NCBI RefSeq assembly: GCF_000004075.3
Contig: NC_026655.2
Span: forward strand, 2,356,001-2,420,000
Source of the DNA: Cucumis sativus
Lineage: Eukaryota > Streptophyta > Magnoliopsida > Cucurbitales > Cucurbitaceae
Direction of reading: 5' to 3'
Length of the DNA: 64,000 nucleotides
Shown here one piece after another: positions 1-64,000 of this stretch; position 1 is the stretch's first letter; each line of letters opens with the position of its first letter. The notes under the pieces were generated by a model. That model was not told the origin of the DNA. It saw only the letters and a list, made by a program, of their open reading frames with translations, and ran no database searches. The position numbers and the translations under genes are program-made.

Positions 1-196
1 CTTTTTCGAATATTTAATTTAGTAAATGCAACGTCTACATTGAGATTTGTTTTTTGCAACGTACCAATCAACGAAATTTCAATAAAACACAATGTGAATC
101 AATGACCTCATTCTCCATTTAAACTAGTACACTAATGATATGCATCGAGTCTACACTAGATAAATAACGAGAATTTAAGAAGATCAAACATCTTAC

Positions 197-3100
197 TGGA
201 ATCCCATAGTATGCACTGGAAAGCTTTAATGGGTGCTGAAGACGGGTAACATTCTCGCTACCAGATGCAATTCTTATTTCCTCATCACTCCAACCGAAAG
301 ATTTGGAGGTTGAAACATTGGACCTAGCCAATAAATATGTAGTACATAAAAGGAAAGCTACATATTAACCTCCATCTATATCTTTAATATGGTCCAAATA
401 ATACCATGCATGTTGTTCATTCATTTTTTTCTTAGTACCATAAGAATTAAAATAATAAGAATTCTTAGGATAGACATTGCTCATAAATATTATGGACATT
501 GTGATGAGAATCTACTCAAAATATATGTAGTAACATAATTGATTTAAGAAAAGAAATTTAATATACATAAAAAGAAAAAGAAGATATTATATTGAAGTTT
601 AGTCATACCATTTTGTACCCCCACTACAAAATCTGAAGGCTCCATGTGATGATGAAAAATCCAGTTGCCCTGAAATCTTTCTGCGATCATGAAGTTGTAT
701 ATCCAGCTGCTCAATCACCAAAAGAACTTGAAGTGAACTTCCAAACATGGAGACATACAATCCAAAAAAGACAATAGATCATAAAAAAATCCCAATTAAA
801 AGTAAACTGACCTCTGATGAAGCCAAAAATTGATAGATTGCACTCTGATCATTAGAAAAAAGAAAAGAAAAAAAAAAAGACAGAAAACAAGATCAATTGC
901 TAGCCAGGGTAATTGGGTAAATATAGTTACTGATGTGTTAGAAGGAATCCTTTTTGGTAAAGCACAATTACCTTCGGTATGCTATTCAGATCCCCAGCAA
1001 TAATAACAGGAACGTTTCCCCATCTCTGGGAAAGGCTATGTGCTTTTTCAAGAAACAATCTGACCTATATCACCATTATGTAACAAACTAATGTACCGAG
1101 ATGCTAAACATTTTTTTTCTTAAAAGATAATTGAAACAGAAGATAATGAATATTTTATAACTACCTAACCTAACCATACCAGAATAAGGAAAAAAGAAAA
1201 GAGAGGGAAATAGCCAGGAGACTGCAACTAATGCTAAGCCGATATTCAAGAAGATTCAAATGGAGATACAGTTGGCATAAATCGCATAAAACTAAAACCC
1301 AGGCAACAAAAACTACAAACATTCAAAGATCACAGTAGTTAATACCTGCCCGAGCTTAATGTCTCCCCGATTTGGGTTGAAAAGAACGTGTATATTCCCA
1401 ATCACAAAGCTTCGACTACAGTTAATAAACACATGCATAGAAGTTAAAAGAAAGAACAAGCAGTGAGACTACTAAATTACAACAGTTTTTTGTATCAAAT
1501 ATTATTTAGTTTCTAAACATGATGTACATGCAGAGGCAATGAAATTTGATTCATATCAGACAAGTTAATAACAAATTTACAGAAATGACAAATGTACCTT
1601 GTTTTGGACTTTGATTTTGATTTATTCATCTGCCAATTTTAAGTGTAAGAGAAAATGTCAAACATTCTACAAAAACCCGAGATTGACAATAAATCATTGG
1701 AAGCACACACAACAGTGTTCATTATCAAGAAAATATACCACACCAATAACATATAAATAAAGATTAAAAAAATAAGTGGTATCAATATTTCTTCATAACA
1801 ATTGCATTTGAAGTGAATGTAACAGCAAATTAAGAAGAAAATAAAATTTGAGCCCCTAGAAAATTTACAATAATAAGAAATACATCCATCTACCCATCCA
1901 AGTACATATTTTCTTTTTCCTTTACTAAATGAGAAAACTTGACTTTCATTGAGAGGAATATGAAAGAATACTAAGGGAAAAAACCCATAAAAAGGAGCCA
2001 ATAAAAGAGTGCTCCAAGCAAGGGATAGGATTTAATAAACAATTTTAAAAAACAAAAATCTAAAAATTGAGACCCAAAGAGAAACAAAGAATCTAACAAA
2101 GGACCAAATACCGATAGAAGAGGCCTCACACTTCCTAAAGGTTCGGTTGTTTCTCCCAAAAACTCCCAAAAAACAGCACACACCGGCCTATCACAAAAAC
2201 TGCTCTGTGGCAGACAGACGGGTGGAGTCTAGAGCAACTCCTTACAATTATGAGAGTCAACATATGCTATGACCTTTCTTGAACAAGATATGTCCTATAA
2301 GTTATACAACTCTGTGGTCATGTTCTAAGAAGACCAACTAAAGAAAGTCCGCTAAAAAAATCTAGCCATTAAAAGAATCCTATGAATATGTGAATGATGA
2401 AAAATATTGTACACAATTAACGAGAATAGTACAAAAAACAATTGAAGTTTTAGCTGTACACGGTAACTTCCGAAATCAATAATTAGTAAATATAGCAGAA
2501 TGTTATAAACGAATTTTTTCATACCTTCAAAACACATAGTTGAGCAACATTGTTGCGTAGCCCAAAGTTCTGGAACTCTATAGTTTCTTGATGCAAAAGG
2601 GAAAATCTGTAACCGAAAGATTTTCAACTGACAAGCAATGAGAAGCGAGAACACTATAGAAAATATGAAAAATAAATATTCCAATGAAAGAAATAAAGAA
2701 CTGTAAATGTCCCTTCGAGAACATCTGATAAAATTGGAATGAAGAAAGGCCTGTAAATGTGTGAATTACTATACATACAGATACAGACAGTAAGGGGTAG
2801 CCTAACAGAAAACAAGAATCCCATTTGCAACAAATCTAAATGTCCAGTATGCTTATAATAGAGAAACTTTTCAATTCTGACATTGCAAACCCAAGTAACA
2901 TCGCTCATACAGTTGTACATATCAGCAGAGTTACAAGGTACTGAGTCATTTTCAAAAAATTCAGGAGCACATTCATCGATTCTGTGATCTAATAAATCAA
3001 CAACTACAATTCAAAGATATCAGGACGAGAGACCTTACAGTTTGTCGATCCAAAATACAGCACATCCATCATTTGCTTCACCAGTTCTAGCCTATAAAAG

Positions 3101-5102
3101 ATGGCCACTAAGTTTTCTTGATGTAGTACAATGGTCCATAAGTAGATTATTGGCTACCAACTTAACGCAAAATATTTCAAACTCACCTTGTAAACACCTT
3201 TGTAGCCATAATTTTGGAAAAGTTCATCTAAATCATCAAAACGGTCAACCTCCTGCAAATATATAGTTCCATTGACATGAGTAAAAAATCATTCTTAGCA
3301 CCTATAAAACGTGATGGTTAAAAGAGATTTGATGAACAGTAAGACCTAAAAAACAAGGGAACTTAAAAGTTTGAAACAACATCATTTATTTTAGTGACTG
3401 AGAATAAGAATGGAATACTAGATGTCCCTCCCCTGAAACAGCAACCTGACCCTTTCTAATTTCCCACGTCTTCTATTTGGTGATAAAGTATTGGTCATAA
3501 GTTAGTAAGCAAACTCAGGCTGTTTTTATTTGTATTTTATGACTTCAGTGCACCAAAAGGCCTAGAGTAAACCTTAAAAAACATTTAATAAAGTAGGCTA
3601 TTAGCTTGTTAAGTCTCTAAACTTTGGTTATCTAGTTTTGCTTTAACCACTTGTCCTGCATCACAAACAAGCTTATACCTCCAAGTTTTGTAATTTGAGT
3701 CTAGAAAAAAAATTATGGTAAAATGTACAAATAAAAACGACAGTGGAGTAGGACTGCATTTATTAGTGTAGCGAAAGCTTATTATGTTATGATTCTCTTA
3801 TTTCCATATGAAACTATAGCATATTCAAAAGCAAAGCAACAAAAGTCATCAAAGGGTAACTAAAATTCGTTTAAATTTTGTAGAATGACACTACGAAATT
3901 TTAATGACCAATGATATAACTGTGCCGTTAAATGAAATTAAGACACGCATGAGAAGGACAGGAATGAGGATTAACCTGTTTAAAAGGAAGGACAAAGAGG
4001 ATAAAAACACATAATGTGACAGCAGTATACAGACTTCATCTTATATCTTAAAAGTTCAAACATAAAAAATAAATTGGACGTCTAACAAATTACCTGCAAA
4101 CATAAGATGCCTGCATTATAAAATTTAATTGCATTGCATATAAGCTCTTTCCGGAAACTCCAATCCAAGAATTTGGAAGGCACTCTATGATATAAATCTG
4201 GATGATTCAATGCATTTTCCACTCCTAGTATGTTATATGAAGCAACCATAAACTTATCTGAAATAAAGGCAATAAATTGTTAAGTATGCAATGGCAATAA
4301 TACCCGCACAAATGGAAACACCACTTATTTTCCTTCCCTTTCCTTCAGTTCTTCAACGGAAAATGGGATCCTAAGAATGTTACCCTCAAGTTCCTTTAGA
4401 AAATTAAGGACTGTCAACTAACGAAAGGACATAGATACCAGAATCTAAACTGTGAACAAATTCCAAGTTTCTATAGAGTTTGCAAAACAAATATTGAACT
4501 AGATTAAGTTGCAGCTCTCAAATTATGTATTAGGAATACCCTAATTCCTCCAAATAAGGTATTCCAACTTCAAAAGCCGGGTCAAAAGTAAGATTCACGG
4601 CATGCAACTATAAAAAAAATTAAGCATGGGAGAATAAATTGACTTCAATACCAAGCATAAAACACGAAGTCCCCTTCAACTGTAGAACATTATAGCATAG
4701 CAGCCATCGTCCAACAAGAGCCTTACAATTAATTCTAAAGTAAACACTAGCACTTAGAGAAAATTCTCATAGAACTGATTAAAATTCGTTACCTATAAAT
4801 CTTGAGCAATCACGAGCAGAGTAGACCCATCGACGATGACCATCCGTCTGACTGGACCTCCTCTTCCCGTGTTTCCGTGAGGTTCGAGAGGGAGAACAAA
4901 TTGTCTTTAACCTACTCGATGCGGCAAGCTTTTGAGGGTCGCTAGATTTAGGGATTGCAGTTTCTGAACTAACTGCTAATCTCCGCCTCTTCTTCCGGTG
5001 ATCGTTGGGAGCCGCGCTTGTCGAAGGTTTGCGCTTATTCTTGTCTGTTTTGGCGGGAATGTCCATGAGAGACAATGGTTCATCGTGGTTTTTGCCGATC
5101 AT
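197..5102 (-). CDS. CCR4-5: CCR4-type poly(A) deadenylase, carbon catabolite repressor 4 homolog 5-like (5' part; 3' end lies left of the window)
   Basis: Exons on the minus strand: 5102-4793, 4257-4094, 3252-3187, 3091-3039, 2606-2525, 1629-1598, 1415-1346, 1064-972, 844-812, 706-609, 323-197. All have GT-AG borders and all joins keep frame. The protein starts MIGKNHDEP, with a basic, low-complexity N-terminus of about 100 residues. The exonuclease-endonuclease-phosphatase fold follows: VASYNILG, then LCLQEVDRF carrying the metal-binding Glu, RNNVAQLCVL, GNIHVLFNP, and AGDLNS carrying catalytic Asp/Asn. The last visible exon (SFGWSDEEIRIASG to SAYYGIP) precedes the final catalytic segment with the SDH motif, which is off the left edge. 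Family members shorten mRNA poly(A) tails. The match to Arabidopsis At1g73875 is from memory and is strong in the core exons. The 32-nt exon 1629-1598 is the least certain, though its borders and phase fit. Confidence 0.9.
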
Positions 5103-8100
5103 CGTAAATCGTAGCTAGCCCTTGCCCACCGTCGGTTTTTGTACGGATGAACCGTTCTAACGGCAAATCGAAAAAGTACCCGCTTTTCCTCTCTCAACAA
5201 AATATCTGAATGCCTTAGCACCCTATGACTATGAGGTTGCCTATTTGTTCGTTCAAGGGCCCCTCGCTCCTTTAAGATACAAAACCATTTTGCTCCCTAC
5301 CCATTTCACTTCGCTTTAAAAAAATTGAATACTTAAACAAAAAGTTTACTATTGTGCTCTCCAAACGTTTTCCTTCTTGTTTCCAAAATTCTGATACTCT
5401 CTGATTCTATCCCCTTCAGCTATGATTCATCAATGACGTCTTTGATGCTTGCAGAAGGTAACAATCATTGTGAAGCACATGCATGTTAGTAGTTGCTCGA
5501 TACTTAATCTTAATTGAAGCATACTCATACTGTTTTTTCTTTCATTGTGTGGGGTTCGAAATATAATCTACATTTCGGTTTGTTGTCTTCCCTTTTAGTA
5601 TGAAGAACTAGGGTTTAGTGTTAACAAACACTAAACGTAGGATTATGTTTACAAACATCGATAATAGTATATATCAAGCATCAATGAATGTCAAGTACAT
5701 ATGATATCGTGTAACCATTATACAAGGGTTGAGTACCATATGTGTTAGAGTGTTTGTGAGGAATATCTAGTATCATGTATGTCTTGACATCGAGTAGCGA
5801 GTAAAGTCATAAGTGATAAATATAAATCGTTATAATTAGTCATCGACAAATTATCACTTAAAAATGTCAAGTGAGCCATTTTTTTATTAGGATCCTGAAA
5901 GGGGCCATTTGTGAAAAGAAAAACATATATTTCATATATAACAATCACATCAACAACATTCCATATACTTATTATAAACATTTGATTTAAATGGTGTTAA
6001 TACATTTTCATTCATTCTTTTTTTAAGTTTGTTTCAAATTGATGTTGGAAGAATATTTTATAAATGTTTTAAATCATAAAAAATTATGGTCTAATATTTT
6101 GGAGAAAACAAATAAAAGTTTACAAAAGCAGAAAATTAAATCACAATTAATAATTATGGAAGAGCCTAATAAATTCTAGTTAAATTACAACATTTAAGTT
6201 TAAAATACTTTTGACTTTGGGAGTTTGGAGTTAAATAAGTTGATGCATTTACTTTTGTCTCAAATAGAGAATAAAGAGATATTGGATTCGAAATTTAAAT
6301 TTTAGAGATATAATATAATAGATAAATATTAAAAGTTTCAAAATTACCAACATATGAGCAAAGTTGGTATTGGCCATGAACACAAATTGGGTAATTAGAG
6401 AAATACATACAAAATATTTAAAATTTAATTATAGTCTATCCAAAAACAAACAAGCTAAGGAAAGTATTTTTCTATAAAAGTTGCACAACATGAAGGGAAG
6501 TCCTTGGCCTCCATCGTAAAAACTGCACGACATTTTGCCAGTAAATTATCAGCCAAACCCACACACTTCAGTTAACAACAGCTTTCCCTCTTATAATAGA
6601 CCAAAAGACGTTAAATTTGTCAAGAGTACTTGATGTGTCCTCGTTCAATATCATTGGGTTCTTTGCTTGTATATGACTTTTACTTCTTATCTTAATTAAT
6701 GGATAATTGGTAAATTCTCACCTAATCTCTCTCATCATTGTGTTCTCCGTTCTGTCTTTTCAAATATATTCTCAGTATTCTCTCAATCTGGATGTGTTTG
6801 TCTGCTCTCCTTGATCAATAACAAAGCTAAGTAAAAGCATTATATTATTTTAGAGAAGTTCTTTTATATATAGTTTCAATTTGCCTCAATTCAAAACTCA
6901 GTTGCATATATGATTTAATCCTACTCTAATAAGGCCTCTTTAGGTTGGATGCTAAAAAGCATGTCTCCATCGAGGTGGGGTTTCGGGCTTTTAGTCTCTA
7001 CAATAAATTTACTCAGAAAGTGTCCATGGCATCTCAACGTAGGTGAAAGACACCCAAATTCAAAATCTAACTACTCGAAGAGGCCAAAGTGTCGAGTGTG
7101 GCGAATGGTTAATTTAAGAAAAAATGTTAATAGCCACAGGGAAGGATGCATGGAGGAGTTAGAAAGGGGAATATAATAAATGTGAGGAGAAAAGGAAAAA
7201 AAGAAGCAGCACCACACAAGAGCTCCCTGAAAGCTCAACAAGAAAGGGGACCATGCATAATTAAACATAAAACCAGTAGTGTTAATATATTTGGAAAGAA
7301 AGGGGTATTGAATTATTGAAACTCAAAAGCAAGAAAACAAATGATGAGTCATTTTCAAATTCAAAAACAAGGAACAAGAGAGATAAAGAGAGATTTGTGA
7401 AGGTTTTGGTATTTTGTTTATGCATGGAATCCCATGTAATAGACATCCAACCAATGAAACCTGAGGGAATAGGATGGAGTTGAAAAGTTTAGCCAATCAA
7501 AACATAGAGATATCAATTTGGTAGGTCCTCAAAAGCGCAACATCCCCTCGTGACCATCGGCTCACTCCTTATTAATCAACAAAACACAACCCTATTTTTT
7601 AAGTATCTTAAATTTTCTTATTTTAATTTTAAAAAACTAGTGTTAAAAGTGCAAACAAAGTTTATTAGTTAAAGAAGAATGAACAATTATATCTCTATTT
7701 GTACATATAATAGCTTTAGAGTGAAACCAATGTAAAATGGTTATATGTAATGCATGCTTGAGATAAGTGATTTTGAAAATTGGTTAAATTGTTTTTTCTT
7801 TTTTAATAACACAAAATTTATTTAATATCATCAATTTTAATTATTAAAAATATGCTTAAACAATAATTTTAAAAATACTAAAAAGTTATTTAAACCACTC
7901 TCAAACATGTTGGTCGATGTCAATGTTTCCTAAAATAATATAATTGCATTTGACTATAAACGCAACAAAACCTCCACCCATGACAGTAGAATAATATAAT
8001 ATCTCACGACCACTTTGAATATAAAGCTCCATGCTTTTGCTTTTAAAATCATTCTAAAACCTTCGTATCATTGGAGATAATTGTCATCACCTATCTGTCA

Positions 8101-9041
8101 TAAAATTATTTCATTTTCAAACTAATTATAACGAGAGATCTTCTTTACCTCTAACAAAGTTTCTGACTAATACATATCACACACAAGTACACGAGAATGA
8201 TTTGATGGGTCACTCTAACGTGGTTAATATACTTTTATAGGGTTTGATGAATGAGAGAGATCATTTAAGTTTAATAGTTATTAAAAAAGACATTTTTAAG
8301 TAAAATCAATATTAGACCAAAACTTTTTGTAAAGTAGCAACTTACCCTTTCAACTTTTAATGGTATCATTCTAATTTCTAATACTTCAAAATAGTGGCAA
8401 CTTTGTCTTCTTCTCCCATTTTTGGTATGAAGTTTTAGTGTTTTTTTTAGCCTAAAAGCAAAAGATAAACCTTTGCTTAAAAAATGGAGAAAGAAAATGT
8501 GAAGTTGACAGAATTTTTAATAGAATGACTAAATTGCTGCTGTTTATAAAGTACCATATTAGCCCAAATTGTTACCTACCGAAAGCTCAAGATTAATAAT
8601 GAATTTTAACATGATTTAGGAGAATATTTAGACATCATCAACTTAAAGTTGGTGTGAGTTATTAATTTACAATTCAAAGACTATATACTCCAACCCAAAT
8701 AGCTAGTATGCATGCACCCTAAACGTACATTAATATAACTTATAACTAGCTATGTATAATGGTCAAGTGCCTTAAACTGTTAATTATAAAGTTCATAGAA
8801 AGTCTACTGGCAATCTCAGTCTTTTTTCCCACAAAATGGATCTCTCTCAGTCTCAAAAGACCCTACAGTCCCAATAATTGCCAAACCCCACTTGGGCTAT
8901 TCCAATTCCTTTCTTCAATTTTTTGGCCTCACCCCTTCAAAAACATCTCTTTTCCTCCATCATCATTCCCTTTTTCTTCCTCCAAGCTCCCCTCTCTCTC
9001 CCATTTTCAAATTTCCATATGCTAAAGAACTGACGGAGACG
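5103..9041. other. intergenic region between the divergent CCR4-type and CONSTANS-like genes
   Basis: About 3.9 kb of AT-rich DNA between two divergently transcribed genes, so it contains both promoters and 5' leaders. Short open frames here (near 5745-5981 and 6949-7268) show no domain and no intron support. The leader of the CONSTANS-like gene probably lies within about 300 bp of its ATG. That stretch is rich in CT tracts (8935-9005), common in plant core promoters. I see no clear transposon ends and no RNA gene. Confidence 0.6.
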
Positions 9042-10901
9042 ATGACAACGTCAACGGCCATGACAGGAGGACGAACAGCTCGTGTTTGTGACAGCTGTTT
9101 ATGCAAAAGAGCTCGTTGGTTTTGCGCAGCCGACGATGCGTTCCTTTGCCAATCCTGCGACGTCTCAGTCCACTCAGCTAATCAACTCGCGAGACGACAT
9201 GACAGAATTCGGCTAGAAACGTCGTCGTTTAACTCCACCGATCATCTCCCTCCAACTCCATGGCTTAAAGGCTTCACTCGTAAAGCAAGAACTCCACGTT
9301 CAAACAACAACAACAACAAAATTTCTTCAAGTAAAGCTTCTGTTTTTTCCATTGTTCCTGAAATCGGTAACGATAATGAATTAGGATTCTCAATCGATGA
9401 AAACGACGACGAACACCACCAATTTCTTGGCCATCAACAAGAAGTCCCTGTTTTTGACCCATTATTTGATGACCAAAAATTGTTGTTAACTGATGAATTG
9501 GAGGATTTTGGTGATGGGTTTTTGCCATCGGAGGTGGATCTTGCGGAATTTGTAGCGGATGTGGAGAATTTATTGGGAAGACAAGATGATGAAGAACAAC
9601 AACAACAAGACCATGATGGAAATACAAATATTATTGTTAAGGTGAAAGATGAAGATTTGGTACAAGATTGTATCAACAAGAACAATAACCATAATGGGTA
9701 TTTGATGGATTGGGATTTCAAAGAGGAAATCGAAGAAGAAGAAGAAGAAGAATTGAAAATTAAAAACAAGAAGAATATTATTTCATTAAGGTTGAATTAT
9801 GATGCAGTTATTACAGCTTGGGATGCTCAATCTTCACCATACACTACCGGAAATCGCCCTCAATTCGACCTTGATGATTGTTGGGTAATATTTCAATTCT
9901 ATAATCTTCTTTAATTTAATTTTGTTCTTATAATTCATGCTTAAACTCATATATGAATGTGATTGAGAAGAAATTAAAGGGTTTTTTTAAAAAGAAAAAA
10001 ATATTTTCCATGGGAAAAGTTTTTTTTGGACGTCATCATATGTCATCATATGAGAAGAAAACAAAAGAACTTCTGACAGTAGGGCAAAATTAGACCACTT
10101 TCTAGTTTCTGCTTCTTTCATACCAATGGTTTGGCTTAAAATGTTAATAAAAATGTTGATTTTGCTTTAACCTATAAATTTATGTGTTTTGGGTTTAGTA
10201 ACAATTCATTATATATGTAATCTAGATAAAAACAAAGCTAAAAATAATATGTACATGAATTTTTTTTAATTTTTTAATTTAGATGCCATTTGTTTTTGCA
10301 TATGAATTTATTCATTTTGTTATTGCGTGATGTTTTCAAATTTCAAGTTCTCAAAACTGTAAATTCATAGCTTTGTAACACAAGAAAACAAATTATAGGA
10401 TGGTAGAGGCAAATTTCATCTTTTTGATGAACAACTAGGATCAATTAAACCTTCTATATCTAATATGTGTAAAAGATGGTGTCAATTATTGTTGAGCATA
10501 ACCATAACATAAACTCTCACTAAGACAAGTATAGAATTAAGAGTAACAAGTAGAAAAAGTTCAACCATGAGATTAAAGGCTTAAGGAGACCGTCTTACCT
10601 ATTTTACATATGGTGCCTTGTTGTTGTTATTAATTGGGAAGAAATTGATGATATTTTGCAGGAGGAATGGAGTGGAGTATGCAGTAAAGGAGGAAGAAAT
10701 GTTGTTGTTGATGATCAAGAATGGAGAGGGAGGAATAATAATGGTATAAGTAATGAGGAAAGAGAAGCAAGAGTTTCAAGGTATAGAGAGAAGAGAAGAA
10801 CAAGATTATTTTCAAAGAAAATAAGGTACCAAGTTAGAAAACTCAACGCTGAGAAGAGACCAAGAATGAAAGGCCGTTTTGTCAAGAGAACAACAACGTA
10901 A
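9042..10901 (+). CDS. COL6: CONSTANS-like transcription factor with one B-box and a CCT domain (COL6/COL7/COL16 group)
   Basis: Two exons, 9042-9884 and 10662-10901, encode 360 residues. One B-box zinc finger lies at residues 16-58, with ligands C16, C19, C28, D31, C36, C39, H44 and H53. A second B-box is absent, as is normal for group II BBX proteins. The middle is low-complexity, with Asn and Gln runs and an acidic Glu tract just before the intron. Exon 2 carries the CCT domain (about 316-358, [20 protein letters not shown] and onward), a nuclear-localisation and DNA/NF-Y-binding module. The ATG at 9042 is the first in frame; the frame upstream is open but has no ATG. Neighbours point to both Arabidopsis COL6 (next to LBD42) and COL7 (next to CCR4-5), so this is probably co-orthologous to both and the symbol is only the nearest name. 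Expected role: nuclear regulator of light or flowering responses. Confidence 0.93.
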
Positions 10902-11409
10902 CACCCAGTAACCTTTTCTAATTTAATTAATTCTTCAAGTTCAAACCCTATACCCTAAACCGAAACCCCACTGCCCCTCATAATCTTAATAATTATGTAT
11001 AATAATATTACTAATTAGTGTTATATGTATTATTATCTATCTATATGTCTCGAAGCTTCGTTGCTTCGTTGCTTCGATTCCTGCAAAAGTTTTGGAAGCT
11101 TTCATTCTTAGGGAATAATAATGATATATGTTATGAAGTACTGGAAGAATGAAAGGTGAAGAAGTGAACACTTGTTTTTATAACAATATCAACATCCTGT
11201 TTTTGAAAGAATGAAATGTGTACTATTTTATCAGCTTTTGCTTCATTTTGTTTTCTTCTAGTTTATAGTTTAGAGACCGGGAAGAAAGGGTTATAGTCAT
11301 TAATTAAACCAAGTTAATACCTAAAAGATGTCTTAACCATAACCCTAGCTAACTATACCCTAACCCTTGAACAAGCACATTAGCTGATAGTTTGAAAAAA
11401 TTAATAAAA
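10902..11409. other. 3' flank of the CONSTANS-like gene
   Basis: About 500 bp between the COL stop codon and the tRNA-Asn gene. It presumably holds the COL 3' untranslated region. A TCGAAGCTTCGTTGCTTCG stretch near 11050 is a short imperfect palindrome or tandem repeat. Nothing else is recognisable. Confidence 0.5.
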
Positions 11410-11433
11410 CGCTAGAAGGAGGGCTTGAACCTC

Positions 11434-11466
<33 letters not shown>

Positions 11467-11483
11467 AACTGAGCTATTCCAGC
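11410..11483 (-). tRNA. trnN-GUU: tRNA-Asn, anticodon GTT
   Basis: Read on the minus strand, the 74-nt sequence folds into a standard cloverleaf. The acceptor stem is GCTGGAA/TTCTAGC with discriminator G. The D arm contains the A-box AGCTCAGTTGGTTAGAGC. The anticodon loop is CTGTTAA (anticodon GTT), and the T arm is GGAGG-TTCAAGC-CCTCC (B-box). There is no intron and no encoded CCA, as expected for a nuclear plant tRNA. A T-run lies shortly downstream on the minus strand (TTTTTTC from about 11402), a plausible Pol III terminator. Confidence 0.96.
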
Positions 11484-12267
11484 ACCCTTGATAATTAAAG
11501 ATAAATATACAATATTAAAATTATTAATGAAATATGAAATTTTAAAAATTCAAACTCAATTATTAAAATGCGTTGTAATATAGTGTTTGATTATTATTAT
11601 TTATTATTATTTAAGTACAAGTTAGGTAGAAGATTTAAACTCTACAATCTATATATAAAAAAATGGATGTTTTGATTAAAAATAAAAATGTCAATATTTT
11701 CTATAAAATAGTCTTGATAAAATTATTGAAAATACACAAATTAAAATTTGATCATTGGAAAGATATTAATTAAATTAAATTAAGAAATTTAAAGTATGGT
11801 TTAAAAGACATATTAAGACATTTCAAAAGTAGATCAAGGTGTGTTTGGTTTAATTTAAAAAATAAGCCAGCCATAACAATAATTTTTAAAACATTCTCAA
11901 ATTTTATATTAAACTCTTTCATTAAAAAAATAGTGTAAATAATTTTTTTTTAAAAAACCATTTTCTTTCCTCAACTAACTAATCCAATTATGACGTAAAA
12001 AAGAGTTTTTTAAAATCCCAAATCTATTACTATCGTGAACGTGATTCACTGATTCAATCAAATTCATTATTCATTCTTTCTTTCGAATAAAAATTACAAA
12101 CAGTATACAAATTCACTGAACACTTCACAAACCCTAAACCTAAACTAAAAAATAGAAAGAAAGAAAGAAAAAAACTCATTTTGGTTTTGTACAAACATCA
12201 AAAGCCAAATTTGTGAGAGCAAAATCATCCATCTCTACACGTGGCCTTCCTATAGTCCTCGATCTAG
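11484..12267. other. intergenic, AT-rich, between tRNA-Asn and the LOB gene 3' end
   Basis: About 780 bp of AT-rich DNA. The right part (roughly 12050-12267) is probably the 3' untranslated region of the minus-strand LOB gene. No other structure is evident. Confidence 0.5.
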
Positions 12268-13092
12268 TCACGTCAGCATCCAACTTTGCCCAAACCCCAA
12301 TGTAAGTTCCAACTCCACGTCACCACCCTGGCAACCCTCCACAGTCTCCACCGACAGGCACTCTGTATCGTCGCTACCGCAGTCTTTCTCCGGCGACTCA
12401 CGACCCTTCCAATTATCCAACTCAAACTTCAAACACTGGGGTTCCGACACAATCTGGGTTTGGTCATCAAATTTGAACTCGGGTACCACCACCACACTCG
12501 GCTCCTCTTTCGGCTTCAACTTCGCCGTCCCAGACCGTTTGAACCGCCGTCGCGTCTTGATCTTCCTAACCGCTGAACCGGAGGCTGAGTCTTGCTGTTT
12601 GGAAACATGGCGGATATCACAGCCTTTTAAAGGTGGACCCATGTGCGACGCTGCCGTTTCAGAAGAAACCGGCAGAATCGGTGCGCCTTTCAGAACAGCT
12701 TCGACGGCGTCCTGACAAAGCTGCCAGCTCCCAGACCACAACAATCCAGCCGACCCAAAAATGGGATTCACGATCCGGCCACACGCTTCGAATAGCAAAG
12801 ATTTGAAAATAGCTGAAGAAGCCACAAAAACAGAAAAACCCACATAAGTACACACAACAAAGGTGATCAAAAACAGAGTAGAAAGGGAGAAAAGAAACAG
12901 ACCTGGGCGGAGATGGTCGGGGCCAGCATTGATAAGGTTAACGAGGCCAGCTCGGCCGTAGAATTTGGCGAGAAAGAAAGTGGCGTTGGCTTGGGATTGA
13001 GGGGATTTGATCCACTGAAGACATGGTCTGATGGAGCAGCTCTCACTGCAACCTTTACGAAGAACACGGCATCCATTACAGCTCATACGCAT
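12268..13092 (-). CDS. LBD42: class II LOB-domain (LBD) transcription factor, LBD42/LBD41-like
   Basis: Two exons, 13092-12903 and 12812-12268, with a 90-nt intron at the position usual for the family (after HLRP). The product has 244 residues. It starts [15 protein letters not shown], where C5-x2-C8-x6-C15-x3-C19 is the LOB zinc-finger-like motif. The class II block follows ([49 protein letters not shown]). Class II members lack the full leucine zipper and act as nuclear repressors in metabolic or hypoxia/nitrogen responses. The C-terminus carries LELTL at 231-235, an LxLxL (EAR-type) repression motif. The longer open frame upstream of 13092 is low-complexity leader, so the MRMSC start is preferred. 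LBD42 is favoured by its place beside a COL gene (Arabidopsis At1g68510/At1g68520); domain sequence alone would also fit LBD41. Confidence 0.93.
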
Positions 13093-16000
13093 AGTGAAGG
13101 AATTGGATTGGTATGAGAAGAAGAAAAAGAAGATGATGAAAAATCGAGAGAGAAGAAGAGAAATAGAAAAAGAAAAGTGGGGAAGGAATCGACGGTGGGT
13201 TTTGTTTTTGTAATGATGGCCGCAAGTGGTTTTCCAAGAAAACGGGTAGTTTTCCAGTTTGGTCGTTCTCTGGTTTTGGTAACCAATGGGGAAAGTTTTT
13301 GTTGACAAATTGTCATTTGTTTCCATAAATTAATAGTTTATTTTACCACTTGACAAATAAAGAATGGATGTGGTTATGATAGTAAAAATTAGTTTATAGT
13401 TGCACATAATTATATGATAAAAAGGATGAGTAAGATTTGTATGTATGAATGAAGGCTGGGGGGGGGGGTAAGGGAAAACCGGATGGAAGGGAAGTACAAA
13501 GGGCGCCCACAGTGTGAGAGTTTGGAATGGAAAAAAGAAAAAAAAGAAAAAGAAAAGAATTAAGAATAGTGATTGAAAGCGGAGAATGGGATTAAGTGGG
13601 AATTGAAATCCCCAAAGCCACGCGCTTGCCTTTCCATGTTCCAATCAACTCGGACTTTTCTTTACTATCTACGGATTCCCACACACAAACACACATTTCT
13701 TTATTTCTATCTCTCTCTCTCTCCCTCTCTTTTTAATTCCTTATGTGGACCCTATCCAACGGCGGCTATTCCTAACTTATCCCATATCCCATTATGCCTC
13801 ATTCTAATCTTACTTTTATCATTCATCTATTACTCGTAACTGTTCTAAATTCAATTTATGTTTGATTGTTAGTGGTAAAAGTTATGAGTATTAAGTCATG
13901 CTGAATTATGAATGTGTTGTGTTCCATTAAATTGTCTGTTTTCGCTATCAATTTAGAGGTATGCTTCAACCACACCAACATAGTTAATTGGAGCTTACTT
14001 TTTATATGGTCATTCATGAAATTAGTTCCACATGGAGGATAAGTATCATCTCAATCAATGTTGTAAATCAACTAGAGTTTGGCAGTAAAAGTAAGAGGAA
14101 CTTTCCATCATCTTTCTTATACACGAAACCAACTTGAAACATTTTTTAAAAATTTATTATACTTCAAATATTTTTTTTTTACGTAAATTGTACTTTAGTT
14201 GTGAAAAAAGGTACCATCTAAAACAAAAACAAAGCTTGATCGAATAACAAAATTTTCTTGAAATTATATATATGGTTGCCACTATTGACCATATCTATTG
14301 TATATATCAATTCATAATAGTACGAGACAATATAATTTCTTGACATACCTTGTAATCTTGTTTAGAGTATGAGTCGAGTCAAATATCTCCTAACATGTAC
14401 CTTTAAATTTGGGATTCGAAACAATCGATAAATATGGTCAATAGTGGCAACCATGTGGGACTAAGAGAGATTGGAAAAATGAGGGAGAAGAAAAAAAGTA
14501 ATTTAATAATTAAAAATTAATAATTTTGTAAGAAAACTCGACCGAAAAGACTAACAGTGATAATAAAAGTAAACTTTAGGGCTAAAATTGCTCAAATATA
14601 ACCTAAACTAAATTTTATATATAAAAAAGTTACTCTTTTCACATCAAGATAATATAAAATAAAGAATTAACGGTAATTGAACAATGTCATTAAAATAAGA
14701 AGTCATTACCAAATTTCAAATTCATTAAAAAGTTAAATTAATATTAAAACGAGTATGATTTAACTTCAAAACTAAAGTTATCAAAAGACTTTATTAGTCA
14801 CAACGTGTTAGAGTTAAAAAAGTAAAATTTTGTTATCTTTATTCTTTTTAAAATTTGAAAGGCTAAAACTCAAAATTTCAACAGCAAAATCAATTGTAGT
14901 GTCATTTTTCAATAAAGAGAATATAAAGAATATCAAATAAATCAAAGTTTCTATTACACCTAAAATTGTTAGAAGACAAAAATCAAAAGTTTAACAACTT
15001 ATGCCACATTGTTTGAAAGGGACATTAAATTTTATTTAAAGCATATAAACTTTTTTTAAAAAATTGTTGATGAATGACTTAGCTATTTATTGATTTGTTA
15101 AATTGACCATTAAACCGAAAGTGATATATATTTATTTCTTTGAGATCGAATATTCAAATTATCTTCGTATCTACAAGTAGCTATTAATTTTATATATTAT
15201 TATTCGTTTTCTACCCGGTCACCGAACTTGATCCAACAAGGGCTAAAAGAATCTAATACAAATGCTTACTTCATTCATACATATCATACTTAAATACAAA
15301 ACACAAGATTTGTTCATAAAATTTTGACTGTATTTTTTTACCAACAATCATATATAATTATTCTATTTTCGATTCATAACCTTAAACCAAACAATTCATA
15401 ATGACTTTCTAAATTTAAACTCGACCTAAACAAAGAGTTAACTCAGTGAGATAACTCGTTGGTTGTTGTGCACAACAAAGGTACCAAATAAAAGAGAGGC
15501 CATGTGCAAATCAAATACAAAAAAGCCTCCATGGATGGCAACCAATTTATTGCATCCTAATTATTTCAGTTACCAAGAAAGAAATGTTAAAGCTGACCTC
15601 CATGGATGACTTCCAAACTTCTTTTTTTTCTTTTTAAGAAAAACAAAGGAAAAAGAGACCATAAATCAAACCTACTTTCTCTTTGTTTAAGAGAAAAATA
15701 TGGTCTAAAGTACATAAAATTTTAATGGTTAAATTATAAGTTTAGTTTTATCTCGTTTTTACTGACATTTAGAAACCAACAAGGTTTAAGAACTAAAAAT
15801 AATATTGAAATTTAAGTAAGAATTCAACCCTTTAGTTTATAAAATAATCACAAGAAATTTAACAATACAACCATAATTTTGAAAAATAAAAAACAAAAAG
15901 TTCATTATAACTTTTAAAAAAATTATTTTACTCAGATCAACCCAACTCTTCTAAATTATCTAAATTGCAACCGTCCCCAAAAAGATGATGTGAAGGAATG

Positions 16001-16777
16001 AAGGCTACATAATTTCAAACAAAAAGATGAAATATTCACATTCAAAGTGATGGGAAATTGTTCATATCACCATTATCATCGCTATCACTACCTAAATAGA
16101 AAGAAGAAGAAAAGGAGAATCATTCCCATAAAGGTCTCCACTTTTCTTTATGATATCTCATTTTTGCAGTAGAAAAATGGCCACCAAGGCTCCCACCATT
16201 TGTAGCCAATAAAATACAAAACCATTCATGCGTGAGCATATTTTCTAGTTATAGATAAGATATATAATATATATAGTGTACTTGTACGGTCTCACTATTT
16301 TATCTCCTATACCCTCATTTTCTTTTTAATTTATGAAAGTGACCCCCTAAATATATTGATATTAGAGTTGAGAGGACACACACACACACATATATATATA
16401 AGAAAACAACAAAGACAGACAATGGAGAAAGGCTTAAATCTTGCCTTTCTCTACTTTATTTCCTCTGATTAGATATAGTCCAAAACATCATTAGTCACCT
16501 TAATTACACAGATATCTCCTTTGAGATGATTTCATGAACAACTAATAACAAAAGGACTCGATAAGAACAAACCCCATCATGCCATTTCATCGACTCTTCT
16601 ATGTACAACTTTACACACTAATGAAAAAGATGAAAAGAAAAGAAAAAAAAAACATCAGTTTTAGTTTCAAATCCAATTTCTCTGTCATAAATCTTCTCCC
16701 ACTTCAAAAAAACTTAGGCTATGGCTACCTCCCTCCTCCTCCTCCTCCTTCCCCATTTGGTTATATATATATGGTCT
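13093..16777. other. intergenic region between the LOB gene promoter and the 3' end of the conserved small gene
   Basis: About 3.7 kb. Upstream of the LOB gene are a G homopolymer of about 10 nt (near 13459-13468) and a CT-rich run (13710-13733). The rest is AT-rich and has no convincing coding sequence. It contains a separated inverted repeat at 14272-14300/14426-14454, listed on its own. CA/TA microsatellites lie at 16378-16400. The last few hundred bases are probably the 3' untranslated region of the next minus-strand gene. Confidence 0.55.
14272..14454. repeat. short inverted repeat (fold-back), arms of about 29 bp
   Basis: The 23-bp arm starting ATGGTTGCCACTATTGACCA at 14272 has a perfect reverse complement at 14432-14454. 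Allowing two mismatches, the pairing extends to 14300 and 14426. The loop is about 125 nt. No target-site duplication or known MITE end was recognised. Confidence 0.6.
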
Positions 16778-17527
16778 CTAAGCCACAGCAGAAATGCTGC
16801 AGTTTCGGGCATCGCGGTTGAGACAGTCGAATCCTTCAATTCTAACTGCTGCTGGTCGATGCCCGAATTTTGCTCGGGCGCATCCTCCTTTATGGGTGGA
16901 TGGAGATGGTGGCCCTTCGCATGGTTGGTAGATAGTGTTGTTACCATTGCCAAATTGCTCATCTTGAACTAAAGGGTTGGAAGCTCTACTTGGTGGAGAC
17001 CCCCAAAAGAATGGTGGAGATGATGCTAATTGGTGGCTAAAATTTTCACCATAACTTTCCTATGATATAAACACAACCCACTATAAGATTATAGGCAAGT
17101 GGTAGCTCTTTAATTTCATACACAAGAGATTTAAGTCATCAATGATAATTAAAAATCAAGGGCTTAGTGAGCGAGAGATATGGTAATTAATAACCTTAGT
17201 GAGGATCATATCTAGAAACTCAGCTCCGGCTCTTGAATTTCCAGTCTTGGAATGGCTGTAAGGAAGCAAATTCATCACATATCAGAAGTTAATTCGAAGA
17301 GATTCAAGTTCGATTCTACATAATTGAAAGCAGAAAGTTGCTGATTAAGGCAAAAAGAAGCTTAAATTGGGACTAACGAACCTGATGGGCCATCTATAAG
17401 CTGGGATGGGATCATTATCAGGAAGGGTTTGAAAAACCAAACGACGTGGCTTTGGACAAACCACAGATTCCATCCTCATCTCCTGGCAGGCAGCCATGGC
17501 GTTCTGCTCATAAACCCACCTGTTCAT
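16778..17527 (-). CDS. conserved small plant protein of unknown function
   Basis: Three exons, 17527-17382, 17255-17195 and 17059-16778, encode 162 residues in a continuous frame. Conserved-looking blocks are MESVVCPKPRRL, LPDNDPIPAYRWPIR, AGAEFLDMILTK, SSPPFFWGSPPSRASNPL, VQDEQFG, and a C-terminal GPPSPSTHKGGCARAKFGH that ends VRIEGFDCL. From memory, these blocks (PPFFxGSPPSRxxNPLxxDxxF and GPPSP...GGCxRxKFG) typify an uncharacterised land-plant family including Arabidopsis At1g68490 and At1g13390. No membrane segment or enzyme motif is visible. The start is uncertain, since Met residues at 1, 11, 17 and 19 are all possible. A donor-like site at 18052 (TTTCAG|GTCTCT on the minus strand) suggests a 5' leader exon at about 18053-18250 and a leader intron. 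Its place next to LBD42- and COL6-like genes matches Arabidopsis. Confidence 0.82.
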
Positions 17528-19687
17528 TCTCTCTGATATTCCTCCTTACAAATTTAAAGATCTAAAACAGACAGACAGACAAACAAACAAACAAACACCT
17601 TTCAGGCAACTTAGATTATTCAGCCAAGTAGAAAGAAAAATCGATTTTAAACTCTGTTTACGTGTAAATCAAGTGTTCCTTTTCTCTCTTAACAGATTTG
17701 AGAAAGACGTGGATATGTCCAACACAAAGCTCAAAGAGGGCCCCTCCTCTCGAGCAACAAAAACAACAAACGGATAATAGTTGGAGAAGAGAGCTAAAAA
17801 TTGAGGGAAAACAAAAAGAAAAGGGTAGAAAATTAAAAAATCATCTCCATCAGTCCTCCCCTTCAGTGAAGGTTATAGTCAAATTAACATTAAAATCCAT
17901 TATCTTCCTTTAGGAATCAAACCCACAAAAAAGGAACAAAAAATTGCGCAGAAAAGAAGAAAGGCAACCCCCAGAAAGATTTGCATAAAACAAAAAATGT
18001 TGTTAAAAGAAATAGAAAACCAAGAGAAACAGAGAGAGGGAGAGGAGAGACCTGAAATGGCGAGCTCCTCCGCAGAAAGGAGGGAGAGAAAGAGAGAAGG
18101 AAACAAGGGGAGAGAAGCAGAGAACTTAGAATTGGAGTGGGTTTAGAGAGAGAGAGAGAATTGAAGAGAAATGGAGAAAGAGGAAAAGCAGAGGAGTTTG
18201 AGTTCACTATTCATAGGACGGAGATGAAGATGATGGGTAGGTTGGGAATTGGAGAGGAGCAATTCTAAGCTGGGCCAACGACCATCGGATAATGTATTTC
18301 TGAGCCGTTGATTTCCTCTTTCATGTACGTGGATAGATCTACAGCGGTTAGATGAGTTATGTGGGGTTTTACAAGGGAAGATTTATTGGCCACATGATTC
18401 CGGATGCGACGCGTTTATTAATTTTAATTTGTAGATCTATAAGGTTATTTAAAATAAAATTAAAATTAAAAGAAAAAAAGAAAAACACAAACACATGCTT
18501 TTCTCTTTTTATTTTATTTCTTTTTAAAAAAAGAAAGTCCTTTTAGAAAAATTCTAACGCTAAGTTAGAATAAACTGATGCAGTGATTTCTTTCTTTCTT
18601 TTGATAATAACTGATGGAGTGACGTTGCAAGTTGCTCTTTCTATCTCTTTATAATTATTTTTTTAAGACTCATATTCATTTAATTCAAATTTTAATATAT
18701 TATAGAGAAATTCTTATTCAAAAACACTATTTACCATCCCAAAAAAAAATAAAGATTTCTATCAACCAACCTCTATCACCATAGTTGCCGTAGGTGGATG
18801 TCGAAATGAAAGTTAAAAGATTCAAATAATGAGTAGAAGTAGATCGAAGAAACTGGTCTACGAACAAAAGCATAGTCTATTTTTCTTTATTTTACAGGTT
18901 CTCTCACTCAAATTACAAATTCAACTAGTAAAGTATAGTGAATTACTTTTGTTACCTTGTATTGGTTATAGATTTCTATCAATGTTTTTTTACTGTGAGG
19001 AATGTAGAAAAAAATGCAACAACTTGTAAATAGTTTAAAGTTTCCATTATTATTATTGTTACTGTTATTTATTTTATCATTTATGTATAATTAATAAATT
19101 AGGTTAGGTGCTTTTGAATTTTCAACTACTTTACATTAGTCACTCTACTTTCAAATATTTTTAAATATAGTTGTAATTTCAATCAATATCAAAGTTAGTT
19201 ATTTGGAGTGTGTTGGTAGGTGAGTTCAATGACAAAGTTAGGTTGAGTTGAAAAGCAAGTTGAAGTTCATGCTTTGTAGAATTGTCAAAAAAGAAAAGAA
19301 AAAAACTCAAACTAGTATGGTATTTTGTCTGATACAATTCAATCCTTTTAGTATTAAAATCAAATTTGTGTTAAGTTGAGCATGTTTTGCTTACATAACT
19401 TGTTAGGAAAGTTGGTTCTTGTACTTGTACAAGTTGCCCTCAATACATCTGTCAAGTTCCATAGGGTGATGTCAAGGTTGTTGCTTCAGCCCTACGAGCC
19501 TTTTTCAACACCTCTTTGTTCGTTAGAGTAATCTTGCCACACCTCTTCTTGTCTAGAAACCCTTAGAGTGGTTTTCATCCCTTCACAACAAACATGGGTG
19601 GATGAGCATTATGTGTTCGAGTCTATCACAACATCCGACCAAATCAATCTATAACTACGTTTGTTTAATTTATTTTTTCTTTTTAAC

Positions 19688-19729
<42 letters not shown>

Positions 19730-21789
19730 TGCAATTGAATTTAAAATTTTAACTAGATTTTCTAAAAAACAATGTAGAATGAAGGATCAATATGTAACGC
19801 CTCGAGTTTAGAAAGATGATATAGATGAATCGATATCACATTTGAATAAGAGAGATCTTGAGAACATGAAATGAGTACATTAAAGTAATGTTAAGAAAGA
19901 CTTTAAAAAATTAAAAGTCACTACCTATACCAACAAGATGTACCTTCCCTTTCGGAGGCTCGATCATAGGAATTTCAAAGTTAAACGTAACTTTCACTCT
20001 AATAAGCCTTTAAGACAGTAAAGATGATGTTGCCCGGTTGCAAGGGATGAAGGAGAATGTAGAGATTCAAATTTCAAATCCTGATTCTAGGGCATTACAA
20101 TCTCGAACTTCAAAGATCAGTATAACGTTGAAGAAACAAAAAGAAACAAGATTTTGCAGTAGAAATATTACAATAAAATTTAATGCTTATAAACACTATC
20201 TCTACTGTATTGGAATCACAAATAAAAGTCATCTCCCTCTTTTAATTATTTTATTTCTAAGATTTACTTCAAAATCCATTAAACAAATTAAACCCTACAT
20301 AGATTATACTACTTATTTTATTTCTCTTATAATCTATTAAATTGTATTTTAAAAGTAGATTTTATAATCGTACAAAAAAAAAATCTTAAGACAAGATTAT
20401 AGACAATAAATCTAAAGTAAAAAAAAAAAAAAATTGATATGAGAAAAGAGATTATAAAATTAAAGTGAATATAAAAATGTTATTAGTGCATGATTAGTTG
20501 GATGAACGTGCAAATTTGATTGGAATATGATATTTTAAAGAAAGGAAGGAGGTGGGAAAATCAAGACGTTATGAAATTAATATGATTGGGTGTAGGAGAT
20601 GAATTTGAATATTCATTAATAAGTCAAAAGTTATTATATTAAGAGATTCTATTTGTCTCTTTGTATTTTAAAAAATTAACCCCAAACCATGGACATGGAA
20701 ACAAAAGGTGACCATACTTCTCTCATCTTTCTACTCTTTCTTTTTTTTCTCTCCTAATAATCCGCCCATTTTTCATTTGTCTTTATCTTTTTGGCATTAT
20801 GGGTAAACATTTTTAAAAAAGTACTTCAACAAAAATCACTTTGAAGGAAAACTACAAAATAGGGATTAATGGGCTTTCCTGGGTTGTATTCATAAACAAG
20901 ATCATGGGCTTTTCGGTCTTTAGATCCAACATATCCATTTGGGCCGATAAGCCCATTACTTCCAAGATTTTTATTGGAATACCCCAAAATAAACGCGGAA
21001 ATAAATTTTGTCTTTACAAATATATATATATATTTTTTAAAAAGCATCCAATGAAAACATGACATGAGATAGTAAGAGAAATTGATTTAATATTAAAGAA
21101 GAAAATTAATGAAATATATCAAACGTAATGAGTCAATGAGAAAGTAATTTCATAGAATAATATGATAATTATTACAATAACATGATTGATTATCCATCCT
21201 TATTAAAAACTTGGCCTTTTTTATTGTCCCCTTCTATTTACTAAGACTTAGAAAGTAGAAATAACTAAATAATTAATCTACTTAAACTATGCATACATTA
21301 ACTTTTTCTTTACATCAAACTTGAAAGAAATCCTAAATCAAAAGTTAAAGTAAACCAAAAAAAAAAGAAAAAAAAAAGCAAAACTAAAGCTACATTGTCT
21401 TCTCAATTTGTCCCCATCTTCTTTCATCACATGTTTTTGCTGCTTCACTTTCCATCTCTTCTTACACGAATCACATAAATTTGATCCTATAATTTAGAAT
21501 ATCAAACCATAAGACTAAATTTTTATTTTATAAATGACAAAGCCATAGATGATCTAAAACATACCCTTCTTGCTTTATTCCTTGAATTCTGGGATCCCAT
21601 GCATGCACGCATTCAAAGATATTCACTTTTCCTTTGCAGCTGACTCACCCAAGCAACAAAAATATTAACTTTTTTTTGGTGGGGTCTTGATAAAATTAAG
21701 AGAATTTAAACTTAATTAGCTAGAGAGAGCTTTTTTTATTTTTTATTTATTGTTTTCTTATTTTTAATATGATTGAAGATGATCCTAAC
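17528..21789. other. intergenic region, AT-rich, with a TA microsatellite and a possible repeat fossil
   Basis: The left 700 bp is probably the leader and promoter of the preceding minus-strand gene; it is rich in GA runs on the plus strand. A TA dinucleotide run lies at about 19689-19728. A 307-bp stretch with TGTAA...TTACA ends is listed separately. The remainder is AT-rich and has no supportable gene. Confidence 0.5.
19793..20099. mobile_element. possible LTR-type fossil or other short repeat with TG...CA ends
   Basis: The segment begins TGTAACGCCTCGAG and ends GGGCATTACA. The ends are an imperfect inverted repeat (TGTAACGCC against TGTAATGCC) with the TG...CA form of plant LTRs. No clear target-site duplication is seen, and there is no linked internal region. 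It is less AT-rich than its surroundings. Family and age cannot be assigned without a repeat library. It may be a degraded solo LTR. Confidence 0.3.
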
Positions 21790-24700
21790 TCAATGAGCTG
21801 GAAAGAAAAGAGGTGTGGAATCTCTATGAAGTTTTCCATCCACAATCCTAACTTTGCTCAACTTTGCCTCACACCAATGGAGTTGTTGTTCGCTTAAATC
21901 CGCAGTTCTTAAAACCCTAGAAACCACTTTTAGGTCTATAAGAGCCATCAAAATCTCCATCTCCTCCTCTACGCTTAGCTTCCTTTTTCTCAAACACTTC
22001 CCCGCACGACGAAGGTCTTTAAGCTTCATCTTTTTCTAGAAAAGAAAAAAAAAAAAAAACATATGTGTGAGGGATTAAATGCAATTTAGACTGAATCATT
22101 AGGCTTTGATCGTAAGTCAATATATAAATATAAAAGTTTGAATATATATAGAATGAATTACTTTTTGGTTAACTTTCTTGATGAGTTGGAGGAGAGTTGG
22201 ATCAACCGAAGGTCTTTTCTTTCTCTTGAAAAATGAAGCAACAATCTGGCAAGGTTTCTCTTTATCAGCTTTGAGGAAATTCATGTATGTTCTTATTCCA
22301 TCTTCCATTATCATTAAAAAAGATGGTGAGGATATTCTTGAACCATAACCACCTCCTTCTTCCTTTATTTCTTCTTCATCTTCAAAATTCAAACTTCAAA
22401 TGAATTAAACAATCCATATACATAATAATTTATTATGACTTACTTTAACATATATTTCATAATTAATCCATTTTAATTACTTTAATCATATGCAAAGTAA
22501 AAACACATCCATGGAAAAGAAGAAACTAAAATTACACAATAAAAGTGTATAAACTAAAATGATATATTTTCTTTTAAAATTAAATTATATATAAACAAAA
22601 TCAACTAGTGAAAGTGATGGATTAATACATAAAAGAAAGACGTGTTTTTAGATAAAAAAGCATTTTAATTATCTACTTTTGATATAAAATTATTATAGTG
22701 TTAAAAAGAAAATATTACCTTTTTGTGTAAAGTAAATTTTCTACCACTATTTTTTTATTATCACATATTACTAAAACTAACTTTTAATTTATCACCTAAA
22801 TAAAGTTTACCATAAAAAAAATGTCATATCCCACCTACTCTAACCGTGGGACGTGACATATCGATTCTACGTCTAACTCAAAAGTATATTTTAAAATACG
22901 AGCTAAACACATAAAAAAAATTGTTTGAAAAAAAATTTAGACTTTTCCCTGCAAATCACAAAAGTAATAAAACGAAAACTTGTTTTAAAGGTTGAAAATT
23001 GATTCCAAACCTCTTATACACCCTCCACATATCGATATAAACTATCATACACTAAATATAAGTACGTTGGCAACTAAGTTAACCTAAGATATAAAAGAAA
23101 TTATGTTTGAGAGTAATTTTAAATGAAAAGAGCATAGAAGAGTACCTATGAATTCAGGGACTTGAAGCAAATTAGGAGCCAAAAGTCTCATACGAGCATA
23201 AATCTCAGGGCGACGGCCATGTTCATAAGGTTCATTCTCAATGTAACGTTGAAGAAGAACTTGAAATTGTTGAAACTGTTGAGCAATTTTGCCTGGACAG
23301 CCATTATCCATTTCTGCTCTTAATTTACAACTACTGCTTAATTTCTTGTTCACAAAATTCTTGTAATTCCAATTTAGTGCTTCCCATGTCAAGCAAATTT
23401 GTGCAACATAAGCACTTTCCAATTCATGATATGGATTTTGTTTCACATTAACATGTTCTGAACCTTTCTTGTTTATTGTTGATAATTTATAAACAATCCT
23501 CTCTGATATTGATCTTGGGCACATCTTAATTGACCTCAATGACTCTGTATATAATAATTCCAATCAAAATAAAATGCACAATTTATTATGTTATTATAAA
23601 GTTGGAAAAAAATAAAAACAAAAAAGTAAATCGCACTAAGGGGATTTGAATATAAAAAGTTGATTCATTTACTAACTTTAATTCTCAGAGAAAAGATTCA
23701 GAAAAAGTAATGTTTATATTGGTAGAGTATGTTGTTGATTGTTGAACTTTTTTTCTTAAAGAAAGAGTTAAATTTATGTGTCAATTCATATAAAGTTGTA
23801 TGATATGTGGACAGTATATATATATTTTTTGTTAAAATATTATTTTAGTCATTTGAGTTTGAATTGAATCTTAAATCTAATTTTCAAAATTATTACTTGT
23901 CTAAATTGGTAAATAATGATTATAATTTCAATAATACAATATCTCAATATATGTTTTCAAAATAAAAAGAGTTTTTCTAAAAAAAAAAAAAAAAAAAAAC
24001 TTATTTTATTATATATGATTAATAGAGATAGAATCTTTTTGTTAACTTAAGGTGGAAGGAAATAAACAAAGAAATGAGTCAAAAAAGATGAATATAGAGA
24101 GAGTAAAATGAAAGAAAGAAAAGAAAGGAAAGGTGACCTGTTTCATGAAGCTTTTGGGCAGTGATTCTATCAAGAAACATCATTTCTTCATCATATTTCT
24201 GGAAAACAGTATAAGATTCCCATTTTGGACAGCTTCTTCTTGAAGAAGATGAAAATGGATCTTCAGTTCCTGATGATGAATCTCTGCAGTTTATTGAGCT
24301 TCTCCATTCTGATGAACTCTTTGATGTTGACCCTATTGTATATGAATCCCCATATATCTCTTGATCTTCTTCTTCTTCTTTCTTTTTTTTATTAACCAAT
24401 ATTTCATTTGGTCTAAATACCAAATATTTCTCATTATTATTGTTGTTATTCTCCTTAATAACAATCTTTCCACCACATAATTCCTCCTCCTTCTTCATGT
24501 AATTAATCCCATAACTGATTTGATCATCATCATTTCTTCTTTTATGATCCTTATTATTATCCTCCACCAATCTCTTCTTCTTCATGTCCATTGATATTCT
24601 ACAAGAATTCACCTTCATTACTTGTCTCACGACCTGTTCGGAGTCCTGAATCGAAAACGAATGAGTTTCAGATCACTTTTGAAATAATAATAATAAAAAC

Positions 24701-25482
24701 AATACTTCCAGATTGTACTAACTTTTTTTGCACACCAATATTTTTCTGAGAAGGAAGGTTCAAAATTTAAATGTATGGACTTTTAATGCTTTTGATCATA
24801 GTGATTTCAAACTCACCGTGAGTTCTTCTGGCATTTGGTCGTCGTGGTCGTTTTCTTGTAGATATTGTTCATCAAGTTGTAAGGCAGCTTGTGGGGACTC
24901 ATAAACTGAGCTATTGGTTGTAATTTGGTCATCTAAGTCTATGGATTCCATAGTAATCCAAGGCTCCTCCAAATCTGTTAATAATATTTCTTCATTATCT
25001 GGAAGCTGGCTTTGCCATCGACTCATCCGAGTTTCGGCTTCTTTATCGAGAAACGACGTACCATAGATTCCACTACCATATCTTTCTTCCTCTTCCTCTT
25101 CTTCCTCCTCCTGGTTGGATGACACCGCGTTGTATTCATATTCATACTCATTTCTATAAAAAGAAAAAAAAAAGATCATGTAGGATGAACATAGAAAGGA
25201 ATCGTCGGAGATCATTGGGATAAACAATAATAGAAACTATATATTATATAGAAGTGCATAAAATAGAAAATAAAAAAGTGAAAAAATATAGATATTTGGT
25301 TATGAATATGACCTTGGGAATAAAGGAGCACCAAGGAAGTAGAATGACTTGAAAAGTAAAATGGATGTGAAGGAGAGGAAGAAGAAGACAAGGAAGAAGG
25401 AAGAAGAGAGATTGTAGAATAGGCTAAGAAGAAGAGCTTGATCATCATCTTCATCTTTAGAGCAACAATAATAATATTGCAT
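21790..25482 (-). CDS. DUF1666 (ribosomal protein L34Ae-type annotation) protein
   Basis: Six exons: 25482-25313, 25153-24817, 24645-24138, 23544-23146, 22379-22162 and 22035-21790. Phases agree throughout and give 625 residues. The N-terminus has a hydrophobic segment (about residues 21-48), so a membrane anchor is likely. The middle is acidic and low-complexity (a Glu run after SSNQ). The conserved C-terminal half contains KYDEEMMFLDRITAQKLHET, NPYHELESAYVAQICLTWEA, LNWNYKNF, QQFQQFQVLLQRYIENEPYE, RMRLLAPNLLQVPEF and LHWCEAKLSKVRIVDGKL, typical of plant DUF1666 proteins such as At1g73850 (from memory). The biochemical role is unknown. The often-used name 60S ribosomal protein L34Ae is not supported by anything visible. 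ATG 25482 is the first in-frame ATG; the open frame extends upstream without one. Confidence 0.9.
22822..22858. repeat. hairpin-like inverted repeat in intron 4 of the DUF1666 gene
   Basis: TGTCATATCCCAC (22822-22834) pairs with GTGGGACGTGACA (22846-22858) with two mismatches and an 11-nt loop. Such TGTCA...TGACA hairpins occur at the ends of some plant LTR elements, so this may be a short repeat fossil. No matching partner was found in the intron. Confidence 0.4.
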
Positions 25483-28400
25483 TTTGTTTTGTTGTTTGTG
25501 ATTATTTTGAACTAAAATCACTTCCTAAGTGCTACCCCCCTTCTTCAAAAGAGAAAAAGAAGGAAAAGCACCGCCATCAACACCAACAAATTTAATTTAA
25601 TAATTAAAAAGAAGAGTGAGATATACATAGGAAGAAAAGAGAGAAAGTAAGAATGTTTCCTTTAAGTGCTTTTTCTATGTGTCATGGTGATGGCCATAAC
25701 CCTTTTTCTACTTGAGCCAAAATGGTCCATTTCCATGTAGGAAATGCCATATTTGTCCCCTATCAATGATAGTTTATAAAGGGTAGATTTGTAATTTGGA
25801 AGTGTGTGTGAGATTTGAAGATTTTTAAAGTATATACTTTTTGACAAAGAGAATGATATATAGTAATAAATATATCTTTGGAGGGACTAAGAAAAAAATG
25901 CATCCTCATTTTTATACTTTACCATAACTTAAGCACTTAGATATGCACTTCGAGATACTCTCTCTTCCCATTTTTCCTTCCTCAACAAACTTATTGGAAT
26001 CACTTGTAATTCAATGAATTTAATATCTATAATTTTCTATTATATTACAAAATTTTTGATATTTTAACCATACTTATAAATTGTAGATTTCTAAATTTTC
26101 AGCTCTAACTTTACAATTTTGAAAGCTCAATAAGATCAAAGTTGAAAGATGGAGTGAGAGCAAAACCAAAGGACACGCATGAAAAATGGAAGAAGATGCC
26201 TTTTGGAAAGAAATATATAAATATAGTCATGAGAATGAGTATAAGATAAGATGTCTCTACCTAGTTCTTTGCCTCTTGACATAACAAAGGATTTAGCTAA
26301 ATATACCTTTTTGCTTTGAAAAAGATTGATACTTATTTAATAAAATAATAAATAATTTTAATATCTTTATTTTAGAACAGTAATTTTTGGATGATATATA
26401 TAATTAAATTGATATATGTTTAAAAAAAAATTAGAAAATAGAGTAACAAAATATGACTTATTTTTATAATTTGAATTATTAACAAATTTAACGGATGTAA
26501 AAAGAATTTATAAATTTAAATCAAATTCTTACAATTGGATAAACTTATAATATTTGAAAATTAAAATTATTAAAAAAAATATATTTAATAAAATTTTCTT
26601 TTTAGTTAAGAATTGTTTGTGTTGAGACTGCTGCATGTACTTAGCTTTGTCCCTAAGGTTTCTTCTCACTGCGTTTGTCTGCTATAATATTATACTCCTT
26701 TTAGTCACAATATAAAATATTAGATTTTTAATTAAATTAAAATATAACTATATTATTTTATACATTTCTTTTAAAACTCTAATATATAATAAAAAATGAT
26801 TACAATTAAAATGAAAATTTAAACTTTTTCATTATTATAAGGTTATCATATAAGGAAGTTTATATTTTTTTTTGTGAAAGATATATGAACATCTTATTTT
26901 CTAAATATAATTACAGGTTTAAGAGCAGAGTTTGAAAACAATTTGAGATTTGATTTAAGAATTGTGCCAAATCTTCTTATTAAATATATTTTCTTGGTTT
27001 TTTTTTATATATAATAAAAAGCAATATTCCAAGTTATCTCAAACAATAGTTTTTTAAAATTATCAATTTGTAGAGATAATTTCTAAAAGGTTAATTGAAT
27101 TTTCTTTCACCACATGATATTCACTGTACATTTGCTGTATATATATTTTAGATTCATTGTATATATATTTTAGATTCATTTTACTGTTTATATTTTCAAC
27201 TCATCTTAAAATTGGTATTTTCAGCTGATTAAAATTTTCACAAAAAATATTTGTTCCAATGATAAAAAAGATGCTTAGTTCATTTATCGTGGAGATGTCA
27301 AGGAAAAATAAAAACAGAGCTCAGTCCGGTACAAAATTATTGATCATATAGTTTAATATTAGAAGTTAGATTTTTTTGTTAACCGTTTCACTTTATAAAT
27401 AAGATCTACTTTTTATTTTAACTATTTTCCTTTGTAAATAAAATGAAGCTGTAAAAGAAGGCGAAACATAAGAGGGAAGGCGAGCAGTCGTGGTCGTCGT
27501 GGCGGTTGCGGTGCTGGTGAAGGAAGGTCGTGACGGTCGTGGCGGTCGTCGTGTTAGCCGTGATCGTTTTATTCACTTATTACATTGAAAATAACCATTT
27601 TATTCACGTATAATTGAATCACAATTCTTATTTCTTTATATTCTAATTCATCTAATGATCGAATTTTAAGGATGAAGAACGCGGGCAATTGCACCGGTCT
27701 CTAAGAAAGCGAGGCGATACAGACTGACCGTCAGTATGGCAACCCTAGAGGGTGAATAGAGTTTAAATAAATTTTTTGACAAATAAAAACTAAAATCAAC
27801 TAATTATATATTTTTTTAATTTAAATAAAGAACTTTGTAAACTTTGTTAAATAACAAGATTGATAAAAATATATGAACGGAAGTATGCAATCAAACTCAA
27901 CCAATAAGAATATGTAACTAAAATTAAATTAAAATTAAACTCAACCTACATCCACTTTCCCAAGCACCTCTTGGGATTTTGATTGAAAATCTTCTTTGGA
28001 CTCTTTTCACGGATTTGAGTCGAACCGATTCTTGCTCATTTTTTGGGTTCAAGAGTAAACCCGATCCTTTCCATGGGTTAGGATCCAACCGTTACAATAT
28101 GTTGAAGTTTTTAAATCACACAAAAGAAAACTCTCTAAAAGAGTGAGTATACAATTTAAAGCTCACAAATTTAATCCTCATAATACAATAAGAAGCTCTC
28201 AAGAATAAGATGAAAAGAACAAAAATTGGAAGCTTTTAGAGAGAATAACAATGTTGGCTTTTTGCACTTTTTGAGGATCGTAAAGATTTAATGATCTTGT
28301 CTTTTAAAATTTGGGAAAAGTGAATATTTAAAAAGAGAGGAAAGATAAATTCAAAATCATTTTGGATCATTAGATATAAGTAAAAGAAAAATGAATGGTT

Positions 28401-31400
28401 AAAATTTAAACTTAATTAGCTGTTAGACACAATACAAATAATAGTATAATAATATGTTTTCAAAATATTTTGTTTAAAAAGAAACCAATAAAGCAACTTC
28501 ACTATCTTTTAAAAAAACTAGCAGGTGGACACAAGAAAAAATAATAATATTAAAGTCATTTTCTTTTTAAATTCATTTTGTTTATAAAAGCCAATAAAAC
28601 ATAACAAAAAGCCACATTTGTTGCTCCTTCATTGCTGCAAGTGACTTTCTCTAACTGGTTCAAATTGAATGTTTGGTCGCCACGTCACCATCTCAGGTAT
28701 TTTTTCGTTAAGCTTTTTTAGCAATATTTTCTTCATTTGAACTTCGATTTGGGTGATTCAAGGGCCATTACAATCATTTTTCCAAGCTCTACGATATGGT
28801 CTATTCAAATTAATAAAATTGTCAATAAAAAAAAAATCAGATTTGTTATCATCAAAACATAAATTAATTGAATAATAAAAATAAATTAATTTGAGATTAA
28901 GGGCCAAAAAGCCAACAGTTGCATCGGTCTCTAAGAGGGCGAGGCGGTACAACATGACCGTGAAGGGGAAGGTGGCCGTGAAGGGGAAGGCGATCCAGTG
29001 TGGCCGTGAAGGGGAAGGCGGTCCAGGCTGGCCATGAAGGGGAAGGTGGCAGTCTAAGAGGGCGAGGTGGTCCATGCGACCGTGAAGGTGAAAGTGGTCG
29101 TGAAAGAAGATGGCTGTGAAGGTGGCGGTCTAAGAATCGACAACATGAAATCGAAAAAAATTCAAGAAGAGTTGAAAATAAAAAAGAAAGTTTCAAACAT
29201 TGAAAATGATAATAATTCACGTATAATTGAATCACAATTCTTGATTTCTTTATATTGTTCATAATGTTCGTTGACACTTTTCACATGTAGGTCTGGTCTA
29301 ACCCAGCCGACTCAAATTCAAATAAACATGTTTTTTCAACTTATGGAATGTTTTGAACCTCTCTAATTTCAAACCAACACATTCATTTTTATTTTTTTAA
29401 AGATCATCAAAAGCTAAATTTTACAATATGAGCATTAACTATCATATTAAATCTAGACATAATTGTAAAGTACTTGAAATAGAATGATACACTTATCCAA
29501 CTACTATTTAACCTTAACTAACTATCTTTTAGTTCTTTTCCTAATTACTTGAAATACATTCTATTTCAAAAATATTTTGATAATTATTCTTCTAATTTTA
29601 AATATTATATAACTATTAACTTTAATGAAGCATAATTTCTCTCTAGTTTATCATATATTTGGAAAAACTTTAAAAAATTACCAAAAACTATTTTATAATT
29701 TATATTCACTTATTTTTAGAGATGAAACTAAACCTTATTCTCGGTACAAACCTTTATACATTAACTTTTCTAAGAAAATGATTTCAGGTGGTTTCAATAA
29801 TTGAATTAAAAAATTAATCATTGTTGTTTGGCCTTAATAATACTCAATTGTTAATAATTTTATTCTCCTTCAATTACAATAGAAAACTATAATTAAAAGA
29901 TATGTTTCTAAGAAATAAAGCTTTGTGTCATGTGTCACAATGTATTTAGACATTTAGATATCAATTGCACAAACATATAAAGTGTACTATATTTTTTCTT
30001 TAACTAAATATATAAAAACATACATAAACATGGTTGTATTGTTGAGCCATGTGTAATTAATTTCTACATTCTTTAAAATGATGTAGGTTTTCAATCACTA
30101 TCTTTACATTAAAAGACTGTAATTATACAAAGATCTCATTTACTTGAGTTTTAGTTTAAAATCTAATTATCAAACCATTGCTATTGTGGTTTTTAGTTTT
30201 CTCTTTTGAAACAAAACCATACTAACAAAGAACTTAGATATAGTTAGTTTATTTTAAAATTAAGGTAAACTAACTAATAAATGATTATAGATTTAATTAA
30301 TAATATGAATTTAAAAGGAGAGTTCAAGAAGAAGCACGTGGTTGAGTTTCTAGAAAACATAAAGAAAATTGATTTTGATTTTGATTACGTAGTGCATTCA
30401 AAGTTTTAATTAGTTAGGAAAATATGATTCAAATTGTAGACAAACTACTCATTTTATTTTATGAAAATAACAAACACACAATCAATATATATAAAATAAT
30501 TATGTCATTATTATAATACCCAACATATTTATATATAATCTATACTCAGTCTTCTAGTTTGGTGACCCTTTTAACTACTCTTCTCTTAATAATAAACCAT
30601 ACATATAAATATATTTAACTTATGTTTTTTTTTTTTACCGTTTCAAAACTGCTTTAATAGAATGTTCCAACCATATCATAAAATTAATTAAATCCTTCCC
30701 CTCACTCCAATATGATTATTCTATATATTATAATTATTATAAAACCTACTAACGTCATTAATACTATCAATCAACCGGTCATATTTACTTGGTTAGTATT
30801 AACTTGTTTAAAACCTATAAAATGTTTATAAATCCATTAAAATTAATAATTTTGTTTTTACATTTTTTTCTAGATATATTTATCAATATCAATATTTTTA
30901 TTGACGATTTTGATATTGATATGTTTATAGAATTATAAAAATAATTAATCAATGTAATTAGTTGTTACATATTTGACAAGTAAAGAATACAAAAATATAA
31001 AACGTAAAAGAAGATTGATAGAAGCAAAATTACACGTTGTTCATTAATAATATGTTAGTTACATCCCTGAATCAAAAAGAAAACAATACTATTAAAGAGA
31101 GAATATGTTATTTTCATACACATGTTGTCATTAGGGTTATAGTAGATACCATAATCGTAACTAACCATGTTGAGTACGAATTATGAATAGATTTTGAGAG
31201 CAAACTCCATTAGAGTATGTCGTCTTTGTTAACAAAACCTTGTACTTGAACCTAGTTATTCGTAACGTTATCTAAACATATATGGTAAGTGCTTGAATAT
31301 ATAATAATAACTCTCCACTCACTCTGATTGTAATTAAAGCTTTAAATAATTATACCATAAGCATATGGAAATTAATTATGTTCACAAACAGTACTTCTGA

Positions 31401-32402
31401 GGCCGGTGGATATAAATGTGTTATGTTATTGTATATCTAAATTGACAAAATGACAAATACAAATAAAAAATGATATAACAATAAGATTAGATTGTATAGA
31501 AATGAAGTAATGAATGAGTATTATTGTTCCTTTTCACATGATAAAGCTTTGGGTGGGTAAGAATGGGTGAAGGGTGGTTGGAAATTTTGATCGTATCTAT
31601 CAAATTATACTCAAACCTAAATATAATGTACATATCTCCCTAAACCTTCCACCTTCCTTCTTCCTTCTCCCTTTCTAATAACACTAAACTACGTCATCAA
31701 CTCGTACTACTATCGTTTATTCGTAATTTATGATAGATTTGTAATAATATAATTTTAAAAGACAAATCATTTTTATAAAAATTTAGAATGTTTGACGCTC
31801 GTTCAAAATAGCTTTTGATGTGTAATTTAAAGAGTTTAAACAAAAATGAGTCATTATTTTCGTAAATATATCGATCATAATTCTAAATATTAATGATTAC
31901 GTTCTATAGAAGTGAACATAGTTCAACTAACATATATTGCATGTGAAAGTAACTAAGAGATATGTGGTTTAAATCTTTCTATTTTTAACATACAATAAAG
32001 TTTTTGAATTGGTCGATGATTAACTTTACGCTTGAGAAATTACTTTCTACCTCGAAGATGACTAGATACTATATCCATTACTTATTATTATGTTGATGTA
32101 AATTAAAAAGAGCCATATGGCATTTTGGTAATTAAAGTTTTGGTATGGAAAATTCCACATTTTCATGCACATGTTTGTCAAAGTGTTAGCTGTAATAAAC
32201 AAGATAAAAATAGAGTGTAGGTATGGTTTATATGGCTGCTTCGTCTCAGCTTCTTCTTCAAGGTTTTATCTAAAAAGTTTCATGTATCCAAATTATTTTT
32301 CACTCATTTCTAATAAATACCACACCTGTGTTCAAGTTACAAAGCTGATCCTCCCTTATATTGCTTCTTCTTCTTGAAAGAAAAAGATCATATTCTTCAA
32401 TT
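25483..32402. other. large gene-poor AT-rich region between the DUF1666 and NAC genes
   Basis: Almost 7 kb with no supportable gene. It starts with the DUF1666 promoter and leader and ends with the NAC promoter. A 22-bp unit (TGTATATATATTTTAGATTC) is tandemly repeated twice near 27139-27182. Two GC-rich patches (27470-27740 and 28915-29260) share sequence and are listed separately. The stretch 27740-28330 looks like repeat-derived sequence (contains CCTAGAGGGTGAATAGAG) that I could not classify. 29280-32160 is monotonous AT-rich DNA. Confidence 0.5.
27470..29260. repeat. pair of related GC-rich repeat patches with minisatellite core
   Basis: Block A (GGTCTCTAAG.. then GCGAGGCG.TAC) occurs at about 27689-27731 and 28919-28961. 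Block B (TTCACGTATAATTGAATCAC then AATTCTT and TTTCTTTATATT) occurs at about 27603-27641 and 29216-29255. Between them are GC-rich minisatellites: GTCGTGG-type triplet repeats at 27485-27560, and GGCCGTGAAGGGGAAGG-type units repeated about four times at 28960-29060. The order fits two copies of one larger unit. Open frames across 28758-29277 are by-products of the GC-rich repeats. Element class unknown. Confidence 0.6.
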
Positions 32403-34040
32403 ATGGAGGAAAATCTACCTCCTGGATTCAGATTTCACCCAACTGATGAAGAACTCATTTCTTATTATCTCACTCAAAAACTTTCTGATTCTTCTTTCAC
32501 TTCCAAAGCAATTGGAGTTGTGGATCTCAACAAGAATGAACCTTGGGATCTTCCAGGTAATTCATATATATTATTCATTATTATTCTTTTACGTGTTTGA
32601 TATAATTAATTAAGTTGTTTATCGTAATTGATCATCAGCTAAAGCTACGATGGGAGAGAAAGAGTGGTACTTTTTCAGCTTACGAGATCGAAAATACCCA
32701 ACCGGGCTCCGAACCAATCGAGCGACGGAGGCGGGTTATTGGAAGACGACGGGGAAAGACAAGGAAATCTTTGGCAGTGTTGGTCATGCTTTGGTTGGGA
32801 TGAAGAAAACTCTTGTGTTTTACAAGGGAAGAGCTCCTCGAGGTGAGAAAAGTAATTGGGTTATGCACGAATACCGCCAACAGAGTAGCCATTTTTTCAA
32901 ACCCTCCAAGGTATGTAACCAAAACCAACACGTATATATCTGTTTAGTCCTTAGACTTATTTTTCTACTTCATTCTTATATATTTTAGCTAGGGTTGTTT
33001 TTATTCCAATGAGCTTACTGAGTAGGTCTTTGTCATTTTAAATTCAATCGAGTTAATCAAATACATATCTATGTCCTTACTCAAAATTAGTTTGACAATA
33101 ATTCTTAATCATGATGTAAGGCAAGATTTGAAAATGGTTAGAAGTGGTTAAGAAAATGTAAAAATCCAACCTAATATAGATTGAAAACGTAAAACTAAAA
33201 ACCAAATCATCTTCAAAACAAAACCTTAAGAATATAATATTATACATTTTTTAAAATGAAACCCATAATACAATGCACATTATAAGAAAACCTTGTCTTG
33301 AAGATATGGAGAAAGGAAAAAAGAAACAAAAGTTATTGTAAAATCATTTAAAGTTCTTGAAATTTTCAATTATGGTTGTGTTAATTAATTAATTAATTAA
33401 TCTGTTTTTTTCTTTGTAATTTCAGGAAGAATGGGTAGTTTGCAGGGTATTTCAGAAACAAAATACACCAAAAAAACCACAACAATCATCATCATCTCAA
33501 CCATCTCTTTCATCTCCTTGTGATACAAATTCAATTGTCAATGAATTTGGAGATCATATTGAATTATCAAACTTCAACAATAATAATATTATTTCATCTC
33601 AACAAACATATGAAAACAACAACATGATCAATAACAACAACAATAATAATAACATGATGAATATGAATATGAATTTGAATTTGAATAATTGGGTTTCACC
33701 AACAAATGAAACCCTAATTCCTTCACTTTCATGGCCACTTAATTCCAATCTTCTAACTTCTTCGAATAATCTTTCTATGAATTCTCTTCTTCTCAAAGCA
33801 TTGCAACTTAGAACCTTTCAACAACAGAGGGATAATGTTTTGGCTTCTTCTTCTTCTAATACTTTTAATAATAATATTCATGATCATCGTCATCAAGCTG
33901 CCAATATTGTTCATTCTCAATTTGGAACAACAAATGACCATTTGAGCTGCTTCCAACCTTCTTCGTCTTCTAAAGTTTTTGAACCTTCATCACAGCAACA
34001 ACAAGAGGAGCAACCATTGAACTTGGACTCCCTATGGTGA
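32403..34040 (+). CDS. NAC058: NAC-domain transcription factor, NAC058-like
   Basis: Three exons, 32403-32556, 32639-32910 and 33426-34040, encode 346 residues. The NAC domain covers about residues 4-155 with all five subdomains: [73 protein letters not shown], and [20 protein letters not shown] to WVMHEYR, closing with [11 protein letters not shown]. Intron positions are those of the family. The C-terminal activation region is rich in Asn, Ser and Gln, with [10 protein letters not shown], a second [11 protein letters not shown] block and the terminal LNLDSLW. These match my memory of Arabidopsis NAC058 (At3g18400) better than CUC, NAC092 or NAC100 proteins. It acts in the nucleus on CGT[G/A]-type sites. 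The neighbouring gene order supports orthology. Confidence 0.94.
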
Positions 34041-36643
34041 AACTATATGTTGATCTTACAAATCATTAGTTCACTCAATTAATGTTTATGTGAAGAATAT
34101 GTAATGTGACTAACCCTCTTCTTAGAACTTTTGTAATATGTCATTTTCAATAAGGGAAGTTTTAGGGGAGATCATATGTAATTGTAACTTTGTCAAAATT
34201 GGGGTGTACGTATCATTCTGATGTGGAGTTTTAGGGCTTAGTTTTAATTTCTCAAGTCATATTTAGGTAAAATGTCGTATGTTTAATATGATGATGTTGA
34301 AGTTTCAATGTTTATAAGGGTTGTGGGAAAAACCCCAAGTCCTTTGTTTCAAACTATTAAATCATTGTGTTAGATGGTTATATTCTCATGGTATCATCAA
34401 CAAATCCTTTTATGTTATCATATTGGAGAATGGAAGGGGATTAAATTCTAACTTGTGTTATCTTTTTATATTTCTTTGTTGTATTAATTAACACTTATAA
34501 TTAAATAATTTGATATAAGCTAACTAGTCTATCTATCAACTTAAATATATCTATTGGAGTTGAAATTACCGCAACGGTTGACACCATACACATCCTTCAA
34601 TTGAGCACCGATGGCTCATCAAGTTATATAACAATGTGTATATATTATTATACTCATGTTGGTTGTTTGGGGTTGTCCGAGACAAAAACCAAATGAAAGG
34701 AAACATTTAGAGTCTACCCACCCAAAGGAGAAAGACGTGACCTATAGTAGGTAGGGTTGATTCAAGAAAGGATTCAACTTGATTGAAAGGTAAATAAGTG
34801 AGTTAAGCTGGCTAACCAAAATTCTACAACCTCAATAACTACACCCCAATGGGTATACAATATCTCATGTGCTAATTAGCGAAACTAAACATTTCAGGTA
34901 CTAATTTAGACATGAGAGAGCAAGAAAAATTAATTTGACGAGCTCAATATAATGGTCATAATATATGGCATTGGCAACTTAGCATTTTGTTAATAACAAT
35001 ACTGATAATATGTACTAAATAATTATGATACTAAGAAATCGAGACACAAAAGTTATAACTTAATTAAGAAATGAGTATGGTCAAACATTATTAAACTTTA
35101 AAGTGTGACGTTCGAAAATCCCAAACAAATTAATTGCAAATGATAACATTTTATTTTTAGAGACATGCTAATTGAGAAAACAATAAGATTGAATATCCAA
35201 ATTCAAATGATTTTTTGGTCAAAGGCTTGGCTGACCATTTTACACATATCTTGTATTGTATTGTATTGTATTGATTCTAAAGAGTAGACTTATGGGCCTC
35301 TTGATTTGAATTAGTTTCTCAAATAAGAAATAATATGTGGTTCAAATCATAACCTAATTGTTCCACTTCTCACTTTCACATTACATTAACTCAACCCACA
35401 CGTGATTTCATGGTTGAAAGTTTGTCTAGGTGGAATTACAAAACTAATAATTTTCTCCATTTATTGGTATAACATTAGTCAACCAACCTAATCTGTGTTA
35501 TTAGGACCTAATAATATCATATCATATGCCGACATCATATCCTAATGCATCCATGATTCTTTTTCTAACATTTCAAATCGTCACACTATCTCCGTACAAT
35601 TTACGATCATTTATTCAAACTTACATCTACCATTCAAAATAGTGAATCTCAAGAATATGTACTGCTTTTTCAAACATAGAGAAAGAAAAATAACTCTGAT
35701 TCTCAATTATAATTTATAAGAACTAGTCAAACAAAAGAACACTACAAAGTTTGAGTCCCCCATACACAAATTATCTAAACAAAATTAAGGGACGTCCTCT
35801 GATACCTTATTTTATTTTCAACAAGCAAGGAATCAAATACACAATATATTAATAAATAGGGAGCCCATTTGGAAGCGGCATAGAACCAGATATTGGCTGA
35901 ATTCATACATAATTCCTGCACTTTGTGAGCTAAAAAGTTATCCGAATTGAATTTACAAAAGAAAAAAATGAGAAGGAAAGATTAGAAAAAGAATAATGTC
36001 TCTACAGAATCTAGAGGAACCCATTACTCCATTCTTCAAAGAAGAAAATAAATCATACCCGTTTTGGATTGAACTTGAAGCAAATGACCCAGAGCTTCTT
36101 GTAAATTACCCAGCTTTCGATGGGAAACAGCAATGAAAGTGTTCGGGCCAACTAAGGCAGAAATTGGGTTCGGGATTGTTACATTTTCCACATCCTTCAA
36201 CCTGGTATGGGGACCGAAATGAGGACATTCGACTTAGTTATAGAAGCGAGGAACTGTGGATCAGATTGTGTTTAACTCTTTAACATGAAGTTGAATCAGA
36301 TGATAGAAGATTTAAATAATAATGTTCTGTTTTTCAATTGTTTCCACCAGGTGACTCGGGCTGAATTGCAAGGGCAGAGGAAAGAGGGATCCTTTCTGAT
36401 CTAAATGAATAATCCTAAGACTGCCGTACCATAAAATATATTTTAATCCAGCTAAATGTTTAGTAGTATCCTCACAGTTACTTGGGAGAATTCATTACCA
36501 GTATCATATAGATCCAAAGCACGTAAGGAATCTCAGGCCACCAAACAAAGGCCTTTAAGGGAAAGAGTAAAGTACCTGAAAATATGCATGCAATTTCAAT
36601 AAGAGCACTCCATCTGTTCACAACTTGAAAATGCTCTCACAAC
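34041..36643. other. intergenic region between convergent NAC058-like and CRM genes
   Basis: About 2.6 kb between two converging genes. 34041-34250 is probably the NAC 3' untranslated region. A (TTGTA)4 repeat lies at 35251-35273. The right few hundred bases before 36644 probably belong to the 3' untranslated region of the CRM gene. No open frame with a recognisable domain is present. Confidence 0.5.
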
Positions 36644-39600
36644 CTAGTTCAGTGGATCGTCAGTGCTTTCTGAGTCGGAAAAATCAAAATCGTCATCTTC
36701 ATCCTCTTCGTATTCACTGTCTTCATCATTGCTATCTTCATCATTGTCAACATCTGAAACAGCAGACAAATATGCTTCCTTGTCCTACAGATCACAACAC
36801 ATTCTGACTTTACACTTCTATTCAATTATTTTTTACTGGGAAACATCGAAAGAGATTAAAGAATGAAACAGCAGTTGGAAACTCACTTGGAAAGATTCTG
36901 AGACAGGCCGATCCTGAGACGACAATTTATTCTCATCATCTGAATCTTCAGTGACACCCTACAATTGGCAATTGACAATTATCAAACAAAAAATCAGGAC
37001 ACCCCACTCCAATCAAAGTCATACCGTTGAACACTTCCAACAATCTCACATAAAAAGATCATTCACAGTTAAAAATAGTTACATGATCATACAAGAAGCC
37101 TCGACAGTTTCTACTGACATCCTATGTAACGTGGAAGAAAGTGTTCTGCATAATTTAAGAAGTTTCTACTTACAATTTCTTTCTTCATTTGCTCTATGTT
37201 TTGCTCGAGTTCAGATATGTGCTGACTGAGAGCCTACACAATTTTGGATAGATGATACAAGGTGAAGATCAGAGGGTCAAGAAAAGTGGATGATAAACAC
37301 CAAAAGAAATAAAATAGATAAAGTAATGAACAAAAAATAAAACCTCGTGACGCTGCATGGCAACTGAACGCTTCAATGCTTTTGCCTTTGTAAGTAAGTT
37401 TCTTGGTCTCAAGGCAATGGGTCGACGATAATTCTTTCCACGATAGTAAACAAGGGCATACCCTTTTGGAACTCTATCTATCGAAACAAGTATTCCACCA
37501 CTCTCATACTCCAACAATCTTGCAGTTTCTTCCACAAAAGCAAGTGTTTTTTGCTTGCTAATTAACTTCACAAGCTCTCTATGCTTCCAGTGTAAATGCA
37601 TGTTTTCAACAACACCATCAAAGACACCACGAATGCCTGGAAAATCACAATTATTTTATAAGAAAAAATATAGAAATTGTACATCGCTAATCAACCTATA
37701 TTTTCAAATTAATTTCACTCACCCATAGGTAAATATGCGGTCATTCGTAACCCAACCCTCCGAAACATGACTCGTTCCTCATCTGTTATTGTTTCCTGGT
37801 CATCGTCGGGGCTAGAAAGAATCATGGATGCTTCGATTTTAGATAGCAATTTTTCTGCTCTAAGTTTCTTCGCTTGGGCCTAACCATCAAGTTATTAAAA
37901 ATCAAAATTGATTATTCTATGAGAAGATCAATATCAGCAATCCAACATTCTGGGACAAAATAAAATGGATAATACTTACAACACCTAGCTTGTGTTCAAT
38001 TCGTCTGACAAGTCTTGCAGTTTTTGCTCTGGAGCTTTCTTCAACCATTTTTTCACGCTCTTCAGCAGTTATTTCCCTTCCCCATCTGGACTGAGCCTCA
38101 TAGAATTCGGCCAAGGTACCTGCAGGTGCCTGTCCATTAATGCTTAATGAAGTTGCCTCGACCACTTTATTACGAACTTTCTCTTCCACATCTTGAATCT
38201 GTTTTGTTAATTCCTGCCTTTCTGTCAAAGCTACAGCTACACTTGGTGGGAGAAAATCCTTCCCACGGTATATGACGATAAAATATTTATTCCTCAATAG
38301 TAACACACCTCCTGTTAAGTTCTGCACCGTGGATAAACTTTATGGTGAAAATGATATTAATACAGGCAACAAATAACTTTGTTTAGCTTTGAAATGGTAG
38401 CGTGAGAAACTAAACACAAATAATTATAGAGAAAATCAGAAGGTTGCACAATATCGCCCACAAGGGACATCAAAGGTCAAAACATTCTTTGTTCTTGGGA
38501 TAAAATAGCATGGTTTTTGGTTTTAAACTTCTGTATAACAAGAAAGAGCATTCATTACACATTTATACCCCCAAAAAAAGAAAAGAAAAGAAAAAAGAAT
38601 ATGAAGCGCACCCCTATCTCCTCAGCCATGAGTTTATTATTGGTGTTCTGTATGCCTCTTTTGACAGCAATTTTAACCACTAGGCTTTTTTCCCAAAGTT
38701 TAAGTATAGCAACAGCCAAACCCTGATGGTTCCTATTTCTCCCTGCGTATAAAGATTTTAGAGGAAAATGTTCACCGAACAGTATGTTCATAACAGAATC
38801 ATGTAACAAAATGAAGGAGCACGAGAAAATACCAAGGGCAAAATGACAAGGTAAGGATTTTGCAAGTTTCCTCATCTGAGTCATCTCTGCATTGGTAAGT
38901 CGAGACCGCATTCCAGTTGGAAGAAGCCTGAAAGGAGTTTTGTAACCCGGAATACTTGGAGGAAGCTGATCGGCATCAACAGGAAGCACTCCCGTGCCCC
39001 ACCATTCAACAAAACGAGGACCTAAACCATCTAGTAGTTGGTTGTATTCAGCTTCTTCCTCTGACAAGCCCTCGTTAGACATAGGAGGCCCAATCGGCAT
39101 CATAGTCTTCTCTGGAACTGAAGCTGCAACATTGTCACTCGTTGAAGTGGTAGCAGAAGAGACATCTGGGATGAATACCCCATCCCCATCCCTTGTAAGG
39201 GGTTTAATTTTAGAAGGTCCTTCATAGTTACTACCGCGGTAAACAACCATAACACTTCCAGACCTCCATAGAACCAATCCCCCAGTTCGTCGCTGGTCAT
39301 CACACCATGTAATCAGTTACATTCTCCATGCATCCATATGAATGAAAAACGAAAGAGATAAAGGTCCCACTACATGAAGTTCCGTATATCAGACAAAACC
39401 AGAGTATTTTAAAAGTATCCATCTCTCATTTTACTTTAAGAAATCAGTTCAAGAAGAGATATCTAGCTATTTTCCATACTACCATGAAATACATCAATCC
39501 AAAAAATGACCCAGTATTGCAAAAATCAGTGGATTAAATATCTAGGATCCTGCCTGAAGAACAATACCCAAGCTTCCAATCTTAAAATCCATGTATATGT

Positions 39601-40676
39601 GTATTTATACGTTTAGTGAGCCCTATAACGCATAGTACTAAAATACATTCAATCAAGAATTACACAAAAAAATCAATTTCCTTTCAACAACCACTGCCCC
39701 ACAAAAGAAAGAGATCCTTATCCAGGGGTAGAAGAAAACAACATTAGAGAACATTACTTAAATCTTGGTCTAGAGTTAACATGGGAAGAAGCAATCAGTA
39801 ACAAACCTCTACAATCTCATGTGCTGTCTTCATATCATGCGCAAGTTCCTCATGGAACTTAAGCCTTACCAATTCCTCCTTCCTCCATTTCCCATGAATC
39901 TTCTCCAACACTGCCTGTGTAGTCCCCGCTTTCGGTACATTAATCCGCTCTCTAATAGACATCCCCATTCGCCTCAGTCGCCTCAGCTCCTCATCTTCAA
40001 TAGTCAATTCAGCTAAAGTCGGAGCCTTCATATTTCTCCTCTTCAACCCCCTTCCACACTCCTCCTCTTCACCCCTTTCCTCCTCTCTTTCCCAAGGTAA
40101 AACCATTCCATCCTCCCCATCCTCATTCGAAACCAATGAGGCATCAGGTCGTATCCATTCACGTTGAAGTAAATCCCCAAGTCTTTCCTCCCCAGTCACC
40201 GGCCTTGCCTTGAGAGAATCCAATCCGTCATCCTCTCCATCCTCCTCGTCCTCGTCCTCGTCCTCATCATCTGAACCTATCCCTAAATTCCGTAAGCGAA
40301 GCACGATTCGCTCAATTGCAGTCTGCCCCTTATCCTTATCTAAGTACTCGGACTGATTCTCCGCTCGATCAGTCCGATCATGTCGGGACGGTCGGACCAC
40401 CTTCTTCTCGACTTTACGATCATTCCGTGAGCTCCCAGAAGGCCATTTGGAGATCCAAGAAGAAGAAGAAGAAGAAGAAGAAGGGGGTGCAGAATTGTGA
40501 GAGGTTTTAGGGATTCTTTTGCCGCTATGCTCAGTATGGGTACGGAGAGAAGAGAAAGTGTTAAGAATCTGCAAAGAGAAATTGGGATGATTAGAGAGAA
40601 GTGTACGGGAGTGGGAGGAGAGTGGAAATGAGTTCTTGAATGGAAGTTCAGATAGTTTGGCAGTTGCAAAGGCCAT
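36644..40676 (-). CDS. EMB1865: three-CRM-domain organellar RNA-binding protein, EMB1865/CFM3 type
   Basis: Nine exons: 40676-39807, 39292-38833, 38742-38612, 38321-37980, 37879-37723, 37636-37344, 37233-37174, 36958-36887 and 36784-36644, giving 841 residues in frame. The N-terminus ([13 protein letters not shown], Ser-rich) looks like a plastid or mitochondrial transit peptide. [17 protein letters not shown]-type and acidic Asp/Glu blocks follow. CRM domains lie at about 219-312 ([26 protein letters not shown]), 410-515 ([36 protein letters not shown]) and 631-725 ([31 protein letters not shown]). Each ends with the family GxxG-type loop region. The C-terminus is acidic. CRM proteins bind group II introns and promote splicing in organelles. 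Position between the NAC058-like and C2 genes matches EMB1865 (At3g18390), essential for embryo development; CFM3 is the alternative paralogue. Start chosen at the transit-peptide Met; upstream frame is a GAA-repeat artefact. Confidence 0.92.
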
Positions 40677-42273
40677 TTCTATAAGTTTAATCAAGTGAAG
40701 CTGAAATGCATTGTTTGATTGGTTTCGTCCGGCATTGAAGTCAGCAAGGGGAAAAACAAAGGCACGACGGTTGCAGAGTGGAACAAGAAGAGAAGCTTCA
40801 ACACAAGGAAGTGGAAGAGGAAGAGGAAGAGGAAGAGGAAGAAGAAGATGGATAAGATTTTTTCCTAAAGAGTCTCCCGGGATTTTTTCGAGTATATGTA
40901 ATGAAAAATTGTATTTCAAAGGGTAAAGTTAAATATTCAAATGAAATGAATTAGGTTTGTTTGTATGACCAAACACATACTTCAGCATAATTTTATGTTG
41001 CGAATTTAAACATATACTTATACTTAAATTTTGTGTTACCAACATGTTTCCTCCCCCTCCCCTACTCCTTTTCATCCTTACTTCTTACTTTACTTTACTT
41101 TTACTTTAATCTCACTCTTCTCATCTAATAAAATTGTATCAAATTACAAAAACATTTAGAAAAAACACCATATGGCACATTTTTTTTTATATATTACGAA
41201 TATGATGTAATCATAAGACTATCAGATGTTAATTATAATTTTATTGGCTTTTAAATTTGTACTTTTACAATTTGAAAAATGTAATGACATCCGTCTTATT
41301 ATCATAATTTTATTTGGTTATTTTTGCAAGTATCCAAAATCTTATCTTTAAAAATATTTAATAAATCACACACGGTTTTACGTACCAAAGTCATAATGAC
41401 CAAGAAAATAAATAAGAATAGTTTCTTAGCGCATACCAATTATACTAAACTATGTTTGATTTTCTCTTTTACTTTTTTTTTAATTAAATTTTTATTTTTT
41501 AAATATGCTATATGATTGATTTAAACTAAACACCACATTTTGACTTGTAATTTTAAAGGATCAAATTAATTTCAAGTTGATGTGAATTTTGAGCTTTAAA
41601 TAGACAAATTTGAACTTTTTTAATTTTAAAGATTCAAAGAATAAATAATAAATTTTACTTGCGCATGGATTTTATTTGAAACATTTGCATTCATTGACAT
41701 AGATATAGATCTAGTAATTAATCATTGAAGCTTCAAAAAACTTTAATATTAGAGTTTAATTTTTGTTGAGTCTTTGGGTTTTGAATGATTCATTCAAGTT
41801 GATACTATTTATTAATAAAGATTTGTATAAGGTTTGGATTTTACTAAATTAATAAATTTTGAAAGATACAGTCACGTTCCTCTTTTACTTTTAATGAGAA
41901 AATTCTACTCACTTCTTGTACATAAACGTGAAAGTAATAATAATAATACCAAATATGTTCGAGAGGTCAAGACTTTAACTTTTGATTTCATATAAAAAAT
42001 ACATGTCAACTACAGTTGAACTATACTCACTTTAACCAATCATTTCATATTTCAATTCTTGTTAGGCTCTCATTTGAGCTCGAACACTGAAAGCAACAAC
42101 AACACTTATTCCCCAGCCAACCTTAAAACTGTGCAGAAATTTACAATCATGGAAACCTGAAAAGGCCAGTAATTGTACATCACACAAAGGGATTAACTTT
42201 TAATCAATCAATCTTAAAGAACTATGTATCGATCTGAAGTGCTTTCTATGGATAGTTAAAAGTCAAGAACAGT
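40677..42273. other. intergenic region between the CRM gene promoter and the 3' end of the C2 gene
   Basis: About 1.6 kb. It begins with a GGAAGA repeat in the CRM gene leader (40809-40851). The rest is AT-rich. 42060-42273 is probably the 3' untranslated region of the C2 gene. In Arabidopsis I recall another gene (At3g18380, SHH2) at this place; no trace of a homeodomain or SAWADEE-type frame was seen here. Confidence 0.5.
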
Positions 42274-45200
42274 TCAATTTCCAGAAGATCTCCAACTAGT
42301 TGTTGAAGAAGAACTAAGAATTTCCTGGCCAAGCTCCTTTACCTTACTTATAAGAAGCATTTGTTCAGTTTCAAGTTGTAATATATATTCCTCTTGCAGT
42401 TCCTCCAGTCTTTCTAGTTCATTCAATGGTGCCGAAAGACCGTCGAGATTAGCCTCCTCGATTAAAGCATGAAACTTGCTGATTGTCTGCTTCATCTGAA
42501 AAATAACAATTCAAGTCCCAACACATCAATGTCAGCAAACAGTAAATGCAAGGCGATCATTCATAACTATGATCTACAACTTTTTCAAATGTTGAGCACA
42601 ATGAAAAGTAACTGGTGTATTTCAGGCATGAACTACGAACTTTGTGCTTGAAAACAAAAATGGAAGAACAGAGAACATAATCATAAGTCAACCGAGTATC
42701 AGCTGTAGCAAATGAATTTAGCTTATTTCTCAATGTCATCCAATATAATGGGCATAAGAAATCTCAAAACTATTAATGCTTGACTCTATATGCTTGGAAT
42801 TTCAAGAGCACTCCTCTTTCTTTTGATTATTAAACAAGTACAAAGTATACTTAATGATTACTTTCCTTCTGCCACATGAATGTAGGTTATGGATATAGTT
42901 TATATGGGACTCGTCATTGCTTGTCTCATTTAATTAATGGAAGAACTTTATCTTCAAAAGCATAGATCACTTGTTTTCTATGAACTCATTTCGTTATATT
43001 TGGAACCTCAGAAAATATATACCAATTTCATGACTTAAAAACCAATAAACCAAAGCTTATGTATGTACTCAATATCATGATACTGTTCTTTAATAAGATT
43101 TAATGAAATAACTGAATAGAAAACTTTATAAAATTGTCAAAGGAAAAAATTTACAATTCCCCAATCACACAGTAAAATACATCACCTGACTTGAAACTTG
43201 ATGTGCCTTGGTGACAGATGATTCAGAATCCGAGGAGGGTTCTAAACTAAGTCTTCTCTCTTTCTCTAGATCTGGAACTTTTCTTGTGATTTGGACGTGG
43301 ATCTCTCCTCGTTTAACCCCTTGAAGAGGTATCCATTTGTCAGCCATTTGGTTTGGAGGCAATCTTTGATACTCGACAACACAGTCACCTATGCTTGATG
43401 TGGGTAGCAAAGCATTGTGGTCTTTCACATGCAACAGTAAAGGGCTGCCATCATCAGGGAACTCTAAGGTCTGATTCCAATGAGGATTTAAAGTTTTGAA
43501 CATAACCTGCAAAACATAACACCAACAGAATGTAGATTAAGACAACATCAAATTGAAAATGAAAAAGAAAAATAAGCAGAACAACTTGGCCATCCAGAAA
43601 CATAACAATTGCAGAAATTATACTTAATTTCTCAAACCTTTGTTCTTTTCTTCAAGTTTCCATATTGTACTCTTACATAAGGGTCGCTTGTCCCTCCAAT
43701 ATCAGCAGCAACCAAATCTTTAGCTTCTATGATAACAAGTTCTATCCAACCATTATTTGAGCCTATGTTTGAACCCTGAAAGCAGAAAAATATCCCCAAT
43801 TCACATAGGCACAAAACTTAATTCTTTACACTCAATTCCAGAGCTCCAGCAGAGGCATACGATTAAGTCAATACAAGCTTGCACAAAGATTCTACTCCAT
43901 GAGAAACTTTGAGTAATACAAAATACACAGGTTATTATTTTTGACAAGAAGATAAAACATCGTGATGTATTGCTATAAACCATACCCTTGATCCTTCATA
44001 GTCATCTGCCTTGACTGCCTCTATCATTAGCCTTAGTTCTCCAGAATTTACTTTTTCGAGGGGGACCCATACATCCCTGACTACTCCTTCATGAAGTCCT
44101 TCCAAATTAACTCGGGCAGTACCGATATTTTCGTCGCCGAATATATCTACACCAAAGCATTTTACCTTGAGGTATTCACCACCTCCAATCTCATCAAGCT
44201 CAAACTTCTGATTCCAATTAGGATTTACAGAAATACCAGTTCTTGTTTTCAGGAGAGCCTGAAAGGAAGTCTGCTGAGTAAATATAGGGAAATAAAGTTT
44301 TAAACTATTAAGGTTATTACATTTCTCATGTTATTTATCTAAGCTTCCTGTTCTTAAATTTTAGTAGTATATAAAGATTTACCTTCCCATATTCCAATTT
44401 TACATATGACTCACACTTCCCAGATTTATCCTTCAAACTAAGATCTTTTCCTTCTACAAGGGTAATAGCCATCTTCCTTCCAGTTCTTGAAGCAAAGTTT
44501 GAAGATCCATTAACTGATTGTTGAGGTCTAACTTGAAAATTATGCGAGCTATGTGAACCATCAGAAAATTGCCACTCTTTAACAATAAGCTTCACTGTTA
44601 ACTGCAAAATATTGAAGCAAGTGTTAACTGCAAAATTTCTTCTGACAACCTAGGTAGCACAACGAATGGCCAAAATTGAATCTTTATTTGAACCCCCCCC
44701 ACCCAAAAAGAAAAAAAGGGATATGTCAAGTCAGACGTCCATAATTATCCATAAAACAGAAGGTAAATGCAATAATAACCCACATCATACCTCCCCACAA
44801 TCGACTCCTTCAAATGGGACAACCATTTCGACCTCTTTTCCACAAAACTCACTGTGCTTTGCAATCACTTCAGAGTCAGATCCTATTGCCCAAAATGATG
44901 TAGAATCATCAGCAGCGTACTTCATCTGATCAACAAGTGCAAGAATATGAATTAGCCGATACTAAGTTAGTTCATACACACACATTTTGTATGTTTGAGT
45001 GATAAAATGCCAACTTTCATTAAAACAAAATTTGAGACGGTAAAATGTCCTGGAGAGTACCTTTACTTCACAACTGGCTAGATAGTCATACTTCACATTG
45101 CTTGGATTTGACTCATATAAATTGAACCGAAGAGTTCCTGTATCTTCATGTAGAATCATATTGAATGTTGAATTCCATACAGGGTTGGAGCCTAATCTTA

Positions 45201-48200
45201 CAGCAGTCCTCCTACTTAGCTCATCAAGTTCCACCTCGACAAATGTCTGCAAATCATCCTTATCAATTAAGTTTTCGTCTAGTGGACTATTCATATAAGT
45301 ACTCAGTGGTTTCCTGGAAGAGTTTCCTCTCAAGCTGTTTCTGGAAAGCTTGCTGGCTGAGATGACTGTCACATATATTGTACCACTAACAGCCTTTTTG
45401 CCCAGATCAACAGCTGGCAATGAGAAACAGCGGCGCCGAGGTTCAACCATTGTCCTTACTATAAAATCTGTTAGAAGTTTAACCTGAAAAGAAGAATGGG
45501 ACAGATCAATGTGGTATGACAAAATAAATGCATTTCCCAAGAAGAGTCCACTGTCAATAGGAAGAATGTATTTGCAAGTACAAGATCATTTTAAATTAAA
45601 ATGAAATGGTTGTTAAGCTAGACAATATGAAAAAATTCACTTCCTCAAGAATTCAAAGAGTTGGAAGCTAGATCAGTCAGTTCCACTATTTTCTCTATTT
45701 ATTTGATTTTTCACATTTTCTCAAATTAGAAATCCAAAAAGCTATGTATTTTATAGACCTTCCTGCATTTGTCTGTAAAGACAAGAAACAAGCATCTAAA
45801 AGTGAAACTAATTAAAATAGCATAGCCAAAATCTGCTACCTAAAAAGTAAAAAGATCTTTAAATTATTTTTCATACCGTATACTGCCAAATGTGCAAAAC
45901 ACACATCAATAATTTTTCCTTGACATGATGAATGATGATTGATGAACTGAGTTATTTCAATTTTAAATGAAAAGATTTTTTGGTTTCAAGAAGGAAATGA
46001 GAATTGAGATATTTTACCAGCCAAGAGGAAACGCCCGGCAGCTCAGTTGCAGGTAACGACTGGCTTCCACCACTTCCAAAAGCAACTCCTATTCTCACTT
46101 CTGGAGTGAAAACAAATGAATACAAAATTGCTCTCCCATCCAAGATTGGCCTCAGGAGAAGCTGAATCAAGAAGTCGAGGCAATCAACAAACAGTTTGAA
46201 ATCGGTAGCCAATACTTAACAGATGATCACATGAGTTTGGAACTTTGAATGATCTGAAATTCCTTTCAAATAAATAAATGATACACTATATACAAGGCAA
46301 GCAGATACATTTTTGAGGTCAGAAACAATTGATGGAAAGAGGGTTTAGGAAACTACTTCACATACATCACCCATTATGTGAATGCTATTGATTACAATCC
46401 GTGCAGTTCCAGTAAATGGCATGGCCAACTTGGCAAGCAACATAATACTCATTTCATTTGTGTCCCAATCAAAACCCAAGCGCATGATTCTCTGCAAAAG
46501 CGTATCAGGAAGCATAAGAAAAAATCTAGGTATCAGGGTATTATTGATTGATTGCTTGCAGGATATCAAAACTAACTCTATTGTCAGGAAAGCATGAGAA
46601 CAAACAAGTGGCCAAACAATAATGAATTAAACATTGGGAATTTTCAAATTTATGAGATGAGGAGAGCAGAGGAAAAAAAATACGGTCTGGAATTTGATCT
46701 GATAGTAGGAAATGAATGTTCACCAAATGGGTTTCTTAAAAGATAATGTCTTATAGATAGAAGGTTAACCAAGAAAGCAAACCTGATTACCAGAAGTTGA
46801 CCATTGAGTCCCACGAAGACCCAAGCCAGGAGGACATGAGCCTAAAGAAAACTCCAACAATTCTATTCTCTCCTGCATGGATCTAGTCAGTATTTCTCAA
46901 TATGTAATTTGATGAGGCTAATCAACTGTAGGCATTATAGAATACGAAAATAACTTACAATAAGTTTCGGCCTCCGGTGTTTTAATCGTTTCTGCAGGAA
47001 TGAATTTTCAAAAGTTAACACCATTAGTGAAATTCTATAAAATACTCCACGGCATTGAAGCCTCTTATCAAGTCAATTTCCATGTGAAAGCAACAATGAA
47101 GCTACTCAATTTCTAAAGTTAATTGTCCCTTTTTCTGAAAAGAGAAAGTATTAAGTGAACAGAGGATTATGTGAAACACTCTGCTGCTAAGAATAGCTAA
47201 GCTCATGCAGAAATGTTAGGAAACGCGATAAACATTGAAACAACTTTAGGCAAAGTTCGTAATGTTAATATTGAGCATATTGAGTTCAGTTACAGCCAAA
47301 TCCACCTCAAAACGATAGAAGTCGGACATTGCAGAAGAAGGAAAATAGATTCACCTCAACAATAGTAGAGAACTTCAATGAAAGTTTTGGGTTGATGTAG
47401 TTAGGCCAAATCTCCGTCAACAGCTTATTTAACCATTCACAGTGCTCAAGTGGTGTACTGGGCTGTAAATTAGAAAGAGATAGAGAAGCAAATTAGATCA
47501 ATTTGATGAATATCATCATCCACATGTTAGGAACTAAGCGATGAAAACCATCAAGGGGGATTCAATAATTTTCCAGTTCTGGATAATGATGTTACCGAGG
47601 TGTCTAGTACAATTTGCTTCCATTTCTTGTTCAACTCCTCTACTAGTAGTTGACGTTGAAACCTCCCATACTGCAAAAACAAACAAAAAGGGGCAAGATT
47701 TCATAATGTTGCCACAATGTAAAATCCCAAATGGCCGCAGGCAATGAACATAGTGCAGATGAAAAAAGGAAGAAGAATATTGTACAAAAGCGTAAAATTA
47801 TAAACCAGTGGCTACAAAATACTAGTAGAAGCATATGTTGTTACATTTTTTTAATATTTGATAACTGAGTCAAAGAGAGAAGTTCATTCTCTAGGTAAAA
47901 ACATCCTCCAATGATTGGTTAAGAAGATATCATTAAATTTCTAGATCTAAAGTTGCCTATAAATAGATATCTTACCCAACTCTCATTAAACAACAAGATT
48001 TACATTTTCTTATATTTGTTTCATTTTAAGCAGAGTAACTCAACGTTAGACATGCTAGAGAATATATGTTGCACCAGTACTCATATAAAGTAGTACAGTA
48101 CACACCGTGGATGGCTTGATTGAATCAAAGTGAGACACTTGCGTCACAACCAAATTGTTTATACATTTGTTTCTCTATGTTTACACCAATTTCATCACAG

Positions 48201-48614
48201 TTATTTGTAATCCCCCAACAACATAAAATTCCTACTTGTATACCCAAAACAGTAAACTAAAGAAGGAAAGGAAAATTGTTTACAATAATTTGCACTACCC
48301 CACGCTAAAGCTGAATTGAATTACACAATTGGGAATTAGCAAATCATAACAGAATGGTTTTAATTCAGTTCCAAACATTATATGAAGAGTAGAACTACAA
48401 TAACCTGTAAAGTCGCCCACACGGCAATAGCAAGCGGAATCCAATTAGAGAAAGAAAAAACCCATTTATCGAAAGCCCAAGCCAGAAAAAACAGAGGAAC
48501 CAAATATGGAAGAAAAGGCTTTTCCAAAGCAGCATGACGCAAAACCACAACAGTTCCTTCAACATTGATCCCGAAACGCTTCATTTCCTTTATCCTTCCA
48601 GTTAACTGCCTCAT
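42274..48614 (-). CDS. SYTF: SMP/C2-domain tricalbin- or synaptotagmin-like membrane-contact protein (NTMC2T3/SYTF type)
   Basis: Fourteen exons: 48614-48405, 47670-47596, 47462-47355, 46991-46959, 46872-46783, 46491-46366, 46161-46018, 45483-45061, 44925-44791, 44601-44383, 44258-43986, 43775-43638, 43506-43186 and 42495-42274. All are in frame and give 838 residues. Hydrophobic segments at about 36-70 form an ER membrane hairpin. The SMP lipid-transfer domain spans about 96-283 (EHCEWLNKLLTEIWPNYI, LEFSLGSCPPGLGLRGTQW, FDWDTNEMSIMLLAKL). C2-type domains follow at about 285-400, 488-600 (GKDLSLKDKSGKCESYVKLE) and 620-735 (AKDLVAADIGGTSDPYVRVQ, with acidic calcium-loop residues). The C-terminal 73 residues are a heptad-like coiled coil (LNELERLEELQEEYILQLE). 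Such proteins tether ER to plasma membrane and move lipids. The start is the ATG at 48614; the preceding codon is GTG. Gene order supports orthology to At3g18370. Confidence 0.94.
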
Positions 48615-48643
48615 CACCCAGCTAAACCACTCAAACGCTCCAT
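48612..48643 (-). promoter_or_regulatory. nine-codon upstream ORF whose stop overlaps the SYTF-like start codon
   Basis: On the minus strand ATGGAGCGTTTGAGTGG begins a frame encoding MERLSGLAG followed by TGA. The stop and main ATG share one base (TGATG). If the transcript leader includes it, translation of the main frame would need leaky scanning or termination-reinitiation. Leader extent cannot be seen from sequence alone. Confidence 0.5.
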
Positions 48644-51468
48644 TAGAAAAACAGAGTTCGAAGCATAATTCTGGAAGGGGAGAGGAAAAATGAAAGTGGG
48701 TATGGAGAAGGGGAGGTTCAACGATTGGTAAAGTATGGAATGAAGGGAAATGGGGGAAAAACGATGGGGGAAAAACGATGAGGTTTAAGGCATGGGAATC
48801 TGTGAGAAAGACGCATAGTGGGGAGATAGCAGTTGGGAAGAATGATATTTAGGTAAAGAAGAAAGAAAGAAGAAGTCTAAACGTGGAAATTGGAAAATGG
48901 GGTTCTGCGATTACACAGTCCACAAATAAGGGAAATGAACATATTGGGATGTGACTGATGAATTGAGATTGAAAGAGAGAAGAAGAGTAGAGAGAGTCCA
49001 TAGGAAGTCAGCATCAGCAGAACAATCAGAGAATAATTGGAAAAATACAATTTTAATTTCAAGAAGAAGAAAAACTATTTAATTTCTACTAATTTGAGAA
49101 ATAAAAATTGAAAACTTATATAAACAAATCAGCTCAAAACAGGTTTTCAAATGAAATATTTAATTAGTTGTTCAAAGGAGTAATAGTTTAAAGAAAGTAC
49201 TTCACTTTAAAACACTTTTTTTTGGGGAATCTAGTGATTAGAAAATAGTAAAGAAGATGGATGAACCATAATCTTTTGTCATTGCATGTCCTTCTATTTT
49301 AGAAGCATATAAATATTTAAATCTGAATTGAAAGGAGAACAATTTAAGAATTTCATTTTCTAAAAAAATAAATATAGAGTACAATATTGAATAGGATTTG
49401 AGAAATGATGGGAGACAATCATAATCACAGTCAAAATAAATAAGTGTATCAGATGATAAATCTTTATCAACTATTTAAGCTTTTTTCTTAACTTTATTGG
49501 AATGTTATGATTTTGTTTAGCTATACATTTAAGCAAGAACATTGTCTATAACATCTTTTATGAATATGGATAAAGATTAGTAAGGGAATATAATGATTAC
49601 TTATCCATCGTTACAAAAAGTATTTTATTTGGTTATGTATGGTGATAGATTCATAAACTAAATTGTAAAGGTTTAAAGAGAAAAACATATATAGTCTTGT
49701 CATAAGATATATTAATGGAAACCATCAGGTTCAAGTCTTTTCTTGTCGCTCGTGAAGAGAAATAATGGTTTAAATAAGACGTTTGATTCTATGAAATTTA
49801 AAAAGGTTTATTGAAGAGAAAATTATGCTAAGTTTTTTTAACTTCTACTTGTGTTTTTGGGCTCATAATTAGTAAAATATTTAATGATAGCTCATGATGG
49901 CTAGTAACAATTTCATTATTTATATATCTTATATAACTAAGTGAGTTTGGTGATGTTGCAAATACACTTTAAAACAGTGTGAATTCTCTATTCTCAAGTC
50001 TTGATTATATAAATTGTTACTCACTTTATTAGTACCACGGTTGGCGGTTAAACACCACATAGGTTCAAAGTTTTTTCTATTACATTGTTGATCGCTAAAT
50101 TCAATGGAAAAAGAAGTCCTTCGGACGGATGAAAGTAGCAGATAGACTTTTGACTTTTTCTTCCATTCAGGTTGCGCCGCAATGAACAAGGATAACCTTT
50201 TCCATATGGAGGACTCTGGTCTGGAGCTTGATTTTTCAAATTGCTACAACTACAATGGATTAAGTCGCTTCGCTCTCCCTTCTTTCTTTCCTTCCTTTAC
50301 TCCCCTAAACCTTTAGGTTATCCATCTCCATCCACCTCATTCCTCCCAAATATTACAAATTCACAATCAATACCAAATTTCAGTATTATTAATTAACAAT
50401 ATCTAAGAGGTTGAGAATTCGAATCTCTCCATCATTCTTCATCGAAGCTATATGACTTACCAACTTAAACATAGGGTATATATACTCAAATTCATTTTAT
50501 TAATGTATTGGTATAGTTAATAAAACATTAGTTTTTCTACAAATGAAAATCTCAATGGTATCTAAAAGTATATATAATATGTGGTCCAACAAGTTAAGTA
50601 GAAGTCAGAAAGTTCGATAATTAGGATTTGCGGTACTGAAACCCAAACGTGACGTTATGTTTAATTGAACAAAATAAGATTACGTTATATGCTTACAAAG
50701 ACTGAAATGAATAATATTGTAATAGTTTGAAAATGATTGGATTAAGACCCACAATTAATTGTTCATATAATAACAATAGATTGCTTAGAATTTTGTTGAG
50801 AGAAGGGAAAAGTACAAGTACTAGTTGAAGGGAAGACGTGCATGCCATGTGATAATTATTAATTATCAAACTATAACTATTATTAATAGTAACACGTGAC
50901 ACATCTTATCAAAGCAAAATCAAACTAACATTGGTTTGTTTTCAATTAATTTCTTTAACTGTTTAACTCTTTGAATGCTGAAATGTGTAATATCTTTAAT
51001 GAAAAAGAAAAAAAACTATTTAAAGCATTATTAAACTTTAAAAAAAGAAAAGGTAGTAAATAGAGAGGAAATAGACTTGAAATTTGAAAACTAAATTTAT
51101 AATTTTATTAGTTATAATAATTAGATATTGACTAAATTTATAATGTTTGTTTTTTCTATTTTATTTCAAAATAATTAATATTTTGAGACAATTAAACGCA
51201 ATTACTCAACTAATTAATTCTTAAATTTATAAATCCTTTTTTGCCTAAAACTAACCGGCGAACGCTACTGAATCGTAGAAACAAACACGTGGCATCTATT
51301 TGTATCGTTACTCGCCACGTCATCTACAAAATCTCAACCGTTACTGTCCTGGCATGTTTACGTGGCGAATTTCAGTTAGTCCCAGCTATGTATATAAACG
51401 TAATATTCAATTTTATTTTGTGAAGTTTGTGAAATTAAGAATGGTTTGAAGAAAACCCTAAATCAAGA
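48615..51468. other. divergent intergenic region between the C2 and VQ genes
   Basis: About 2.85 kb serving two diverging genes. The part near 48615-49070 is the C2 gene leader and promoter, GA-rich on the plus strand. Most of 49100-51240 is AT-rich and holds no supportable gene; 50040-50260 is somewhat more GC-rich but its open frames have no recognisable domain. The VQ promoter elements at the right end are listed separately. Confidence 0.55.
51286..51398 (+). promoter_or_regulatory. VQ20-like promoter: three ACGT-core elements and a TATA box
   Basis: CACGTGGC (51286-51293), GCCACGTCA (51314-51322) and TACGTGGC (51359-51366) are G-box/ABRE-type bZIP-binding cores within 81 bp. TATATAAA at 51391-51398 lies 70 bp upstream of the VQ start codon. 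Spacing is right for a core promoter with proximal ACGT elements. Abscisic-acid or stress control is inferred from element type only. Confidence 0.65.
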
Positions 51469-52209
51469 ATGAGTCCTCAACAACAGCAACAACAAATCCA
51501 TGGAAAAATGGATAATCAGATCACCAACAATGGGAATAATAAACCAATATTGTGTCCACCGCCATTGAAGATCAATAAGGATTCTCATTTGATTCGAAAA
51601 ACTTCCTCTTCTTCAAATACTTCTTCCCCTTCTTCCTCTTCATCTTCCACCACCTCTCTTGCCAATGGGGTCGCTGCTGCTGCTGCGAAGCCACCACCTC
51701 AACGACATCCGGTGATTATATACACACATTCTCCCAAAATCATTCACACGCATCCTCGAGATTTCATGGCGTTGGTTCAAAAGCTAACCGGAATGTCTCG
51801 ATCAGATCATGATCATGAAGCTTCTACCACGAAGCTGGCTACAACGAAATCCGCCGTGGATGAGAATAATAATAATAATAATAATAATAATAAAGGTTCT
51901 AAAGCTGCTGTTGTGAATGATGATAATGAATCGTCGTCCGTTGTGACGACGGATGAAAATTGTTGCGGCGGCGGTGGAAGCGGTTTGATGGAAGTTGGTC
52001 AGGTTAATTCGTGTTTTGGACCGGCGATTTTTGAGCCGCCGCCACCTCCGCCACAACTGGCGAATTCTTACCTGACGAATATACCCATTTATACGCCGAA
52101 TTCGACGGAGTTCTTGTGCACGAATCAACCAATTTTTAACTATGATGATTCTTTGCTTTTTGGTGGCAACAGATCAGTTAATGATTTCTGCGAATACAGT
52201 GAATTTTAG
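51469..52209 (+). CDS. VQ20: VQ-motif protein, VQ20-like
   Basis: Single-exon frame of 246 residues, as is usual for VQ genes. The VQ motif FMALVQKLTG lies at residues 99-108 in the FxxxVQxLTG form and is preceded by PVIIYTHSPKIIHTHPRDF. The N-terminal PPPLKINKDSHLIRKTSSS block is typical of the VQ20/MKS1-like branch. An Asn run coded by AAT repeats lies around residues 131-140 (51863-51893) and is a likely length-polymorphic site. A Pro run (EPPPPPPQL) and a Tyr/Asp-rich C-terminus ending NDFCEYSEF follow. VQ proteins bind WRKY factors in the nucleus and tune their activity. A TATA box 70 bp upstream supports the ATG. Its divergent position next to the C2 gene matches At3g18360. Confidence 0.93.
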   Translation: MSPQQQQQQIHGKMDNQITNNGNNKPILCPPPLKINKDSHLIRKTSSSSNTSSPSSSSSSTTSLANGVAAAAAKPPPQRHPVIIYTHSPKIIHTHPRDFMALVQKLTGMSRSDHDHEASTTKLATTKSAVDENNNNNNNNNKGSKAAVVNDDNESSSVVTTDENCCGGGGSGLMEVGQVNSCFGPAIFEPPPPPPQLANSYLTNIPIYTPNSTEFLCTNQPIFNYDDSLLFGGNRSVNDFCEYSEF

Positions 52210-53035
52210 GATGAGTTTTTTTTCAAGAAAATTTAATTAGTTGAGTTCGGGGGAGGGATTAATTATTTCATTCCATTTGATCTTAATGTAATACAAAAAA
52301 ATATTATTATTCTCTCCCGAAATAATGTTCCATAGGGAAGAAATTAATTAATAATAATAATCTGGAATTGAATTTCAGTAATTATATCAATTTCATTCAT
52401 TTTTTTTAAGAATGTAATTTATTTCAGAGGAAATAGAATTATATTTCTGTTTCCCGAAATAATAATTGAAGATTAAAATATAACAAGTTAATTTAATGAT
52501 AATTTTATTATAAATTTCTAGGCAATGTAATTAAGTGTCCTGTTAATTAGTTTTGTTTAGACTTTTTTTTCAATGTGTAAGAAAGATTTAATTGTATCCT
52601 AATAAGCTAAAAAAAAAAAAAATACTATCTCACAATAGGATTAAATTATATTTTAGTCTGAATGCAAAATCATTAACAACAACAATATAGATTCATACGT
52701 GCATGTATGTATGTACTTGGTCTCTATAAAGATATATATCATATATTATCAAAATCACAGTATAATAATTTGAATAATAACCACTTATATATATCAGAGA
52801 AAAAACAAATGTTTAAAAAAGGTTTATGCTATATAATATGTGTCATGTATTTTATACGTTAGCATGCACTTAATCATGTTATAACATATATATCAAAATC
52901 ATATATATTATATACGTTAAAAAATAATATATCGTTTATATATACATTGTTAACAATGATGATGATGATGGTGATGTTTACTCTGGCTTACGGTTGCGTA
53001 ATTTGATTGTGGAATTCTCTTTTTCCTTAATTTAG
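52210..53035. other. VQ gene 3' flank
   Basis: The first 200-300 bp is probably the VQ 3' untranslated region. The rest is very AT-rich, with TA runs and a GAT/GGT repeat at 52957-52976. No gene is seen up to the possible exon fragment at 53036. Confidence 0.5.
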
Positions 53036-53097
53036 GTCTTCTCTATCCCGAGTATGTATTCAGTCTAGTTGGAATTGCATCTGAAATTGGGCTGAAG
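53036..53097 (+). pseudogene. possible isolated exon fragment of unidentified origin
   Basis: A 62-nt stretch is flanked by an acceptor-like CTTAATTTAG and a donor GTAATG. It reads LLYPEYVFSLVGIASEIGLK in the phase with two leading bases. This looks like protein-coding sequence rather than noise, and it sits at the left edge of the gene-fragment island. The parent gene was not recognised; an upstream exon of CAP-D3 is one possibility. Confidence 0.3.
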
Positions 53098-53233
53098 GTA
53101 ATGAATTCAGGAAGTTTAGGTTTTTTTTACTTTTTTTGAAAGGTTGTGTTGGTACGATTTTGGATAAGAATGAGAAGGAAGTGTTAAGAATCTGTGCAGT
53201 GAAGATGGTTTGAATAGTGAACGTAATCACACT

Positions 53234-53947
53234 ATGGAGCACGTTCAATTGGTTAGGCAGATAAAAACAACCAAGTGCTATTACAAAATTCTTGGGGTGA
53301 AGAAAAATAGCTCGACTCAAGAGATTAAGAGGGCTTATAAGAAACTGTGCCCGAAAGTTCACCCTGATAAAAACAAGGCTCTTGGTTCTGCTGAAGCATT
53401 CGACAAAGTAAACAAAGCTTTCAGGTGTTTGAGCGATGATACTTCGAGGAGGAAATATGATCACACGGTTTTTGTTGATCAGTATCAGCACCAACAGCAG
53501 AATGCAAGGCATCGGAGAAGTGAAACGAATCATGATTCGTCTGAAAATAAAATTGATCCCAACGGAGGTAGGGAAAGCCAACAGAAGACTGAGTCTGATG
53601 GGAGAGGTCCCAATTTTTTTATCATTCTTCTAATGTTACCATTGTTAATTTACTTGTTGGCTTATATGCCATTTCCAGAGCCTGAATATTCTTTGCATGA
53701 AAATCAATCCTATAGTATTCCTATGGTTACAGAGAAACATGGCGTGGAATTTTTTGTCAAATCATCAAATTTTGATGTAAGATATCCTCTTGGAAGCCCA
53801 ACTCGAGCTGAAATAGAGAACAGTGTGATAAGGGATTATCGAAACCTTGTTTCGCGTTATTGTGACGTAGAACTCCAGAGACTCCAGTGGAATAAAAATC
53901 TCCCAACTCCTCACTGTGCAAAGCTGAATAATCTCGAGGTAGCATAA
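53234..53947 (+). CDS. N-terminally short DnaJ (J-domain)/DUF1977 protein, possibly a gene fragment
   Basis: An uninterrupted frame of 237 residues from ATG 53234. The J-domain (about residues 15-79) is complete: CYYKILGVKKNSS, EIKRAYKKLCPKVHPDKN with an intact HPD, AFDKVNKAFRCLSD and RRKYD. A membrane segment (NFFIILLMLPLLIYLLAYMPF region, about 131-152) follows, then the DUF1977 part (PEPEYSLHENQSY, GVEFFVKSSNFDVRYP, RQW-type CDVELQRLQWNKNL). Related ER-anchored plant J proteins carry roughly 100 extra N-terminal residues (a TPR-like start) that are missing here; the frame upstream is closed by a TGA at 53171. Residues before QLVRQIKT do not match the family. Standing beside condensin gene fragments, it is more likely a duplicated piece than an old gene, yet it has no disabling change in the part present. 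Confidence 0.7.
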   Translation: MEHVQLVRQIKTTKCYYKILGVKKNSSTQEIKRAYKKLCPKVHPDKNKALGSAEAFDKVNKAFRCLSDDTSRRKYDHTVFVDQYQHQQQNARHRRSETNHDSSENKIDPNGGRESQQKTESDGRGPNFFIILLMLPLLIYLLAYMPFPEPEYSLHENQSYSIPMVTEKHGVEFFVKSSNFDVRYPLGSPTRAEIENSVIRDYRNLVSRYCDVELQRLQWNKNLPTPHCAKLNNLEVA

Positions 53948-54217
53948 GGTGATAAAGGTAAATGTGGTTCTCTTTCTTTTCTTAGAAATGATATCCGGTT
54001 ATCTTTTTGGAGATTAGTATCCATCTTCTGTTGCTTGTAACTTCACTTGTTAACCTTGCTTGGATATAAACAATGCAACAGTAAGTAAGTTTGTTATTTC
54101 TTGAAGCTTTTGCATCCCACTTTAATGTATGTTTCTGATCTTGAAAAAGAATTTCATATTAGGTTCCCTCATGTATGGAAGGTAATGTTCAACACATAAC
54201 TTTACATGTAATGGAAA

Positions 54218-55146
54218 ATGATTATCTTTTGTCTATCTTTCCAACTTTATATTCGAAGAGGCAATGATGAAAGGTCGAGGTCCAGGAGAATGCGTATTTA
54301 TGTTTCTCTTTTGAAACAAATGGCTCCCGAGCATCTTCTGGCCACCTTTGCAAAGTTATGTGCAGAAGTTCTTGTTGCAGCATCCGATGGTATGCTCAAT
54401 ATAGATGATACTACTGCACGTTCTGTTTTACAGGTCCATATTCAAAAGCATTCAATCATCTTTAGTCAATAATTTTGCTGCTATTCTAATTTTCTTTTGT
54501 CAGTATTTGCGACCTGGAATCTCATTAGTTCCCCATGGCTGAAAGCGCAGGATACCTTTGAGATTCTTGCTTGTAAAGAGATTCGACTATCAATAAATCG
54601 AGTATCATCATCAGAATCTGGTGATGTAGGTGAGGAAGGGGGTGAGAGCGGAGGAGCATCTGCTGCTAGAGGAAAGGTCATCACTCACGCAGTGAGAAAG
54701 AGTCTCATACAAAACACCATACCCATCTTCATTGAGTTAAAAAGGCTAATGGAAAGCAAGAATAGCCCCCTTATAGGTACGAATACTCCAAAACTTAAAT
54801 AATTTAAATTGAAATGTGAAGTGCCTGTTTGGGACGGTTTTGTAAGTGCTTTAAAAAGTGTTTTTGAACACTTAAAAAGTCCTTTCAAATTGATCCTAAG
54901 ACATATTTAACATTTTATTCGTATTCTTTAATAATAGGTTCCCTCATGGAATGCCTTCGAGTTCTTCTCAAGGACTACAAGAACGAAATTGATGACTTAT
55001 TGGTAGCTGATAAGCAACTTCAGAAAGAGCTCCTCTATGACATTCAAAGATATGAATGTACCAAAGCCAAGTCAGCCGTTGCTGAGGCAGTCAACGAGAT
55101 GCAAAAGTCAACTAACTATCTTTCTCCTGAGGCTCCTCCTCAAGCT
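54218..55146 (+). pseudogene. CAP-D3: fragment of condensin-II subunit CAP-D3 gene (left copy)
   Basis: Three exons with introns retained: one ending at 54433, then 54551-54776 and 54938-55146. Phases agree (0, 1, 0) and no stop is present. They read RMRIYVSLLKQMAPEHLLAT to SVLQ, DTFEILACKEIRLSINRV to GKVITHAVRKSLIQNTIPIF and NSPLIG, then SLMECLRVLLKDYKNEIDD to SPEAPPQA, a stretch near the C-terminus of plant condensin-2 subunit D3. The fragment lacks most of the gene. It ends at a donor GTAAG, exactly where the inverted repeat turns. Retained introns show copying at the DNA level, not through mRNA. CAP-D3 shapes mitotic chromosomes and heterochromatin; the full parent gene must be elsewhere. 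Overlaps the left inverted-repeat arm. Confidence 0.85.
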
Positions 55147-55948
55147 GTAAGTGTTCTTAACAACCTAACCTCAAGTGTTCTTACAGCTTGAGGAGGAGCC
55201 TCGGGAGAAAGATAGTTAGTTGACTTTTGCATCTCGTTGACTGCCTCAGCAACGGCTGACTTGGCTTTGGTAGATTCATATCTTTGAATGTCATAGAGGA
55301 GCTCTTTCTGAAGTTGCTTATCAGCTACCAATAAGTCATCAATTTCGTTCTTGTAGTCCTTGAGAAGAACTCGAAGGCATTCCATGAGGGAACCTATTAT
55401 TAAAGAATACGAATAAAATGTTAAATATGTCTTAGGATCAATTTGAAAGGACTTTTTAAGTGTTCAAAAACACTTTTTAAAGCACTTACAAAACCGTCCC
55501 AAACAGGCACTTCACATTTCAATTTAAATTATTTAAGTTTTGGAGTATTCGTACCTATAAGGGGCGATTCTTGCTTTCCATTAGCCTTTTTAACTCAATG
55601 AAGATGGGTATGGTGTTTTGTATGAGACTCTTTCTCACTGCGTGAGTGATGACCTTTCCTCTAGCAGCAGATGCTCCTCCGCTCTCACCCCCTTCCTCAC
55701 CTACATCACCAGATTCTGATGATGATACTCGATTTATTGATAGTCGAATCTCTTTACAAGCAAGAATCTCAAAGGTATCCTGCGCTTTCAGCCATGGGGA
55801 ACTAATGAGATTCCAGGTCGCAAATACTGACAAAAGAAAATTAGAATAGCAGCAAAATTATTGACTAAAGATGATTGAATGCTTTTGAATATGGACCTGT
55901 AAAACAGAACATGCAGTAGTATCATCTATATTGAGCATACCATCGGAT
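54382..55948. repeat. long near-perfect inverted repeat (arms about 770 bp, spacer 28 bp) made of CAP-D3 sequence
   Basis: Left arm 54382-55151 and right arm 55180-55948 are reverse complements. By eye they differ at four substitutions (T/C near 55128, G/C near 55058, A/C near 54764, C/T near 54419) and one C-run indel near 54770, so identity is about 99.4 percent. The 28-bp spacer 55152-55179 is flanked by an 11-bp direct repeat AAGTGTTCTTA (55149-55159 and 55173-55183). A transcript through this region would fold into a duplex of roughly 770 bp. Confidence 0.96.
55180..55948 (-). pseudogene. CAP-D3: inverted copy of the CAP-D3 fragment (right copy)
   Basis: On the minus strand it repeats the last part of exon A and all of exons B and C of the left copy, with the introns between them. 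A missing C in a C-run near the end of exon B shifts its frame just before the splice donor, so NSPLIG is not preserved; Ser replaces Cys in YESTKAK. The left copy matches the functional reading, so the right copy is the derived one or has decayed first. The copy stops within exon A at 55948. Confidence 0.9.
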
Positions 55949-56850
55949 TGTGACCTGGAATCTCTTATCAAAGTCTCTGGAGGTACGAATACAGTGTGAT
56001 AAGGGATATACACATAAAATAATTATATACACTAAAAAAACGTGCATATACACATAAAATAATTATAATAACATGTACTTGGACAACACAACACCTTGTA
56101 ATATATCAAACAAAACAATGCTAAAAAAATATTTATGTTCGGTATATATTTTACATATAAAATATAAGATATAATATAAGAATCGTAGTTGATGGAAGAT
56201 TCGTAACGAGACTGGTGTCTAAATCCACAAGAATTCATGGCTTTGTTGCAAAGGGTTTTACACTTGTAGAAGTTGGGTGCCTAACTAATCATTCATTACT
56301 AATTATAATCCCTGTATCTTTGATTTTTCTACTATTTGTTGAGGTGGAAAAAACTTCTATACTAGAAGAGTGATATCCATACTCTCTTCATTTATTCAGT
56401 CAATTTATCTATGAATAGACCCACCTTATTTTAAAAAAAAAACAGTTTGATTTGATATGTAATAAATAAATGGGGTATGAAAAAGTGAAAATCTTCAACA
56501 TTCAACTGTCCAACTCAATGGTTTTCCACACAGCCAATAAAAGTAATTATAATAACAGACTTTGGTTTCTAAAATATTACTTTTAAGACAATACTTTTAT
56601 AAGATAAATTAGTTCGTTCAGTTGTGACCATTTTCAATAATATCTTTGTGTCAGTGTCAACCGAAAATGACTGAGAAAAATAAACAAAGCATTTCTGAAT
56701 TATTTTCCCTTGGCATTATTATTAAAAGTATGTGTAGAAAATGTACACTCCTACCCTCCTAACAAGAAAACACGAAATGAAACCCAAAAGTAAAATACAT
56801 ATACTACACCTTCTCTACATGTACGTAGTTACAAACAAAAGGATCACAAT
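55949..56850. other. right edge of the gene-fragment island and DUF639 gene 3' flank
   Basis: 55950-56007 contains patches identical to sequences inside the island (described in the findings). A local repeat unit ATATACACATAAAATAATTAT occurs at about 56007-56027 and again at about 56046-56066. 56150-56850 is AT-rich; its right end is probably the 3' untranslated region of the DUF639 gene. No gene is supported. Confidence 0.5.
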
Positions 56851-59800
56851 TCATTTCTTCTTCTTGTCTTCCTTTTCCCTCTCCAGAATTACAGGAGCTG
56901 CTGGAATGCTGAACCACCATTCCCTTACTCTTCTTGTCCATCTCTCTGTGCTTGGTTTTCTTGGTGGTGAGTACCTTGTAAACCCCTCCAAAAACACCAT
57001 TAGAACTATGTATTTTGTGGGTAAGAAGGCTAGAGTCAAGGCCATCACTATAAGGAAAACTGCAAACTTCATTGTGGCCTGAGAATCATATCATCAAAAC
57101 CACTATGGATTCAGATATGTCATTCATAAATTCATATATGGATGAGAGACCATGGAAACAGAATTCAAACCTGAGGGAAAATGGCCAGAAACAAAGCGCG
57201 CAGCTTGAGGAGAAAGATGTTTCCATCTTGGATGAACTGTTCCGCTTGAGAAATCGCATTCTGGACGGCCAAAAGCTGCTCCATTGCATTCATTGCTGGA
57301 GGAGCTACGACCTTAACTTCATCGACTGGGGTACCTTGGTTGAAAATTCGCGTTAGCATCATGAAGATGGCCATGAATGCAAGTAGCAGAGCAATGGCGT
57401 AGAGCAGCCAATCCCTGTGAAAAGAATGTTCAAGTTCGTTACCAACATTTTTTAGTTCCAACTTAACTTGAGGCTCATTTCTATATCTTGATATTTACCT
57501 GTAGATAATGTAACTGGAGACCAAACAGAATGCCAAAGACTTAATAGGATCTTCCCATAGTGCCAAAGAAAGAAGGAACTTCCCAAGTTCACTCACTGGC
57601 AGCATTAGTTCCTGCAGTACACCACAACAAAGTAAATAAAAGAGGCTAAGATTCAAACTTTTGCCATAGGTCAGAATCATCCTCCACAAAAGATAAGAGA
57701 AAAGATAGTCTAGTTGCCTAGGAAGTAGGAAGCACAAAATATTCTACTCTTAAATAGCTAAATAAGAAATCCTCTAATAGGCAGTAGGCAAGAAAGATCA
57801 ATACCTTCATCACTGCCAAATTAGTATCAATGCCATCTACTTTTGCTCCATCGACTGTCTCTTGAGCCATCACCACTTTTTCATAATTGTTTCTTGATTC
57901 CTTGACTGCCCTTTCCAAAGGAGTCATTTTTCCGACAGCAATCTCACCCACAAGAAGTTCATTTTCATTGGAATCGCTTAAAGTCATTCCCATTCCAAAT
58001 CCCAAGTGAGAAACTAAGTCAAGTGCTGAAATTGAATACATTCCCTTTACAAGACTGGATCTGTTTGTCCGGTCACACTCCTTCATGTCCGACATATTTG
58101 CAAGGGTTTCCAATATTAAGTCCCCACCGGGTAGCTGATCGCAAAGGTTAAACATGAGAAGCGACTCACACCCAAGAGGTGGTGTAGAATATATATCTTG
58201 AATGGCTTGTAAACGTAGAATCCCAAGGACAGCTTTTGAGAGAGCTTCGCTCCTTTGAATTCCCTTGATCTGGAAGTTGTTGATAAATCTATGAACATAT
58301 AAAACCTCACGGATGATTGCCAGCCAAAAATCTCGACGGGTATGGCCTTTAAGTTCAGGAAACTCGATCACAACTGGTTCTGATCTACAAAGGTGTACAC
58401 ATTTGCCCAACAGAGATAAGGGGTGAACATCAAACTTGACAGCTCTTAATATTCTTATTGATAAAATTCAAGATGCTTTCACCGTTAACCCAATCACACA
58501 CAACCCTGCCAAAAAGAAAGGAATGATCTACTTACAAGGACATGGATTTATACAGAACCGCCTTGTCAAAGAGCCGGGTGCCCCATGGTCCAGTTAATTC
58601 AGGTTTGACAACCTGTTTTAGATCATCAGATAAGTCATATCTTTTTGCCTTGTCAAATGACACCACACGAAGAGCTTCAAAGTAAAGTGCATGATCTGTC
58701 AGAACCAACCTACCTGCATATATGAGAAAATAAAGGAGAAAATAGAGATGGAAGTAAGAACAGTAAAATACCATCTTATATATGTCGTCTACTTCTAACA
58801 ATACTTTCCATTAGATGAAATGTTTTCCCTTGATAAGCCATGATAGGAAGGGGTGGTAAACTTTCACATCAAAGATAAGAAGAAATTAACGAAATCATTC
58901 CATGACTCACCCGGCCAAGTAGAAACTCCTACATGTTCAAGAACTGGTTGTGTTGTGACTGTTCCATCCATTTCTAAAATCTTTTCATCTCTTAATGATC
59001 TTTCAGACTGGAGAAGGTTTGACTCTGATAGGTTTTTCATTTTTCTTATCACTCTATCAAGAAGAACATATAATATTAGACTGAAAGCACCAACAAAATA
59101 GAAATCTTGCTGCATAGTATTTAAATCTTTCATGCTTAGAAAAAAATATTGAAAGGTGCGTACTTTTCTAGCGCGCTCAGGTACTTGTCGTAAACAGAAA
59201 ACTGAAGTCTAGAACTAGCTGATGAAGTAAGCACCACAAAAAGATTTTCACTAACAATGACATTTGAAATTATGGGAACAGCTGGAGCAATTCGACAGAA
59301 AGCCTCAACCCCAACTGATGCATCTTCATCAATCTGCAATAAAGGTCGGCTACAGATGAACATTGAAAACACTAAAATCGACCACCTTCTATCACTTTAT
59401 TGTGGAAGCAGTACTTTGTGGTCAATCAAACATGCAAAAATGGGATAATGTACGTGCTCGTTAAAGAAAGTATCCAGTCTGAAAACCACATACTCTAAGT
59501 GATTTTACAACAATCAGCAAAAGTAAAATGAGCGATCATCTCAGACAAAAGGAAAGTCAGTAGAACCAAAGATAAACCTCTGAGAGGTTTAAGGCCATTG
59601 ATTGCAGCATTTTAACGTTATGCAAACAGCACACAGGAAATTTAAAATTCTGGCAAGTCCAAACAGTCCAAGTAAACTAGTAAATGGGATTAAAAGAAGC
59701 ACATAAATTATTTAGTTACATTCAGTTTCTAATTTCAACCATCTATATTTAAGGGATCAAGATACTAGCAAAACCTATAAAACCAAAAACTTACATTAAG

Positions 59801-60403
59801 TAAAGGCCGGCTAGAACTTGCCGGGGCTTCCCAAGCTATCATCACGTCAAATGTCAAGCGTCGAAACTTTTTATCGGCCAGATAGCCCGTATTTTGAGTA
59901 CATAGTGCAAGTGCCCTGAAACAGCAATACTCCAGAAAGTTTCTTGCATAATTTGAAGGAACCTTTATTGAATCAATGGCCTCCATATTAAAATTTTGTT
60001 GAAGTTCGCTGGCAGAAACACCAAGGAGTCTGCATATTTGACATTGTAATGGATTGAACATCAATTCATTCAAATCCTTGAACATTAATTTACTAACCCA
60101 GTATAAATGATCTTCAAGTAATAGTTGTAAAGAAACATCAAAAACACCAACTATACAGGAGGAAAAAACCTGACGTTTTCCTCAAGAACAGAACAAGCTA
60201 TGAAGAACTTACTTTGTACATCTCCGAACAACCAGATTGGCAAATGGAGAGAGCTCACTTATCCAATTTCTCTGAGCAGAAGGAGACCTTTCCATTTCTT
60301 CAAGTTCTTCATCAAAAAAGCTTCGCTTTCCTAACAACCATTTCAATGAACTATCTCTAACAAGCCCCTCAAGCGTGCTTCTGGTTTTGCTGAGTACAGC
60401 CAT
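56851..60403 (-). CDS. DUF639 plant membrane protein of unknown function
   Basis: Nine exons: 60403-60213, 60029-59795, 59333-59164, 59053-58911, 58713-58536, 58384-57805, 57611-57499, 57414-57171 and 57078-56851. The product is 693 residues and every join is in frame. The N-terminal half contains NWISELSPFANLVVRRCTKL, NYARNFLEYCCFRAL, WEAPASSSRPLL and PGRLVLTDHALYFEALRVV, the last a PH-like or GRAM-like strand pattern. Then come FPELKGHTRRDFWLAIIREV and ATLPxG-type LCDQLPGGDLILETL. Membrane segments occur at about 511-565 (SLAFCLVSSYIIY, WLLYAIALLLAFMAIFMML) and 619-650 (MKFAVFLIVMALTLAFLPTK). The C-terminus is basic. DUF639 has no established biochemical function known to me; Arabidopsis At3g18350 is the expected orthologue by gene order. 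The ATG at 60403 (MAVLSKTRSTLEGLV) fits the family start. Confidence 0.92.
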
Positions 60404-63400
60404 ATTATTCAGAATCTTGCAATATGATTGAGCTGAAAGATATCCATACCCAATTCACCAACAAGCCAATCTCAAAAATCCCCAAAACCTGATAAGTTCA
60501 CTTGACAATATCACTTAAACAATCAAAGCACTCCAATCTCGTACAGAACTAGTACCTTTGTCCTGTATTTCAGCAAATTACCCCCAACTTTAATAACCCA
60601 AACAACTGCTCCGTTCGTATAAAAAAGGCAGATAGATCAAACAGAGTAATTTCACTGATTGTACAACTTTACCTGAACACTGTAGCGCTACCCTTCAATC
60701 GATTAATCACCAAAACAGCAAATCAAACGAGCAGAGTATCAAATTTAGTCAGCTTGACAACAACCCACTTCGCGAAACTTCATAGAAAACCCAAAACCCA
60801 AATTATAATTAACAATGGAAACCATACCAAACAAATTGCAGGTCCAAGGCTTAGAACTTCTGAACCCTATTGCTCAAATGCTACCAACGAGCGGCTCTCG
60901 TAATCCCCTACGCTAGAAAACCTCGCTTCACGAACCCAACAACATTTATCTACAAACCCACCGCGCCGATTCGCCGAATTTTGAAGAATGACTCGAGGTG
61001 ACAGAGTAGCAAAAAGAGTCGGTTCGATCAGTCTTTGCAATTGCAACAAATGTCAAAATAGCGTGTGATGAGTTGGGATCTTGATTCTTGCTGAAAATCA
61101 AGAAAGTAAAATTGAAAAAACTAAAATTTTCAATCGGATGGGTGTGATTGTAGAGGGAGAAAGATGAGCTTTGGTAATATTTGGTATCATCAGTTTGATG
61201 CTTGTCGCCAACACTTTGAAGAGTGTCCTTCATCAGTGGGTAAATGATTGTTCAGATGTGGGCAGGTACAATTTAATGGTTGAACATTCGAGTTTCATCA
61301 ACAAATGTCAACCGTTCGATGGAATTACTTTTTTAAATTATATTTTCTTCTAATCAAATATTATTTAATTATACCTTCTAATTTCCATTATCGTACAAAG
61401 ATTAATTCTCGACTTAAATTATTCAAAACATACCTTTTATCAACTTGCTTCATTTATTAACTAATGGAGTGAATAAATGTCTAAAAATTGTTTTTAAATT
61501 TTGAAAGAGAAATTTAAATACACAATAATTATTTTAAAATTTTCACACACATACTCTTCCTAGGATTAAAATCAAAATTTCAAAACTAGTAAGAATTAAA
61601 ATCCAACATAACAATTGAAAAAATATTTATTTGAAAACCAATTAAAGGTGATACTAATAAATCAAATGATTGAATTTTGTCACATATTAACTCGTATTAT
61701 GGCTACTAAATTAGGTGAGACAAATGAATATGATCTAACTAAATTTTTAGACCTTTTTTTATATATAATTTATTATTAATTTTTGCTATAGATAATACGT
61801 AGCGTCAGATCATAATTATTTATAATAATGCAACAAAATTATTAATTGTTCTAAAATAATTTCCATGTAATTAAGTTTTCTTTGTAAATTATTAAAACAA
61901 TTAAAAGCTACATCTAGATGACGACTTACAAATCCACGTTGCAAGACAAATAAAATCACACGCTGAAGCCCATATGGATTGGGCCTGAGTAGTTCTCACT
62001 TCATACAAATCCATTCGTCTTGGTTGGGCCAGCCCATTTTTGCTCTAAAGAGCTCAATTAGCAATTGTGTAGTGAACACATACATACAATAACTATATAT
62101 GTTAATGCATTGTTTTTGTTTTGAACAAATATGCTAATTTATTTGAATAAGCTTTTTAAAATAGTAGTGTGAAACAGGAAGGGACTAATAATAATTTGAA
62201 GCAAAATATATTTATTTATTTTAGAAGAATAAAGGGAAAAGTGAAAGGCAAAATAAAGAACAAAGTAGATCCATGCATGATTTGGATTATATATATATAT
62301 ATATATATGATATGTGAAACCAAACTTGATGAGAATATGGAAAATAAAACTGAAAAGAAGAGAGAGGCCGGGAAGAGAGATTTTAAAACAATTGAAATAT
62401 AAACTTGAGAGTTGAGAGAGAGAGAGAGAGGGCTTGAACTTGACCATATAAGGATGAAACACAAAGTGACCCTCAAATCTTATAAAGAAAGGCCACAAAA
62501 TGACACAAAACTTTTACCACATTTGGACCCACTTTTGTTGCTTGTTCATGCATGTTCCAATTAAGCACACACACAATGCAAGCATCCATTGGGTGGGAGT
62601 CAAACCAAGTCAAAACCCTATCAAAAACACTAATTATATAAACTAAAGATTTGAGTGGGGGAAAAGACAACCACCAATATATATATTTTAACATATGGCT
62701 TTCCCTTTAGATAGATGGGTAGAAAAGTGTTTTTGTATGTATCCTCAAGTATATATAACCCTCCCTTAAAACTGGCAGATTAGGTTAGGTCTGGTTGTAT
62801 CTAGAAACGAGTAATCAATTAGTCGAAGTTGATTTTCTGTCCAAACCATCAACTAAACCGATTAAAAATGTCCAAACCATCAACAAATTACCTTTCAAAA
62901 CATACCATATAGGATGATTTTCATTTCTTTTAATTGGTAATGAGGGGTTGAGGAATGAGAAATGATGATATTGGGGTTTGGTTGGTTGGAAGAGCCCACC
63001 ATTGCCCCCATTCAAATCTGTCTTAATGGGATTCATTGTATCTCTCCCTACAAATATATAACAAAAATACTAAATTTATAAATTAAAACCATTCAAAATA
63101 TGAAATGCCAAATCTCTATCTCTCCCTCTCATCTCATAAGTTTTTTCCCAACTCCAATCATTCACAAAATGAATTGGCAACATCCATTAGATTTTTATTT
63201 TTATTTTTGCTATTCCCCTAAGTTTTATCTTCTTTTCTAAAAATGGGTTTGAAAGAGAAGGAACCATCGAGAAAACAAACTGAAACCAACAAAACCAAAC
63301 TATCAGAAAAATGAAAATTTACAAATGGAAAGTAGGAATAATAAAAGAAAAAAACTAAAGCATGCATTAAAGAATCATTTGATTAATTGAAAAGTAGGGT

Positions 63401-64000
63401 AATTAAAAAAGGAAAACAAATGGGAGATTGAAGTGATGAATTGGAAAGGAACAGTGGGTATGAAAGTGACAATGGAAGGGGATGACAGAGAATTTGAAAT
63501 TAGGAGTTTTTGTTAAACTGTCACAATCCCTTCAACTGTTTAGGGATGCCAAAACAGAATTTTGTCATTTCCCCCACACACACTTTTATTTCTTTTACTG
63601 CTCATTCTTTTTTCCTTCTTCTATATTTCTTTTCTTCATTTGCTCTTCCCTTCCACACTCTCCTCTTCCTATTCTCATTTTTCTTTCTCCTTCCATTTCT
63701 GTGTTTCCACACCTCCATCCTAAGGTCTCGTTTTCCGTTTTGTATTTAAAATGTTTTTAAAATAAGTTGTGGAAATGATTGTTCTAATACTACAAAAAAA
63801 AAAAAAAAAAAAAAAGGTACGTACAAGAAATGTATTTAAATTTTTAAAAGGAAAATGCCATATTCTGTCAGAATTTTTTTTACTATAATATAATAGTTTC
63901 CTTCTCTCTAAATCAAGAATGGTAACGTTTTACACATTTTCAATCAAAATTAGACTAAATATTTTTCATTTAACGTGTTTCGATGTTTTTACTACAATAA
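60404..64000. other. DUF639 gene leader and promoter, then gene-free sequence to the window end
   Basis: 60404-61170 is probably the 5' leader (perhaps with an intron; TTTCAG|CTCAATC on the minus strand near 60431 could be an acceptor) and promoter of the DUF639 gene. Beyond that the DNA is AT-rich. A TA run lies at 62288-62309, a GA run at 62416-62431, CT-rich tracts at 63600-63720 and an A homopolymer of about 22 nt at 63795-63816. The CT-rich tract could be the leader of a plus-strand gene starting past the right edge. No coding sequence is supported. Confidence 0.5.

Follow-up and report, generated by a model that had tools for sequence, protein, structure and literature searches.

Results

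A CAP-D3 Gene Fragment in Inverted Repeat between Two Convergent Genes

The locus lies in a 64-kb window (the whole stretch of DNA that was analyzed, in which position 1 is the first letter) and consists of two convergent genes, DnaJ-like and DUF639, with a palindromic block of gene sequence between them (Table 1). The DnaJ-like gene on the left is identified by Pfam matches on the open stretch 53174-53944 (DnaJ, E = 2.9e-22, and DUF1977, E = 1.3e-6) as well as by matches to J-domain chains in the PDB. The gene on the right is identified by two open stretches with Pfam DUF639 matches, and a last open stretch (56851-57090, with its stop at 56851) presumably belongs to it as well. Elsewhere in the window, Pfam searches (8/20 open stretches with a match, including one to DUF639, plus another set of stretches) returned B-box, LOB, NAM, CRM (CRS1_YhbY), C2, and VQ proteins, and a partial annotation places other plant gene parts at 8799-9911, 12271-13329, 32632-32985, 38558-40928, 43938-45585, and 51439-52206.

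Table 1. Features of the locus, from left to right, in window coordinates
Feature	Position	Strand	Description
DnaJ-DUF1977 gene, left neighbor	53234-53947	+	Open frame from first ATG, one exon as read; source of two filler patches
Possible left-junction patch	54160-54173	+	14 nt identical to CAP-D3 intron/exon border in arm (54935-54948); weak
CAP-D3 exon sequence of sense copy, outside inverted repeat	54266-54381	+	Open frame DERSRSRRMRIY..., nearly all within the stretch matched to 9f5w_D
Arm 1	54382-55151 (770 nt)	+	Sense copy of CAP-D3 with exon sequence and two introns; frame open when spliced
Spacer (loop)	55152-55179 (28 nt)	.	Between arm 1 and arm 2
Arm 2	55180-55948 (769 nt)	-	Inverted copy; frameshift at end of second exon
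Mosaic filler, right junction	55949-56007 (59 nt)	.	Patches from arm and adjoining DnaJ-like gene
Filler patch 1	55952-55964		Equals 54511-54523 (arm)
Filler patch 2	55972-55982		Equals reverse complement of 53873-53883 (DnaJ-like gene)
Filler patch 3	55981-55992		Equals 54775-54786 (arm)
Filler patch 4	55991-56007		Equals 53820-53836 (DnaJ-like gene)
Right flank start	~56006; 56006-56067	+	22-nt direct repeat (56006-56027, 56046-56067)
DUF639 gene (3' portion), right neighbor	56851-58467	-	Pfam DUF639 in open stretches 57721-58467 and 57165-57494

The two arms agree in 765/770 aligned columns (99.35%), a combination of length and identity that is far beyond chance. They differ by four substitutions (C/T, A/C, G/C, and T/C) and a single 1-nt indel, a gap that adjoins the A/C difference. 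At their inner ends, the arms read TAAG (55148-55151) and CTTA (55180-55183), and the sequence AAGTGTTCTTA is present twice around the loop, at 55149-55159 and 55173-55183. No further inverted repeats of at least 60 nt were reported across the 64-kb window (seed 14).

The arms carry both exons and introns of CAP-D3. Arm 1 opens with 52 nt of an exon whose start lies further left, outside the arm, and continues through a 117-nt intron (54434-54550, GT...AG), an exon (54551-54776), a second intron of 161 nt (54777-54937, GT...AG), and a further exon (54938-55146) that is followed by the donor GTAAG. When the three exons are joined from 54266 onward, the sense copy yields a product of 201 aa that matches residues 1092-1260 of the human condensin-2 complex subunit D3 (PDB 9f5w_D, E = 4.7e-25). 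This chain is the sole match of the 201-aa product at E <= 1, and in Pfam the CAP-D3 piece had no match at E <= 0.01. The original prediction, made from the letters of the locus, had described two inverted arms of ~770 bp, ~99.4% identical and made of CAP-D3 exons and introns, around a 28-bp spacer; the alignment and the PDB match bear out this description. The block is thus an inverted duplication of a gene fragment, with two long, highly similar, and closely spaced arms of gene sequence.

Two features go beyond the original prediction, namely a leftward extension of the sense copy and a mosaic right junction (see below). By blastn, the exon sequence to the left of arm 1 is not repeated beyond arm 2. 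The sense copy therefore exceeds the inverted copy in length, as it should if it served as template for the inverted copy. Its left edge lies at or to the left of 54266, which is a lower bound on its extent. When 53400-57000 was compared with the window by blastn, the only matches apart from the region itself were the inverted repeat and a 27-nt stretch at 30189-30215, so that no further CAP-D3 copy was seen in the window. A search for the parent gene or a relative, which covered prokaryote genome contigs, gave 389 pattern matches with 0 confirmed.

Sequence Changes and Age of the Arms

The spliced frame is open in arm 1 and frameshifted in arm 2. An intact parent gene would therefore place the origin of the indel in arm 2, either as it was copied or later. 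The substitution rate used for dating is about 7e-9 per site per year, which, with 4 substitutions among 769 compared sites, gives an age of ~0.4 million years (calculated by hand). Arm-to-arm conversion could make the block look younger.

Both transitions that distinguish the arms (at 54419 and 55128, numbered on arm 1) fall at CpG or its TpG product, as does a C/T difference in the filler (55951). In arm 1, 30/297 C and G letters are in CpG. These three C/T sites hint at decay of methylated CpG, although the sites are few and the direction of change is unproven.

A Mosaic of Local Patches at the Right Junction

Between arm 2 and the right flank lies a filler, in which 49/59 nt are covered by exact matches of 11 nt or longer to local sequence. 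Compared with the same source sequence, this coverage was reached by 0/2000 dinucleotide shuffles (highest 23) and by 0/982 windows taken from elsewhere (highest 24). A second control, in which windows were compared with their own 4.4-kb surroundings, was weaker: 1/955 windows exceeded the coverage of the filler, with 53 letters in a window at 19669 that overlaps an AT repeat, and coverage in the seven windows listed after it ranged from 40 to 48. Against the DnaJ-like gene alone, the longest match of the filler is 17 nt, while the best of 882 windows reached 16 nt and 29/882 had matches of at least 11 nt. From these control outcomes, the strength of the filler therefore lies in the chain of patches and not in any single patch.

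The joins within this chain are tight over most of its length. The TTG at the border of arm 2 and patch 1 (55948-55950) also matches the source of the patch and is followed by a single C-to-T difference; with this difference allowed, patch 1 reaches the last base of arm 2 and zero untemplated bases remain between them. The join of patch 1 to patch 2 is not seamless, because 5 nt of the filler (55967-55971) had no source, even when a 9-nt match at 55958-55966 was allowed. From 55972 on, three successive joins (two from patch to patch, and one from the last patch to the right flank) each show a 2-nt overlap. Break repair by template switching typically leaves filler pieced together from several nearby sites with short overlaps, and copying from nearby sites with short overlaps is what we find at this junction. 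Since two of the patches match the adjoining DnaJ-like gene, joining probably happened at this locus, which suggests that the last repair steps took place here unless another copy of the DnaJ-like gene served as template.

The right flank itself begins with a direct repeat of 22 nt, ATATACACATAAAATAATTATA, whose two copies start 40 nt apart and the first of which overlaps the last 2 nt of the filler; the repeat may be native or derived from the repair.

A second patch is possible at the left junction. Here, 22 nt (54152-54173) match the CAP-D3 intron/exon border in the arm at 91%, with 14 nt exact. A match at least as good was found in 6/1000 shuffles of the left flank and in 2/166 real windows, and in view of such weak controls we regard 54160-54173 as no firmer than a possible junction patch.

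Hairpin Potential and Transcription Signals

An RNA copy of the block is predicted to fold at a minimum free energy (MFE) of -1440.5 kcal/mol with 769 pairs, or with 568 pairs when both first-arm introns are spliced out. The predicted fold is a long hairpin of the kind looked for in IR-siRNA and MIRNA loci. The arms have 664/750 exact 21-mers and 649/747 exact 24-mers in common. The further claim in the original prediction of a young inverted gene-fragment duplication able to form a long, near-perfect hairpin is therefore upheld by the predicted fold and the shared 21-mers. Rfam gave no match at gathering score at 52000-58500, a result that says little about siRNA loci.

Because the block is a palindrome, read-through from either neighboring gene would give a sense-then-antisense hairpin. 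In Arabidopsis Cvi-0, read-through at the VIM4-VIM2 inverted repeat leads to siRNAs and silencing in trans, and the route therefore exists in plants (PMC13213937).

We found neither AATAAA nor ATTAAA across the 434 nt that separate the stop codon of the DnaJ-like gene from arm 1. This absence is not unusual, since 287/500 shuffles likewise lacked both, and GATAAA and TATAAA occur in the same 434 nt; plant poly(A) signals are loose. On the other side, one AATAAA resembling a poly(A) signal lies between the DUF639 stop and the block together with several looser hexamers, which argues against read-through from the DUF639 gene. The promoter analysis consisted of TATA-like words, of which the + strand has one at 54065 and three at 56024-56156.

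Discussion

Proposed Origin by Fold-Back Break Repair

Together, our results point to fold-back, template-switching break repair at this locus as the origin of the block, a reading to which we assign a probability of roughly 70% and which is the best-supported part of our interpretation. From what we observe directly, namely a palindrome of CAP-D3 sequence, the filler beside it, and the order of the genes, we infer the following pathway and order of steps. A double-strand break or collapsed fork would have occurred between the DnaJ-like and DUF639 genes and would have been mended with a copied CAP-D3 piece at least ~0.9 kb long. Where this piece ended, the growing strand may have folded back on the short inverted match TAAG/CTTA around the 28-nt loop, so that ~770 nt of the CAP-D3 piece would then have been copied in reverse. 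Several template switches would have followed, into the CAP-D3 copy and the DnaJ-like gene with overlaps of 1-2 nt at the majority of switches, before the right-hand end was joined. The pathway that appears to fit best is polymerase-theta-type end joining or microhomology-mediated break-induced replication, and the outcome would be a young palindrome between two convergent genes. Read-through RNA of this palindrome could fold into a long hairpin, from which plant Dicer-like enzymes could cut siRNAs that match CAP-D3.

Elements of this route have been described in other systems. Polymerase theta can extend stem-loops that are held by two terminal base pairs (PMC11292364). Foldback inversions in yeast resemble the present block in that an inverted copy adjoins a short inverted match, which here is a candidate fold-back point. 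Against the fold-back model, the yeast inversions are 2 to about 150 bp long, and their inverted microhomology is 10 bp and imperfect, around a loop of 41 nt, compared with ~770 nt and 4 bp here (PMC11724301). Complex filler DNA has been reported at break-repair junctions of maize p2/p1, where, as at our right junction, the filler was copied from more than one nearby site (PMC2686159).

Inverted duplication (the Allen model) is a proposed founder of MIRNA and IR-siRNA genes, and such duplications might arise by mechanisms that are not well known (PMC3237417). The block, a candidate founder, shares with the loci treated there an inverted fragment of a protein-coding gene and a possible hairpin that matches the parent gene; it differs in that its arms are long, near-perfect, and intron-containing, and that its junction suggests a route of formation. 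A search of the open-access literature found nothing joining CAP-D3, an inverted repeat, siRNA, and plant, which is not proof of absence.

A Probable Scar or a Possible Silencing Locus

What became of the block after its formation can be read in more than one way. Probably, it is a young scar that is capable of giving hairpin RNA via read-through and that has little effect on CAP-D3. A stricter version, in which the block has the same repair origin, is never transcribed at a meaningful level, and simply decays by mutation, comes close to an even bet but stays below it. Break repair alone can explain the structure, arm 2 is already frameshifted, and the block sits between the ends of two genes, all of which suit an inert scar; against it, natural inverted repeats of genes can be sources of siRNAs (PMC13213937). 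The wording of the original prediction, by which the locus was "aimed at" CAP-D3, implies a purpose, and none is evident from the structure.

A functioning young siRNA locus is compatible with a repair origin. Its read-through transcripts, or transcripts of its own, would be diced, and the resulting siRNAs would reduce expression of CAP-D3 or cause methylation of the parent gene. The near-perfect long hairpin predicted for the block, which keeps most of its pairs when the first-arm introns are spliced, and the 21-mers common to the arms speak for such a function, as do the missing AATAAA and ATTAAA on the DnaJ-like side and the position of all three C/T differences at CpG or TpG sites, a possible trace of DNA methylation. 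However, the hexamer absence is ordinary by the shuffles and GATAAA and TATAAA are present, an AATAAA precedes the block on the right side, and the C/T sites are only three with no proven direction; DNA methylation is common anyway. We consider a siRNA role plausible, with a weak or absent role more likely than a strong one. Any siRNAs would, we expect, be of low abundance or act locally, and CAP-D3 is unlikely to be measurably affected. A siRNA locus in full function is improbable in our estimate.

A close natural comparison is with the Arabidopsis Cvi-0 inverted repeats VIM4-VIM2 and PAI4-PAI1, which are likewise natural palindromes of gene sequence with possible read-through hairpin RNA (PMC13213937). 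These are pairs of related genes for which siRNAs and methylation were measured, whereas the present case is a gene fragment between unrelated genes and a putative siRNA source.

The most far-reaching reading, for which we hold out little expectation, would be that we are looking at the birth of a silencing locus, in which a single fold-back repair event made a hairpin gene matching CAP-D3 that is expressed via read-through from a neighbor. If true, this would show at base level how the founding inverted duplications of plant small-RNA genes arise. 

The junction of the block is still readable and points to template-switching repair, and the idea is therefore testable by looking across plant genomes for young inverted gene fragments accompanied by local filler. 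If the hairpin is expressed as well, it might knock down condensin II naturally; in Arabidopsis, plants that lack condensin II have disturbed meiotic chromosomes (PMC4552968).

Transposon Capture and Assembly Artefact as Unlikely Alternatives

Long inverted repeats that carry gene fragments are typical of Pack-MULE and foldback elements. Capture of CAP-D3 by a transposon whose long terminal inverted repeats would be the two arms could thus produce a similar block, yet here the ends of the arms fall within a CAP-D3 exon, and the right-hand junction consists of local filler. Since the sense copy extends beyond the arm, at least as far left as 54266, the arms do not represent transposon ends. A target-site duplication was not seen either, as the longest direct match between the flanks is 8 nt, roughly the length that chance might be expected to give. 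We reject a transposon origin, giving it only a very slim chance.

A palindrome with a short spacer is also the usual form taken by missed-adapter and fold-back reads, but an assembly or read artefact of this sort is highly improbable, being disfavored by the four-patch local filler and the different flank with the DUF639 gene that follow arm 2, and by the five columns at which the arms differ, one of them a frameshift. The original prediction had argued against a fold-back artefact from the scattered mismatches; its conclusion that the rearrangement is real is supported, although the templated filler supports it better than the mismatches that were cited.
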